From positions 62,001-126,000 of the forward strand of contig CAMQVH010000006.1 of NCBI GenBank assembly GCA_947038155.1: a DNA stretch of 64,000 nucleotides. Reading direction: 5' to 3'. This DNA comes from an uncultured Bacteroides sp. GTDB taxonomy: Bacteria; Bacteroidota; Bacteroidia; Bacteroidales; Bacteroidaceae. Positions 1 through 64,000 of this stretch are shown in pieces (the first letter of the stretch is position 1; every line of letters starts with the position of its first letter). Under the pieces are notes generated by a model. That model was not told the origin of the DNA. It did not search any database and was given only the letters and a program-made list of their open reading frames with translations. The translations under genes and the position numbers were made by a program.

Positions 1-33
1 CCAATCAATATCTCATCTAAAACAGCTACATTT

Positions 34-1125
34 GTGCACCAAAATAAAATGTATCGCATGAAACGTAGTTTACTATCTATATTTTTTCTACTTACTGTCG
101 CTTTGGCAGCCGTTGCCCAACCCCGTATCTCTTCGAATAAAGAGACACATAATTTTGGACAAATAGAGTGGAAACGCCCGGTGACAGTGGAATATACAAT
201 CACTAATACCGGTAACCAGCCGTTGGTCCTTACCAATGTCACTACTTCCTGTGCCTGCTCTGTAGCCGACTGGACGAAAGAACCGATTGCTCCGGGAGCG
301 AAAGGGACGGTAAAGGCTTCTTTTGATGCGAAAGCATTGGGGCGTTTTGAAAAGTCGGTCGGGATATATAGCAATGCTACTCCGAATCTGGTTTATCTGA
401 AGTTCACCGGAGAGGTGGTGCAGGAAGTGAAGGATTTTACAAAGATTCTTCCGTATGCTATCGGAAATATACGTTTGGACCGTGACGAGTTTGCTTTCAC
501 CGATGTATATCATGGTCAGAAACCTTCGTTGACTTTCAACATTGCCAACCTGTCTGACCGTCCGTACGAACCGGTATTGATGCATTTGCCGCCTTATCTC
601 AAAATGGAAGCGGAACCGAAAGTTCTGTTGAAAGGAAAGAAAGGGACAGTCAAACTGACACTGGATGCCAGCCAGTTGAAAGATTACGGATTGACACAGA
701 CTTCGGTTTACCTTTCCCGTTTCGCCGGTGATAAGGTGAGCGAGGATAACGAAATACCTGTCTCGGCCATTCTTCTTCCCGATTTCTCGCGTATGACGGC
801 TACAGATTCTCTGAATGCTCCTGCCATGCGTATTTCGGAAACGGATATCGACCTCAGCGTGCCGTTGATTAAGAAGAAAAAGGTAAGCTATGATATATTG
901 ATTGCTAATGCGGGAAAAACTCCGCTGATTATTAGCAAACTGCAAGTCTTTAATTCATCGGTAGGGGTGAGCCTGAAGAAAACGGTACTTCCACCGGATG
1001 GAATGACGAAGCTCAAAGTGACGATTCGCAAGCGTGATGTAGGTAATAAGAAACATCATTTACGTATTCTGATGATAACAAACGACCCGATGCGCCCGAA
1101 AGTCGAAATCAATATCAAACGCTAA
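34..1125 (+). CDS. DUF1573 domain-containing secreted protein
   Basis: Signal peptide, then 'HNFGQIEWKRPVTVEYTITNTGNQPLVLTNVTTSCACSV', typical of DUF1573. Confidence 0.88.
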   Translation: MHQNKMYRMKRSLLSIFFLLTVALAAVAQPRISSNKETHNFGQIEWKRPVTVEYTITNTGNQPLVLTNVTTSCACSVADWTKEPIAPGAKGTVKASFDAKALGRFEKSVGIYSNATPNLVYLKFTGEVVQEVKDFTKILPYAIGNIRLDRDEFAFTDVYHGQKPSLTFNIANLSDRPYEPVLMHLPPYLKMEAEPKVLLKGKKGTVKLTLDASQLKDYGLTQTSVYLSRFAGDKVSEDNEIPVSAILLPDFSRMTATDSLNAPAMRISETDIDLSVPLIKKKKVSYDILIANAGKTPLIISKLQVFNSSVGVSLKKTVLPPDGMTKLKVTIRKRDVGNKKHHLRILMITNDPMRPKVEINIKR

Positions 1126-1136
1126 ATCTTATTGTC

Positions 1137-2228
1137 ATGGAACATCCTGAAAATAGTGAAGAATACAAAGGTCTTGTTGTCAACAAAGGCATTGAGCAAC
1201 CTTCGTCTGTGAATCCTTATTTGAAACGGAAACCTAAAAAACGCCAGCTTTCGGTAGCTGAGTTTGTGGAAGGTATAACAAAAGGTGATGTCACTATATT
1301 GAGTCAGGCTGTGACGTTGGTGGAAAGTGTGAAGCCTGAGCATCAGGCTATTGCTCAGGAAGTGATAGAGAAGTGTCTGCCTTATTCCGGCAATTCTATT
1401 CGGGTGGGTATCAGTGGCGTTCCCGGTGCGGGAAAGAGTACGTCGATAGATGTGTTCGGGTTGCATGTGCTCGAAAAAGGGGGGAAGTTGGCTGTATTGG
1501 CTATCGACCCGAGCAGTGAGCGCAGTAAAGGGAGTATCTTGGGAGACAAGACCCGTATGGAGCAGCTTTCCGTACATCCGAAGTCATTTATACGACCTAG
1601 CCCGTCAGCGGGTTCGTTGGGCGGCGTGGCGCGCAAGACACGTGAGACGATTGTGCTTTGTGAAGCTGCCGGATTCGATAAGATTTTTGTGGAAACCGTC
1701 GGTGTGGGACAGAGTGAAACGGCTGTTCATTCGATGGTGGATTTCTTCCTGCTGATTCAACTGGCGGGGACGGGGGATGAATTGCAGGGTATCAAACGCG
1801 GTATCATGGAAATGGCGGACGGCATTGTGATAAATAAGGCGGACGGTGATAATCTGGAACGTGCAAAATTGGCCGCTACGCAATTCCGCAGCGCTTTGCA
1901 TCTGTTTCCTGCACCCGAATCGGGATGGACGCCACAAGTACTGACCTATTCCGGTTTTTATAATATAGGTGTCAAGGAAGTGTGGGACATGGTATATGCG
2001 TATATTGACTTTGTAAAAGAGAACGGTTATTTTGAATACCGGCGCAACGAACAAAGCAAATATTGGATGTATGAAAGCATCAACGAGCAACTGCGCGACA
2101 GTTTCTATCATAACCCGAAGATTGAAGCGATGCTTCAGGAAAAGGAACGTCAGGTGCTGGGCGGCAACTTGACTTCATTCGTTGCCGCGAAGAGTTTGCT
2201 CGATACTTATTTTGAAGATTTGAAGTAA
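1137..2228 (+). CDS. meaB: Methylmalonyl-CoA mutase-associated GTPase MeaB (ArgK family)
   Basis: 'GISGVPGAGKSTSIDVFG' Walker A, 'AIDPSSERSKGSILGDKTRM', 'ETVGVGQSE', 'INKADGDN'. Confidence 0.95.
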   Translation: MEHPENSEEYKGLVVNKGIEQPSSVNPYLKRKPKKRQLSVAEFVEGITKGDVTILSQAVTLVESVKPEHQAIAQEVIEKCLPYSGNSIRVGISGVPGAGKSTSIDVFGLHVLEKGGKLAVLAIDPSSERSKGSILGDKTRMEQLSVHPKSFIRPSPSAGSLGGVARKTRETIVLCEAAGFDKIFVETVGVGQSETAVHSMVDFFLLIQLAGTGDELQGIKRGIMEMADGIVINKADGDNLERAKLAATQFRSALHLFPAPESGWTPQVLTYSGFYNIGVKEVWDMVYAYIDFVKENGYFEYRRNEQSKYWMYESINEQLRDSFYHNPKIEAMLQEKERQVLGGNLTSFVAAKSLLDTYFEDLK

Positions 2229-2329
2229 GGATACCGGTAAAGCTTGGTGGCAGGAGTCGCTTGCTGAATAAACTTTTTATCTTTAAAATAGAGAAAATAC
2301 GTTAAAATTTTTGTTTTCATGTAGGACTC

Positions 2330-2388
2330 TATGCCTTTTGCGTGTATTTATTATAAAGTGGAAAGCATAGATATAAATACATGGCATA
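2330..2388 (+). promoter_or_regulatory. Imperfect inverted repeat / stem-loop in the upstream region of the GH2 gene
   Basis: TATGCC...TGTATTTAT / ATAAATACA.T.GGCATA: 9-bp and 6-bp perfect stems separated by an asymmetric internal loop, just before the ATG at 2416. Confidence 0.35.
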
Positions 2389-2415
2389 AATAATTGTTAT
2401 CGAATTAAATACCTT

Positions 2416-5400
2416 ATGAACAAAACCTTGTTAACCGGTCTTTTGTGTTGTACCCTGACAACACAAAGTTTTGCAGGCCAACCATTAGAGGGCTTCACGT
2501 ATGCTTCGGTGAGTGCTCCGGCAGGAAATGAGTGGGAATCTCCCGAAAATCTGGCATTGAATAAGGAACAGCCGCATGCTTACTTCTTTTCATTCCAGAA
2601 TTTGGAAAGTGCACGTAAAGTATTGCCAGAGAACAGTAAGTTCTGGCTATCGCTGGATGGTGACTGGAAGTTCCATTGGTCGTCTAATCCTGATGTCCGT
2701 CCGAAAGATTTTTATCAGACTGATTTTGATGTTACTTCGTGGGATGTAATTCCCGTGCCGTCCAGTTGGAATATTTATGGTATTCAGAAAGACGGAAGCC
2801 AGAAGTATGGAACGCCTGTTTATGTCAATCAACCGGTTATTTTCCAGCATAGTGTGAAGGTGGACGACTGGCGTGGGGGAGTGATGCGCACGCCGCCTGC
2901 CAACTGGACTACCTATAAAGACCGCAATGAAGTGGGCTCATTCCGCCGTGATTTTGATATACCGCAGGATTGGGACGGACGAGAAATCTTTATCAGTTTC
3001 GATGGGGTGGATTCTTTCTTCTATCTGTGGATTAACGGCAAGTATGTAGGTTTCTCCAAAAATTCACGCAATACCGCTAATTTTAATATCACCCCGTATC
3101 TGCAAAAAGGCAAGAACATGGTGGCTGCCGAAGTATATCGCAGCTCGGACGGCTCCTTTCTGGAAGCGCAGGATATGTTCCGTTTGCCGGGCATCTTCCG
3201 TACGGTAGCTTTGTATTCGGTGCCTAAAGTTCACTTCCGCGACTTGGTGGCTACTCCCGATTTGGATGCGGCTTATACGGACGGTTCTCTGACTATCAAT
3301 GCCGATATTCGTAATTTGGATAAGAAAGCGGCCAAGAATTATAAAGTGTATTATTCTTTGTATGCCAACAAGCTCTACTCTGACGAGAATACGTTGGTGG
3401 ATGGTATCTTGTCTCCTGTGATAGAAAAAATTGAACCGAACGAAACGGGCCGGATTCAGACGGTTTTTAACGTAAAAGCTCCGAATAAATGGTCGGCAGA
3501 GTTTCCGTATCGCTATACGTTGGTAGCCGAGCTGAAGGACAAGAAGAACAAGACGATTGAGACGGTTTCTACTATTGTGGGATTCCGTAAGGTGGAAATC
3601 AAGGATACGCCTGCATCGGCGGATGAATTCGGGCTTGCAGGACGTTACTACTATATCAATGGAAAAACTGTCAAGTTGAAAGGGGTAAACCGTCATGAAT
3701 CCAATCCGGCAGTAGGACATGCCATCACCCGTGAGATGATGGAAAAAGAGATAATGCTGATGAAACGTGCGAATATCAACCATGTGCGTAATTCGCATTA
3801 TCCCGATGATCCTTATTGGTATTTTTTGTGTAATAAATACGGAATTTATCTGGAAGATGAGGCGAATATCGAATCACATGAATATTATTATGGCGCTGCT
3901 TCCCTTTCTCATCCGGTGGAATGGAAGAACGCGCATGTAGCCCGTGTGATGGAGATGGTACACGCTAATGTGAATAATCCGTCTATCGTTATTTGGTCGT
4001 TGGGCAACGAAGCCGGGCCGGGTAAGAACTTTGTGGCTGCTTATGATGCGTTGAAGAAGTTTGATTTGTCCCGTCCCGTGCAGTATGAACGTAATAATGA
4101 TATTGTGGATATGGGCTCTAACCAGTATCCGTCTATCGGTTGGGTACGCGGTGCGGTGAAGGGAAAATATGACATTAAGTATCCTTTCCATATTTCGGAA
4201 TATGCTCATTCGATGGGTAATGCCTGTGGTAATCTGGTGGATTACTGGGATGCGATGGAGTCTACCAATTTCTTCTGTGGTGGCGCTATCTGGGATTGGG
4301 TAGACCAGTCTATGTATAATTATGATCCGAAGACGGGCACTCGCTACTTGGCTTATGGCGGTGACTTTGGGGATACTCCTAATGACGGGCAGTTTGTAAT
4401 GAACGGCATTGTATTCGGTGATTTGGAGCCGAAACCGCAATATTATGAAGTGAAGAAAGTATATCAGAACATAGATGTAAAAGCGGTTAACCTTGAAAAA
4501 GGTATATTCGAAGTCTTCAATAAGTATTATTTCAAGAACTTGGCGGATGATTATCAATTGGTGTGGTCATTGTACGAAGATGGAAAACCTGTGCAAACCG
4601 GTCAGCCGATGGATATTAATGTAGCACCCCGTCAACGTATGCAGGTTACGCTGCCTTACAACCAAACTCTTAAAAAGGATGCCGAATACTTTGTAAAAGT
4701 GCAGTTTGTCCTGAAAGACAAGATGCCTTGGGCTGCTAAGGATTTTGTGATGGCTGAAGAACAGATTCAAGTCAAAGCGGCTACCGACCGTCCGTCAATC
4801 AGCGAAGTGGCTGCTGGTTCAGAAGAACTGAAAAGCCTTGTTGACCCTAAAACAAGGAATGTTCAGATAACAGGAACTGGTTTCGAGGTGAATTTTGATT
4901 CACAGACCGGAAGCATCTATAACCTGACTTATGGCGGTGAAAAAGTAATAACAGACGGGAATGGCCCGAAACTGGATGCTCTCCGTGCTTTCACGAATAA
5001 TGATAACTGGTTCTATCAGCCTTGGTTTGAACATGGCTTGCACAATTTGATTCATACAGTGAAGGAAGTAACGGTAGTCGGAAAGGATAATACCGTTATG
5101 GTGAGCTATACGGTAGAATCTCAAGCTCCGAACGGTGCACGCATCAAAGGCGGCACAAGCTCCGGTAAAAACAGCATTGAGGAACTGACAGACCGGAAGT
5201 TTGATAATAACGACTTTAAGTTTACTACCAATCAGATATGGACTGTTTATCAGGATGGTTCTATCGAGTTGCAGGCAAGCATTACTTCCAATCGTTCGAG
5301 TCTCGTTCTCCCTCGTTTGGGTTATATGGTGAAAATGCCGCAGCAATATGCAGACTTTACGTATTATGGCCGTGGCCCGATAGATAATTATGCCGACCGT

Positions 5401-6438
5401 AAGACAGGACAGTTCATCGAACAATATACCAATACCGTGGCCGGAGAGTTTGTGAACTTCCCGAAACCACAGGATATGGGTAACCATGAAGATGTCCGTT
5501 GGTGTGCATTGACCAATCAAGCCGGTAAGGGTGCTATCTTTATTGCTACCGACCGTCTGTCGGCTTCTGCCCTTCAGTATTCTGCTCTCGACCTGATTTT
5601 GGCTTCACATCCTTATCAGTTACCGAAAGCAAGTGATACTTATCTGCATTTGGATTGTGCGGTTACCGGATTGGGTGGAAACAGTTGCGGTCAGGGCGGC
5701 CCGCTCGTACAAGACCGTGTATTGGCAGACCAGCATAATATGGGCTTCATTATCCGTCCTGCGAATAAGGTGGATTTGACTGCTATTGCCAATGTCGCTC
5801 CTGCCGGTGAAATACCTCTTTCCATTATACGTGACCGTGCCGGTCGGGTGGAATTGAAGTCTGCAAGGAAGGATGCCGTGATTCTTTATTCACTGAATGG
5901 AGACAAGAAAGCGAACAGGTACACAACTCCTGTTCCGATGCGTGACGGGGGGACTATAAAGGCATGGTATGAACATGACCCGAGAGTAAACGCTACGATG
6001 ACATTCGAAAAGATAGAAAGTATCCGTACGGAAGTGGTATATGCCAGTAGTCAGGAATCGGGCGATGGTGATGCTTCCAACCTGACGGATAATGACCCGA
6101 ATACCATTTGGCATACTATGTATTCTGTTACGGTAGCCAAGTATCCGCATTGGGTGGATTTGGATGCGGGAGAAGTAAAGGAAATCAAAGGATTCACCTA
6201 CCTGCCACGCCAGAATGGAAATAACGGTAATATTAAAGACTACTCCATTCAAGTCAGTATGGATGGAAAAGAATGGGGAACGCCTGTTAAGAAAGGAACC
6301 TTTACCAACAACTCAAAAGAAAAGAGAGTATTGTTCGACAAACCTGTCAAAGCACGCTATATCCGCTTTACTGCGTTGAGTTCGCAGAACGGGCAGGATT
6401 TTGCGTCGGGAGCAGAACTTACGATTCTGGCAAACTAA
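2416..6438 (+). CDS. Glycoside hydrolase family 2 beta-galactosidase with C-terminal discoidin (F5/8 type C)-like domain
   Basis: GH2 motifs 'GVNRHESNPAVGHAITREMMEKEIMLMKRANINHVRNSHYPDDPYWYFLCNKYGIYLEDEANIESH', 'IVIWSLGNEAGPG'; C-terminal 'SGDGDASNLTDNDPNTIWHTMYS...KARYIRFTAL'. Confidence 0.93.
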   Translation: MNKTLLTGLLCCTLTTQSFAGQPLEGFTYASVSAPAGNEWESPENLALNKEQPHAYFFSFQNLESARKVLPENSKFWLSLDGDWKFHWSSNPDVRPKDFYQTDFDVTSWDVIPVPSSWNIYGIQKDGSQKYGTPVYVNQPVIFQHSVKVDDWRGGVMRTPPANWTTYKDRNEVGSFRRDFDIPQDWDGREIFISFDGVDSFFYLWINGKYVGFSKNSRNTANFNITPYLQKGKNMVAAEVYRSSDGSFLEAQDMFRLPGIFRTVALYSVPKVHFRDLVATPDLDAAYTDGSLTINADIRNLDKKAAKNYKVYYSLYANKLYSDENTLVDGILSPVIEKIEPNETGRIQTVFNVKAPNKWSAEFPYRYTLVAELKDKKNKTIETVSTIVGFRKVEIKDTPASADEFGLAGRYYYINGKTVKLKGVNRHESNPAVGHAITREMMEKEIMLMKRANINHVRNSHYPDDPYWYFLCNKYGIYLEDEANIESHEYYYGAASLSHPVEWKNAHVARVMEMVHANVNNPSIVIWSLGNEAGPGKNFVAAYDALKKFDLSRPVQYERNNDIVDMGSNQYPSIGWVRGAVKGKYDIKYPFHISEYAHSMGNACGNLVDYWDAMESTNFFCGGAIWDWVDQSMYNYDPKTGTRYLAYGGDFGDTPNDGQFVMNGIVFGDLEPKPQYYEVKKVYQNIDVKAVNLEKGIFEVFNKYYFKNLADDYQLVWSLYEDGKPVQTGQPMDINVAPRQRMQVTLPYNQTLKKDAEYFVKVQFVLKDKMPWAAKDFVMAEEQIQVKAATDRPSISEVAAGSEELKSLVDPKTRNVQITGTGFEVNFDSQTGSIYNLTYGGEKVITDGNGPKLDALRAFTNNDNWFYQPWFEHGLHNLIHTVKEVTVVGKDNTVMVSYTVESQAPNGARIKGGTSSGKNSIEELTDRKFDNNDFKFTTNQIWTVYQDGSIELQASITSNRSSLVLPRLGYMVKMPQQYADFTYYGRGPIDNYADRKTGQFIEQYTNTVAGEFVNFPKPQDMGNHEDVRWCALTNQAGKGAIFIATDRLSASALQYSALDLILASHPYQLPKASDTYLHLDCAVTGLGGNSCGQGGPLVQDRVLADQHNMGFIIRPANKVDLTAIANVAPAGEIPLSIIRDRAGRVELKSARKDAVILYSLNGDKKANRYTTPVPMRDGGTIKAWYEHDPRVNATMTFEKIESIRTEVVYASSQESGDGDASNLTDNDPNTIWHTMYSVTVAKYPHWVDLDAGEVKEIKGFTYLPRQNGNNGNIKDYSIQVSMDGKEWGTPVKKGTFTNNSKEKRVLFDKPVKARYIRFTALSSQNGQDFASGAELTILAN

Positions 6439-6474
6439 AAGGCTATTCGTAGCCATTTATCCTCTTATAAATAA

Positions 6475-6520
6475 AAATCCCCCACGCTACTGTTCAAGAT
6501 AAATGTAGCGTGGGGGATTT
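6475..6520. terminator. Bidirectional terminator hairpin between convergent genes
   Basis: AAATCCCCCACGCTAC-N14-GTAGCGTGGGGGATTT, perfect 16-bp stem. Confidence 0.85.
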
Positions 6521-6554
6521 CGTTAAAAAGGGAGTTTTGACAAACTCTCAGGTT

Positions 6555-7472
6555 TTATAATTCTTTCCCTATCTTCTCGAAATCTGCTCTCGACTTGCTT
6601 TGCGTCACAATATATACTCCAAGAAATACAAGTGCGATAGCCACTCCTTTCTGCCAGCCAAAACTACCGATTCCCATAATAATGGCGGCAATCGTAGCTA
6701 CAATTGGTTGCATATAATTGTACATGCTGACAACAGTAGGACGAAGTAGTTTCTGCGCAGTCATAATGCAGAGATAAGCGAGGAAGCTGCCACCCAACAC
6801 CACATAAAGCACTTGTACAATAGCAATCGTGGAAATAGAAGCCCATTGGATTGTGGAAATGTCGTAGTAAGAGAACGGTATATAGCACATTGAAGCATAA
6901 ACGAACATCCACTTGTTGATGGTCACTGCCGAATATTGCTGAGTCAGTCCCTTGAATACGGTTAAATAAATGGAGAAACTGATTTGTGCAGTTAGGCAAA
7001 GCAAGTCGCCAATCAAACTTCCGTTGCCATTACTTCCCGCTTGGCTGCTCAGGATAAGAATAAGTGCTCCCATGGCGCCTACGAAAATTCCCAGTACTTT
7101 CTTGTTTGTAATTGGCTCTTTCAGATAAATAGCAGCTACAATCATGGTCACAATCGGTAAAGTCGTTGTAACAATCGAAGCGTCGATAGGCGAAGTCATG
7201 GACAGCCCGAAAATGAATACTCCCTGATTGAACACCAAAGCAAACAGCGAAGCGAAGAAGATTCTCAGCATATCCCGATGATTCACTTGTTCCTGCTTGC
7301 AAAATATAGAAAGTAACCAAAAAGCGGCTGCTGCACCCACCATACGAAAAGTTGTAACGGAAAGGGCGGAAAACTCTTGGAGGGCAGACTTGCCGATAGG
7401 TGCCATCAGCCCCCACATGACGTTTGCTGTAAGTGCAAATAGGTGACCGTACAAATTCTTACTTTTGTTCAT
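6555..7472 (-). CDS. DMT family (EamA) transporter
   Basis: Two EamA repeats, 'GHLFALTANVMWGLMAPIGKSALQEFSALSVTTFRMVGAA'; start moved from 7601 to the internal Met (MNKSKNLYGH) at 7472. Confidence 0.88.
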   Translation of the reverse strand: MNKSKNLYGHLFALTANVMWGLMAPIGKSALQEFSALSVTTFRMVGAAAAFWLLSIFCKQEQVNHRDMLRIFFASLFALVFNQGVFIFGLSMTSPIDASIVTTTLPIVTMIVAAIYLKEPITNKKVLGIFVGAMGALILILSSQAGSNGNGSLIGDLLCLTAQISFSIYLTVFKGLTQQYSAVTINKWMFVYASMCYIPFSYYDISTIQWASISTIAIVQVLYVVLGGSFLAYLCIMTAQKLLRPTVVSMYNYMQPIVATIAAIIMGIGSFGWQKGVAIALVFLGVYIVTQSKSRADFEKIGKEL

Positions 7473-7640
7473 GTTGATAAGATTTAGTTTGCGATATGTT
7501 TTCTTAATAAAAATAACATCTGAAAAGAGAAAACGGCTACAAAGGTAGTTTTTTATTCTTGTATTTTCAGAATTTGATGAGTTTACTAGCAACTTTGTCA
7601 TATGATTTATTTATATTTGCCTTGATTAATACTGAATATT

Positions 7641-8498
7641 ATGGAACAACAGGCCAATTATATCCGTCGTATCGAAATCCACGGACTATGGGAACGCTTT
7701 AATATAGGATGGGATTTGCGTCCCGATGTGAACATTCTTTCCGGCATCAACGGAGTGGGGAAGACCACCATTCTGAACCGTTCCGTCGGCTATCTCGAAG
7801 AACTTTACGGTGAAATGAAAAGTGACGAAAAGAACGGAGTACGTCTTTTCTTTGACAATCCCGAAGCAACCTATATCCCCTACGACGTTATCCGCAGCTA
7901 CGACCGCCCCCTGATGATGGGAGACTTCGCCGCCCGCATGGCCGATAAGAACGTAAAGTCCGAACTGGACTGGCAACTCTATCTACTGCAACGCCGCTAC
8001 CTCGACTATCAGGTCAACATCGGCAACAAAATGATAGAAATGCTTTCCAGTAACGATGAAGAAGAACGCCGCAGGGCTGCCACCCTGTCCATAGCCAAAC
8101 GCCGTTTTCAGGATATGATTGACGAACTTTTCAGTTACACCCGCAAGAAGATAGACCGCAAACGGAACGACATCGCCTTCTATCAGGACGGCGAACTGCT
8201 GTTTCCCTACAAACTTTCTTCCGGCGAAAAGCAAATGCTCGTCATCCTGCTCACCGTACTCGTACAGGACAACAGCCATTGTGTACTCTTTATGGACGAA
8301 CCGGAAGCCTCTCTTCATATAGAATGGCAACAGAAGTTGATTGCCATGATACGTGAACTGAATCCGAACGTACAGATAATCCTGACCACCCATTCACCTG
8401 CCGTCATCATGGAAGGCTGGCTGGATGCCGTGACGGAAGTAAGTGATATTTCAACGGAAGCGAACGGATTTAAAGTACCCCCGCTCATTAACCATTAG
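7641..8498 (+). CDS. AAA family ATPase (AAA_15/21, ABC-like), compact AriA-like (PARIS) candidate
   Basis: Walker A 'GINGVGKTTIL', signature 'LSSGEKQMLVILL', Walker B 'CVLFMDEPEASLHIEWQQKL', H-loop 'ILTTHSPAVI'; followed by a DUF4435 gene. Confidence 0.82.
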   Translation: MEQQANYIRRIEIHGLWERFNIGWDLRPDVNILSGINGVGKTTILNRSVGYLEELYGEMKSDEKNGVRLFFDNPEATYIPYDVIRSYDRPLMMGDFAARMADKNVKSELDWQLYLLQRRYLDYQVNIGNKMIEMLSSNDEEERRRAATLSIAKRRFQDMIDELFSYTRKKIDRKRNDIAFYQDGELLFPYKLSSGEKQMLVILLTVLVQDNSHCVLFMDEPEASLHIEWQQKLIAMIRELNPNVQIILTTHSPAVIMEGWLDAVTEVSDISTEANGFKVPPLINH

Positions 8499-8553
8499 TC
8501 ACTAATCACTAAACCATTAATCATTAATCACTAAACCGTTAATCACTATCTAC

Positions 8554-9561
8554 ATGGCAAAATCACTACGAGATAACCTGACTTCTTCATACTTCAACGC
8601 AGCCCATAAACTCTACCCGAAGAAAGCCCGCCGTCGCATCATAGCATACGTAGAAAGCTATGACGACATCGCTTTCTGGCGTACCCTGCTCGAAGAGTTT
8701 GAAGATGACGAGCACTATTTCCAGGTGATGCTCCCTTCCGCCAACTCCCTCGCGAAAGGGAAAAAGATGGTTCTCATGAACACGCTGAACACAGCCGAAC
8801 TGGGAAGAAGCCTGATAGCCTGCGTAGACAGCGATTATGACTTCCTGTTGCAGGGAGCCACCAATACTTCCCGCAAAATCAACCGGAACAGATACATATT
8901 CCAAACCTATACATACGCCATTGAAAACTACCATTGTTTTGCCGAAAGCTTGCATGAAGTATGCGTACAAGCTACATTGAACGACCGCTTCATCTTTGAT
9001 TTCAATGCCTATCTGAAACGGTATTCCGAAATTGTATATCCTCTTTTCCTGTGGAACGTGTGGTTCTACCGCCAACGGGATACCTATACTTTCCCAATGT
9101 ACGACTTCCACACCTATACTGCCCTGCGGGAGATAAGTATCAAGCATCCTGAAAAGAGCCTGGAAGATTTGCAGCGGCGCGTCAACCAAAAACTGTCGGA
9201 ACTGAAAAAGCGTTTCTCCCGTATCATCAACCAAGTGAATGCGCTGGGTAATGAATTGAGAGAATTGGGGTTGATGCCGGAAACCACCTATTTATATATG
9301 CAGGGACACCATGTCATGGATAGCGTGGTCATGAAACTTCTGACTCCCGTATGTACGGTGCTACGTCGGGAACGTGAACAGGAAATCAAACGATTGGCCG
9401 AACATAATGAACAATTCAAGAATGAACTGACTTGCTATCAGAACAGTCAGGTGAATGTGGAAATCATGCTGAAGAAGAACGTAGCTTACAAACGGCTGTT
9501 CCACTATGACTGGCTGAGACAAGATATACATGAGTATTTAGAAAAAGGGAAAGAAAACTAA
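8554..9561 (+). CDS. DUF4435 (TOPRIM-like) protein, AriB-like (PARIS) candidate
   Basis: 'RRRIIAYVESYDDIAFWRTLLEEF' (TOPRIM glutamate motif), 'LIACVDSDYDFLL' (DxD), 'TYAIENYHCF', typical of DUF4435. Confidence 0.8.
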   Translation: MAKSLRDNLTSSYFNAAHKLYPKKARRRIIAYVESYDDIAFWRTLLEEFEDDEHYFQVMLPSANSLAKGKKMVLMNTLNTAELGRSLIACVDSDYDFLLQGATNTSRKINRNRYIFQTYTYAIENYHCFAESLHEVCVQATLNDRFIFDFNAYLKRYSEIVYPLFLWNVWFYRQRDTYTFPMYDFHTYTALREISIKHPEKSLEDLQRRVNQKLSELKKRFSRIINQVNALGNELRELGLMPETTYLYMQGHHVMDSVVMKLLTPVCTVLRREREQEIKRLAEHNEQFKNELTCYQNSQVNVEIMLKKNVAYKRLFHYDWLRQDIHEYLEKGKEN

Positions 9562-9585
9562 AAAGAAAAAGAGAGAAAACAGCTT

Positions 9586-10917
9586 ATGGAAGAAGTAATA
9601 AATGCAGTGCCTGTTGCACTGGTGGATGGAGAGACGCAAGATATCGGTAATGCAATGATGCAAGGCGTGAACGATACCTTGTTGTCAATGGGTGTGGATG
9701 AAGTGTGGGCGGATAAGATTGATAACTTTATCATATTACTGATTATCATTGGTGTAGCTCTGTTGGCTAACCTGATTTGTCGTAAGATTATCCTGCGCAC
9801 GGTATCCAGGCTGGTGAAACAAACGAAAGCCACTTGGGACGACATTGTATTTAATGACAAAGTAATGGCGAATGTCAGCCGGATGGTCGCACCGATATTA
9901 ATCTATATTGCCATTCCTATCGCATTCCCCGAACATGCGGATTCCTCCTTGCTCGATTTTCTTCGCCGGCTCTGCCTGATTTACATACTTGCCGTATTCC
10001 TTCGTTTCGTGAGTGCCTTATGTACTGCCATTTATCTGGTGTACAGCGCACGCGAGCAGTATAAGGACAAACCCCTGAAAGGGCTTCTTCAGACAGCACA
10101 AGTGATTCTATTCTTTATAGGAGCTATTATCATCATCAGTATCCTGATAAAGCAAAGTCCTGTGGTGCTATTGACCGGACTTGGAGCTTCTGCTGCCGTG
10201 CTGATGTTGGTTTTTAAAGACAGCATCATGGGCTTTGTCTCCGGTATCCAGCTTTCCGCCAACAATATGTTGAAAGTAGGGGATTGGATTACGATGCCGA
10301 AATACGGTGCTGACGGCACAGTGATAGAAGTAACTTTGAATACTGTGAAAGTACGTAATTTCGACAATACCATTACCACTATTCCGCCTTACTTGTTGGT
10401 CAGCGACTCTTTCCAGAACTGGCAGGGGATGCAGGAATCCGGTGGCCGCCGTGTGAAGCGTTCCATCAATATAGACATGACCAGCGTACGCTTCTGCACA
10501 CCGGAAATGCTGGCAAAGTACCGGAAGATACAAATATTGAAAGACTATGTGGACGAAACGGAGAAAGTGGTGGAACAATATAACAAGGAACACGATATTG
10601 ACAATTCAATACTGGTGAACGGCCGCCGGCAGACCAATCTGGGAGTTTTCCGCGCCTATCTTACCAATTATCTGAAGAACCTGCCCACCGTCAATCAGGA
10701 CATGACTTGTATGGTGCGTCAGCTCCAGCCTACCGAAACCGGTATTCCGTTGGAACTTTATTTCTTCTCCGCCAATAAAGTCTGGGTGGCGTATGAAGGC
10801 ATACAGGCGGATGTTTTTGACCATGTACTTGCCATCATCCCCGAGTTTGACTTACAGGTATTCCAAAATCCTTCGGGAGCGGATTTGCGCCGGATAGGCG
10901 TAAAGATAGAGAACTGA
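9586..10917 (+). CDS. MscS family mechanosensitive ion channel
   Basis: 'TGLGASAAVLMLVFKDSIMGFVSGIQLSANNMLKVGDWITMPKYGADGTVIEVTLNTVKVRNFDNTITTIPPYLL' MscS core. Confidence 0.93.
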   Translation: MEEVINAVPVALVDGETQDIGNAMMQGVNDTLLSMGVDEVWADKIDNFIILLIIIGVALLANLICRKIILRTVSRLVKQTKATWDDIVFNDKVMANVSRMVAPILIYIAIPIAFPEHADSSLLDFLRRLCLIYILAVFLRFVSALCTAIYLVYSAREQYKDKPLKGLLQTAQVILFFIGAIIIISILIKQSPVVLLTGLGASAAVLMLVFKDSIMGFVSGIQLSANNMLKVGDWITMPKYGADGTVIEVTLNTVKVRNFDNTITTIPPYLLVSDSFQNWQGMQESGGRRVKRSINIDMTSVRFCTPEMLAKYRKIQILKDYVDETEKVVEQYNKEHDIDNSILVNGRRQTNLGVFRAYLTNYLKNLPTVNQDMTCMVRQLQPTETGIPLELYFFSANKVWVAYEGIQADVFDHVLAIIPEFDLQVFQNPSGADLRRIGVKIEN

Positions 10918-10973
10918 CAAGCACGATAAGAACAAGCGATAGTCCGATAAAATCATAATAAACTACTTATGTC

Positions 10974-11226
10974 ATGAACACACCGTTACCTAACCAAATT
11001 ATCCGTGAGATAACTCCTTTGTCTGACAAAGACTGTTTTTACATTGCGGAACGCTATAAGACTGAATTCACTTATCCCATCCACAACCATTCCGAGTTTG
11101 AATTGAACTTCACGGAGAAAGCGGCGGGAGTAAGGCGGGTGGTAGGAGATTCATCCGAGATAATAGGCGACTACGTCGCCTAAAGAATTCCGTGAGAATT
11201 ACCGAAAGAAGAAAAAGCTTATCTAG
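10974..11226 (+). pseudogene. AraC family regulator with a large internal deletion (N-terminal cupin part joined out of frame to the extreme C-terminus)
   Basis: N-terminal 'REITPLSDKDCFYIAERYKTEFTYPIHNHSEFELNF...GDSSEIIGDY' (10974-11172), then in another frame 'SPKEFRENYRKKKKLI*' (11176-11226), the usual end of an AraC HTH domain. Confidence 0.75.
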
Positions 11227-11282
11227 TGCATTCCTGCGAAACGTTTATAGGGTTAGGAACCAGTGCAATAGAGTTTCCCATA

Positions 11283-11388
11283 GTTTCCTTGTATGGAAAC
11301 GCCCGTATCCCATAAAGGATACTGTCGTTTCCTTACTGGGATACGCTCGTTTCCCGTAATGGATACAGGCGTTTCCCTATAAGGAAAC
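11283..11388. repeat. Array of five 18-bp dyads (GTWTCC-N6-GGAWAC) with exact 22-bp period
   Basis: Units start at 11283, 11305, 11327, 11349, 11371, with 4-bp spacers gccc/tgtc/gctc/aggc. Confidence 0.9.
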
Positions 11389-11460
11389 TGAATTGTCACC
11401 AGTGCATTAAAAAACAGGCTCTTATCTTAACGTCAGTTCGATATAAACTTAAGTAATGTG

Positions 11461-11608
11461 CATGGTACGGGATTGGGGCTTTCCATCTGTCAAAGTATCG
11501 TGGAACAATTGGGTGGAAAAAGTAGGTGTTGACTCTGAAGTGGGAAAAGGCTCGCGGTTCTGGTTTACAATTCCCGGTGTGATTGTGACGGAAGAAGTGT
11601 TTGCGTAA
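11461..11608 (+). pseudogene. C-terminal remnant of a sensor histidine kinase (HATPase G2 box) with a frameshift
   Basis: 'HGTGLGLSICQSIVEQLGGK', frameshift, then 'VGVDSEVGKGSRFWFTIPGVIVTEEVFA*'. Confidence 0.75.
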
Positions 11609-11630
11609 GGCAAAAGGATATATAAATATA

Positions 11631-11684
11631 AGAATGGTCTTGATTCAATGCCGGTTCATGCCGGCATTGAATCAAGACCATTCT
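11631..11684. terminator. Bidirectional terminator, 24-bp perfect stem with 6-nt loop
   Basis: AGAATGGTCTTGATTCAATGCCGG-ttcatg-CCGGCATTGAATCAAGACCATTCT followed by TTTATT. Confidence 0.85.
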
Positions 11685-11719
11685 TTATTAAGAGGTGTCT
11701 GTCTTTCGGATGTATCCGC

Positions 11720-13159
11720 TTAGATTCCGAACGATAGTTTGTCGATAGACTGATAGACGATACTTGCGATACCCAGTCCGATAATACCCAGCGTACAAAG
11801 AGCCAGTCCCCATTTTGTGCTGCGGTCGCTGCGGAAAGCAGGAATCGGATTGTCGGAAGGGGTGATATACATTGCTTTCACAATCAGCAGGTAGTAGTAC
11901 AATGAAATCACTGTATTGATTAATGCGATGAATACTAACAGGTGGAATCCTGCATTGAAAGCTGCCATGAAGATAAAGAACTTGGAGAAGAATCCGGCAA
12001 ATGGTGGGATACCTGCCAATGAGAACAGGGATAAAGTCATCAGGAACGCTATTTTCGGATTCGTCTTATAAAGTCCTGCATAGTCTTCAAGCGTGAACTT
12101 CTGGCTGCGTAGTGCTACGATGGTGATTACGGCAAATACACCGAGGTTGGCGGCAGCGTATACAAGCACGTAATACACTAATGCCGTCATTCCCTGTGCC
12201 GTTCCGCCGATAACGCCAAGCATGATATATCCGGCTTGTGAGATACTGGAGAATGCCATCAGACGTTTCAAGTTCTGTTGGCGGATGGCGAATATATTGG
12301 CGATAGTGATAGAGGCGATAATCACCCAGTAAAGTACTTCCTGCCAGTCGTTTATCATCGGTGCGAATACTTTGATAAGGATAGTCAGCAGAACGAAAGC
12401 TGCAGAACCTTTTGAAACGACGCTCAGATAAGCGGTGACTGTACTCGGCGCACCTTCATATACGTCCGCTGTCCACAGGTGGAACGGAACGAGTGACAGC
12501 TTGAATGCCATACCCGTGAAGAAGAACACGAATGCCATAATTTGCAACGGATTTCCGTCGATATGAGCGGGAAGGTCGTCAAAGTACAATGTTCCGGCAG
12601 AACCGTAAATCATAGACAGGCCGAACAGCAACAATGCGCTGGAGAAGAGGGCGGTAAGGATATATTTGGCTCCCGCTTCGGCAGAGTTGTGGCGGTATTT
12701 GTCAAAGGCAATCAGAGCGGCCATCGGGATAGATGCCGTTTCCAGTCCGATAAAGAACATCAGAAAATGTCCGGCGGAAATCATGAGATACATACCAAAC
12801 AGGGTGGAAAGTGTCAGTACATAAAATTCTCCTTGTTTGAATGAGGTATCTTCACGTTTCATCCATTCGTGTGCCATCAGGAAGACAATCAACGTACCTA
12901 CATTCAGGATTGATTTGACAACCGTGTGCATGGGTACATAATGGTACATGCCGCCGAATATGTCGCAGGCAGTTTCGGGAACAAGGTTGATAGCTGTATG
13001 AACCGCCATCAGGATGACGGGTAACATGGTGTTCAGTCGTGCCTTTCCATCGTTCTTGTGTGCATCCGGACTCATGAAGAGGTCGGCCAAAAACAGTAGT
13101 ATCAGGACAACTACGAGCGACAGCTCTTCTCGCATATGTAGAAATTGTGAATAATCCAT
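11720..13159 (-). CDS. nuoN: NADH-quinone oxidoreductase subunit N
   Basis: Antiporter-like membrane subunit; position in nuo operon; '[33 protein letters not shown]'. Confidence 0.93.
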
Positions 13160-13197
13160 ATTGTTAATTTACTATTTAACGATTTACAATTTACTAG

Positions 13198-14682
13198 TTA
13201 GGGTATCAGTTGTGAGACAACCGGCAATACGCTTTCACCAATCATGTGGCTGACCCAAAAAGGAGCCATACCCAGTCCGGCTACACAAACGATGAGGCAG
13301 ATGACTGCTACACGTTCGTCCCATGTTGCGTCGGTCAACTCAAGGTGGTGCTTGTTGGTGCAGGTTCCGTATAGAATCTTACCTACCAGGCGCAGGATAT
13401 AGACTGCTGTAATCACAATGGAAGAGCAGGCGATGATAGTCAGCGTGCGGTGGAATACATCGTTGTTCTGGAAAGAACCTACGAAGATAGTCATCTCAGC
13501 AATGAAACCACTCAGCCCCGGCAGACCGAGGTTGGCAAGACCGGCAATCACGTAACATACGCTGAGGAACGGCATAATCTTCATCAGACCGGCAAGCTCG
13601 CGAACGTCACGTGTGTGTGTACGTCCGTAAATCATACCGATAAGGGCGAAGAACAAGGCTGTCATCAATCCGTGCGAAAGCATCTGAAGGATAGCTCCCG
13701 TCGCAGCCGTCTGGTTCAGCATCAGGATAGCAAAGAGAACCAGTCCGCAGTGGGACACTGAAGAGTAAGCATTGATATATTTCAAGTCGGTCTGTACGCA
13801 AGCGGAGAAAGCTCCGTACACCACAGAGATACCTGTCAGTATCAGGAATATCCACGAAAGTTCGTTGGCAGCTTCCGGCATCAGATAAATGGCGATGCGG
13901 AAACATCCGTAACCACCCAGTTTCATCAAGACTCCGGCATGAAGCATGGATACGGCTGTCGGGGCGGAAGCATGACCGTCGGGGCTCCAGGTATGAAACG
14001 GGAAGAGAGCACCCAGTACACCGAAGCCGAGGAAAGTCAGTGGGAACCAGATGCATTGTTGTGCAAAAGGTATGTTGTGCAATTGCGCGATTTCGAGCAG
14101 GTTCATCGTTGTCGCTCCCGAACCGAAGTAGATTCCGAGAATACCGATCAGCAGGAAGGCGGAACCGCCCATCAGCATCAGTGTCAGTTTCATGGCGGCG
14201 TACTCTTTGCGTCCCGAACCCCATACACCGATTAACAGGTACATAGGTATCAGCGCTATTTCGTAGAACATAAACATGGTGAACAAGTCTACGGAGATAA
14301 AGAATCCGAATACTCCCATCGACAGCAGGGTGAACCAAAGGAAATATTCTTTTGTCAGCGGTTGCAGACGCCAGGAAGCAAATGTCCCGGTGAATACGAT
14401 GATGGCGGACAGTAACAGCATAGCTACTGAGATTCCGTCTACGCCTACCGAGTATGAGATATGAAGCGGTGCATACCAAAGAGTGTCTGCACGAAAAAGC
14501 ATTTCTGCTGTGTTTCCGGCATTACGTTCTCCCAAATACATGAATGTCAGTACGACAGCGGCTATCAGGAGTGCCGATGCGCCAGTAATCATAACCCCAC
14601 GGATGGCTTTTATTCCTCGTGCTGCCCAAAGTCCGGCCAGCATCAGGAGGGGGATAAGTACGAATATTGATAAGAAATTCAT
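13198..14682 (-). CDS. nuoM: NADH-quinone oxidoreductase subunit M
   Basis: 'FPFHTWSPDGHASAPTAVSMLHAGVLMKLGGYG'. Confidence 0.94.
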   Translation of the reverse strand: MNFLSIFVLIPLLMLAGLWAARGIKAIRGVMITGASALLIAAVVLTFMYLGERNAGNTAEMLFRADTLWYAPLHISYSVGVDGISVAMLLLSAIIVFTGTFASWRLQPLTKEYFLWFTLLSMGVFGFFISVDLFTMFMFYEIALIPMYLLIGVWGSGRKEYAAMKLTLMLMGGSAFLLIGILGIYFGSGATTMNLLEIAQLHNIPFAQQCIWFPLTFLGFGVLGALFPFHTWSPDGHASAPTAVSMLHAGVLMKLGGYGCFRIAIYLMPEAANELSWIFLILTGISVVYGAFSACVQTDLKYINAYSSVSHCGLVLFAILMLNQTAATGAILQMLSHGLMTALFFALIGMIYGRTHTRDVRELAGLMKIMPFLSVCYVIAGLANLGLPGLSGFIAEMTIFVGSFQNNDVFHRTLTIIACSSIVITAVYILRLVGKILYGTCTNKHHLELTDATWDERVAVICLIVCVAGLGMAPFWVSHMIGESVLPVVSQLIP

Positions 14683-14695
14683 ATCGTTCTGTGCT

Positions 14696-16633
14696 TTATA
14701 AGATTAATAGTAAGATAAGTGCCAGTGCACCGCAAAGGAACACATATGCATATTGCTGTACCTGACCGCTTTGCAAACCGCGGATTTCGTCGCTTGTGGT
14801 ATTGGCTGCCCATGCCAGGAAGTCAAAGAGTCCATCTATTACATGACGGTCAAACCATGCGATAGGAGTAGAGATGCAGCGGAAGATAATCTTATGCGTA
14901 ATGAACTGGTATATATCATCCATATAGAAACGATAATAAGCAGCCTTGTGCAATCCCTTGAACTGCTTTGCCAGTGAATCGGCAACAGGCTGTTTGGCAT
15001 TCTTATACATCCAGGTAGCGATGGCAATAGAAATAATTGCAACAACAACGCTTGTGATAGCTACCGACGGGTCGAGATGGATGGAATAAGATTCACCGTT
15101 CGAACTGATAAAGTGTCCGAAAGGAATAAATCCTGCCCCACAAGTAACGGCTGCCAGAAACATCAAAGGGAATGTCATAGCCAACGGACTTTCATGGGGG
15201 CGGCAAGGTGCCGCTTCCAAGTTTCCGTGTGGTGTGTCGTGACTTGTATCCGAATGGGAATCTGTCCGGAGCGGTTCGCTCCCCCAGAAAATACCGTAGT
15301 AAAGGCGGAACATATAGAAAGCTGTCATTGCAGCGATGACTGTCATCACCCATCCCATTACAGGGCTGTATTGGAAACAAGCAGCCAGAATTTCATCTTT
15401 CGAGAAGAAGCCTGAGAATGGAGGAATACCGGCAATAGCCAGACAAGCAATCAGGAATGTCCAGTGAGTGATCGGCATATATTTGCGTAAACCTCCCATA
15501 GCGGACATTTCATTAGAATGTACAGCATGAATGATGCTACCTGCACCGAGGAAGAGCAATGCCTTAAACATGGCATGTGTGAAAAGGTGGAACATGGAAG
15601 CCATGTAGCCCAAACCTCCTTCGTGCGGATTCATCGAAGTACAAACGCCTAAGGCTACCATCATGAAACCAATCTGTGAAATGGTAGAGAAAGCCAATAC
15701 GCGTTTGATGTCTGATTGCACGCAAGCCACACTTGCTGCATAGAATGCAGTGATTGCACCTACCCAGGCAACCATGTGCAGCGTATTCGGTGCGTATGCA
15801 ATGAAAAGTGGGAACATACGTGCCACCAGATATACACCGGCAACTACCATCGTAGCCGCGTGAATTAAAGCACTGACCGGAGTAGGACCTTCCATGGCGT
15901 CCGGCAACCAGATATGCAACGGGAACATCGCACTCTTACCGGCACCGCCCACGAACATCAATCCGAGGGCTAACGGAAGCATGGCAGCGCCACCGCTGAC
16001 CAACGATACTGTATCCGGAGTGAAACCGAACGTTCCGCCATAATATCCGTAAATCAGGATACCGATCAGGAAGCCCAAGTCGGCAAAACGAGTGACAATA
16101 AATGCTTTCTTTGAAGCGGAGATTGCAGCAGGTTTTGTATAGTAGAATCCGATTAATAAATAAGAACTTACACCCACCAATTCCCAAAAGAGATACATTT
16201 GGAAGATGTTTGTCGCTACTACCAGTCCCAGCATTGACATGGTAAACAGGGAGAGGAAAGCGTAGTAACGCTGAAAACCAGTCTCGCCTTTCATGTAACC
16301 GAAGGAGTAGATATGCACCATCAGTGACACGGTAGAGATGACAATCAACATCATCACAGATATAGGATCGAGCAGGATGCCCAGGTCGAAGTGTAATGTC
16401 TCTGTAAAAGGAAGCCACGTGAAATTGTAAGGTATCAATGTGGCAAATGTTCCGTCTTCCAGCCGTGGGGCGGAGAAATATTGGAAAGCAGTCATATAAG
16501 ACAGTACTGCTACCGTTCCCAGCACCAGAGTACCGATGGTACCCGCTGTCCGATGCGACATCCATTTTCCCCCGATTCCCAATATGAGAAAGGAGAAGAA
16601 AGGAAGAAGGAGTATTAGAATTGTTAGTTCCAT
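14696..16633 (-). CDS. nuoL: NADH-quinone oxidoreductase subunit L
   Basis: 'FPLHIWLPDAMEGPTPVSALIHAATMVVAGVYLVAR'; 645 aa. Confidence 0.95.
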   Translation of the reverse strand: MELTILILLLPFFSFLILGIGGKWMSHRTAGTIGTLVLGTVAVLSYMTAFQYFSAPRLEDGTFATLIPYNFTWLPFTETLHFDLGILLDPISVMMLIVISTVSLMVHIYSFGYMKGETGFQRYYAFLSLFTMSMLGLVVATNIFQMYLFWELVGVSSYLLIGFYYTKPAAISASKKAFIVTRFADLGFLIGILIYGYYGGTFGFTPDTVSLVSGGAAMLPLALGLMFVGGAGKSAMFPLHIWLPDAMEGPTPVSALIHAATMVVAGVYLVARMFPLFIAYAPNTLHMVAWVGAITAFYAASVACVQSDIKRVLAFSTISQIGFMMVALGVCTSMNPHEGGLGYMASMFHLFTHAMFKALLFLGAGSIIHAVHSNEMSAMGGLRKYMPITHWTFLIACLAIAGIPPFSGFFSKDEILAACFQYSPVMGWVMTVIAAMTAFYMFRLYYGIFWGSEPLRTDSHSDTSHDTPHGNLEAAPCRPHESPLAMTFPLMFLAAVTCGAGFIPFGHFISSNGESYSIHLDPSVAITSVVVAIISIAIATWMYKNAKQPVADSLAKQFKGLHKAAYYRFYMDDIYQFITHKIIFRCISTPIAWFDRHVIDGLFDFLAWAANTTSDEIRGLQSGQVQQYAYVFLCGALALILLLIL

Positions 16634-16741
16634 ACAGTTTTATTTAATTACTTGTTTTATTATTACTTATACTATAATATCTCACAAATTCATCTGTCCG
16701 TCTATTCATCCGAATAGAAACCTGGAAATGGCACCTTGCCA

Positions 16742-17056
16742 CTACCATTTCAAGTCGTCGAGGTTGCGGACTTGGATGCTTCGGAGATTACGGTAGATAT
16801 TGATCATGATGGCGATAGCTATTGCAGTTTCCGCGGCTGAGATGGCGATGGAGAACAGTGCAAAGAAATAACCTTCCATTCCTCCCGGGAAGAGAAAACG
16901 ATTGAACACGGCGAAGTTGATGTCCGTGGCGTTCAGCATTAACTCTACGGAAATCAGGATAGCCAGCGTGTTACGGCGGGTAAAGAATCCATAGATTCCT
17001 GCAAACATCATGATGGTAGAGACTACCAGATAATATTCCATGTGTATCATATTCAA
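16742..17056 (-). CDS. nuoK: NADH-quinone oxidoreductase subunit K
   Basis: 'GIYGFFTRRNTLAILISVELMLNATDINFAVFNRF'. Confidence 0.94.
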   Translation of the reverse strand: MNMIHMEYYLVVSTIMMFAGIYGFFTRRNTLAILISVELMLNATDINFAVFNRFLFPGGMEGYFFALFSIAISAAETAIAIAIMINIYRNLRSIQVRNLDDLKW

Positions 17057-17086
17057 TTCAATGTTTGATAGTTAATACTTTCGTTC

Positions 17087-17599
17087 TTATCTCTTTCGGG
17101 CAATCATGATACCACCGATGATACAAGCTAGCAATAAGATACTGACTGCTTCGAAAGGTAATACATAGCCGTATTTGTCACTACTCAGCAAGGCATGTCC
17201 GATAGCGTGGATGTTTATCTCCTGCGGGGCAAGGTTCGCTGTCTGCATAAAGTTATGTTTCAGCGTGATAAACAAGATGATAGCCAGACCGGCAACCATT
17301 GTAAAGAGTCCTGCCAGGAACCTGCTTCGTTTTAGTTTCTCGGCTCGGTCGCCCTCTCCACTGGTCAGCAGGATGGAGAATACATAAAGTACAACGATAC
17401 CACCGGCGTAAACCATAATCTGGACGGAGCCCAAAAAAGTATAGCCCAGCAAGAAGTAGATGCCGGCCGTGCCGAAGAGCACGAAGAGCAGGTAAGTAGC
17501 CGAGCGGACAATACGTTGGGTAGTCACCGTCATGATGGACATAGCAATAATAAATGCTGCCAAAAAGTAGAATACTACTGTTTCAAGAGTTGATCCCAT
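17087..17599 (-). CDS. nuoJ: NADH-quinone oxidoreductase subunit J
   Basis: 'RIVRSATYLLFVLFGTAGIYFLLGYTFLGSVQIMVYAGGIVVLYVFSILL'. Confidence 0.94.
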   Translation of the reverse strand: MGSTLETVVFYFLAAFIIAMSIMTVTTQRIVRSATYLLFVLFGTAGIYFLLGYTFLGSVQIMVYAGGIVVLYVFSILLTSGEGDRAEKLKRSRFLAGLFTMVAGLAIILFITLKHNFMQTANLAPQEINIHAIGHALLSSDKYGYVLPFEAVSILLLACIIGGIMIARKR

Positions 17600-17601
17600 A
17601 T

Positions 17602-18090
17602 CTAAACTTCTTTTTTCTTTTCTATTACTTTACTACCGTCATGATTCAGTTTCAAGACGAGCTTGGAACGGTCGAATACTGCATGCTCGAAGTTCTGATC
17701 GAACGTGATAGCATCGTGCGGACAAGCATTTACACAAAGTTGGCAGAACATACAAGTGCCCAGGTCATATTCATAGGTCGCCAGGATTTTCTTTTTCTTG
17801 CCGTCTTCTGTTTCAATCGTTTCGCTGGTCACTTTGATTGTGTCGTTCGGACACGCCATCTGACATAATCCGCAGGCTACACAGCGATGTTCATTATTCT
17901 CATTGTGGGGCATGTTCAGTGTTCCACGGAATCGGTCGAACATCTTCAGTTCCTTCCGGTTTTCGGGATATTGCTCGGTCACTTTCTTGCGGAAGTAGAC
18001 CTTGATGCTGGTTTTCATACCCGTTGCCAGTGTACTGATGCCATGCACCAGACCACCTAAGTACGTATATTTTTTATCTTTATATTCCAT
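17602..18090 (-). CDS. nuoI: NADH-quinone oxidoreductase subunit I (2x 4Fe-4S)
   Basis: 'CVACGLCQMACPNDTI', 'CMFCQLCVNACPHDAI'. Confidence 0.95.
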   Translation of the reverse strand: MEYKDKKYTYLGGLVHGISTLATGMKTSIKVYFRKKVTEQYPENRKELKMFDRFRGTLNMPHNENNEHRCVACGLCQMACPNDTIKVTSETIETEDGKKKKILATYEYDLGTCMFCQLCVNACPHDAITFDQNFEHAVFDRSKLVLKLNHDGSKVIEKKKEV

Positions 18091-18101
18091 AATCTAATCT
18101 G

Positions 18102-19178
18102 CTAGAAGTGAAAGCCGAAGGCTACGCAACATGCCATTAATAATAGATTTACCATAGAAATAGGAACCAGGTATTTCCATTCCAGATTCAGAATCTGGTC
18201 GATACGCAGACGGGGGAACGTCCATTTAATCCACATCAGCAGGAATACCACAAAGAACGCTTTGCCGAAGAACCAGATAAATCCGGGGATATAATCCATT
18301 ACGGCATTAAATTCGTTCAGACCGATGATGTGCAACGGCATCCATCCTCCCAGAAAGATGGTGGCGGCAACACTGGCTACGATAAACAAGTTCAAGTATT
18401 CTGCCAAATAGAAGAAACCGAAACCCATACCGGAATATTCGGTGTGGTATCCGGCAGTCAGTTCACTTTCCGCTTCGGGAAGGTCGAACGGACCACGGTT
18501 ACATTCGGCGTTTCCGGCAATCAGGTAGATAATGAAAGCAATCACGGCAGGGATATGTCCCTTGAAAATAAACCAACCGTCGGCTTGCCCTTCCACGATT
18601 TCAGAAAACTGCATGGTTCCCATTAATACGACCATTGTCATAATGCTCATACCTACAGAAAGTTCATAACTGATAATCTGCGCGCCACTTCTCATGGCAC
18701 CAATTAGAGAGAACTTATTGTTACTACCCCAACCGGCAAGCAAAATACCAACTACTCCGATGCTGGAAGCTGCCAACAGAAAGAATACCCCTACATTGAA
18801 ATTAAGAATTTCCGCTCCCTTATTAAAAGGAATACAAGAGAAAGTAAGGAACGAGGCGATAATCACCATGAACGGAGCCAGGTTGTAGAGGAAATGGTCG
18901 GCACCTTTCGGCATGAAAATCTCCTTGGTCATCATTTTGAGCACGTCGCATATCACCTGAATAGAGCCCCATTTGCCCACCCGGTTCGGACCGAGACGAC
19001 ACTGGAAGAACCCGCAGACCTTGCGTTCCATATAAATCAATATGATAGCGAGGATGGCATACAATGCAACAATGCATACGCCGACAGCCACACATTCTAT
19101 AAATACAGCCACTCCCTCAGGCATGATGAAGAGAAGTAGCTCATGTATCCAATTTGTTACTATACTAAAGTCGAACAT
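18102..19178 (-). CDS. nuoH: NADH-quinone oxidoreductase subunit H
   Basis: '[36 protein letters not shown]', '[25 protein letters not shown]'. Confidence 0.95.
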
Positions 19179-19270
19179 ATTTAATTAGTGTTTAGTGTTT
19201 AATGATTAGTAATTAACATATCGATGCATTTTTTTTGTTAATCGTTCATCACTAAACGTTAATCGTTAAC

Positions 19271-20863
19271 TTACCGGTCTATATCCGGAACCACATAGTC
19301 CAGCGTTCCGCCAATGGCAATCAGGTCGGCAATCTTCGCTCCACGACAGATCGTGTCGATGGCAGCTACAAGTGGCAACCCCGTGGCACGATAGTGCAGG
19401 CGATACGGCATTTTGTCACCCTGGCTTTCGAGGAAAACACCGAATTCACCGCGGCTTCCTTCCACAGCAGCATAGTAGCTGCCTTCGGGAACACGGATGA
19501 TTGGTTTCATCTTCTCCTGATACGGCCCTTCGGGAATATTGTCTATTAATTGCTCAATGATGTTCAGACTTTCCATGATTTCGTCCATACGCACCAGATA
19601 GCGGGCGAAGCAGTCGCCTTCCGTATAAACGATTTCTTTGAAATCCACTTTGTCGTATACACCGTAAGGGATTCGCTTGCGCACGTCGCAGGCCCAGCCC
19701 GAAGCACGACCTGTACCACCGGTGCAACCGAAAGAAATAGCATCCTCCCGACTTAGTACACCCACACCTTTCATACGGCTTTGAGCAATGATATTGCCTG
19801 TGAATATATCGTGATATTCGTGAATGATACCTCTCATATACGGAATAAATTCTTTCACCCGTTTGACGAAGTTCGGGTGAAGGTCAGCCTGTACACCGCC
19901 AATCGTATTGTAGTTCATAATCAAGCGTCCGCCACAAGTCTCCTCAAAAATATCGAGAATCTTTTCACGGTCACGGAATCCGTAGAAGAAAGCCGTCAGT
20001 GCTCCCAAGTCCATGGTAAGAGCAGAGAAAAACAATAAGTGAGAGTCGATACGTTGTAATTCATCCATAATCGTGCGTATATACTGCACGCGCTGGCTAA
20101 CCTCGATACCCATCGCCTTCTCAATACACATACATAATGCATGTCGGTTCTGGTGTGCACCCAAATAATCAAGACGGTCTGTCAGAGCCAGTGTCTGAGG
20201 ATAAGTAAGACTTTCATTCATCTTCTCGATACCACGGTGGATATATCCACAGTTTGCGTCAATCTTACGGATGATTTCACCTTCAAGAGAAACACGGAAA
20301 CGCATTACACCGTGAGTTGCAGGGTGTTGCGGACCGATGTTGACTACATATTCTTCTTCGCCGAACAGTTTCGTCTCTTTGTTCTTGATAGTTCCGTCCG
20401 GGTTGAGTTCTATTTCCTGAGTCGTGTCGAACGTTTCCTCATTGGTCATGCAGAGCGGATTATCTTTTTCCGGATTATTGTCTTTGCGCATCGGATAACC
20501 TATCCAGTCGTTACGCAGATACAGACGACGCATATCGGGATGACCGATAAAGGTGATGCCGTAATAATCGAAAACTTCGCGTTCGTAGAAGTCAGCTATC
20601 TTCCATATGTCGCTGACAGACGGTATTTCCGGCAGGTCACGGTTGGTAGTCGCAGTTTTTAATGCTATCCGTTCGCCCGTGACGGTAGATTCCAGATGAT
20701 AGACCACGCCTAAACCACGGAGTTTCTCCGGAGCGTCTTTCTCATCCGTCACTCCCCAGTCCATACCGGTGAGGCTTTCGAGAAAGTCCATCTGCTTTTC
20801 ATTTCGCAAGCGCAGCATCTCGTCATGTAATGCTGCAGGGGCTATAAATTGTATTTCTTGCAT
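19271..20863 (-). CDS. nuoCD: NADH-quinone oxidoreductase subunit C/D fusion
   Basis: N-terminal NuoC ('DFYEREVFDYYGITFIGHPDMRRLYL') and C-terminal NuoD ('NIGPQHPATHGVMRFRVSLEGEII') in one 530-aa ORF. Confidence 0.95.
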   Translation of the reverse strand: MQEIQFIAPAALHDEMLRLRNEKQMDFLESLTGMDWGVTDEKDAPEKLRGLGVVYHLESTVTGERIALKTATTNRDLPEIPSVSDIWKIADFYEREVFDYYGITFIGHPDMRRLYLRNDWIGYPMRKDNNPEKDNPLCMTNEETFDTTQEIELNPDGTIKNKETKLFGEEEYVVNIGPQHPATHGVMRFRVSLEGEIIRKIDANCGYIHRGIEKMNESLTYPQTLALTDRLDYLGAHQNRHALCMCIEKAMGIEVSQRVQYIRTIMDELQRIDSHLLFFSALTMDLGALTAFFYGFRDREKILDIFEETCGGRLIMNYNTIGGVQADLHPNFVKRVKEFIPYMRGIIHEYHDIFTGNIIAQSRMKGVGVLSREDAISFGCTGGTGRASGWACDVRKRIPYGVYDKVDFKEIVYTEGDCFARYLVRMDEIMESLNIIEQLIDNIPEGPYQEKMKPIIRVPEGSYYAAVEGSRGEFGVFLESQGDKMPYRLHYRATGLPLVAAIDTICRGAKIADLIAIGGTLDYVVPDIDR

Positions 20864-20890
20864 AAATCAAATTAAATTAAGAACGTAGAG

Positions 20891-21493
20891 TCATTCTTCA
20901 TTTTTTATATAATCCGGTTTCTTCTCTTTCCTGTTCACTCCACCAAAGAACTTTTCTATTTTCACTTTGCGTTGCAACTGCATCATGCCATAATAGAAAG
21001 CCTCGGGACGCGGCGGGCATCCGGGGATATATACATCTACCGGAAGAATCTTGTCCACCCCGTTCACCACATGGTAGGACTTCCTGAAAGGACCGCCGCT
21101 GACAGCGCATCCGCCTACGGCAACCACATATTTCGGGTCGGGCATCTGGTCGTAAAGCCGCTTCAATACCGGAGCCATTTTATTGGTGATTGTTCCGCAT
21201 ACCATAATCATATCAGCCTGACGCGGACTGGCACGGGCTACTTCAAACCCGAAGCGGGCCATATCATAACGCGCGGCACCCAGTGCCATAAATTCGATAC
21301 CGCAACAACTGGTAGCGAAAGTAAGCGGCCACAGCGAATTGCTGCGTCCCCAGTTGATAAAGTCATCAAGAACTCCGAGAGCGACGTTTGCCCCTCCGGC
21401 ATTAAGTTCCCTGACCAACTTTTCCAATGATTCATTGTCAATGAACTCCTCATACGGAATTGATTTTATTTTTGGCTTTTTGGTTATTTCCAT
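20891..21493 (-). CDS. nuoB: NADH-quinone oxidoreductase subunit B
   Basis: '[29 protein letters not shown]', '[15 protein letters not shown]', '[14 protein letters not shown]'; start moved to [11 protein letters not shown]. Confidence 0.94.
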
Positions 21494-21834
21494 TCCAAAG
21501 CTCCTTTCCTCCAGGCATAAGCAAGACCCAGAACTAGAATGATAAAGAAGAAGAGAATACTGATAAGTCCCTGTGGTCCCATGTCGCGCATGACCACTGC
21601 CCACGGAAACAGGAAAGCTGTTTCAACGTCGAACATCAGGAACAGGATAGCAAACAAGTAGTAACCTACACGGAACTGCATCCATGATTTACCACGTGTC
21701 GGTATACCACATTCGTAAGCTTCAAACTTTTGCACATTGTACGAACGGGGTGAAATAGCACGTGAAAGAGCTATCACTACACCGACAAAAGCAAGCGCTG
21801 TTAGTAAAACAACAACTAAAAATGTAAAATTCAT
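21484..21834 (-). CDS. nuoA: NADH-quinone oxidoreductase subunit A
   Basis: '[45 protein letters not shown]'. Confidence 0.95.
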
Positions 21835-21952
21835 AATTCAATAGCTGTTTAGATTGAATATTATAGAAATAAACAACTGGATTATCCACCCTCCGGGGGA
21901 CGAAACCAACTGTAATATAAGTGACGGGCAAAAAAGCCGACTGTACTGTCGT

Positions 21953-22330
21953 CTAAACCACAATCTTTCTTAATCCATATATATAATAGGAGATAGGATC
22001 GTAGTAGCAGGTGGGAGCGTGGAGCGATATAAGGTAAGGCGGACTTTGAAGTTTGTGATGTTCGCAGAAATAGGCTATTAGCAATAACACACTCTTATCT
22101 GCCGGAACATGTGCAACTTCCGTATGACTCATATCGCAGGATTGGGTAGAATAAAAGTTATAAAGGCGTTCCAAAGCATTGTGTGTCGGATGCTCTTGGG
22201 ATACATAGCACTTCTCCTGCCTGTGAGCCGGGGAAGAAACCTTGCAAATATTTTCCATTGCTCCATTTGTTGTGCAATGAATAAGCAAAGTCAGTACCAA
22301 AAGTAGTCCGAATTTTAGGATTTGTTTCAT
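21953..22330 (-). CDS. Hypothetical small secreted protein
   Basis: 125-aa ORF with N-terminal signal-peptide-like 'MKQILKFGLLLVLTLLIHCTTNGA'; no family recognised. Confidence 0.5.
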   Translation of the reverse strand: MKQILKFGLLLVLTLLIHCTTNGAMENICKVSSPAHRQEKCYVSQEHPTHNALERLYNFYSTQSCDMSHTEVAHVPADKSVLLLIAYFCEHHKLQSPPYLISLHAPTCYYDPISYYIYGLRKIVV

Positions 22331-22441
22331 CTTTTCCTTTTAACGGCTGCAAATATAGGACTAATATTTATACTTTTTGCAAAGTCCGGGTAGCAAAAAA
22401 GGTTTTTTTAGCACTCAACTTGATTTGTGTCAAGTCTTCGC

Positions 22442-23899
22442 CTAGTTTTTTTTCCAAAAGTCAGAAGTAAAGAGCAATAGCACTGTAAATAATTCCAAAC
22501 GTCCCAGAAGCATCAGGAAAGAAAGCAGCCATTTGGCAAGAACCGGTAGTTCGCTCCATGAAAAAGCCGGACCGCAGGTACCGAGTCCCGGCCCCATATT
22601 ACCCATGCTTGAAATAACTGTTCCCACTGATTCCAGGAAACCTACCCCAAGTCCCATCATGATAAGTATGCTGATAAGGGCAATCACTGCATACAAAAAG
22701 GTGAAAGCCAATACAGTGGACTGGATGGAAGGGGAGATAACCTGCTTGTTTACACGTACCGGAAGCACGGCATTGGGATGCAGGATATGTTTGAATTCAT
22801 TTTTCACTACCTTAAATAAGATCACCATACGGATACACTTGATACCACCTGTTGTACTACCGGCACAGGCTCCGATAATCATCACAATAAGAAGGCATCC
22901 CCAAAGAATGGAAGGCCAAAGCATATAGTCGGCTGTGGCGAATCCCGTGGAGGTCTGCAATGAAATTACTTGGAAAAGTGATTTACGGAATGCTTCTTCC
23001 GCACCCATTGGAGATGTCTGATAGAGCCAGGCTGCAATAAATAGGGTGAAGAAGGAAACGCATATAAAATAGAACTTCAATTCCGCGTCATGAATAAACT
23101 TCTTTATCTTGCCGTTGAACATTAACAACAACAGCGTGAAGTTGATTCCTGACAAAAACATGAAGATGGAGATTACATAATCTATATAGGGAGAGTGATA
23201 GTATTCAATACTGGCTTGCTTGGTAGAAAAACCACCGGTACTGGTCGTTGTGAAAGCATGGCATATACTGTCGAATACGCTCATGCCACCAAATACTAAC
23301 AATATAATGAGAGTTCCCGTCATTCCTGCATAAATACCCCAGAGCCATTTGGCTGTAATGCCAATGCGGGGATGTACTTTGTCATGAGTAGGGCCGCTGG
23401 CTTCTGCCGCAAATACCTGAATACCACCAACACCAAAAATAGGCAGGACGGCAATGGTAAAGAATACAATACCCAAACCGCCAATCCATTGCGTCATGGC
23501 GCGCCAGAAGAGTATTCCGTGCGGCATTGATTCGATGTTATTTAAGATAGTAGCTCCCGTACTGCTGAAACCTGACATGGTTTCAAAGAATGCGTTGGTG
23601 ATACTTGGAATATATCCTCCTATATAATAAGGTAACATTCCGAAAAGAGAGAACGTGACCCATGCTACACTGACAATGACATATCCGTCACGTCGATTGA
23701 GCGATTTTTCCGCACCTTTGCCGATGGCAAGCAATACAATACCTACACCGGCAGCAATAGCCGATGAAATCAGGAAACTCTGCAAGTCATTCTCTTTGTA
23801 GAATAAAGAAACAACACCGCAGCATAGTAACATCGCAGTTTCTATAAGCAGCAGAAAACCCAGAATCCGGTATATCATCTTCGAGTTGATCATAAACAA
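22442..23899 (-). CDS. trkH: Trk/Ktr-type potassium transporter membrane subunit TrkH
   Basis: 'FFETMSGFSSTGATIL', 'MTQWIGGLGIVFFTIAVLP', 'TTSTGGFSTK', 'GACAGSTTGGIKCIR'. Confidence 0.94.
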   Translation of the reverse strand: MFMINSKMIYRILGFLLLIETAMLLCCGVVSLFYKENDLQSFLISSAIAAGVGIVLLAIGKGAEKSLNRRDGYVIVSVAWVTFSLFGMLPYYIGGYIPSITNAFFETMSGFSSTGATILNNIESMPHGILFWRAMTQWIGGLGIVFFTIAVLPIFGVGGIQVFAAEASGPTHDKVHPRIGITAKWLWGIYAGMTGTLIILLVFGGMSVFDSICHAFTTTSTGGFSTKQASIEYYHSPYIDYVISIFMFLSGINFTLLLLMFNGKIKKFIHDAELKFYFICVSFFTLFIAAWLYQTSPMGAEEAFRKSLFQVISLQTSTGFATADYMLWPSILWGCLLIVMIIGACAGSTTGGIKCIRMVILFKVVKNEFKHILHPNAVLPVRVNKQVISPSIQSTVLAFTFLYAVIALISILIMMGLGVGFLESVGTVISSMGNMGPGLGTCGPAFSWSELPVLAKWLLSFLMLLGRLELFTVLLLFTSDFWKKN

Positions 23900-23920
23900 A
23901 TGTCAAGTGTTACTTACTAC

Positions 23921-25261
23921 CTAATGAAAGAATTTCTCGATTTTCTTAATCATCATACTCAAGCAGAACACTACTACATGGTCGCCCGGTTGAATCAGCG
24001 TATCACCGGTAACCAGTATTCCTTCTCCGTTGCGAATCATACCGCCGATAGTCGTCCCTTTCGGTAGCCCGAGGTCTTTGATCAGATGTTTTGTTATTTT
24101 TGCTCCGGCGGGTACAGTAAATTCTGCGACATCCGCATTGGCAAACGTCAGACATTTCACATTGGAGACGTCGGCATCCAGCATCATTTGATAAATATGG
24201 CTGGCGGCAATCATCTTCTTGTTGATAACCGTACCGATGTCAAGGCTTTCCGCCATGCCGATATAGTCGATATTCTCGACTTCTGCCACGGTCTTTTCCA
24301 CCCCCATGCGTTTGGCGGCAAGACAAGCCAGTATGTTGGTTTCGGAATTTCCGGTTAGGGCAACGAAGGCTTCGGTATTCTTCAATCCTTCTTCGATGAG
24401 CAGATCCATGTCGCGACCGTCTCCGTTGATAATCATTGTTTTGTCGTCCAATAGTTCTGTCAACCGGTTGCAACGGTTAATGTCATTGTCTACGATTTTC
24501 ACTTGCATATAATCCGGCACGTATTGGGCGGTACGGACTGCGATGCGGCTTCCGCCCATAATCATCACGTTGCGCACGTCGGCATAATCTTCCTTGCCGG
24601 CTATCTTACGTATATAAGGAATATATTTGCGGGTGGTGGTGAAATAAACAATGTCATGCAGTTTTATCACATCGTCTCCGCGTGGAATAATGGTTTCCGT
24701 TTCGCGTTTGATGGCTACTATGTGATAAGGAATGTCCGGTGCCCCCAGCTCATAGAGAGGAATATTCAGTATCTCCGCTTTTTCGCGCATCTTCGTACCG
24801 ATCAGTACGAGTGCTCCGCCACAGAATTCCCACCATTGGCGTACCCAGCTCATGCGCATGGAAGATACGATTTCTTTGGCAGCCAACATCTCAGGGTAGA
24901 TTAACGAATCCACTCCCAACTTTTGGAAGAACTCTTTATTTTTTGGCAGAAGATATTCGTAATTGTCGATACGTGCCACTGTCTTTTTAGCTCCCAGATT
25001 GGTAGCCAGCATACAGGCAGTCATGTTTCGGCTTTCGTTCGGAGTAACTGCAATGAAGAGGTCGGCTTCTTTGACACCTACCTCTTTCAGACCGGAGATA
25101 GAAGAAGGAGAGGCGGCAACTGTCAGTAAGTCGAAATTGGCGCTGAGAGCACTTAGTTTCTCTTCGTCATCGTCCATCAGGATAATGTCTTGCTTTTCGC
25201 GCGATAACAGTTTGGCCAAATGGGTGCCTACGTTGCCGGCACCGGCGATAATAATCTTCAT
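23921..25261 (-). CDS. trkA: Trk system potassium transporter TrkA (two RCK domains)
   Basis: 'MKIIIAGAGNVGTHLAKLLSREKQDIILMDDDEEKL', second domain 'NVMIMGGSRIAVRTAQ'. Confidence 0.94.
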   Translation of the reverse strand: MKIIIAGAGNVGTHLAKLLSREKQDIILMDDDEEKLSALSANFDLLTVAASPSSISGLKEVGVKEADLFIAVTPNESRNMTACMLATNLGAKKTVARIDNYEYLLPKNKEFFQKLGVDSLIYPEMLAAKEIVSSMRMSWVRQWWEFCGGALVLIGTKMREKAEILNIPLYELGAPDIPYHIVAIKRETETIIPRGDDVIKLHDIVYFTTTRKYIPYIRKIAGKEDYADVRNVMIMGGSRIAVRTAQYVPDYMQVKIVDNDINRCNRLTELLDDKTMIINGDGRDMDLLIEEGLKNTEAFVALTGNSETNILACLAAKRMGVEKTVAEVENIDYIGMAESLDIGTVINKKMIAASHIYQMMLDADVSNVKCLTFANADVAEFTVPAGAKITKHLIKDLGLPKGTTIGGMIRNGEGILVTGDTLIQPGDHVVVFCLSMMIKKIEKFFH

Positions 25262-25262
25262 G

Positions 25263-27167
25263 TCAATTGATAAATTCTTTTATTTTAGTCAGAATACCTT
25301 CTTCGTCCATGTCGCAGATATGATAAAGTTCGGCCACTGAACCATGTTCCACAAATATATTAGGGATACCGATACGCTTCACTGTCGGTTTGTATTCATT
25401 GTCTGCCATAAATTCGAGGATAGCGCTGCCCATACCGCCTTTGATAATACCGTCTTCAACGGTAAGGATACGCTTGAATTTGCGACCTATTTCATGTAGT
25501 AACTCCTCATCCAGCGGTTTCAGGAAACGTAAATCAAAATGGGCGATGGATTTGCCAAACTTGGCTTCTGCCTGGGCGATGGCGCGAGCGGCAGTATTTC
25601 CTATAGGTCCGATAGTAATAACCGCAAGGTCGTCACCGTCTTTCAACTTTCTTCCTTTTCCTACCGGAACTTCTTCCAGCGGACATTTCCAGTCCACCAA
25701 CACACCGCGTCCCCGTGGATAACGAATCACGAACGGACCTTTGTCCGGCAGTTGTGCCGTGTACATTAATCGGCGTAACTCGTGTTCGTCCATTGGCGAA
25801 GAAATAGTCAAGTTAGGTATCGGGCGCAGGCAAGCCATGTCAAAAGCTCCGTGATGTGTAGGCCCGTCTTCACCGACAAGTCCGGCACGGTCGAGACACA
25901 ATACCACAGGAAGATTCTGTATCGCTACGTCATGGATGATATTATCATGTGCCCGTTGCAGAAAAGAAGAATAGATATTGCAGAACGGCAGCAATCCGTC
26001 TTTCGCCATACCACCGGAGAAAGTAACGGCATGTCCTTCGGCGATGCCGACATCAAATGCACGTTTCGGCATTTTCTCCATAAGGATATTCATCGAACAG
26101 CCGCTGGGCATGGCAGGAGTCACACCGACAATCTTCGGGTTGGCTTCGGCAAGCTCTACCAGTGTATTTCCGAATACATCCTGGAAGAGAGGCGGCATTC
26201 CTTCCGTGTTGGCAATGAAACGTTTGCCGGTGACGGGGTCGAATTTGCCCGGAGCATGCCATTCGGTAGCATGTTCTTCTGCCGGGGCAAACCCTTTTCC
26301 TTTTATAGTGTGTAAATGCAGGATTTTAGGTCCTTGCAAATCTTTAATATCATGCAGTACTCGGGCAAGATTCCTAACATCGTGCCCGTCTATCGGACCG
26401 AAATAACGGATATTCATCCCTTCGAAAATATTCTGTTGCTGTGCAGCCATCGACTTCAGACTGTTGCCGAAACGTATCAGTGCTTTGCGGCGTTCCTCAT
26501 TCAGGATACCGAGTTTGAACAACACACGTGACATGCTGAAACGCAACTGGTTGTAACGGTTGGAAGTCGTCAGGTTGAAAAGATACTGTTTCATGCCACC
26601 GACGCTGCGGTCGATAGCCATATCATTGTCATTCAGTATAATAAGCAGATTGTTTGGGGTGACAGACGCATTGTTCAACCCTTCAAAAGCCAGGCCGCCA
26701 CTCATGGAGCCGTCGCCGATGATGGCTACCACATGACGTTTGGAATCCCCTTTCTGAGCAGCGGCAACAGCCATGCCAAGGGCAGCGGAGATTGAATTAG
26801 AAGCATGCCCGCATGTAAAAGTATCATATTCGCTCTCTTCCGGTGATGGAAAAGGGCGTATTCCGCCAAACTTCCGGTTGGTGGAAAAAACTTCGCGACG
26901 TCCTGTCAGAATTTTATGGCCGTAAGCCTGATGTCCCACATCCCATACAATACGGTCATAGGGCGTATTGTAGATGTAGTGCAGAGCTACCGTCAGTTCC
27001 ACTGTCCCCAGACTGGCAGCAAAATGTCCCGGATTGCAGCAGAGTTCTTTAATAATGTCTTGCCGCAGTTCATCGCATACTTCCGGCAGTTGGTCTACGT
27101 TTAATTTCCGTAGGTCTTCGGGGTAATTAATAGCGTTTAGCAAGTTATATATCGGTTCATTCTTCAT
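25263..27167 (-). CDS. dxs: 1-deoxy-D-xylulose-5-phosphate synthase
   Basis: '[29 protein letters not shown]', '[14 protein letters not shown]', '[18 protein letters not shown]', '[18 protein letters not shown]'. Confidence 0.96.
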
Positions 27168-27236
27168 GATTCGAGAAAATTTAGTGCAAAAGTACGAAAA
27201 GAAAGTCTACTTTTGCATACGAAATGTAATAAAGTG

Positions 27237-28238
27237 ATGGAAAATCGTATGAACTTTCAAACATCTGTGGAATTACCCGCCGGGCTTCCGCCTGTCAGCC
27301 ATGCAGACCATATCCTTCTGATGGGCTCTTGTTTCGCCGAAAATATAGGAGCCTTGCTGGTGGATGCCAAATTCCGGCTGAATCTGAATCCTTTCGGTAT
27401 TCTTTATAATCCTTTGTCTATCTTATCCGCTCTGCGGGAGATTGAAATGAAAAAAGAATACACGGAGAAAGAACTGTTTGCTTATAGAGGACTGTGGCAT
27501 AGCCCTATGCATCACGGCTCCTTTTCCGCATCCACTCCGGAGAAAACCTTGCAGAATATCAATGACCGTCTGCGGCAAGCCTTTCAGACTATGCAACAAC
27601 TTGATTGGCTGATGCTGACTTTCGGTACGGCTTATGTCTATGAACAAAAAGAAACGGGAAAGGTTGTTGCCAATTGCCACAAACTGCCTGAGAACAACTT
27701 CAACCGCAGGCTTCTTCTTGCAGACGAAATAGTCGATGAATACACTTCGCTGATTATCAGTCTGGCAGCCCGCAATCCGAATCTGAAGATTCTGTTTACG
27801 GTAAGCCCTATCCGTCATATCCGCGACGGGATGCATGCCAACCAACTAAGCAAATCCACTTTATTGCTCGCCATTGACCGCTTACAGCAACTCTTCCCGC
27901 AGCACGTCTTCTATTTCCCTTCCTATGAAATAGTACTGGACGAATTGCGTGATTACCGCTTTTATGCGGACGATATGCTGCATCCGTCTCCATTGGCAGT
28001 CCGTTACCTATGGGGACGCTTCTCTGAAACCTTCTTTTCCGCTGACACAAAGCAGATTATGGCAGAAATCGAAGATATCCGGCGCGATCTGGCTCATAAG
28101 CCCTTTCACCCCGGTTCAGAGGCGTATCAACGCTTTTTAGGACAAATAGTGTTAAAAATAGAACGACTTATCGGAAAATACCCGTACTTAGATTTTCAAA
28201 AAGAAACAGAACTATGTCATATGCGATTGAATCCATAG
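27237..28238 (+). CDS. GSCFA domain-containing protein
   Basis: 'ILLMGSCFAENIGALLVDAKFRLNLNPFGILYNPLSI' (GSCFA motif); start moved from the TTG at 27213 to an ATG. Confidence 0.9.
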   Translation: MENRMNFQTSVELPAGLPPVSHADHILLMGSCFAENIGALLVDAKFRLNLNPFGILYNPLSILSALREIEMKKEYTEKELFAYRGLWHSPMHHGSFSASTPEKTLQNINDRLRQAFQTMQQLDWLMLTFGTAYVYEQKETGKVVANCHKLPENNFNRRLLLADEIVDEYTSLIISLAARNPNLKILFTVSPIRHIRDGMHANQLSKSTLLLAIDRLQQLFPQHVFYFPSYEIVLDELRDYRFYADDMLHPSPLAVRYLWGRFSETFFSADTKQIMAEIEDIRRDLAHKPFHPGSEAYQRFLGQIVLKIERLIGKYPYLDFQKETELCHMRLNP

Positions 28239-30706
28239 CCAAAAGTATCGGTGCCCGCTGTGTGGGCGAATATGAAACGACTATTGATTGGCTGTTAACA
28301 GACAGCCGTTCCCTGAGTTTTCCTGAAGAAACTCTTTTTTTTGCTTTAGCTACCAAACGAAATAGTGGTGCCCGCTATATCCCTGACTTATATGACAGGG
28401 GAGTGCGCAATTTTGTTGTTTCCGAAGAAGACTTTAAAGAAATAGAGAGTGGGGAGTGGAGAGTGGAGAGTTCTCTCAACTTCCTCGTCGTTCCCAATCC
28501 CTTGAAAGCTTTGCAGAAGCTTGCCGAAGTGCATCGTGAGAAATTCAAGATGCCGGTTATCGGCATTACCGGTAGTAATGGAAAGACGATTGTGAAAGAA
28601 TGGTTGCACCAGTTGCTCAGTCCGGACCGTTGCATTGTCCGTTCTCCGCGCAGCTATAATTCACAGATTGGTGTTCCTCTTTCTGTATGGCAACTGAATG
28701 AAGAGGCGGAGTTAGGAATCTTCGAAGCCGGCATTTCCGAAATGGGAGAGATGGGAGCTTTGAAGCGGATGATAAAGCCTACTATCGGTATCTTGACCAA
28801 CATAGGCGGTGCCCATCAGGAGAATTTCTTCTCATTGCAGGAGAAATGTATGGAGAAACTGACGCTTTTCAAAGATTGTGATGTCGTAATCTACAACGGT
28901 GACAATGAATTAATCAGCAATTGCGTTGCAAAATCAATGCTGACAGCCCGTGAGATTGCCTGGAGCCGTACCGATATCGAACGTCCGCTGCACATCAGCC
29001 GCGTGACAAAAAAGGAAGACCACACCGTCATTTCCTACCGTTATCTGGATATGGATAATACTTTCTGTATCCCTTTTATTGATGATGCTTCCATCGAAAA
29101 TGCGCTGAATTGCTTGGCAGCCTGTCTCTACCTGATGACTCCTGCCGACCAAATAACAGAACGTATGGCACGTCTCGAACCGATCGCCATGCGTCTGGAA
29201 GTAAAAGAAGGAAAGAATAACTGTGTCTTGATAAATGACAGTTATAATTCGGATTTGGCATCTTTGGATATAGCCCTCGACTTCCTTGTCCGCCGCTCAG
29301 AAAAGAAAGGACTGAACCGGACGCTTATCCTTTCGGACATACTGGAAACCGGACAAAGCACGGCAACACTCTATCGGCGGGTAGCCCAACTGGTGCAAAG
29401 CCGGGGAATCAATAAACTGATTGGCGTGGGACCGGAGATTTCTTCGTGTGCCGCCCGGTTTGATGCCGGCATCGAACGCTATTTCTTCCCCAATACCGAA
29501 GCTCTTCTGGCATCAGACGTGCTTAAATCCCTTCATTCGGAGGTTATTCTGATAAAAGGTTCCCGTATATTCAACTTCGACAAGGTATCCGAAGCGCTGG
29601 AACTGAAAGTGCACGAAACTATCTTGGAAGTAAACCTGCATGCCATGGTCGAAAACCTGAACCATTATCGTTCCATGCTCCGCCATCCCGAAACGAAGAT
29701 GATATGTATGGTGAAAGCTTCTGCCTACGGAGCCGGTTCATATGAAATTGCCAAGACCTTGCAGGAACATCATGTCGATTATCTGGCGGTGGCCGTTGCC
29801 GACGAAGGCTCCGAACTCCGCAAAGCGGGCATCACTTCCTCTATCATGATTATGGACCCGGAACTTACGGCGTTCAAAACCATGTTCGACTATAAACTGG
29901 AACCGGAAGTGTATAATTTCCATCTGCTCGACGCACTTATCAAAGCCGCCAAAAAAGAAGGAATCACCAACTTTCCGATTCACATCAAACTGGATACGGG
30001 TATGCACCGTCTCGGCTTTGCCGTGGAAGATATACCCTTGCTTATCCACCGCCTGAAGAACCAGAGTGCGGTGATTCCCCGTTCGGTATTCTCTCATTTC
30101 GTAGGAAGTGATTCTCCCCAGTTCGATGCCTTTACGCGCCGGCAGATAGAACTGTTTGAAAAGGGCTCGCAGGAGTTGCAAGCCGCTTTCCCGCATAAGA
30201 TTTTGCGCCATATCTGCAATACGGCGGGAATCGAACGCTTCCCCGGTGCGCAGTTTGATATGGTACGGCTGGGAATCGGGCTTTACGGAGTCAGTCCGAT
30301 AGACAATTCGATTATACATAACGTAAGTACCCTCAAGACAACGATACTTCAGATTCGTGATGTGTCCGAAGAAGATACCGTAGGGTATAGCCGTATGGGG
30401 CATCTGACACGTCCTTCACGTATCGCCGCCATTCCTATCGGGTATGCCGACGGGCTGAACCGCCATTTGGGACGTGGAAATGCCTACTGCCTGGTGAATG
30501 GGAAGAAAGCGGCTTATGTAGGCAATATCTGTATGGATGTCTGTATGATAGACGTTACCGACATCGACTGCCGCGAAGGCGACCAGGTGATTATTTTCGG
30601 TGACGACCTGCCGATAACGGTTCTCTCCGACAAGCTGGATACGATTCCTTATGAAGTTCTTACCAGTATATCGACACGGGTGAAACGGGTATATTATCAG
30701 GAATAA
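28214..30706 (+). CDS. murF-alr: Bifunctional UDP-N-acetylmuramoyl-tripeptide:D-alanyl-D-alanine ligase / alanine racemase
   Basis: MurF 'VIGITGSNGKTIVKEWLHQLL', 'LINDSYNSDLASLDIAL'; Alr 'MICMVKASAYGAGSYEIA', 'HIKLDTGMHRLGF', 'YADGLNRHLG'. Confidence 0.95.
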   Translation: MSYAIESIAKSIGARCVGEYETTIDWLLTDSRSLSFPEETLFFALATKRNSGARYIPDLYDRGVRNFVVSEEDFKEIESGEWRVESSLNFLVVPNPLKALQKLAEVHREKFKMPVIGITGSNGKTIVKEWLHQLLSPDRCIVRSPRSYNSQIGVPLSVWQLNEEAELGIFEAGISEMGEMGALKRMIKPTIGILTNIGGAHQENFFSLQEKCMEKLTLFKDCDVVIYNGDNELISNCVAKSMLTAREIAWSRTDIERPLHISRVTKKEDHTVISYRYLDMDNTFCIPFIDDASIENALNCLAACLYLMTPADQITERMARLEPIAMRLEVKEGKNNCVLINDSYNSDLASLDIALDFLVRRSEKKGLNRTLILSDILETGQSTATLYRRVAQLVQSRGINKLIGVGPEISSCAARFDAGIERYFFPNTEALLASDVLKSLHSEVILIKGSRIFNFDKVSEALELKVHETILEVNLHAMVENLNHYRSMLRHPETKMICMVKASAYGAGSYEIAKTLQEHHVDYLAVAVADEGSELRKAGITSSIMIMDPELTAFKTMFDYKLEPEVYNFHLLDALIKAAKKEGITNFPIHIKLDTGMHRLGFAVEDIPLLIHRLKNQSAVIPRSVFSHFVGSDSPQFDAFTRRQIELFEKGSQELQAAFPHKILRHICNTAGIERFPGAQFDMVRLGIGLYGVSPIDNSIIHNVSTLKTTILQIRDVSEEDTVGYSRMGHLTRPSRIAAIPIGYADGLNRHLGRGNAYCLVNGKKAAYVGNICMDVCMIDVTDIDCREGDQVIIFGDDLPITVLSDKLDTIPYEVLTSISTRVKRVYYQE
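28446..28470 (+). repeat. Heptamer tandem repeat (AGAGTGG)~3.5 inside the murF-alr coding region
   Basis: agagtgg-ggagtgg-agagtgg-agag read directly; encodes part of 'EIESGEWRVESS'. Confidence 0.85.
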
Positions 30707-30740
30707 AGCCGAGGGAGATGAACAAAAGCTGAGAACCGAT

Positions 30741-30848
30741 AAATGGATAATCAGTAAATAGCAAAACGGTAGACGGTAAACGGTAGATGATGAATGAAAG
30801 TGAACTAACATAAATAATTCATTGTTTACCGTTTACAGTTTGCCGTTT
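30741..30848. repeat. Imperfect inverted repeat in the murF-alr/tatA intergenic region (possible terminator/structured spacer)
   Basis: Left arm AAAACGGTAGACGGTAAACGGTAGATGATG and reverse complement of the right arm AAAACGGCAAACTGTAAACGGTAAACAATG match at 24/30 positions by eye; boundaries approximate. Confidence 0.5.
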
Positions 30849-30897
30849 TTATTTATATTTGCACCAACTAATAAAAACCTCTTTATCAAATAAACGT

Positions 30898-31116
30898 ATG
30901 ACAAACTTATTATTATTAGGTTTCTTGCCTAGTGGTTCCGAGTGGATTATTATTGCTTTGGTTATTCTCCTGCTCTTTGGTGGTAAGAAAATTCCCGAAC
31001 TGATGCGCGGCTTGGGCAAAGGAGTGAAGAGCTTCAAAGATGGAGTGAATGATGCAAAAGAAGAAATAAATAAGGCAAAAGAAGACCTGGATAAACCGGC
31101 GGACTCAAGTAAGTAA
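30898..31116 (+). CDS. tatA: Twin-arginine translocase subunit TatA/TatE
   Basis: '[41 protein letters not shown]'; ATG at 30898 preferred over 30859. Confidence 0.92.
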
Positions 31117-31127
31117 AATAAGTACCG

Positions 31128-31952
31128 ATGGCAGAAATGACCTTTTGGGATCATTTGGATGAACTGCGCAAGGTACTTTTTCGGGTGATTGGAGTTTGGC
31201 TTGTATTGGCAATTGGTTATTTTATTGCTATGCCTTATCTTTTCGATCATGTGATTCTGGCGCCATGCCACAATGATTTCATATTCTACGATTTATTACG
31301 GCATATCGGACAGACATTCGATTTGACCGATGACTTTTTCACACAAGAATTTCAGGTGAAGCTGGTCAACATAAATTTGGCGGCTCCCTTCTTTATACAC
31401 ATGTCGACAGCCTTCTGGATGTCGGTCGTGACCGCCATGCCTTATATTTTCTTTGAAGTATGGCGTTTTATTGGTCCCGCTCTTTATCCCAACGAAAAGG
31501 AAGGAGTACGCAAGGCATTAACCATCGGAACAGTGATGTTCTTTATCGGTGTCTTGCTGGGTTATTTCATGGTTTATCCGTTGACGCTCCGTTTCCTTTC
31601 CACCTATCAGTTAAGTTCGGAAGTGGAGAACATTCTGTCGCTTAATTCCTATATTGATAATTTCATGATGCTGATTCTTTGCATGGGACTGGCATTTGAG
31701 TTGCCATTAGTGACGTGGTTGCTTTCATTGTTGGGAGTAGTCGATAAGTCCTTCTTGCGGAAATACCGCCGCCATGCCGTTGTCATCATCGTGATAGCTG
31801 CTGCCATTATCACTCCGACGGGCGACCCGTTCACGCTGAGCGTCGTGGCCATTCCGCTTTATCTGCTCTACGAAATGAGCATCCTGATGATAAAGAATAA
31901 AAAGAAAACAGAAGAAGAAATTGAAGATGAAGTTGCCTTATCAGAAGAGTGA
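31128..31952 (+). CDS. tatC: Twin-arginine translocase subunit TatC
   Basis: 'MTFWDHLDELRKVLFRVIGVW', 'IGVLLGYFMVYPLTLRFL'. Confidence 0.94.
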   Translation: MAEMTFWDHLDELRKVLFRVIGVWLVLAIGYFIAMPYLFDHVILAPCHNDFIFYDLLRHIGQTFDLTDDFFTQEFQVKLVNINLAAPFFIHMSTAFWMSVVTAMPYIFFEVWRFIGPALYPNEKEGVRKALTIGTVMFFIGVLLGYFMVYPLTLRFLSTYQLSSEVENILSLNSYIDNFMMLILCMGLAFELPLVTWLLSLLGVVDKSFLRKYRRHAVVIIVIAAAIITPTGDPFTLSVVAIPLYLLYEMSILMIKNKKKTEEEIEDEVALSEE

Positions 31953-34900
31953 AGCGATAGAATCTTATGAGTTACTTTTGGCTGTTTGTCGGGTGGAAGA
32001 CACCCGGCTTGCCGTAGGATACAAGCAGATGCGTGACTTGCTTGAACGCGTCTGCCGGTCGCAAATGCAAAATGAAAGTCTGCAGATGACCGACCTCTCC
32101 GCACGAATCAGCTTTATCGCTGCAAAGGTAGACCTTTCGGCAGGAGAACAAAACCGGTTGCATACTTTCCGCCTGACTTCCAACCATATTCTGAACCGCC
32201 GTCTCGAACCGACCAGGGAGAACCTGTTGCGGGATGTCAAGACACTGGCTTTCTTAATCCGTAAACTTTCGGAAGAAGACATACCCGAAGAACTGTACCG
32301 ATTGCTTCCGAAAGCGGATGCTACTTATCTGTCAGCCCCTCCCGCCCGTAAACGTGTGCAGCGGATGCGCGTATGTTTTCAGTATGCAAATGAGCAATAC
32401 CTGTATGTAACTCCATTGGACGAAGTCTCGGAAACCCCGTGGCTTGTCCGTTACAATATCCCTCAAATAAATGAAGAATTTGCGGAGACATGCAAACTGC
32501 TCTGGCGTCACACCCAACTGAACTTATTAGACGTAGCCATTGACGACGCGGGAATACTGACCCCCTCGTTTATCGTTCTCGAACCGGATTACCTGATTGA
32601 CATCAGTTCCCTTGCCGAGTGTTTCCGCGACTACGGGCATCATCCGGCAAATTATTACCTTTCCCGTCTCCAGCCGATTGAGAATGCACGCCCCCTGTTG
32701 TTGGGAAATATAGCCAATCTTTTCCTCGATGAATGGATTCACGCGCAGGATGAAGAAGTAGACTACCGGACTTGTATGCAGAAAGCTTTCCGGCGCTATC
32801 CTATCGAGTTGGCAGCCTGCCCCGACTTGCAGGACAGGGAGAAAGAACGCCAATTCTTTGACGATTGCAAACTGCACTTCGAGCATATCCGTCAAACGGT
32901 GAACGATACCTTCCACGCCGCCGGATATGAACTCGACAAGACAGACGCGGTGCTCGAACCTTCTTATATCTGCGAGGCACTCGGACTCCAGGGGCGCCTC
33001 GATTATATGCAACGGGATATGTCTTCCTTTATTGAAATGAAATCGGGTAAAGCCGATGAGTACGCCATCCGTGGCAAGGTTGAACCCAAAGAGAACAACA
33101 AAGTACAGATGCTTCTCTACCAGGCCGTTCTACAATACTCTATGGGAATGGACCACCGGAAAGTGAAAGCCTATCTGTTCTATACCCGTTATCCGCTTCT
33201 TTATCCGTCGCGTCCTTCGTGGGCAATGGTGCGCCGGGTAATCGACCTGCGCAATAGGATTGTAGCCAACGAATATGGTATTCAACTGCACAACAACCTG
33301 GAATACACCGAACGTAAACTGGAGGAAATCAACGCTGCAACCTTGAACGAACGGGGGCTGCAAGGACGTTTTTGGGAGACTTATCTGCGTCCGCCCATCG
33401 ACAGCTTTCAGAAGAAACTGAAAGCGCTTTCGCCATTGGAGAAAAAATATTTCCATGCCGTATATAATTTCCTGACCAAAGAGCTTTATACCTCCAAATC
33501 GGGTGATGTGGACTACGAAGGACGTACCGGAGCCGCTTCGTTGTGGCTTTCTACATTGGCCGAAAAGTGTGAAGCCGGCGAAATAATCTACGATTTGCGC
33601 ATCAAAGAGAACCATGCGGCCGACGAGCATAAAGCTCATCTGCTGTTGAGCCGTTCGCTCACGTCTTCGCTTTCGCAATCTTCGCCGCACTCTGTTGCCT
33701 CTCTGGATTTTCAGGCGGAAGAGGTAGCTGCAAGCAGCAAGGCCGACGAGTATGATGTACTTCCCAACTTCCGCCAGGGCGATGCCGTCATTCTGTATGA
33801 ACGCAACAGTGATACGGATAATGTAACCAACAAAATGGTATTCAAAGGCAACATCGAATATCTGACAGACCACGAAATCTGTGTCCGTCTGCGTTCTACG
33901 CAACAGAATCCTTCCGTGCTTCCCGGCGAAAGCCTTTATGCCATCGAACACGATACGATGGATACCACCTTCCGTTCTATGTTTCAGGGATTGTACGCTT
34001 ATCTATCAGCTACGCAAGACCGCCGTGACCTGCTACTGTCACAACGTCCGCCCGAGTTCGACGAATCGTTGGACGCTTTAATCTCCCAAGCGAAAGACGA
34101 CTTTGTCCGTGTTGCATTGAAGGCCAAAGCGGCCCGGGATTATTTTCTCCTTATCGGCCCTCCGGGAACGGGCAAGACTTCCTGTGCCTTGAAGAAGATG
34201 GTGGAAACCTTCCATATCGATGGAGATACCCAAATACTGCTGCTCTCATATACCAACCGTGCCGTCGATGAAATATGCAAATCGCTCATTGCTATCCGTC
34301 CGGTTGTCGACTTTATCCGTGTCGGGAGCGAATTGCCGTGCGACGAGCACTATCGTGACCATCTGATAGAAAACGAACTGGCCTCCTGTAACCGTCGTTC
34401 GGAAGTTTACGAGCGTATCCGAAACTGCCGCATTATCGTGGGAACGGTTGCTGCCGTTTCCGGCAAACCTGAACTTTTCCGCTTGAAACATTTCAATGTG
34501 GCTATTGTCGATGAGGCTACGCAGATACTTGAACCTCAGTTATTGGGTATTCTTTGTGCTCGCGACAAAGACAGCCGTAACGCCATTGATAAGTTTATTC
34601 TGATTGGCGACCATAAACAACTTCCTGCCGTTGTGCTTCAAAACACGGAGCAGTCGGCAGTTTATGACGAAGCATTGCTGTCTGTCGGTCTGGTAAATCT
34701 GAAAGATTCTTTGTTCGAGCGCCTTTACCGGAGTTGCTCTTCGGGCGATAGCCGCTCGTTCGATATGCTTTGCCGCCAGGGGCGTATGCATCCTGAAGTA
34801 GCTTTGTTTGCCAATCGTGCTTTCTATGGCGGACGTCTGCTTCCCGTCGGCCTGCCTCATCAGTTGGAAGATTCCGGATCTGTTTCGCGCGTAGCCTTCT

Positions 34901-35364
34901 ATCCTTCCGTTCCGGAGCAGAAAGGAACATCTGTCAAAATAAACTCTTCGGAAGCCCGGATTGTTGCTCGACTTGCCGCTCAGGTTTACGAGAGTAACCG
35001 GTCGGACTTTGATGAGTCTCGTACATTGGGAATTATAACTCCTTACCGGAGCCAGATAGCCCTTATCAAAAGAGAGATAGAAACATTGGGCATCCCGGCT
35101 CTCAGTCGGATACTGGTGGATACAGTCGAACGTTTTCAGGGCAGCGAACGGGACGTGATTATTTATTCCTGTTGCATCAACAGTTATTATCAGTTGAAAT
35201 TTGTATCTAATTTAACCGAGGAAGACGGTGTGTTGATAGACCGCAAACTGAACGTAGCTCTTACCCGTGCGCGAAAGCAGATGTTTGTGACCGGTGTCCC
35301 CGAGTTCTTGAATGTCGACCCGCTTTACCGGAGTTTATTAAAATTAATAGAGAGTAAAGAGTAA
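31927..35364 (+). CDS. Dna2-like protein: PD-(D/E)XK nuclease domain fused to SF1 helicase
   Basis: Nuclease 'GLQGRLDYMQRDMSSFIEMKSGKA'; helicase 'LLIGPPGTGKTSCALKKM', 'VAIVDEATQI', 'ILIGDHKQLPAVV', 'TVERFQGSERDVII', 'LNVALTRARKQMFVTG'. Confidence 0.85.
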   Translation: MKLPYQKSEAIESYELLLAVCRVEDTRLAVGYKQMRDLLERVCRSQMQNESLQMTDLSARISFIAAKVDLSAGEQNRLHTFRLTSNHILNRRLEPTRENLLRDVKTLAFLIRKLSEEDIPEELYRLLPKADATYLSAPPARKRVQRMRVCFQYANEQYLYVTPLDEVSETPWLVRYNIPQINEEFAETCKLLWRHTQLNLLDVAIDDAGILTPSFIVLEPDYLIDISSLAECFRDYGHHPANYYLSRLQPIENARPLLLGNIANLFLDEWIHAQDEEVDYRTCMQKAFRRYPIELAACPDLQDREKERQFFDDCKLHFEHIRQTVNDTFHAAGYELDKTDAVLEPSYICEALGLQGRLDYMQRDMSSFIEMKSGKADEYAIRGKVEPKENNKVQMLLYQAVLQYSMGMDHRKVKAYLFYTRYPLLYPSRPSWAMVRRVIDLRNRIVANEYGIQLHNNLEYTERKLEEINAATLNERGLQGRFWETYLRPPIDSFQKKLKALSPLEKKYFHAVYNFLTKELYTSKSGDVDYEGRTGAASLWLSTLAEKCEAGEIIYDLRIKENHAADEHKAHLLLSRSLTSSLSQSSPHSVASLDFQAEEVAASSKADEYDVLPNFRQGDAVILYERNSDTDNVTNKMVFKGNIEYLTDHEICVRLRSTQQNPSVLPGESLYAIEHDTMDTTFRSMFQGLYAYLSATQDRRDLLLSQRPPEFDESLDALISQAKDDFVRVALKAKAARDYFLLIGPPGTGKTSCALKKMVETFHIDGDTQILLLSYTNRAVDEICKSLIAIRPVVDFIRVGSELPCDEHYRDHLIENELASCNRRSEVYERIRNCRIIVGTVAAVSGKPELFRLKHFNVAIVDEATQILEPQLLGILCARDKDSRNAIDKFILIGDHKQLPAVVLQNTEQSAVYDEALLSVGLVNLKDSLFERLYRSCSSGDSRSFDMLCRQGRMHPEVALFANRAFYGGRLLPVGLPHQLEDSGSVSRVAFYPSVPEQKGTSVKINSSEARIVARLAAQVYESNRSDFDESRTLGIITPYRSQIALIKREIETLGIPALSRILVDTVERFQGSERDVIIYSCCINSYYQLKFVSNLTEEDGVLIDRKLNVALTRARKQMFVTGVPEFLNVDPLYRSLLKLIESKE

Positions 35365-35442
35365 ATTCGCTAATTTTTGCAGACGTTAATTTTTATTCTC
35401 TCTTTATGCAATTCATTAACACCTCTATAATGAACAAACGCC

Positions 35443-35450
35443 TATATTTG
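35443..35450 (+). promoter_or_regulatory. Bacteroides-type -7 box (TATATTTG) in front of a short transcript candidate
   Basis: Matches TAnnTTTG; ~50 nt upstream of an intrinsic terminator. Confidence 0.45.
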
Positions 35451-35498
35451 CAACACGTTTTTTTCATAGAGATTTAGATTTAAGGTTAGAAGAATTGT

Positions 35499-35524
35499 GG
35501 AAGTCGTGAGACTTCCCTTTTTTT
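35499..35524 (+). terminator. Rho-independent terminator 1
   Basis: GGAAGTC-GTGA-GACTTCC then CTTTTTTT. Confidence 0.8.
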
Positions 35525-35597
35525 CATCTTAACGTTTACTATTCTTTGTTTGTATCACTTGTATTTGAGTATGAAAAATGGGGAATAAGTAAACTTG

Positions 35598-35628
35598 AAA
35601 AGCCCTCTTCGTGAGAAGAGGCTTTTTT
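35598..35628 (+). terminator. Rho-independent terminator 2
   Basis: AAAAGCC(C)TCTTC-GTGA-GAAGAGGCTTTTTT. Confidence 0.8.
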
Positions 35629-35745
35629 GTGTGCAGTTGTTCGTTATTCAATCGCAGTGAATAGAGATGAGTTTGTGCTGATATTTAATAAATAAAAACG
35701 AATTGTGCTAAATGGGATATGTAGAAGAGGAGAGAGGATAATGAA

Positions 35746-35795
35746 AAAGGTCTGAAAAGAGACTTTCATGATTGAAGTTTTCTTTTCAGACCTTT
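35746..35795. terminator. Inverted repeat, likely terminator for the minus-strand MFS gene
   Basis: AAAGGTCTGAAAAGA ... TCTTTTCAGACCTTT, 15-bp perfect arms. Confidence 0.7.
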
Positions 35796-35815
35796 GACAG
35801 TATGTATGGTGAGAT

Positions 35816-37264
35816 TTATTCCAATACGATGGGTTTATATTGGGGTACTAACGTTTTCATGATTATCCAGCCCACCAGATAAGCTACGGCACAGATACAG
35901 AACATGATGAAATAGCCGGCAGGTTTGCCTTCAAATCCCATAAATGTCATGTGCGTTTCGTCAGCGTGAACAAACAGAAGACCTGCGCCGAACTGCATCA
36001 GCATAGAGCCTACGCCACCGGCCATACCGCCGATACCTGTAATACTTGCAATTGCCGATTTCGGGAACATATCACCTACGGTAGAGAAAATGTTGGCCGA
36101 CCAGGACTGGTGGGCAGCGCCACCGATACCGATAAGGATAACTGGGAACCACGGAGAGAACGTACCCAACGGTTGTGCCAGCAATACTACCAACGGGAAG
36201 AACGCGAAAATCAACATCGCCTTCATACGTGCAGCATACGGATTCATACCCGTCTTGTTGATAAAGATAGTCGGAAGTTTGCCGCCGTAGATAGACAGCA
36301 TAGTCACTGCGTAGAGGGTGAAAATCAAGGCCATTCCTAATCCGTCGGAAGTCTTGATGTTAAACTGGGTATTCAGGTAAGACGGAGTCCAGAACAAGAA
36401 GAACCACCACACACCGTCCGTCATGAACTTACCGGCAGCAAAAGCCCATGTCTGCTTGTAAGTGAAACATTGAAGGAAGCTCATCTTCTTTTCGTCTTTC
36501 TCTTCAACAGCTACAGGGGCAGCGCCTTCTTCGTATTTATCCTGCTCGATATAATCCAATTCGGCTTTGTTGACGTGCTTACTCTTTGATGGGGCATCGT
36601 ACATGAATACCCACATACCCATCCAGACGAAACCTAGTGCACCGATAACGATAAATGCCATTTCCCATCCCCATGCTTTCGCAATCAGCGGGATAGAAAC
36701 CGGAGCAATCAAGGCACCGATAGAAGCACCGGCGTTGAAGATGGAAGTAGCGTAAGCGCGGTCTTTCTTAGGGAAGTATTCTGCCGTTACTTTGATGGCA
36801 GCCGGGAAGTTACCCGCTTCGCCGAGAGCCAGGATACAGCGTGCGGCAAGGAAACAGTACATACTTACGGTAGCCACTACCACCACTACGTCGCCCGTAG
36901 CCGCCATCAGTTCGGCTGCGCTATGCAGACCTACATACTGTTCGGTTACGATTCCGCAAAGTGCGTGCATACAAGCACCTGCCGACCATACGCCGATTGC
37001 CCAAAGATATCCCTTCTTCGTGCCCATCCAGTCGATAAAGCGACCGGCGAACAACATACATATTGCATATACAATAGAAAAAACGGAAGTAATCGTACCG
37101 TAGTGAACTTCGTTCCAATGAAATTCCGGCTTAATAAACTCGTCCCAGGTAAGGGAAAGCACCTGGCGGTCGAGATAGTTAACTGTAGTAGCGAAGAATA
37201 GCATAGCACAGATAGTCCATCTGTAGTTTGTCATTTTCTCGCCTGTTTTTTGAAATGCATTCAT
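35816..37264 (-). CDS. MFS transporter, hexuronate (ACS/ExuT-like) family
   Basis: 'NYRWTICAMLFFATTVNYLDRQVLSLTWDEFIKPEFHWNEVHYGTI', 'ALGEAGNFPAAIKVTAEYFPKKDRAYATSIFNAGAS'; located in a uronate gene cluster. Confidence 0.88.
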   Translation of the reverse strand: MNAFQKTGEKMTNYRWTICAMLFFATTVNYLDRQVLSLTWDEFIKPEFHWNEVHYGTITSVFSIVYAICMLFAGRFIDWMGTKKGYLWAIGVWSAGACMHALCGIVTEQYVGLHSAAELMAATGDVVVVVATVSMYCFLAARCILALGEAGNFPAAIKVTAEYFPKKDRAYATSIFNAGASIGALIAPVSIPLIAKAWGWEMAFIVIGALGFVWMGMWVFMYDAPSKSKHVNKAELDYIEQDKYEEGAAPVAVEEKDEKKMSFLQCFTYKQTWAFAAGKFMTDGVWWFFLFWTPSYLNTQFNIKTSDGLGMALIFTLYAVTMLSIYGGKLPTIFINKTGMNPYAARMKAMLIFAFFPLVVLLAQPLGTFSPWFPVILIGIGGAAHQSWSANIFSTVGDMFPKSAIASITGIGGMAGGVGSMLMQFGAGLLFVHADETHMTFMGFEGKPAGYFIMFCICAVAYLVGWIIMKTLVPQYKPIVLE

Positions 37265-37455
37265 GATAATGGATTTAAATAGATTTTGATTCGTTGACAA
37301 AGGTCGGTATTTCGACTGGATTTCATTTGTAAAATTTGGTCGAATTCATGTATTATTCGTTACATTTATATGCTATTTGTTTCAAAGAGTATATGTATCG
37401 TTTCATAACACGTCTAGTCTGTAACGTTTTGGGGGAGGTTGAAGTGTATATAACC

Positions 37456-37505
37456 CCGAAAAACTTCATCCCTTCTCCCGCGGGGGAAAGGATGAAGTTT
37501 TTCGG
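37456..37505. terminator. Long hairpin between kduI and the MFS gene (attenuator/processing/terminator candidate)
   Basis: CCGAAAAACTTCATCC ... GGATGAAGTTTTTCGG (16-bp perfect) plus inner TTCTCCC-GC-GGGGGAA stem. Confidence 0.65.
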
Positions 37506-37538
37506 ATTTTATATATGTAATGCAGAGCCGCGCAACGA

Positions 37539-38459
37539 TTAGCGCATTTCTGTATATTTGAACTTGTCCATGTCTCCGTAGTCGAGGTTTTCACCAGCCA
37601 TACCCCAGATGAACATATAGTTGCTTGTTCCGGCAGCAGCGTGGATAGACCATTCCGGTGACATGATAGCCTGTTCGTTCTGCATCCATACGATGCGTTC
37701 TTCCTGAGGTTCGCCCATGAAATGACAGATGGCGTTGTCGGCAGGCACGTTGAAATAGAAGTAGGCTTCCACACGACGGCTGTGAGTGTGAGCCGGCATT
37801 GTGTTCCATACGCTACCCGGTTTCAGTTCGGTCAATCCCATTTGCAGTTGGCAAGGACCTTCTTCAAGTACATTGTTTACAATCAACTGGTTGATAACGC
37901 GGTCGTTACTTTCTTCCATCTTTCCTGCTGCGAAAGAGTTAGCTTTCAGAGAACCTTTGCGTCCGTCGATAGTAATCAACTGAGTCTTGTATTCCTTGTG
38001 GGCAGTAGCGGAATTGATATAGAACTTGGCGGGATTACTTGAATCTTTGCTTTTGAAAGTCACTTTCTGCTTGCCTCTACCTACGTACAGAGCATCTTTG
38101 AATTTCAAAGTATATTCTTTTCCGTCAACAGTTACGATACCTTCGCCACCAATGTTGATGACACCCAGTTCGCGACGTTCCAGGAAGAATTTAGCTTTTA
38201 GCGGGTCGATAGTTTCCAGTACCAATTCTTTCGTTGCAGGAACAGCACCACCGAAGATAAGACGGTCGTACATAGAATAAGTAAGGTTGATTTCGTTCGG
38301 AGCCATTACTTTTTCCATCAGGAAGCTACTACGCAGGCGGTTTGTATCATACGTTTTCACGTCTTGCGGACTGCAAGCCACTTGCATCTTGTAATTCACC
38401 TGGGCAGAAGCAGATATAGCTGCGATGCCCAACATCATTGCAATTGCTAATTTTTTCAT
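37539..38459 (-). CDS. kduI: 5-dehydro-4-deoxy-D-glucuronate isomerase (KduI) with N-terminal signal peptide
   Basis: '[42 protein letters not shown]', '[15 protein letters not shown]'; N-terminal [19 protein letters not shown]. Confidence 0.92.
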
Positions 38460-38522
38460 CTTTCGAATTTTTATTTGGATTATATATTATATACTACTTA
38501 TTGTCAGTTGCGGGTTTTCAAC

Positions 38523-39929
38523 TTATTCCTTATTACTGTTCAATGCATTTTTCGCATCGTTTCTAGTCATGCGGATACGGTTGTAGATTGCCATTCCGAG
38601 TGCAAGAACCACGAGGATGGCAGGACCGATAATCTTCAAACTATAAGTCAGGTGGAAGATACCCCAGCAGAAAAGGCTGGAAGCGAAGTCGAGTGCGCCG
38701 CCTTCAAAGCCTGCGGGAATATTCACTGTCTGGTCGCCCGTAGCGTCATATACGTCTTTAGCGGCCAAGGTGAAGAATCCGGCAAGTTCAGTCACGAAAT
38801 ACAGACCGACGATTAATGCTACCAAGCCGATAATGAATGACTTCACTACGTTACCTTTTGTAATAGGCAGAATCATCGGGAACAAATAGAACATACCTGC
38901 CAGGGAAGCCAGCGGTAAGAAACGGTTGCCCGGGAGGATAACTGCAAGGAAAATGGTTACAGGAATCAAAAGCAATGAAACCACCAGCGTAGTCGGGTGA
39001 CCGATAACCAGTGCAGGGCTCATACCGATGCTCAGACCTGTATTGTTCTTATATTTTTTAGCGATAAGTTCGCGGGTAGCGTCAGAGATAGGTTTCAAAC
39101 CTTCGATGAAAAGACTGGTGATGCGGGGAATCAATTCCATTACCGCACCCATCTTGATACCCAGTCCGAGAATGCCCGGAATACTGTCTACCACTTCTTT
39201 CCAGCTTCCGCAGCCCAATGCCCCGATAGCACAGCCAATCACGATACCCAGGAACAACGGCTCGCCCATCAGACCGAATTTCTTCTTCATACCTTCCGAG
39301 TCGATATTCAGTTTATCGAATCCCGGAATCATATCGAGCAGTTTGTTGATAACAATAGCGAACGGAACAAAACTTTGGCAGAACGGTTGAGGAATAGAGA
39401 TGCCGTCCATTTTATCATAGAACTTCTGGAAAGCGGGAGTGGTCATATCAGCCATTACCAGCGTAATGATGTAGCAGATGATGGCAGCGAAGAATCCCCA
39501 ATAGATATTGTCGGAAGCAAAATAAACGATGGCTCCGATAAATGCGAAGTGCCAATAGTTCCAAAGGTCGATATTGACAGTACGTGTTGTCTTGGTAACC
39601 AACATAAGGATGTTGACACCCAGGCAAACCGGGATAATGAAAGCACCGACCGAAGTATTGTAGGCTACTGCTGCTGCAGACGGCCAACCCATGTCGAAAA
39701 TACCCAGTTCCAATCCGTAGATTTCTACCATTTTACTTAGTGCAGGGCCCAGGCTGCTGGTAAGCAATGCTGTCACTACCGACAATCCGACGAAACCGAC
39801 ACCTACTAATAAACCGCTTTTCAGCGCTTTAGCAAATTTAATTCCGATACATACTCCTAAAATTGTGAAAATGACCGGCATCATCACTGCCGCCCCAAGA
39901 CCGATAATGTACTTGAATACTTCTTCCAT
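38523..39929 (-). CDS. PTS galactitol-type IIC-like permease (orphan)
   Basis: 'GAAVMMPVIFTILGVCIGIKFAKALKSGLLVGVGFVGLSVV...DMGWPSAAAVAYNTSVGAFIIP', typical of EIIC-GAT; no IIA/IIB genes in the window. Confidence 0.85.
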   Translation of the reverse strand: MEEVFKYIIGLGAAVMMPVIFTILGVCIGIKFAKALKSGLLVGVGFVGLSVVTALLTSSLGPALSKMVEIYGLELGIFDMGWPSAAAVAYNTSVGAFIIPVCLGVNILMLVTKTTRTVNIDLWNYWHFAFIGAIVYFASDNIYWGFFAAIICYIITLVMADMTTPAFQKFYDKMDGISIPQPFCQSFVPFAIVINKLLDMIPGFDKLNIDSEGMKKKFGLMGEPLFLGIVIGCAIGALGCGSWKEVVDSIPGILGLGIKMGAVMELIPRITSLFIEGLKPISDATRELIAKKYKNNTGLSIGMSPALVIGHPTTLVVSLLLIPVTIFLAVILPGNRFLPLASLAGMFYLFPMILPITKGNVVKSFIIGLVALIVGLYFVTELAGFFTLAAKDVYDATGDQTVNIPAGFEGGALDFASSLFCWGIFHLTYSLKIIGPAILVVLALGMAIYNRIRMTRNDAKNALNSNKE

Positions 39930-40003
39930 TCTGTTCTATTTTTTCTCTGTTTTTAATGATAAATTACTGTGTTTCCCCAGAGGGTATTAGTTGTAAACCG
40001 TGC

Positions 40004-40035
40004 CAAAAGTACGACCTTTTCCGCTTTCTTCCAAA
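40004..40035 (-). promoter_or_regulatory. Bacteroides-type promoter for the IIC-like / kduI / MFS genes
   Basis: Minus-strand -33 TTTG (40032-40035), 20-bp spacer, -7 TACTTTTG (40004-40011). Confidence 0.65.
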
Positions 40036-40064
40036 ACGAAACTATTAATTTATGAGATATTGCA

Positions 40065-40084
40065 TCAAAAATGGACATTTTTGA
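40065..40084. promoter_or_regulatory. Perfect 9-bp-arm palindrome in the divergent promoter region
   Basis: TCAAAAATG-GA-CATTTTTGA. Confidence 0.55.
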
Positions 40085-40124
40085 CGTTTGCGTGCACAAA
40101 ATTAGTCGTTTCCGTGCACGAAAA
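40083..40124. promoter_or_regulatory. Direct repeat pair spaced 22 bp, each with a CGTGCAC core
   Basis: GACGTTTGCGTGCACAAAA (from 40083) and GTCGTTTCCGTGCACGAAAA (from 40105). Confidence 0.6.
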
Positions 40125-40158
40125 ACAAAAAATGCACCTACTTGATTAAAAAATCCAA
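40120..40158 (+). promoter_or_regulatory. Candidate activator operator (two direct half-sites 21 bp apart) upstream of GH105
   Basis: GAAAAACAAAAAATGCAC (40120-40137) and CTTGATTAAAAAATCCAA (40141-40158); then 21 bp to -7 TACTTTCG (40180-40187). Confidence 0.55.
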
Positions 40159-40230
40159 CTGGCTTTAGCGGAAAAACACTACTTTCGTAGCGTGAAAGAC
40201 TCGTATGTTTAATCCTTAAAATAACAAACC

Positions 40231-41430
40231 ATGAGACGAATCCTTTTTTATAATTTTTTTATATTGGCTCTACTGGTCACAATAGCCCTTCCGGCATCCT
40301 CCCGGCAGGTAGACAGCAAGCTGCCCTGGTCTGTGCGGATGACTGAATCGGAGATGATTCGCTATCCCGAATCCTGGCAACTCGACTTCCAGCCGAAGTT
40401 GAAGTGGGATTATTGCCACGGATTGGAACTGGGAGCCATGCTTGACGTTTACGATATGTATGGCGACAAGAAAATTCGCGATTATGCCATCGCGTACGCA
40501 GACACGATGGTACACGATGACGGAACGATTACCGCTTATAAATTAACCGATTACAGTCTCGACCGCATCAACTCCGGAAAGATTCTTTTCCGTATCTATG
40601 AGCAGACGAAGAATCCTAAATATAAGAAAGCGCTCGATTTGCTTTACAGCCAGTTTGCGGGACAGCCCCGCAACGCGGACGGCGGTTTCTGGCACAAGAA
40701 GATTTATCCCCATCAGATGTGGCTGGACGGCCTTTATATGGGGGCTCCTTTCTATGCGGAATATGCGTTCCGCAACAATCTTCCGCAGGACTATGCGGAT
40801 GTTATCAATCAGTTTGTCACTTGTGCCCGTCATACATACGACCCCAAAAACGGTCTGTACCGTCACGCTGCCGACGTAAGCCGCACTGAACGCTGGGCTG
40901 ACCCGGTGACCGGACAATCCAAGCACAGTTGGGGACGTGCTATGGGGTGGTATGCCATGGCTTTGGTGGATGCTTTGGAGTTTATCCCGAAGCATGAGGC
41001 CGGAAGAGATTCCCTGCTTGCCATTCTGGATAACATTGCCGTTCAAGTGAAGAAACTGCAAGACCCGAAGACCGGGGGATGGTATCAAGTGCTTGACAAG
41101 AGTGGTGAGAAAGGGAATTATCTTGAATCATCCTGTTCCGCTATGTTTGTTTATTCCTTATTCAAGGCAGTCCGTTTGGGGTATATTGATAAGTCTTACC
41201 TTGGCGTAGCATTAAAAGGATACAAGGGTTTTCTGGATAACTTTATTGAAGTAGATGGAAACGGATTGGTAACCGTCACCAAAGCCTGTGCCGTAGCCGG
41301 ACTGGGAGGAAAGGTGTACCGTTCCGGTGATTATGAGTATTATATCAACGAAACTATCCGTAATAACGATCCCAAAGCTGTAGGACCTTTTATCATGGCG
41401 AGCTTGGAATACGAACGCTTACAAAAATAA
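40231..41430 (+). CDS. Glycoside hydrolase family 88/105 protein (unsaturated rhamnogalacturonyl/galacturonyl hydrolase)
   Basis: 'WDYCHGLELGAMLDVYDMYGDKKIRDYAIAYADTM', 'MWLDGLYMGAPFYAEYA', 'HSWGRAMGWYAMALVDALEFIP'. Confidence 0.92.
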   Translation: MRRILFYNFFILALLVTIALPASSRQVDSKLPWSVRMTESEMIRYPESWQLDFQPKLKWDYCHGLELGAMLDVYDMYGDKKIRDYAIAYADTMVHDDGTITAYKLTDYSLDRINSGKILFRIYEQTKNPKYKKALDLLYSQFAGQPRNADGGFWHKKIYPHQMWLDGLYMGAPFYAEYAFRNNLPQDYADVINQFVTCARHTYDPKNGLYRHAADVSRTERWADPVTGQSKHSWGRAMGWYAMALVDALEFIPKHEAGRDSLLAILDNIAVQVKKLQDPKTGGWYQVLDKSGEKGNYLESSCSAMFVYSLFKAVRLGYIDKSYLGVALKGYKGFLDNFIEVDGNGLVTVTKACAVAGLGGKVYRSGDYEYYINETIRNNDPKAVGPFIMASLEYERLQK

Positions 41431-41439
41431 TTTCTACCG

Positions 41440-42411
41440 ATGAAAAGGGTGTTTTTTAAAGGAATGATGTTGTTGCTCCTGTCTGGTGTGGGAGCAACAT
41501 CGGTCTATTCACAACAACAGCAACGCAAAGACACGTTAGTCGTCACACGCGACGGGACAGGAGATTACCGCAATATTCAGGAAGCAGTGGAAGCTGTCCG
41601 CGCTTTTATGGACTACACGGTGACTATCTATATAAAGAACGGTACGTACAAAGAAAAACTGGTGATTCCCTCTTGGGTGAAGAACGTACAGTTGGTAGGC
41701 GAAGATGCAGAAAAGACGATTATCACGTACGATGACCATGCCAATATCAACAAAATGGGAACGTTCCGCACCTATACCGTCAAGGTGGAAGGCAATGACG
41801 TCACTTTCAGAGACTTGACGATTGAGAATAATGCGGCTCCTTTGGGGCAGGCGGTGGCTCTTCACACCGAAGGCGACCGGCTGATGTTCGTCAATTGCCG
41901 CTTTCTCGGTAATCAGGATACTGTCTATACAGGTTCGGAAGGAGACTGTCTTTTATTCACCAACTGCTATATAGAAGGTACTACCGACTTTATTTTCGGT
42001 CCTTCTACGGCACTTTTTGAATATTGCGAACTGCATAGCAAACGTGATTCGTATATCACCGCCGCTTCGACTCCTCAAAATGAAGAGTTTGGCTATGTCT
42101 TCAAAAACTGTAAACTGACCGCTGCTCCGGGAGTGAAAAAGGTATATCTAGGTCGCCCTTGGCGTCCGTACGCCGCTACGGTGTTTATCAATTGTGAGTT
42201 TGGCGGCCATATCCGCCCCGAAGGATGGCATAACTGGAAGAATCCGGAGAATGAAAAGACAGCCCGTTATGCGGAATTTGGAAATACAGGCGAAGGTGCA
42301 GGTACATCGGGACGTGTGACATGGGGGAAACAACTCACAAAAAAGGAAGCATTGAGGTACACTCCGGAGAATATCTTTAAAGAAAGCAGTAACTGGTATC
42401 CCTATAAGTAG
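41440..42411 (+). CDS. Pectinesterase (CE8)
   Basis: 'VTRDGTGDYRNIQEAVEAV', 'NCRFLGNQDTVYT', 'YIEGTTDFIFGPSTALFE', 'YLGRPWRPYAATVFINC'. Confidence 0.93.
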   Translation: MKRVFFKGMMLLLLSGVGATSVYSQQQQRKDTLVVTRDGTGDYRNIQEAVEAVRAFMDYTVTIYIKNGTYKEKLVIPSWVKNVQLVGEDAEKTIITYDDHANINKMGTFRTYTVKVEGNDVTFRDLTIENNAAPLGQAVALHTEGDRLMFVNCRFLGNQDTVYTGSEGDCLLFTNCYIEGTTDFIFGPSTALFEYCELHSKRDSYITAASTPQNEEFGYVFKNCKLTAAPGVKKVYLGRPWRPYAATVFINCEFGGHIRPEGWHNWKNPENEKTARYAEFGNTGEGAGTSGRVTWGKQLTKKEALRYTPENIFKESSNWYPYK

Positions 42412-42453
42412 AAACATTAGCGCTTCTGACAGGCGCTACGATACGAAATGTCT

Positions 42454-42559
42454 GTTTCTGGTCTTGAAACCATTTGTTTCATCGCTTGCGACTGTTGTTT
42501 CCATTAATTGAAACTAGAGTTTCTTCAGCAGGAAACAAAATGTTTCATGTCATTGAACA
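42454..42559. repeat. Second ~22-bp-period dyad array (GTTTC-N6/8-GAAAC-like units)
   Basis: Units begin at 42454, 42476 (degenerate), 42497, 42519, 42542. Confidence 0.75.
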
Positions 42560-42648
42560 CTTTGTTCCGATAAGGATGAGCAAACTTGGATACGAGAGAA
42601 ACGTAGCTTCCGGTAGCTTCTGGAAATAAAGGAATAAAGAAGGTTGGG

Positions 42649-42692
42649 AAGCGGTGATAGGTGATAGGTTGAAAAATAACCTATCACCGCTT
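42649..42692. repeat. Inverted repeat with alternative registers, GGTGATAGGT-based
   Basis: AAGCGGTGATAGG ... CCTATCACCGCTT (13-bp perfect) overlapping GGTGATAGGTT-gaaaaat-AACCTATCACC; another GGTGATAGGT follows at ~42726. Confidence 0.75.
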
Positions 42693-42791
42693 GAAATGCC
42701 GATGAATAGGGCGTTTGATGGATGCCGGTGATAGGTGAAAGAGAAAAATGATTTTTTATTATAGAGTATAGCATAAAGAAAATGAAAGAAA

Positions 42792-44531
42792 ATGAAAGAA
42801 AATAGAAGTAAATTAGTACTGTTGTTGGCAGTTACCTTTGTTCTCTGCTCTGCATTTCGCGCGGACAAGCCTGTCGTAACTATCTTTATGATAGGGGATT
42901 CGACTATGGCTAACAAGAAGTTGGACGGCGGAAATCCCGAACGTGGCTGGGGAATGGTACTTCCCGGATTTTTTTCCGAGGACATAAAGATAGACAATCA
43001 TGCTGCCAACGGACGCAGTTCCAAGAGTTTTATCTCCGAAGGACGTTGGGCAAAAGTCATCTCCAAAGTGAAGAAAGGTGATTATGTCTTTATCCAGTTC
43101 GGACATAATGATGAAAAGGCGGATTCTACCCGACACACAGAGCCGGGAACTACTTTCGATGACAATCTCCGCCGATATGTAAACGAAACCCGCGCGAAAG
43201 GCGGCATCCCCGTATTGTTCAATTCCATCGTCCGCCGTAACTTCGTCCAACCGCAGGATGCCTCTATCACTAAGGATATCCGCCGGACACCAGGGGAAAA
43301 AGAGCAACCCAAAGAAGGGACGGTCTTGTTCGATACGCATGGAGCTTATTTGGATTCTCCACGCAATGTAGCGAAAGAGCTCGGAGTCGTATTTATTGAT
43401 ATGAACAAAATCACTCACGACCTGGTGCAAGAGCTCGGACCGGTAGAATCGAAAAAGCTTTTTATGTTTGTCGCCCCCAATCAGATTCCCGCTTTTCCGA
43501 AAGGCCGTGAAGACAATACCCATTTGAATGTCTATGGAGCGCGAACCATCGCAGGCCTGGCTGTCGATGCCATCGGCAGGGAAATTCCCGAATTGGCAAA
43601 ATATATCCGTCATTACGATTATGTGGTAGCCCAAGACGGTAGCGGTGATTTCTTTACCGTGCAGGAAGCTATCAATGCTGTCCCCGACTTCCGTAAAAAT
43701 ACCCGTACCACGATTCTCGTTCGCAAAGGCACTTACAAAGAAAAGATAATCATCCCTGAAAGTAAGATTAATATCTCCTTGATAGGAGAGGAGGGCGCAG
43801 TATTGACTAATGACGATTTCGCCAATAAGAAAAACGTATTCGGTGAAAATATGGGAACTTCCGGTTCGTCCGGTTGTTATGTCTATGCCCCGGACTTCTA
43901 TGCGGAGAATATCACATTCGAGAACTCATCCGGTCCCGTAGGGCAAGCTGTCGCCTGCTTTGTCTCTGCCGACCGTGCATTTTTCAAGAATTGCCGCTTC
44001 TTAGGCTTCCAGGATACCCTCTACACTTACGGCAAACAAAGCCGCCAATATTACGAAGACTGCTACATCGAAGGAACGGTAGATTTTATCTTCGGCTGGT
44101 CTACGGCTGTGTTCAATCGCTGCCATATTCACAGCAAGCGTGACGGCTATGTGACCGCTCCTTCTACCGACAAAGGAAAAAAATACGGTTATGTCTTTTA
44201 CGACTGCAAGCTCACCGCAGAACCGGAAGCTACAAAAGTGTATCTTTCCCGTCCCTGGCGTCCGTATGCGCAAGCTGTATTCATCCGTTGCGAACTTGGC
44301 AGACATATTCTTCCCGTTGGCTGGAACAACTGGGGTAAGAAGGAAAACGAGAAAACTGCCTTTTATGCCGAATATGAGAGCCGTGGCGAAGGAGCCAATC
44401 CAAAAGCGCGTGCCGCTTTCTCCCGTCAGTTGAAGAACCTGAAGGGATATGAGATAAAAACAGTCCTGGCAGGAGGTGATGATTGGAATCCGGTAGAAGA
44501 GGGAAATAAGTTGTTGGATGTAAGACGTTGA
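42792..44531 (+). CDS. Two-domain pectin esterase: CE12 SGNH acetylesterase + CE8 pectin methylesterase
   Basis: N-terminal SGNH 'FMIGDSTMANK', 'GRSSKSFISEGRW', 'FIQFGHNDEK', 'DNTHLNVYGA'; C-terminal CE8 'VVAQDGSGDFFTVQEAINAV', 'YLSRPWRPYAQAVFIRCE'. Confidence 0.93.
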   Translation: MKENRSKLVLLLAVTFVLCSAFRADKPVVTIFMIGDSTMANKKLDGGNPERGWGMVLPGFFSEDIKIDNHAANGRSSKSFISEGRWAKVISKVKKGDYVFIQFGHNDEKADSTRHTEPGTTFDDNLRRYVNETRAKGGIPVLFNSIVRRNFVQPQDASITKDIRRTPGEKEQPKEGTVLFDTHGAYLDSPRNVAKELGVVFIDMNKITHDLVQELGPVESKKLFMFVAPNQIPAFPKGREDNTHLNVYGARTIAGLAVDAIGREIPELAKYIRHYDYVVAQDGSGDFFTVQEAINAVPDFRKNTRTTILVRKGTYKEKIIIPESKINISLIGEEGAVLTNDDFANKKNVFGENMGTSGSSGCYVYAPDFYAENITFENSSGPVGQAVACFVSADRAFFKNCRFLGFQDTLYTYGKQSRQYYEDCYIEGTVDFIFGWSTAVFNRCHIHSKRDGYVTAPSTDKGKKYGYVFYDCKLTAEPEATKVYLSRPWRPYAQAVFIRCELGRHILPVGWNNWGKKENEKTAFYAEYESRGEGANPKARAAFSRQLKNLKGYEIKTVLAGGDDWNPVEEGNKLLDVRR

Positions 44532-44607
44532 CTGATTAGCTCAAACTATTATCTGATACATTATAATTAGTTGCAAGTTTTTTATTATCTTTGTTTCTAT
44601 AAAAACA

Positions 44608-44621
44608 TTCTTTGCAAAGAA
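44608..44621. promoter_or_regulatory. 14-bp perfect palindrome between the -7 box and RBS of the MNT/HEPN operon
   Basis: TTCTTTGCAAAGAA; -7-like TATCTTTG at 44586-44593; RBS AAAGGAGA follows. Confidence 0.5.
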
Positions 44622-44635
44622 AGGAGATATGACGG

Positions 44636-44950
44636 ATGAGAAGAAACGAGATTGTAGATATGATACGCAACACCCTTCGGCAGGTAGCCCCCAACTCCCA
44701 AACCATACTTTATGGCTCGGAAGCCCGCGGGGATGCACGTCCGGATAGTGACATTGATTTGCTTATTTTGGTGGATGAACCACAACTCACTCCCGAACGT
44801 GAGCAGGAAATAATTCGTCCACTTTATGAATTGGAAGTAAAATTCGGGGTTATTATCAGTCCTATGATTATGCTACGTAAGTTATGGGAAAATCGTCCCT
44901 TTCAGACACCTTTTTCTCTAAATGTAATGAATGAGGGGATTATATTATGA
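44636..44950 (+). CDS. MNT-type nucleotidyltransferase (antitoxin-like)
   Basis: 'ILYGSEARGDARPDSDIDLLIL' = GSx10DxD NTase motif; 4-nt overlap with HEPN gene. Confidence 0.9.
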   Translation: MRRNEIVDMIRNTLRQVAPNSQTILYGSEARGDARPDSDIDLLILVDEPQLTPEREQEIIRPLYELEVKFGVIISPMIMLRKLWENRPFQTPFSLNVMNEGIIL

Positions 44951-45351
44951 AACAGGAATTATCTCCCGAACATCGAATAGCCTTGGTGCAATATCGTTTT
45001 GAACGAGCCTATCTGACACTAAAAGAAGCCGACTATATGCGTAAGGGAGACTTCTTTAATGCAGCTATTAATCGTCTTTATTATGCCTGCTTTTATGCAG
45101 CTACCGGCTTGTTGATATCCAAAGGTATTGATGCCGGTACTCACAACGGAGTGAAAACAATGCTGTCTTATCATTTTGTACGTACTAATCTACTGAGTCT
45201 GGAGCATGGTAGTACATACAGTAATTTGTTTGACAAACGCCATAGTGGAGACTATGAAGATTTCGCTTACTGTGATGCGGCGTTGGTAGATTATCTTTTA
45301 CCTCGTGCGGAAGCTTTTATTAAAGCCGTAGAGATTCTGGCACAAGAATAA
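44947..45351 (+). CDS. HEPN domain-containing protein (toxin-like partner)
   Basis: 'RFERAYLTLKEADYMRKGDFFNAAINRLYYACFYAATGLL' HEPN helix; paired with MNT. Confidence 0.88.
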   Translation: MKQELSPEHRIALVQYRFERAYLTLKEADYMRKGDFFNAAINRLYYACFYAATGLLISKGIDAGTHNGVKTMLSYHFVRTNLLSLEHGSTYSNLFDKRHSGDYEDFAYCDAALVDYLLPRAEAFIKAVEILAQE

Positions 45352-45412
45352 GTATATAATACAAAATTTCTTGTATCTATTTCTAAAGCACTATTAATTA
45401 AGGGCATAATCG

Positions 45413-48400
45413 ATGATGAAAAAAATCTTATATCTAGCTATTTCGAGTTTACTTGTCTGGACAGCGGTACAGGCGCAGACAAACAGCTTCTTCACCCACT
45501 ATTCTACTGAAGATGGATTATCCCAAAATACAGTGATGAACATCTTGCAGGACCATAAAGATAATCTCTGGTTTGCCACCTGGGACGGCATCAACCGTTT
45601 CAACGGATACACATTTAAGACATACAAGGCACGTCAGGGAAATTATATCAGCCTGACAAACAACCGGGTGGACCGCCTGTATGAAGATTGTTATGGTTTT
45701 ATTTGGCTATTAACCTATGATAACCGTGTCCATCGTTTCGACCCGAAGACCGAGACTTTCGAACAGGTTCCGGCTGCCGGCGAAGAGGGGAGTACCTATT
45801 ATGTGGGAGCTATCAAAGTATTGTCGAATGGTACCGTTTGGTTATTGACCGAGAGTGACGGTGCTATCCGTGTCAGCACCAATCCGGAGAAAGGGCATCA
45901 ACTGGATATTGATATATACTCCCGGAAGTCGGGATTGTTTCCCGCCACTCACGTATATGAGGTCTATGAGGATAAGGCCGGCAATGACTGGCTGCTGACC
46001 GATAACGGACTGGGCATGATACCGCCCGGTGAGAAAACACCGGTTTCTTATTTTGTCGATACCAAAGGAAAGACCGGCGGGATGAACCAGGCTTTTTATG
46101 CGGTTCAGGAGCGTGACGAGGATATTTGTTTTACCTCGGACAAAGGAAGAGTCTGGCGTTATCAGAAAAGTAACGGTGAGTTTCATTTGCTCGAGATTCC
46201 TACCAAAGCCAATATTACCGCTATCTATGCCGAACAGGAAGAGGCAGTCATGGCGACAGACACAGACGGCTTCTTCACCTATGACATGAAAACCGGAGAG
46301 AGTGTGCACTACTCTCATGTGACTTGCAAAGACTTGCCCGATAAACCGATTCTTTCTATGTATGTGGACCATGCTTCGGAGATTTGGTTCGAACAGGAAG
46401 AACTAGGTGTGGTGGTTCATTTCAACCTTGCCACCGGAGTGGTGAAGCGGGAACAGATGAAAGTGGAATATAGCAATGCCGACCGTTCCCGTCCTGCTTT
46501 TCACATTCACGAAGATGTGAACGGATATTTGTGGGTGCATCCGTATGGCGGCGGTTTCTCTTATTTCGACCGCGAACGGAACTGCCTCGTTCCTTTTTAT
46601 GATGATTTGGGCAGCCATAACTGGCGTTTCTCTAATAAGATTCATATTGCTTTCTCGGACAAACAGGGTAATCTGTGGCTTTGTACCCATTCAAAGGGAT
46701 TGGAAAAAGTCACTTTCCGCAATGTCCCTTTCTCCATGCTGACCCCGGTTCCTCACGAATATGAATCGATAAGCAATGAGACACGGGCTATCTGTGAAGA
46801 TAAACTGGGTAATCTGTGGGTAGGGCTGAAAGATGGAATCGTGCGTATTTATGATTCCAACCGTCAGTATAAAGGTTATTTGACGGAGAGCGGAACGATA
46901 GCTCTTTCCGGTGCTCCGATGCAGGGGACTGCTTACTTTATTATGCAGGATTCAAACGGCGTAATGTGGATTGCTACGAAAGGTAACGGACTGGTTTCCG
47001 CACGTCAGACTTCACCGACCGGCATGTCGTATCGGCTGACACGCTACCGGCACAATAAGGATGATATGTATAGCCTGAGCGACAACAATGTATATTGTGT
47101 GTACGAAGACCGTCACGGACGCATCTGGGCGGCTACCTTTGGCGGCGGTATCAATTACATTACTCAAAATCTGGAAGGGAAGACGCTCTTCATCAATCAC
47201 CGCAATAATCTGAAAGGGTATCCCATTGACTTATGCTATCGAACCCGCTTTATCACTTCCGATAACAACGGGCGTATATGGGTGGGCACGACAACAGGGG
47301 CTATCGCGTTCGACGGGGATTTCAAGAAGCCGGAAGATATACGGTTTCATCATTTCTCGCGTGTACCTAATGATACGAACAGCTTGAGCAACAACGATGT
47401 GCACTGGATTATCCCTACTAAAAAGAAAGAACTTTATCTGGCTACTTTCGGCGGCGGACTGAATAAACTGTTGTCTATCGACAAAGACGGTCACGGAGAG
47501 TTTAAGTCTTACTCGGTGCTCGACGGGCTTTCTTCGGATGTGTTGCTCTCCATTCGCGAAGACCATAAGCAGAACCTTTGGATTAGCACAGAGAACGGCA
47601 TCTGTAAATTCATCCCTTCCGAAGAGCGTTTTGAAAATTATGACGAACGGAGTATCAGTTTCCGGGTTCGTTTCAGTGAGGCGGCTTCTGTATTGACTTC
47701 CGAAGGGAATGTGATGTTCGGCACCAGTAACGGGGTATTTATGTTCAATCCGGACTCGATACGGAAAAGCAGTTATGTGCCGCCGATTGTTTTCGGCAAG
47801 TTGATGGTGAATAATGAGGACGTCACTCCGGGAAAAGCATCTATACTGAAAGTAGATTTGGATGATACGGAAAAACTGGTGCTTTCGCATGACGAGAATA
47901 TTTTCTCTGTCCAGTATGCGGCACTTGATTACACGAATCCGCAGAATATACAGTATGCCTATATTCTCGATGGATTTGAGAAGCAGTGGACGTTGGCGGA
48001 TAAACAGCGGAGTGTGACTTATACCAATCTACCGAAGGGAAATTATGTATTCCGCGTCCGGTCTACCAATAGCGACGGGGCGTGGGTGGAGAACGAGCGC
48101 ATGCTGGATATTGTTATTCTTCCCTCTTTCTGGGAGACTCCGGTGGCATATGTGCTTTATGTATTATTTATACTGATTATCATTCTTGTGGCTGTTTATA
48201 TCCTGTTCACTATTTACCGGCTGAAGCATGAAGTGTCCGTCGAACAGCAGATTTCGGACATAAAGCTGCGTTTCTTTACCAATATTTCCCATGAGCTCCG
48301 TACACCGCTTACGTTGATAGCGGGTCCTGTGGAGCAAGTGTTGAAGAATGATAAGTTGCCGGAGGATGCCCGTGAGCAATTGGTGGTGGTAGAACGGAAT

Positions 48401-49972
48401 ACCAACCGTATGCTTCGTCTTGTCAACCAGATTCTGGACTTCCGTAAGATTCAGAACAAGAAGATGAAGATGCAGGTGCAGCGTGTGGATGTCGTACCGT
48501 TTGTACGCAAGGTGATGGATAACTTCGAAGCCGTTGCCGAGGAGCACCGGATTGATTTCCTGTTTGAGACGGAGAAGCAGCACCTTTACCTTTGGGTGGA
48601 TGTGGATAAGTTGGAAAAGATTGTGTTTAATCTGCTTTCCAATGCTTTCAAATACACGCCAAACGGGAAAATGATTACAGTTTTTATTCGAGAAGATGAG
48701 AATACTGTTTCTATCGGTGTGCAGGACCAAGGTATCGGTATTGCCGAGAATAAGAAGAAATCGCTGTTTGTCCGTTTTGAGAATCTGGTGGATAAGAATC
48801 TTTTCAATCAGGCTAGCACAGGAATCGGACTTTCACTGGTGAAGGAGCTTGTGGAGATGCACAAGGCAACTATTTCCGTCGATAGCCATTTGGGAGAAGG
48901 AAGTTGTTTCAAGGTTGATTTCCTGAAAGGGAAAGGGCATTATGATGAGGAAGTCGAATTTATCCTTGAGGATGCGGAAACTCCCGTAAGGATGGGGCAG
49001 GTGGTGGATATTGCCAATGCATCGCTCCAGTCTGAAACTTTGGTGGCAGCAGACGGTAGAGGAGTTGAGGAATCACCTTCGGAGAAAGAAACGTCAGTGG
49101 AAGATAATTCCAAAGAACTGATGTTGCTGGTTGAGGATAATCAGGAATTGCGTGAGTTCCTGCGTAGTATATTTACTCCGATGTACAGGGTGGTGGAAGC
49201 TGCCGATGGTATGGAAGGTTGGAACAAGGCATTGAAGTATTTGCCGGATATTGTTATCAGTGATGTGATGATGCCCGAAAAAGACGGTATCAAGATGACC
49301 CGGGAACTGCGTGCGGATATGACGACTAGCCATATACCTATTATCCTGCTTACCGCCAAGACTACTATCGAAAGTAAATTGGAAGGGCTGGAGTATGGTG
49401 CGGATGATTATATCACGAAGCCTTTCAGCGCTACGTATCTGCAAGCCCGTGTGGAAAATCTGCTGATGCAGCGCAAGAAGCTGCAGAGTTTCTACCGCGA
49501 TAGCCTGATGCATATCAACATGTCTGCTGTCCCCGAAAATTCGCCTGTACCGGCAGAGGTTGTGTCAGGGGAAGCAAACGGGGTTGAATCGGGGCAGGGA
49601 GCGCAACCTCAGCCTCAACCTGCTGTTCCCGATATGTCTCCCAACGACCGTAAGTTTATGGATACACTGGTGGAGCTGATGGAGCGAAATATGGATAATG
49701 GTGACTTGGTAGTAGATGATTTGGTACGCGAGCTGGCTGTCAGCCGTTCGGTATTCTTTAAGAAACTGAAAACGCTTACCGGACTGGCGCCTATCGAGTT
49801 TATCAAGGAAATCCGTATTAAGCGTGCCACTCAACTGATTGAAACCGGAGAGTTTAATATGACGCAGATTTCGTATATGGTCGGTATTAATGACCCGCGT
49901 TATTTCAGCAAATGCTTCAAGGCGCAGGTGGGGATGACACCGACGGAGTATAAAGAGAAGGTAGGCAGGTAG
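45413..49972 (+). CDS. Hybrid two-component system regulator (HTCS): Reg_prop/Y_Y_Y sensor, HisKA/HATPase, REC, AraC HTH
   Basis: 'FFTHYSTEDGLSQNTVMNILQDHKDNLWFATWDGINRFNG', 'ISHELRTPLTLIAGPVEQVL', 'LLVEDNQELREFLRSIF', 'DVMMPEKDGIKM', 'MTQISYMVGINDPRYFSKCFKAQVGMTPTEYKE'. Confidence 0.96.
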   Translation: MMKKILYLAISSLLVWTAVQAQTNSFFTHYSTEDGLSQNTVMNILQDHKDNLWFATWDGINRFNGYTFKTYKARQGNYISLTNNRVDRLYEDCYGFIWLLTYDNRVHRFDPKTETFEQVPAAGEEGSTYYVGAIKVLSNGTVWLLTESDGAIRVSTNPEKGHQLDIDIYSRKSGLFPATHVYEVYEDKAGNDWLLTDNGLGMIPPGEKTPVSYFVDTKGKTGGMNQAFYAVQERDEDICFTSDKGRVWRYQKSNGEFHLLEIPTKANITAIYAEQEEAVMATDTDGFFTYDMKTGESVHYSHVTCKDLPDKPILSMYVDHASEIWFEQEELGVVVHFNLATGVVKREQMKVEYSNADRSRPAFHIHEDVNGYLWVHPYGGGFSYFDRERNCLVPFYDDLGSHNWRFSNKIHIAFSDKQGNLWLCTHSKGLEKVTFRNVPFSMLTPVPHEYESISNETRAICEDKLGNLWVGLKDGIVRIYDSNRQYKGYLTESGTIALSGAPMQGTAYFIMQDSNGVMWIATKGNGLVSARQTSPTGMSYRLTRYRHNKDDMYSLSDNNVYCVYEDRHGRIWAATFGGGINYITQNLEGKTLFINHRNNLKGYPIDLCYRTRFITSDNNGRIWVGTTTGAIAFDGDFKKPEDIRFHHFSRVPNDTNSLSNNDVHWIIPTKKKELYLATFGGGLNKLLSIDKDGHGEFKSYSVLDGLSSDVLLSIREDHKQNLWISTENGICKFIPSEERFENYDERSISFRVRFSEAASVLTSEGNVMFGTSNGVFMFNPDSIRKSSYVPPIVFGKLMVNNEDVTPGKASILKVDLDDTEKLVLSHDENIFSVQYAALDYTNPQNIQYAYILDGFEKQWTLADKQRSVTYTNLPKGNYVFRVRSTNSDGAWVENERMLDIVILPSFWETPVAYVLYVLFILIIILVAVYILFTIYRLKHEVSVEQQISDIKLRFFTNISHELRTPLTLIAGPVEQVLKNDKLPEDAREQLVVVERNTNRMLRLVNQILDFRKIQNKKMKMQVQRVDVVPFVRKVMDNFEAVAEEHRIDFLFETEKQHLYLWVDVDKLEKIVFNLLSNAFKYTPNGKMITVFIREDENTVSIGVQDQGIGIAENKKKSLFVRFENLVDKNLFNQASTGIGLSLVKELVEMHKATISVDSHLGEGSCFKVDFLKGKGHYDEEVEFILEDAETPVRMGQVVDIANASLQSETLVAADGRGVEESPSEKETSVEDNSKELMLLVEDNQELREFLRSIFTPMYRVVEAADGMEGWNKALKYLPDIVISDVMMPEKDGIKMTRELRADMTTSHIPIILLTAKTTIESKLEGLEYGADDYITKPFSATYLQARVENLLMQRKKLQSFYRDSLMHINMSAVPENSPVPAEVVSGEANGVESGQGAQPQPQPAVPDMSPNDRKFMDTLVELMERNMDNGDLVVDDLVRELAVSRSVFFKKLKTLTGLAPIEFIKEIRIKRATQLIETGEFNMTQISYMVGINDPRYFSKCFKAQVGMTPTEYKEKVGR

Positions 49973-49991
49973 GAGGTAATAATTATCTATT

Positions 49992-51533
49992 CTATTTTTT
50001 AGGAAACAGGTGATTGACCAGGCTGTTCATATATACTTCAAGATTCGTATATTCCGGACTTAAAGTATATTTGGCTCCGTCTGAAGGGTCATTAGGATTC
50101 AGATTGTGCATCTTTTCCCATTCGTCAAGAATTCCGTCACCGTCAGTATCTTGTTGTGACGAACGGGTTTCTACATATTCATTCCATCCTTCTGCGTCGG
50201 CAGGAGTGTCTATCAGACCATACATTCCTCCATTGGAACCTTTGTACGTGTAGTTGCCTTCTTTCACTTCCTGCACAATTCGTGCGTCTATCTTGTCCGG
50301 AATGTTAGAGGCACCGGCGTATTTTAAAACAGCCTGATAAGCTTCGTTAGCAGGTTGGACAAAAGAATAATCTACTAAAATATTAAAACGGGAAGAAACC
50401 AGCAACTTTTCAGCCGGAACTTTATATGCGTTGTCTTTTACATAGAAAGCTGTAGGAGAAGTATTGTTATTATTGGCATTTTCAATTTCTTTTAATTGGC
50501 TGGCTGATAAATCATTCCGGGAAGAATCGTATATATTTCCGTTCAGGTAAAATCTTCCATAGGTTCCTGCTTTCTGATTATTTGTTCCATCGTCTACATA
50601 TGCTGTGAAAATGCGGCAATGTACTTTTTCTGCTACGTTTACAGGACCAGGTTTGTAGTAGTTGTTGACAATATTGTATGAGCCGCCTTGTGCTCCATAG
50701 GCTCCTTCGTTTGTCCAATTGTAGATGACATTATTGCATACATCTACTTTTTCCATATCTTCACGGTTGGAATAGCGGCTTCCACAAAGTCGTGGAGTGC
50801 GGTTGCTGTGATGGGCTATCAGATTGTGATGGAAAGTAGCCGGGCTACCTCCCCATATTCCACCATACCCGTGTGCTCCTTTCTCATGAATGGAGTTGGT
50901 AAGACTTTCGCTGACGATACACCATTGGAGAGTGAAATTGGTATTTCCATAAAATGACGCACATTCATCGGTACTCCAACTCATGGAACAATGATCTATG
51001 ATAATGTTTTGCTTGCCAGGATAGCTTGCCTGGAATCCATTCATTGCGTCATCTCCTTTTTGTTGGATGTCTGCCCCCATTCGTGAACGAATGAAACGGA
51101 TAATGACATTGTTTGCAGAAACATTAAGTGTATAGTTCTTTAGGCAGATCCCTGTACCGGGTGCGGTTTGTCCGGCAATAGTGATGTTGTCGTTTTTAAT
51201 AGATAATTTCTTTTTTAGCGGTATGACTCCTCCCACAGCAAATACAATTGTTCTTGTTCCGCTTTTTTCTATCGCCCAGCGTAGTGTTCCTTCCGAGCCA
51301 TCATCTGTGAGTTTGGTAACTGTATATACAGTACCACCTGCACCACCGGTTGTGTATTTGCCTGCTCCTTCGGCTCCTGGGAAAGCCGGGGTGTATTGCC
51401 GGTCGGGAAGTTGGGTTTCAGATTGGTTGTTGTCCGGTTCCTGTTCGGACGGAAGAGGAGACGCTATGGGATCGGTGTTTGAACAAGCTATAATAAGAAA
51501 ACTTAGAATAATTGTTGATAATATTCTGTTCAT
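49992..51533 (-). CDS. Pectate lyase family 1 (PL1)-like lipoprotein
   Basis: Lipobox '..FLIIACSNTD'; 'AFPGAEGAGKYTTGGAGGTVYTVTKLTDDGSEGTLRWAIE', 'IIIDHCSMSWSTDECASFYGN'. Confidence 0.88.
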   Translation of the reverse strand: MNRILSTIILSFLIIACSNTDPIASPLPSEQEPDNNQSETQLPDRQYTPAFPGAEGAGKYTTGGAGGTVYTVTKLTDDGSEGTLRWAIEKSGTRTIVFAVGGVIPLKKKLSIKNDNITIAGQTAPGTGICLKNYTLNVSANNVIIRFIRSRMGADIQQKGDDAMNGFQASYPGKQNIIIDHCSMSWSTDECASFYGNTNFTLQWCIVSESLTNSIHEKGAHGYGGIWGGSPATFHHNLIAHHSNRTPRLCGSRYSNREDMEKVDVCNNVIYNWTNEGAYGAQGGSYNIVNNYYKPGPVNVAEKVHCRIFTAYVDDGTNNQKAGTYGRFYLNGNIYDSSRNDLSASQLKEIENANNNNTSPTAFYVKDNAYKVPAEKLLVSSRFNILVDYSFVQPANEAYQAVLKYAGASNIPDKIDARIVQEVKEGNYTYKGSNGGMYGLIDTPADAEGWNEYVETRSSQQDTDGDGILDEWEKMHNLNPNDPSDGAKYTLSPEYTNLEVYMNSLVNHLFPKK

Positions 51534-51561
51534 GGTATGATTATAATGAGAGTACTGTAAA

Positions 51562-51606
51562 ATGAAAAGAGAATGTGGTGAATTTGTAAACACATCCTCT
51601 TTTCAT
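51562..51606. terminator. Hairpin between the two PL1 genes
   Basis: ATGAAAAGAGAATGTG ... CACATCCTCTTTTCAT (15/16 paired). Confidence 0.6.
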
Positions 51607-51660
51607 ATTTTTCAGACGGAAGAACCTCTTCCTGTCTATGTTAATAGGGTAGTATTAATG

Positions 51661-53274
51661 TTATTCAACCACATTACCACCTTCTGTGCATTGGTCCATA
51701 ATATCCTTGACCAAACTATTCATGTACATTTCGAGGTTGGAATACTTGCCGTGTATATCTATAGTGCGCATATTACCGTCTAAAGCATAATTAGGGTCCA
51801 GACCATGAACGAGTTCCCATTCATCAGGAATGCCATCGCCATCGGTGTCGGTAATGTTACGTTTGGTATCGACAGGCAATACTGGGTAAGGATCATCTCC
51901 CCAAAATTGGCGTGGATCATTGATGTAACCCGGTTTGTTGTCTGTAGGATTTTGGTTACTGTCTGTAGTTGATGTATATGTAGCCTCGCCCTTGTTGACA
52001 TCATCTACAATCAGTTTGTCAACAGCATCACGATAGTTGCAGGCTCCTACATACGATAATACTTTAGTATAAGCTACTTCTGCACTATGGGTAGTCACAC
52101 CGTTAGCTTTGGTAACAGGAGTTTCTTTTCTGATTTTATCCTTGTTGTTATCCCATGAAAAGTCGTTACTTTTGTCTGATTGTTGTTGGGCGTAGACGCC
52201 ATTCGTCCAATTGTCAGTTGTAACTTCCTCGTTACCGTTCATAAAATTACCGTCAATAAAAAATGTTCCCCATATTCCTTTGAAAGGTTCAAAGTCTGCT
52301 CCATTGTCATAGTCTTTTGCATAGATACCTACTTTGGCAATGCGGTATTTTACTTTGTCGGATGCCTTTGCCGTTGCGGGTCCCGGTTTGTAGTAGTTAT
52401 TTACAATATTTGCGTTTTGTGCTTCACCACCGTAGCATCCTTCACCTGCCCAATTATAGAATACGTTGTTGCGGATATCTACTTTCTCATCTAATTTCAA
52501 TGTGGTAGGACGTGGACCAAGGCGTGGAACACGGCTTTCGCAATGGGCAATCATATTATGATGGTAAGTAGCAAAATGTCCACCCCAGTTTCCACCGAAT
52601 CCATGTGTTTTCACTTTGTCGCCTTCTTGTTTGCTGGGAACTACCCGCAGAGCTTGTGAGGCTAAACACCATTGTACAGTAGAATTCACCATACCATATA
52701 CCGATAAACATTCATCTGTGCACCAACTGATAGAACAGTGGTCGATAATGACATTTTCTTTGTCACTGCCTCCTAAACCATCACAATCAATGTCGACATT
52801 TCCCGGGCGAAAACGGATAAAGCGTATAATAACATTATTTGAGTTTATTATAAATGGATAACCTGCGATACAAATACCCCCCGGAGATGTTTGTCCGGCA
52901 ATCGTCAAATAATCGTTCGTTGTTTTTAGTTCGCTATTTAGATGGATGGTGCCAGCTACATCGAAGACAATTGTTCTTTTGTCTTTCTGCGAAACAGCCC
53001 AACGGAATGTGCCTTTCGTTCCGTCATCTGTCAATTTGGTTACGTGATAAACCGAACCGTCACGTCCGCCTACTGTATTTTTTCCATGTCCTTCTGCACC
53101 AGGGAAAGCTAATAATTCACCGTAATCCAACTGGACAATAGTACCTTGTTCTACTTCATTAGGAAGTAGTGGTAATGTATCATTTGTCATTTTAGGATCT
53201 ATGTCAGCGCAAGACGTTATTAAAAATGCGCCTATTGCCAAACTTTCACAAATTGAAAATATATTATTTTTCAT
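51661..53274 (-). CDS. Pectate lyase family 1 (PL1)-like lipoprotein (second copy)
   Basis: Lipobox 'LITSCADID'; 'AFPGAEGHGKNTVGGRDGSVYHVTKLTDDGTKGTFRWAVSQ', 'VIIDHCSISWCTDECLSVYG'. Confidence 0.88.
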   Translation of the reverse strand: MKNNIFSICESLAIGAFLITSCADIDPKMTNDTLPLLPNEVEQGTIVQLDYGELLAFPGAEGHGKNTVGGRDGSVYHVTKLTDDGTKGTFRWAVSQKDKRTIVFDVAGTIHLNSELKTTNDYLTIAGQTSPGGICIAGYPFIINSNNVIIRFIRFRPGNVDIDCDGLGGSDKENVIIDHCSISWCTDECLSVYGMVNSTVQWCLASQALRVVPSKQEGDKVKTHGFGGNWGGHFATYHHNMIAHCESRVPRLGPRPTTLKLDEKVDIRNNVFYNWAGEGCYGGEAQNANIVNNYYKPGPATAKASDKVKYRIAKVGIYAKDYDNGADFEPFKGIWGTFFIDGNFMNGNEEVTTDNWTNGVYAQQQSDKSNDFSWDNNKDKIRKETPVTKANGVTTHSAEVAYTKVLSYVGACNYRDAVDKLIVDDVNKGEATYTSTTDSNQNPTDNKPGYINDPRQFWGDDPYPVLPVDTKRNITDTDGDGIPDEWELVHGLDPNYALDGNMRTIDIHGKYSNLEMYMNSLVKDIMDQCTEGGNVVE

Positions 53275-53297
53275 GTTTTCTTAGATTAATTTGTTTA

Positions 53298-55115
53298 TTA
53301 TTTATTCCAACGGGGATCACCGTATGCTTTGTATTTAGTGTCTTTCACTGTAAAGTCACCGTTTGCAGGATCGACAAACAGTTCTGTCGATGAAATGTCA
53401 AGAGATGTTCCCCAAGTATTTTTAGAACCGAACATACAATCATTGGTCGTGAAAGAATCACTGAATTTAACTGTCGGTCCCTCATATCCTTTAGTAGCCT
53501 CAGTCATACCTACAAGAGTATTTGTAATGGTGATAGAACCGGCTTTTACTTTGTTGGTATCAATTACAGTTTTTCCTTTGGCTAAGTTATAGAATGTACA
53601 ACGCTCAATAGTGATCTCTGGCGTTTGTAGTAATGTAAACATAGAGCCTGAAGATATTTGATTGACTGTTGTGTTAACCATGCTGATTTTTTCCAGTTCA
53701 ACTCCGCTTACTTTGGTATTCAAAATACCATAACTACCGATATTGGTGATAACGCAATTGTTAAAGGTGATTGTTCCGAATTTAGCAGCCGCCGCATTAG
53801 TTTGTGTACGGATGATACCACGGAAATCGGAAAGCTTTAAGCGGTTGGCGGTAAAATCGTTCAATTGGAATGAATTCTTAACATTTAGTAAATATCCGGC
53901 TGCTGTTTCATCCACGCAATCTATATTATAAAACTCTATCTTGTTCAACGATGCGCCTGTTGCCACTGTTAAATCACCTTTATCGGCTTTTGCATATTTT
54001 ACAGGTGTACCAGTACTGAAAATGGTTAATGATGTAACAGTTTCGGGAATAATAACTTCTTTAGTCAATGTTATGTTGGAGACGAGATTAAGAGCAATAT
54101 CACCACTTCCGTTTTCTATTGTACTTTCGAAAGCTTCAAATGTATCAACGTTTATAGTATTTTCCGGAGCTTCATATTCTGTTTCAAATGTTACATAACC
54201 GATAATTGCCCCATTCTTAATAACCGAGAACGTATAAGTAGTACTACCTTTCAAATTTGAAGCAGTGAATGTAGTAACCGAACCTGCCGGGAAAGCTTCT
54301 GCGCCATCTGCCGTCGGACTTTCACCCGGAATAAGCGTATATGCATCTGCGGCTTCTACCCATGAGAATGTAGCACTATTATGAGTGAGTTCATCTACTG
54401 TGACCTCAATCATTTCACCTTGTGCTGTTGTTACTTTAATAGTACCACGAATAATGTCGTTGTTCAGCAATTCAATGGTATATTCTGTAAGAGATGACAA
54501 ACCTTCAAAAAGGAATGAACAAGCCTCTTTGTCAGCTTCTTCCAAAATAAAGGTTTCTTCGTATGGAGCAGAGGCACTGTTTGAGCTGATGTGTAATGCT
54601 GTTACGTTACACCCTTCCATCCAAGAGACACGAATAGATTCCTTGGTGATATCTCCTGCATCCTCAGTCGGTATTTCCAATAATTGCTCTTTTGTGGTTT
54701 TAACGGATTTTTCTGCGTAAACCCAATAGGATTCCTTATTTGAACCTATTGCTTTGATACGGGCATAGTAGTTCGTTTCCGGAAGTAACTCCTTAACCGT
54801 TAACGGACTTGATATTTTTTCTCCATCATTGCCGAAAACTTGACTTCCGGCAGCTTCCCCCAATGCAATGTCATTTGACAATGGCTCGGTACTGATTTCT
54901 AATACATATCCTTGTGCGTCTTTTACGCCCTTCCATGTTATTTCGATTTGGGCAATCTCGTCATCAGCTGTCAGGCTGAAATCGCCTTGTGTCGGGCCGA
55001 ACAGTCGGTTGGCTTCTATAACCTCCCAATCATTGCCGTCAGTACATGATGTGGAGAGGAATATAGTCAGGAGTAAACAGGTTCCTGCGCTAATGATATA
55101 TTTTAAGTTTTTCAT
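53298..55115 (-). CDS. SusD-adjacent surface lipoprotein with Fn3-like and DUF4957/DUF5123-like domains (candidate glycan-binding protein)
   Basis: Lipobox 'IFLSTSCTDG'; Fn3-like repeats ('AQIEITWKGVKDAQGYVLEIS'); C-terminal beta-helix-like 'FNNCVITNIGSYGILNT...CTFYNLAKGKTVIDT'. Confidence 0.78.
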   Translation of the reverse strand: MKNLKYIISAGTCLLLTIFLSTSCTDGNDWEVIEANRLFGPTQGDFSLTADDEIAQIEITWKGVKDAQGYVLEISTEPLSNDIALGEAAGSQVFGNDGEKISSPLTVKELLPETNYYARIKAIGSNKESYWVYAEKSVKTTKEQLLEIPTEDAGDITKESIRVSWMEGCNVTALHISSNSASAPYEETFILEEADKEACSFLFEGLSSLTEYTIELLNNDIIRGTIKVTTAQGEMIEVTVDELTHNSATFSWVEAADAYTLIPGESPTADGAEAFPAGSVTTFTASNLKGSTTYTFSVIKNGAIIGYVTFETEYEAPENTINVDTFEAFESTIENGSGDIALNLVSNITLTKEVIIPETVTSLTIFSTGTPVKYAKADKGDLTVATGASLNKIEFYNIDCVDETAAGYLLNVKNSFQLNDFTANRLKLSDFRGIIRTQTNAAAAKFGTITFNNCVITNIGSYGILNTKVSGVELEKISMVNTTVNQISSGSMFTLLQTPEITIERCTFYNLAKGKTVIDTNKVKAGSITITNTLVGMTEATKGYEGPTVKFSDSFTTNDCMFGSKNTWGTSLDISSTELFVDPANGDFTVKDTKYKAYGDPRWNK

Positions 55116-55131
55116 ATGTTCTTTCCTTTTT

Positions 55132-57075
55132 TTAGTTATATCCATAGGAGTTTTTCAAAGTGCCGTTTGATGTAGATATGGTTCTTGAATAAAGCGGCAA
55201 CAGATAACGATTCTTTACCGGTGTATTCAACCCGCTACTGATAGAGGGCAGATTAGTATCTTTTTGTTTGGTGTCTATTTTACCAAAACTGTCTTTGTTG
55301 GCTTCGTAAGCTTTTGTATCTGCCGGTGTTTCATACCAGGTAATCGAAGACTGGTCGATTTCTTTATAAGCCTTATCACTGTTTTTCTTATAATTGAAGT
55401 AAATCTTTTGCGGCCACTTGGTTCCTGTTCCATCATCATTTCCGATGTGGGCTTCATAAGTTGATTTAAATTCATCAATCTTGTCACTTAACAGGTTCCA
55501 ACGAATCAAGTCGAATTTGCGGACTCCTTCACCTGCCAGTTCCCAGGCATTCTCCTGTACGATAGCTTCAAAGAAACCTTTATCAGCAATCAGTTGATTT
55601 AGTTTTGTTGCTGCTGCGTTCCGGTCGGTAAAGGCTCTTTGATGTACTTGCAGTAGAGCGTCATAAGCAGATAACGTACAATTCTTTCCGTCTAAATCTG
55701 TTCCGTATGCAGTCTGGGTTTTATGTAACTCGTTGACTACTTCTGCATACATTAATAGTACGTATGCATAACGCATCTTTACTACATTGATTCCAGAGCA
55801 GATTTTAGCTTTTTCATCACCGGCCAGCACCGCTTCCAACCAAGTTGGGTTACCTGCCATCTTACGATAATCCCATTTTCCACAGTAGATACCGAAAGGG
55901 GCATTTCCTAACATTGCTTCTGTGTATGAACTTTTGTTCTCTAATTGATAAGTGGCACAGGTTAAGTCACGGCGTGTGTCGTCTCTGTCAAAAGAATAAA
56001 AATAGGGAGCTGTCAGTTTCAGAGTACCGGTAGAATTTCCTTTCTTACCATAATCGGGAGTAGGACCATTTACGCGGAAACCTACAGTATATCCTAATTC
56101 CCCGCTTTTATTAATACCCATTGGAATCTCAAATAAATTTTCCGGTGTACTGGTTTGTAAATTTCCCACATTCATGTCCAGCCAATATTGCTCAGGAGTA
56201 CTTGTCAATGCATGTTTTCCACTATTGATAATGGTTGATAAGTGCTTTTCTGCCAATTCGTACATCTTCTTTCTGGTTTCATTGTCACAACGTTGCGTAG
56301 GATAGTTGTCATCCGAATTTTTTGTAGCAGTAATATAACCCTCTTTAGCAGACTCACGGATAAACCAGCCGGCACGTGTTAATGCTATATTGGCTAACAG
56401 ACCATGTGCATAACCGCGTGTGACATGTTCGGTTGTCTGTTCGCCGACCCAAGGCAGGTCAGGAATAGATTCTTCCAGATCCGCAATCAAGTTTTCCATA
56501 ATAACATCCCGATCTGTTTTTCCTAAATAAGCATTACTCAGGTCGGATTTGGAGATTTCTACTTTATAAGGTACGTCTCCAAACAAGCGGATCAAGTCTA
56601 GGTAAATCATTGCGCGTAATGTCTTGGCTTCTGCTCTGAAACGTAGCATGGTAGCTCTTGATTCATTTCCCTCTTCAATAAGGGAACTATTGTCCACTCC
56701 GTTTATTACTAAGTTGGCATCTTCTATTACTCCGTACATATTATTCCATACGGTTTCCAAATCTGCAAATCCGGGAGAAGCATTGTAATTGAACACACCA
56801 CGTTGATGAGTTGTGTTTTGAGCATCGCTCCCCAGTCCGTCTATTAATTCACAGTCGGTGTTTAGTCCGGCTTGAATAGGCATGAACTGAGAATAGGTTT
56901 TGTCTTGCGTCAGTCCGCCGTATACTTTATTCAACGTAAGTTCTGTGTAGTATTCGTTGTTGAATACCACTTTGTCGTTCATCTCAGAAGGAGATGACTG
57001 GTCAAGGAAATCGGAACATGCAGTCAAAGACAACAGTCCGGTAGCCAAAAATACAGATTTATATATATGTTTCAT
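55132..57075 (-). CDS. RagB/SusD family nutrient uptake outer membrane protein
   Basis: 'LTACSDFLDQSSPSEMND', 'AEAKTLRAMIYLDLIRLFGDVPY', C-terminal 'ENAWELAGEGVRKFDLIRWNLL'. Confidence 0.95.
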   Translation of the reverse strand: MKHIYKSVFLATGLLSLTACSDFLDQSSPSEMNDKVVFNNEYYTELTLNKVYGGLTQDKTYSQFMPIQAGLNTDCELIDGLGSDAQNTTHQRGVFNYNASPGFADLETVWNNMYGVIEDANLVINGVDNSSLIEEGNESRATMLRFRAEAKTLRAMIYLDLIRLFGDVPYKVEISKSDLSNAYLGKTDRDVIMENLIADLEESIPDLPWVGEQTTEHVTRGYAHGLLANIALTRAGWFIRESAKEGYITATKNSDDNYPTQRCDNETRKKMYELAEKHLSTIINSGKHALTSTPEQYWLDMNVGNLQTSTPENLFEIPMGINKSGELGYTVGFRVNGPTPDYGKKGNSTGTLKLTAPYFYSFDRDDTRRDLTCATYQLENKSSYTEAMLGNAPFGIYCGKWDYRKMAGNPTWLEAVLAGDEKAKICSGINVVKMRYAYVLLMYAEVVNELHKTQTAYGTDLDGKNCTLSAYDALLQVHQRAFTDRNAAATKLNQLIADKGFFEAIVQENAWELAGEGVRKFDLIRWNLLSDKIDEFKSTYEAHIGNDDGTGTKWPQKIYFNYKKNSDKAYKEIDQSSITWYETPADTKAYEANKDSFGKIDTKQKDTNLPSISSGLNTPVKNRYLLPLYSRTISTSNGTLKNSYGYN

Positions 57076-57096
57076 AAATTCATTAATTTGATTTAG

Positions 57097-60000
57097 TTAG
57101 AAAGTTACGTTAATGCCACCAACAAATGTACGGCTCTTAGGATATGCTGCATAATCGATACCAGGGTTCATTGCATTTTTCTTGCTCATGGTGTCTACTT
57201 CCGGATCAGAACCGCTGTAGTTTGTCCAACAATACAAGTTGTATCCTGTCAGATATATTCTTACATTTTGCAGGAAAGCTTTCTTCACCCATGTTTTGGG
57301 TAATGTATAACCTATTGTTATATTGTTGATTCGTAGGAAAGAAGCATCTTCTACTGCATAATCGTATATTTGTGCCTGTGTCATTGAAGCTGGGTTGTAA
57401 ATTTGTGCGTTCCGGTTCAGCTCATTCAGACGTAATCCGGCAGTCATCATGTCACCATATGCTTCTTTCACGGCGGTGCTTTCTGCTGAAAGATTTAATC
57501 CGGTTGCAGGATCAATCCAAGAATAGCGATTGCCTAAAGCAAAATCATTATTCAGATTATACCCTTTCTTGCTTCCTGTCTGGAAAGACGACAAAAGCTT
57601 GGTACCGTTGAGAATCACATTTCCTACCGAATAGTTAAAGAAGAAATTGAAATCAAAGTTGCCGATATGACCGTCAAAACCGAATCCACCCATAACAGGA
57701 GCAATTGTGTTGCCCAAACGTTCTTTTACAGGTTGTCCGTCTTCGTCACATTTCAGCTTTAATCCACCGGGTTTATAAGAACCGCCTGTTACTGAAGCAC
57801 TGTTGTCTTTCAGACCGTCGCGTAATACCCAGTTTCCGCCTTTCCATACTAAATCTCCGTTTGGGTTAGTTTTCGGGTCATACACTGTATAGAAACCATT
57901 GGCGCGATACCCCCAAATTTCACCTAAGCGTCCACCTTCTTCTACCCGGAAAACTTCATATTTGGAAATATTGCTACCTGCCCATTTGTAATCTTGCCAC
58001 GGATTGTCAGTATTCAATTCATCGATACGGCTACGGTTGTAAGCGATGTTAAAGTTAAAGTTCAATCCAAATTTCTTTTGATCCACCAATACGGCATTGG
58101 CTGTAAATTCAATACCTTTATTCGATGTTTTGCCGAAGTTTTGGTATTGATAGGAATAGCCGGTACTTGATGGTACTTCAGCTTGCATCAGCAGATCTTT
58201 TGTTGTATTCCAATATACGTCTAAAGAGCCCGAGATACGATTGTTCCAGAACCCATAGTCGATACCAAAGTTACGAGTGACAGTTGTTTCCCACTTTAGA
58301 TTAGGATTATAAAGTGTGGTTGTATGTTGCAACATGTTAGCCATTGATTCACCGAAGAAAGGAGCACGTGCAGAGTTGTCCGACATAGAGAAAGTAGTAG
58401 CCAATAATCCTGAGTTGATACGGTTATTACCGGCAGTACCGAAACTTAAACGGACTTTTAGTGCGGAAAGCCAATCCTTAGCGTTTTCCATGAATGCTTC
58501 GTCAGACAGACGCCAAGCCAAAGCTGCAGAAGGGAACATTCCCCATTGGTTACCTTTGGCGAACTTGCTGGAACCATCGGCACGCATGGTAACCGTCAGC
58601 AAGTATTTGTCCATCATGGTGTAATTGACACGTCCGAAGAAAGAGAGCATGTTTTCTTTTGCACCGATGGTTGATTGTGTAGGCAATGAAGTACCTGCAC
58701 CCATATTTGCTTTCATATCGTCAAATCCCATTGATGTGGGGAAAGAAACAGAGACATTTTCTATAGAATTTTTCCAGCTGCTGCTTACTTCATGTCCAAT
58801 CAGAACATTCATGCGGTCACGACCACCGAAGAGTTTCTTGTTTTCGTAAGTTAATGTATTGGCATTTCTCCAGTTTTTGGAAGTCTCTCTCAATAAGAAG
58901 GCTTGCGGACGTCCGTTATATCCATACTTGGAGTTGGATACGGCATCTGTACCCCAATATTGTTCTGTATCATCATATCTCCATCCGTAACCGAATTCTG
59001 AACGGAATGTGAGGTTTTTGAAGGGTTTCCAATTTAGACCGATATTATAATTCTGGTTGAATGTCTTGCGGTTCTTTTCTGTTGCCAATAAGCGTTCTAG
59101 CGGTGTTGCGCTTGTTGCCGAGTTATTCTCTTCATCCTCCAGATCGCCGTTGCTTAAAGCGTCGACCGGTCGGAAAGTTATTGCATTTGCTACAATTGAG
59201 TTAGCGGCATTGCTTTCATTTGTATCTGCTCCACCGCTTAATCCTTCAATAGAAGAGTAACTGAAACGTGCATTGAAATCAAGCGTCATCCATTGGTTCA
59301 ACTCAGCATTGATTTTAGCATTTACATTATCTTTGTTGAAGCCGGAACCAAGCATGATACTTTTTTCTTCATTGTGAGCATAACTTACACTATATTTAAT
59401 CTGTTTGCTACCTCCGCTTACGTTTACATTATATTGTTGTTGGTTACCTGTACGTCCGAATATCTCGTCTTGTAAATCTTCTCCCGGGAAAGACTTCCAA
59501 AGATCCATATCTGCATAATTACCATAATTAGCAGTAGAACCAATTTCACGTTGATAAGCCACATAATCGTAAGGGCTTAAAACTTTAGTCATTTTAGCTA
59601 CTTTTTTGAAACCAAAGGAAGCGTTAAAATCTACTTGTGTCTTACCTTCCTTACCACTTTTGGTAGTGACAATAATAACACCGTTGGCACCGCGGGCACC
59701 GTAGATTGCAGTAGAAGATGCATCCTTCAGAACATCGATACTTTGAATCTCAGACGGAGCTATATCGCTAATGCTTGATACGGGAAATCCGTCCACGATA
59801 TAAAGTGGGGAATTGTCTTGTGATAAAGAACCGCCACCACGTACGCGAATCTTGACGTCTGCATCAGGAGAACCTTCTGTCGTTGTGATATTGACACCGG
59901 CAAGTTTTCCGGTCAGGGCTTCAGTTGCACTCGACACTGGTACCACTGCTAAATCTTTAGAATTTACTGATGCTACAGAACCTGTCAGGTCTCTTTTGTT

Positions 60001-60360
60001 AACTGTGCCATAGCCGATAACAACTACTTCATCCAATGCTTGTGAGTCATCTTGCATGGTTACATTAACAGATTTTCTTCCTTGAATAGCAATTTCTTGT
60101 GTTTTCATACCAATATATGAAATCACAAGCGTCTTTTTTCCGTCGACCTTGATAGAAAAGTTACCATCTAAGTCTGTAATCGTACCATTGGCCGTATTAC
60201 CTTTTTCTACAACAGAGGCTCCGATAATAGGTTCTCCGTTGGTGTCTTTCACGTTACCTGTTACGGTAATCGTTTGCGCAGATACGCTGAGCGATATTGC
60301 CGAAAATAGTATTAGCAATAAGGAGCGCATGTTTTTCACTTTGTTAGACATACTTTGCAT
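57097..60360 (-). CDS. SusC/RagA family TonB-linked outer membrane protein
   Basis: 'VTGNVKDTNGEPIIGASVVEKGN', 'VVVIGYGTVNKRDLTGSVASV', 'PLYIVDGFPV', 'IYGARGANGVIIVTTK'. Confidence 0.97.
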   Translation of the reverse strand: MQSMSNKVKNMRSLLLILFSAISLSVSAQTITVTGNVKDTNGEPIIGASVVEKGNTANGTITDLDGNFSIKVDGKKTLVISYIGMKTQEIAIQGRKSVNVTMQDDSQALDEVVVIGYGTVNKRDLTGSVASVNSKDLAVVPVSSATEALTGKLAGVNITTTEGSPDADVKIRVRGGGSLSQDNSPLYIVDGFPVSSISDIAPSEIQSIDVLKDASSTAIYGARGANGVIIVTTKSGKEGKTQVDFNASFGFKKVAKMTKVLSPYDYVAYQREIGSTANYGNYADMDLWKSFPGEDLQDEIFGRTGNQQQYNVNVSGGSKQIKYSVSYAHNEEKSIMLGSGFNKDNVNAKINAELNQWMTLDFNARFSYSSIEGLSGGADTNESNAANSIVANAITFRPVDALSNGDLEDEENNSATSATPLERLLATEKNRKTFNQNYNIGLNWKPFKNLTFRSEFGYGWRYDDTEQYWGTDAVSNSKYGYNGRPQAFLLRETSKNWRNANTLTYENKKLFGGRDRMNVLIGHEVSSSWKNSIENVSVSFPTSMGFDDMKANMGAGTSLPTQSTIGAKENMLSFFGRVNYTMMDKYLLTVTMRADGSSKFAKGNQWGMFPSAALAWRLSDEAFMENAKDWLSALKVRLSFGTAGNNRINSGLLATTFSMSDNSARAPFFGESMANMLQHTTTLYNPNLKWETTVTRNFGIDYGFWNNRISGSLDVYWNTTKDLLMQAEVPSSTGYSYQYQNFGKTSNKGIEFTANAVLVDQKKFGLNFNFNIAYNRSRIDELNTDNPWQDYKWAGSNISKYEVFRVEEGGRLGEIWGYRANGFYTVYDPKTNPNGDLVWKGGNWVLRDGLKDNSASVTGGSYKPGGLKLKCDEDGQPVKERLGNTIAPVMGGFGFDGHIGNFDFNFFFNYSVGNVILNGTKLLSSFQTGSKKGYNLNNDFALGNRYSWIDPATGLNLSAESTAVKEAYGDMMTAGLRLNELNRNAQIYNPASMTQAQIYDYAVEDASFLRINNITIGYTLPKTWVKKAFLQNVRIYLTGYNLYCWTNYSGSDPEVDTMSKKNAMNPGIDYAAYPKSRTFVGGINVTF

Positions 60361-60397
60361 GTTTATAAATTAATGGTTGTTGTTTATTGTCTTTAAT

Positions 60398-60411
60398 CTC
60401 TCTTAAGAGAG
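60398..60411. promoter_or_regulatory. 14-bp palindrome in the 5' leader of susC
   Basis: CTCTCTTAAGAGAG, just downstream of the predicted TSS. Confidence 0.45.
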
Positions 60412-60425
60412 TTTATTCATCGCTA

Positions 60426-60433
60426 CAAAAGTA
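60426..60433 (-). promoter_or_regulatory. -7 box of the susC operon
   Basis: Minus-strand TACTTTTG. Confidence 0.6.
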
Positions 60434-60454
60434 TGATAATATGAATGTAACCAT

Positions 60455-60492
60455 GTGCAATATTTGTTTTTCACCTAGTATTTTTTGTTTTT
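60455..60492 (-). promoter_or_regulatory. Candidate HTCS operator: two direct half-sites 21 bp apart upstream of susC
   Basis: Minus-strand AAAAACAAAAAATACTAGG (distal) and GAAAAACAAATATTGCAC (60455-60472, proximal); 21 bp to the -7 box. Confidence 0.55.
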
Positions 60493-60541
60493 AGTTGGCT
60501 GCAAGGTGTAGGAATTGGCTTTGGAAGGTAATATTTGTGTT

Positions 60542-60886
60542 ATGAAGCGCGGTGAATATACGAATCCGGGATTTCGGATTGGATCGGATTTTGTTGTTTG
60601 CCCGCAATATGGGATGGATTATTAATGAGGTTCTCGATATTATCGTATCTTGGCATTCACTTCTTATTATAATAGGTATCTGTTCTATGATTCGGTGTCA
60701 TTTCATCGGTGGAATCGTACTTTTTTTATAGGTGTCTATTTTTTGATAGGTGGACTTTTATAGTTGCCGTAGAATTCACAGGCAATGGTTTGGCCTTTCG
60801 CCTTGATTATAGCAGGTATTCTGTTTTTCTTCAAACCTGATCATATCGGGCGTTATTATCTCCGGACTTTATTGGGACTTAAATAA
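60542..60886 (+). pseudogene. Decayed LiaF-transmembrane/DUF5668-like small membrane protein
   Basis: Frame-shifted pieces: 'MKRGEYTNPGFRIG', 'ILLFARNMGWIINEVLDIIVSWHSLLIIIGICSMIRCHFIGGIVLF', 'FFIGVYFLIGG', 'AMVWPFALIIAGILFFFKPDHIGRYYLRTLLGLK*'. Confidence 0.7.
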
Positions 60887-60911
60887 ACGACATTTGCTTA
60901 AACTAAAAATC

Positions 60912-60942
60912 CCCTTTATATTCTTGTTAAGAATACAAAGGG
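60912..60942. terminator. Hairpin downstream of the decayed gene
   Basis: CCCTTTATATTCT-TGTTA-AGAATACAAAGGG (one mismatch) followed by AATAATTTTATT. Confidence 0.55.
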
Positions 60943-61198
60943 AATAATTTTATTGACGAGAGTTGCATGGGGTATGGTGAGATGAAATTATAATTGGGGA
61001 ATAAATTGCACAAGACTTTCACAAGTATCCTCCCGTCAATGCCTAAAATCGAAACAAAGCTAACTAAATGGATTTTTAAATCATTATATTTATTAAATTA
61101 TCTTATGCCCTTTATGATTATTTTAATATATTGAAGATATTTTGGGGTATCTTTTTTAACTTCGTTGATTTTTCTTATGTTTGTGAATTAAATAATGA

Positions 61199-62185
61199 AT
61201 GAACAGAATGGATATACCGACTCATTTTCTATATAATGATTTCCCTACTTTCTTACGTAAGTATTTTCCTTACAAAGTACAAAAGATTTCATTGAATGCA
61301 GGGTTTACCTGTCCCAACCGGGACGGAACGAAAGGGTGGGGTGGCTGTACTTATTGCAACAACCAGACTTTCAACCCAGATTATTGCCGGACGGAGAAAT
61401 CCATCTCTACCCAACTGGAAGAAGGCAAATGCTTTTTTGCACGTAAATATCCGGATATGAAATATCTGGCTTATTTTCAGGCTTATACCAATACGTATGC
61501 GGAATTGGAAGGACTGAAACGTAAGTATGAAGAGGCGCTAGAGGTGAAAGATGTCGTAGGTTTGGTGATAGGAACGCGTCCGGATTGTATGCCGGAAGGC
61601 TTATTGCACTATTTGGAAGAGTTGAACAGGCATACTTTTCTCATGGTGGAATATGGAATAGAAAGTGCTTGTGACAAGACTCTGCGACGAATAAATAGAG
61701 GGCATACTTATGCGGATACAGCAGAAGCGGTCGGGCGGACTGCCGCCTGTGGTATTTTGACGGGCGGACATGTCATCCTCGGACTTCCGGGAGAAACACA
61801 TGACACGATGGTGGGACAGGCGGAAATACTTTCGGAACTGCCGTTGAATACTCTGAAAATTCATCAGCTGCAACTGATTTGCGGCACGCGCATGGCTCAT
61901 GAATATGTTGATAATCCTGTTGATTTTCATTTGTTTGCAGAAGTGGATGAATATATTGATTTAGTGATTGACTATGTAGAGCATCTTCGTCCCGATATAG
62001 TAGTGGAGCGCTTTGTCTCCCAATCTCCTAAAGATTTATTAATAGCTCCTGACTGGGGGCTGAAAAATTATGAATTTGTAGCGCGTTTACAAAAAAGAAT
62101 GAAAGAAAGAGATGCTTATCAAGGCAAGAAGTACAAGGATTCGGAAAAAAGGATTATTTTTGCAGACGATAAATTTACTACCTGA
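61199..62185 (+). CDS. TIGR01212 family (YhcC-like) radical SAM protein
   Basis: 'KISLNAGFTCPNRDGTKGWGGCTYCNNQTFNP', 'VGLVIGTRPDCMPE'. Confidence 0.93.
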   Translation: MNRMDIPTHFLYNDFPTFLRKYFPYKVQKISLNAGFTCPNRDGTKGWGGCTYCNNQTFNPDYCRTEKSISTQLEEGKCFFARKYPDMKYLAYFQAYTNTYAELEGLKRKYEEALEVKDVVGLVIGTRPDCMPEGLLHYLEELNRHTFLMVEYGIESACDKTLRRINRGHTYADTAEAVGRTAACGILTGGHVILGLPGETHDTMVGQAEILSELPLNTLKIHQLQLICGTRMAHEYVDNPVDFHLFAEVDEYIDLVIDYVEHLRPDIVVERFVSQSPKDLLIAPDWGLKNYEFVARLQKRMKERDAYQGKKYKDSEKRIIFADDKFTT

Positions 62186-62245
62186 TGAATATCTGTTTGG
62201 GGAATATCGGGTGGTGAGCAGGGACTTTTTAATGTAACTTAAAGA

Positions 62246-63442
62246 ATGGAACATAAAACAAGAATTAAAGGAAATGTCCACTATGTGGGAGTGAATGACC
62301 GTAACAAGCACAGATTTGAAGGGATGTGGCCATTGCCCTATGGAGTTTCATATAACTCTTATCTGATTGACGATGAAATGGTGGCATTGGTGGATACGGT
62401 AGATATTTGTTATTTTGAAATCTACTTACGTAAGATCAAGCAAGTGATTGGAGAACGTCCCATTAATTATTTGATTATAAATCATATGGAACCGGATCAT
62501 TCGGGAGCTATCCGACTGATTAAACAACATTATCCGGAAATTATTATCGTGGGTAATAAGCAGACATTCGGTATGATTGAAGGTTTCTACGGTGTAACCG
62601 GTGAACAGTATCTGGTAAAGGAAGGTGATTTCTTAACTTTGGGGCATCATAAGCTGCGTTTTTATATGACTCCGATGGTACATTGGCCGGAAACGATGAT
62701 GACTTTTGATGAAACGGACGGTATTCTTTTCTCCGGTGACGGATTCGGATGTTTCGGTACGCTGGATGGCGGTTTCCTGGATACCCGTATGAACGTAGAT
62801 AAGTATTGGGGAGAAATGGTTCGCTACTATTCAAATATCGTTGGTAAATATGGAAGTCCTGTGCAAAAAGCGTTGCAGAAACTCGGCGGACTTCCTATTT
62901 CTGCTATTTGTTCTACCCATGGTCCGGTATGGACGGAGAATATAGCCAAAGTGATAGGTATTTATGACCGTTTGAGCCGTTATGATGCGGACGAGGGCGT
63001 AGTTATCGCATACGGAAGCATGTATGGAAATACGGAACAAATGGCTGAGACTATTGCGGCAGAACTTTCGGCACAAGGGGTCAAGAACATCGTTATGCAC
63101 AATGTGACGAAGAGCCATCCTTCTTATATCATAGCGGATATTTTCCGTTATAAGGGATTAATCATCGGTTCTCCTACTTACAGCAACCAGATTTTCCCGG
63201 AAGTGGAAGCGTTGCTTTCAAAGATTCTGTTGCGTGAGGTGAAAGGTCGCTATTTAGGCTATTTTGGTTCTTTCACATGGGCAGGTGCTGCTGTGAAGCG
63301 TATGGCTGAATTTGCAGAAAAGAGCAAATTTGAATTGATAGGCGACCCGGTAGAGATGAAGCAGGCGATGAAGGACATTACCTATACCCAATGCGAAAAT
63401 CTGGCACGTGCCATGGCGGAACGCTTGAAGAAAGACCGTTAA
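62246..63442 (+). CDS. FprA family A-type flavoprotein (flavodiiron protein)
   Basis: 'NHMEPDHSGAIRLI', 'TPMVHWPETMMTFDETDGILFSGDGFG', 'STHGPVW', flavodoxin 'IAYGSMYGNTEQMAE'. Confidence 0.94.
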   Translation: MEHKTRIKGNVHYVGVNDRNKHRFEGMWPLPYGVSYNSYLIDDEMVALVDTVDICYFEIYLRKIKQVIGERPINYLIINHMEPDHSGAIRLIKQHYPEIIIVGNKQTFGMIEGFYGVTGEQYLVKEGDFLTLGHHKLRFYMTPMVHWPETMMTFDETDGILFSGDGFGCFGTLDGGFLDTRMNVDKYWGEMVRYYSNIVGKYGSPVQKALQKLGGLPISAICSTHGPVWTENIAKVIGIYDRLSRYDADEGVVIAYGSMYGNTEQMAETIAAELSAQGVKNIVMHNVTKSHPSYIIADIFRYKGLIIGSPTYSNQIFPEVEALLSKILLREVKGRYLGYFGSFTWAGAAVKRMAEFAEKSKFELIGDPVEMKQAMKDITYTQCENLARAMAERLKKDR

Positions 63443-63493
63443 AACTGTGAATGAGATAATATATTTATTACTAACCTATAAAACAATCGACTT

Positions 63494-64000
63494 ATGAGAT
63501 TAATTATTCAACCGGACTACCAGTCCGTATCTCAGTGGGCTGCACATTATGTTGCTGCAAAAATAAAGGCTGCCAATCCGACTCCTGAGAAACCATTTGT
63601 ATTGGGTTGCCCTACAGGTTCTTCTCCTCTGGGTATGTACAAAGCGTTGATTGACTTGAATAAGAAAGGTATCGTTTCCTTCCAGAATGTGGTAACATTC
63701 AACATGGACGAATATGTAGGATTGCCGAAAGAACATCCGGAAAGCTACTATTCTTTTATGTGGAATAACTTTTTCAGCCATATCGACATCAAACCGGAGA
63801 ATACAAATATCCTGAATGGCAATGCTCCTGACTTGGATGCTGAATGTGCACGTTATGAAGAAAAGATCAAGTCTTACGGTGGTATCGACTTGTTTATGGG
63901 TGGTATCGGCCCTGACGGACATATCGCATTCAACGAACCGGGATCTTCATTGACTTCACGCACTCGTCAGAAAACATTGACAATGGATACTATCATTGCC
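63494..64000 (+). CDS. nagB: Glucosamine-6-phosphate deaminase, 5' part (runs off the window)
   Basis: '[24 protein letters not shown]', '[16 protein letters not shown]', '[21 protein letters not shown]', '[17 protein letters not shown]'; absent from the supplied ORF track because it has no stop in the window. Confidence 0.95.

Follow-up and report, generated by a model that had tools for sequence, protein, structure and literature searches.

The window, by which we mean the whole 64,000-nucleotide stretch of uncultured Bacteroides sp. DNA that was analysed, carries a HTCS regulator gene flanked, as the sequence-only reading had placed it, by a susC-susD-lyase operon and a GH105-pectinesterase operon, with an MFS transporter gene further out. 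The genes are as follows.

35816-37262, minus strand: MFS transporter, distantly like TIGR00893 (D-galactonate transporter), below the cut-off
40231-44531, plus strand: GH105 operon
40231-41430, plus strand: GH105/GH88-type unsaturated galacturonidase
41440-42411, plus strand: pectinesterase
42792-44531, plus strand: GDSL esterase-pectinesterase
45413-49972, plus strand: HTCS regulator, 1519 aa (Pfam scan)
57097-60360, minus strand: susC-like TonB-dependent transporter, first gene of the outer operon
49992-57075, minus strand: rest of the susC operon
55132-57075, minus strand: susD-like, susC operon
53298-55145, minus strand: DUF5123/fn3 surface protein, susC operon
51661-53274 and 49992-51593, minus strand: two beta-helix/pectate-lyase-like proteins, susC operon

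The regulator carries, in one chain, a Reg_prop propeller, a Y_Y_Y sensor, HisKA, HATPase and receiver domains and an AraC HTH, which makes it a member of the HTCS, and the Pfam scan confirmed that it ends in an AraC-type double HTH. The phospho-acceptor histidine and the receiver aspartate are intact, and a SHIP motif, which has been tied to inhibition of the DNA-binding domain (PMC11253607), lies at residue 1306. For the part comprising receiver and DNA-binding domain, the closest PDB entry was 12aw, another HTCS. The next HTCS matches in the window's assembly, which is 72% complete, are only about 33% identical, so this is the sole regulator of its own subfamily found there. Translation of the MFS gene was taken to start at the ATG near 37262 and not at the upstream TTG of the ORF finder; the product is a distant relative of the galactonate/hexuronate permeases and a putative sugar-acid transporter. 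Between the esterase and HTCS genes, two small ORFs (44633-45351) resemble, on inspection of the DNA, an MNT-type nucleotidyltransferase and HEPN pair (toxin-antitoxin-like).

The susC and GH105 promoters had been linked in the sequence-only reading by an 18-mer, GAAAAACAAATATTGCAC at 60455-60472 on the minus strand, which is identical to GAAAAACAAAAAATGCAC at 40120-40137 on the plus strand at 16 of 18 positions. The match and its coordinates are correct to the base, as are a second half-site, AAAAACAAAAAAT (60480-60492, minus strand), exactly 21 bp upstream of the proximal copy, and the 21 bp between the susC 18-mer and its -7 box. Pairs of this kind are common by chance: non-overlapping 18-mer pairs with a 16/18 match number 333 in the window, against about 136 (range 120-152) in Markov-1 random sequence of equal dinucleotide content. 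The match alone therefore proves nothing, and relatives were needed for testing. A relaxed pattern with up to 3 mismatches gave 2 matches, where 1.08 were expected.

The two 18-mers had been wrongly paired, the susC proximal half-site having been matched to the GH105 distal one, which is why they sit 21 bp and 42 bp, respectively, from their -7 boxes. The degenerate GH105 proximal half-site, 21 bp beyond the distal one, had been overlooked. The geometry proposed as common to the two promoters fails for the 18-mers as paired and holds once both half-sites are placed, since in either promoter exactly 20 bp then separate the operator end from the -7 box. The half-site consensus is AACAAAAAWTRCACA, A-rich and ending in TRCACA, in two copies 21 bp apart. 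The repeat is clearer in aligned GH105 promoters than in the window; that of L058, for example, reads ATCAAAAAATACACC, six bases, GCCAAAAAATGCACA. A third operator, which the earlier account did not contain, lies upstream of the MFS gene and is kept with equal spacing in four relatives (L039, L042, L044 and L045). The promoter features are listed below.

60454-60489, minus strand: susC operator AACAAAAAATACTAGGTGAAAAACAAATATTGCACA, 36 bp with a 21-bp direct repeat, conserved in orthologues and the best-scoring site in the window
60475-60489 and 60454-60468, minus strand: its distal and proximal half-sites
60426-60433, minus strand: susC -7 box TACTTTTG, 6/6 match to TAnnTTTG, starting 20 bp after the operator
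40124-40159, plus strand: GH105 operator AACAAAAAATGCACCTACTTGATTAAAAAATCCAAC, found by a susC-only model of other species and conserved in GH105 orthologues
40124-40138 and 40145-40159, plus strand: its distal half-site (within the 18-mer first noticed) and its degenerate proximal half-site ATTAAAAAATCCAAC
40180-40187, plus strand: GH105 -7 box TACTTTCG, 5/6 consensus positions, 20 bp after the operator
37326-37361, minus strand: third operator AACGAATAATACATGAATTCGACCAAATTTTACAAA, upstream of the MFS transporter gene, third-best window site with symmetric models
37298-37305, minus strand: weak MFS -7 box GACCTTTG, 5/6 consensus positions, 20 bp after the operator

For comparison, orthologous susC promoters were collected across the genus and GH105 promoters from 15 genomes. 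Both sets keep the operator. The 36-bp susC operator is 81-100% identical in relatives, against 28-38% for the 60-bp upstream flank, and its conservation reaches orthologues with 59-68% protein identity. In B. xylanisolvens XB1A, SusC protein identity is down to 62%, yet the 36-bp block matches that of the window at every base, with 38% identity over the upstream 60 bp and 60% over the downstream 20 bp; in more distant susC promoters the block is 81-89% and the flanks are 28-35% identical. The susC promoter block is thus a textbook phylogenetic footprint. Closer relatives include G009, with a susC identical to the window's and an HTCS protein 99% identical, and B. congonensis, whose susC is 99.8% identical.

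Cross-prediction was performed with models built from one promoter family each and without the window sequence, the susC set consisting of orthologues from other species. The symmetric susC-trained model scored the window's GH105 site at 28.0 bits and the MFS site at 23.5 (best random 14.2 in 30 random 64-kb sequences), and the symmetric GH105-trained model ranked the window's susC site second at 21.6 (best random 19.0). These scores are slightly optimistic and the comparison mildly circular, the half-site registers having been set by eye after viewing both families. A susC-only composite model with unequal halves placed the GH105 site only fourth in the window, at 12.2 and within the random range, which is consistent with the degenerate GH105 proximal half-site. 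The operator pattern alone was not enriched (15 and 19 matches versus 12 and 18 for the reversed control); separating real sites takes the model score together with a -7 box at 20 bp.

The -7 box had been left out of the scoring model. Across 54 non-redundant sites of the genus, at least 5/6 positions of TAnnTTTG, the Bacteroides sigma-ABfr -7 consensus (PMC7366714), were found exactly 20 bp downstream in 50, with a perfect box in 42. Of the four sites that depart from this, one has the box at 21 bp and another is an overlapping register of an array of three half-sites. In the window, the sigma-ABfr -7 element is matched at 6/6 positions for susC and 5/6 for GH105 and MFS. The TTTG expected at about -33 is missing, and the operator end occupies its place. 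The last four bases of the operator, at the -33 position, are CACA in 41/54 sites, and TTTG occurs nearby in only 5, so that the operator stands in for the -33 box.

A strict pattern of operator, 20 bp and TAnnTTTG occurred in 92 of 160 genus genomes, and its reversed control in none. The window's GH105 and MFS -7 boxes each miss one consensus position, and only the susC site of the window therefore enters this count. With the presence of the window-type HTCS called at E <= 1e-290, 88 genomes have both pattern and HTCS, 4 the pattern only, 8 the HTCS only and 60 neither (Fisher p = 5.5e-30, a value that overstates independence, the genomes being related and PULs inherited as units). The match in G014, one of the four pattern-only genomes, and some of the listed matches look unlike the operator. 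Co-occurrence of this kind does not by itself prove binding. Footprint, cross-prediction, fixed -7 spacing and HTCS co-occurrence together support the candidate-operator status first proposed for the shared motif.

When the window's assembly and G009, a near-identical relative that is 99% complete, were scanned by pattern, a high score combined with a -7 box at 20 bp was found at susC, GH105, MFS and a GH28 polygalacturonase only, the last adjoining fabI, with 20-bp spacing, in G009 only. All four sites fit homogalacturonan use. By gene order, the GH28 gene beside fabI may be the counterpart of BT4187, a distant regulon member. A model scan of the window gave no operator-like site above background upstream of the HTCS gene, so autoregulation through the motif is unsupported. 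In L059 (10327-10385), a 537-aa ORF is preceded by an array of three half-sites, in two overlapping registers 21-22 bp apart; the -7 box follows the downstream pair at 20 bp. The susC orthologues in L083/L004, L005, L086, L091 and L105, judged by eye, have a good proximal half-site and a -7 box at exactly 20 bp with the distal half-site weak or lost, which suggests that the proximal half-site may be the essential one.

The intergenic region between GH105 and a divergent EIIC-GAT-like/kduI operon also holds TTTGCGTGCACAAAA (40087-40101) and TTTCCGTGCACGAAAA (40109-40124), a pair of palindrome-like copies around GTGCAC at a spacing of 22 bp. They are kept in relatives together with that gene arrangement and absent from L060 and L070. 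In G000 and G009 the palindrome pattern is found in the GH105/kduI intergenic region only; where it matched elsewhere, in one relative (L138, L141), no sugar-acid genes adjoined. The palindromes are likely the operator of a LacI-type sugar-acid regulator. Upstream of kduI (38523-39929, minus strand) lies a lone EIIC-GAT (galactitol PTS permease-like) protein, which has no IIA or IIB part in its vicinity and probably carries a sugar acid or its unsaturated product independently of the PTS.

These palindromes offer a different account of the GH105 match, namely that it reflects the LacI-type operator of the divergent kduI operon. The GH105 18-mer shares its 5' end with the copy at 40109-40124, a near copy lies at 40087-40101, both being retained where the divergent transporter/kduI operon is present, and KdgR and UxaR are LacI-type sugar-acid regulators of the genus. 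This account is nevertheless very improbable, given that the GH105 promoters of L060 and L070 retain the direct repeat and the 20-bp spacing without the palindrome, and that susC promoters carry the repeat without any palindrome. We consider it just as improbable that A-rich promoter DNA (A-tract or UP-like) with no specific reader produced the resemblance by chance. The 18-mer is indeed A-rich, and 16/18 pairs are common in the window; against this stand conserved columns at non-A positions (T10, C12, CACA), the constant 21-bp repeat with its 20-bp distance to the -7 box in nearly all promoters, the empty reversed control and the scores of the family-trained models on sites that they had not been trained on.

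A specific reader other than the window HTCS, be it another HTCS paralogue, a stand-alone AraC protein or Crp, could control the same operons; we regard this as unlikely, though less so than the two preceding accounts. In B. thetaiotaomicron, the paralogues BT4111 and BT4124 were proposed to have a common motif, and a Crp site was predicted upstream of BT4112 (PMC3878776). The published Crp site is, however, a CRP-like palindrome and not a 21-bp direct repeat, the presence of the motif follows the window-type HTCS across the genus, and the low identity of the next HTCS in the incomplete window assembly also speaks against a paralogue. The reading that we prefer, with a rough probability of 0.92, is that the motif is the operator of the HTCS_Rgu-1-type homogalacturonan HTCS (45413-49972), which would jointly activate the susC, GH105 and MFS units through -33-less promoters.

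Ravcheev et al. 2013 predicted HTCS motifs to be direct repeats whose tandem sites are about 21 bp apart; for HTCS_Rgu-1 (BT4111/BT4124) the prediction was a direct repeat of two 12-bp sites separated by a 9-bp spacer, and a regulon of BT4108-23 plus the distant operon BT4187-85 (PMC3878776). Homogalacturonan induces this PUL, and a BT4111 mutant reached 11.6% of wild-type growth on homogalacturonan, a BT4124 mutant having no defect (Martens et al. 2011, PMC3243724). The layout of the BT4108-24 locus (PMC8002723) agrees in synteny with that of the window, and in a 2024 EMSA BT4124-RR bound the bt4114 susC promoter in vitro (PMC11253607).

The 21-bp period recurs in all three window sites and in relatives, and the operators lie upstream of homogalacturonan PUL operons flanking a BT4111-type HTCS. 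The window has in common with HTCS_Rgu-1 of B. thetaiotaomicron the direct repeat of 21-bp period, the homogalacturonan PUL type and the susC and GH105 operons, and a distant operon for pectin main-chain cleavage may be shared as well, to judge from the GH28 site in G009; the motifs were compared by repeat and spacer lengths and by regulon. The motif is an independent rediscovery of this described operator family in another species. It differs in the MFS sugar-acid transporter site and in the unvarying 20 bp between operator and -7 box, for neither of which a description was found in the main texts of open-access papers; both appear to be modest additions to the known motif. With BT4124-RR and bt4114 the window has in common an AraC-type HTCS output domain, the SHIP motif being present in the window HTCS, and the susC promoter of a homogalacturonan PUL. 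The species is another one, the window HTCS corresponds by synteny to BT4111 and not to BT4124, and the published EMSA is one without a mapped footprint.

At the araBAD promoter of E. coli, AraC occupies the I1-I2 direct-repeat half-sites, which are two helical turns apart and overlap the -35 box, for class-II-type activation. The direct repeat over two turns and a proximal half-site at or overlapping the upstream core promoter element are found in the window as well; its promoters differ in being of the sigma-ABfr type (-7/-33), and its activator in being a membrane phosphorelay protein. The sequence-only reading had invoked this classical AraC layout for the HTCS; we reject it as proof and keep it as an analogy.

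Judging from relatives, pectin oligosaccharides would bind the periplasmic propeller, whereupon the kinase would phosphorylate the receiver and the AraC-type DNA-binding domain would be freed from it. Binding of the operator by the window HTCS is likewise suggested by relatives; two DNA-binding domains would lie next to each other on the same helix face, one per half-site. Gene content and B. thetaiotaomicron point to homogalacturonan oligosaccharides as the inducer. The CACA of the proximal half-site lies at the position expected for the -33 TTTG box. Since the operator ends at the -33 place, 20 bp before TAnnTTTG, the bound HTCS is most likely a class-II-type activator that recruits sigma-ABfr RNA polymerase to a -33-less promoter, as geometry and the AraC analogy indicate. 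The susCD/lyase operon, the GH105/esterase operon and the inner-membrane sugar-acid transporter would then be switched on jointly.

Tentatively, and at somewhat less than even odds, the promoters of the pectin HTCS regulon may obey a rigid rule by which the operator stands in for the -33 box and exactly 20 bp must separate its end from the -7 box, phase and distance being strongly selected genus-wide; this rule may hold for HTCS generally. When 40 other HTCS neighbourhoods were analysed, 21-22 bp lags showed mild enrichment (Z <= 5 over 304 correlated cells), and the gaps were not sharply 20.

Gut Bacteroides control their use of plant fibre mainly through HTCS, few of whose operators have been mapped at base level. 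The 54 distinct sites with a fixed promoter distance across the genus provide an operator model of pectin use that is both precise and testable and that adds an inner-membrane transporter to the predicted regulon of the pectin HTCS. An operator in place of the -33 box suggests a simple mechanism, and if the 20-bp rule were general, HTCS operators could be read straight from promoter sequence.
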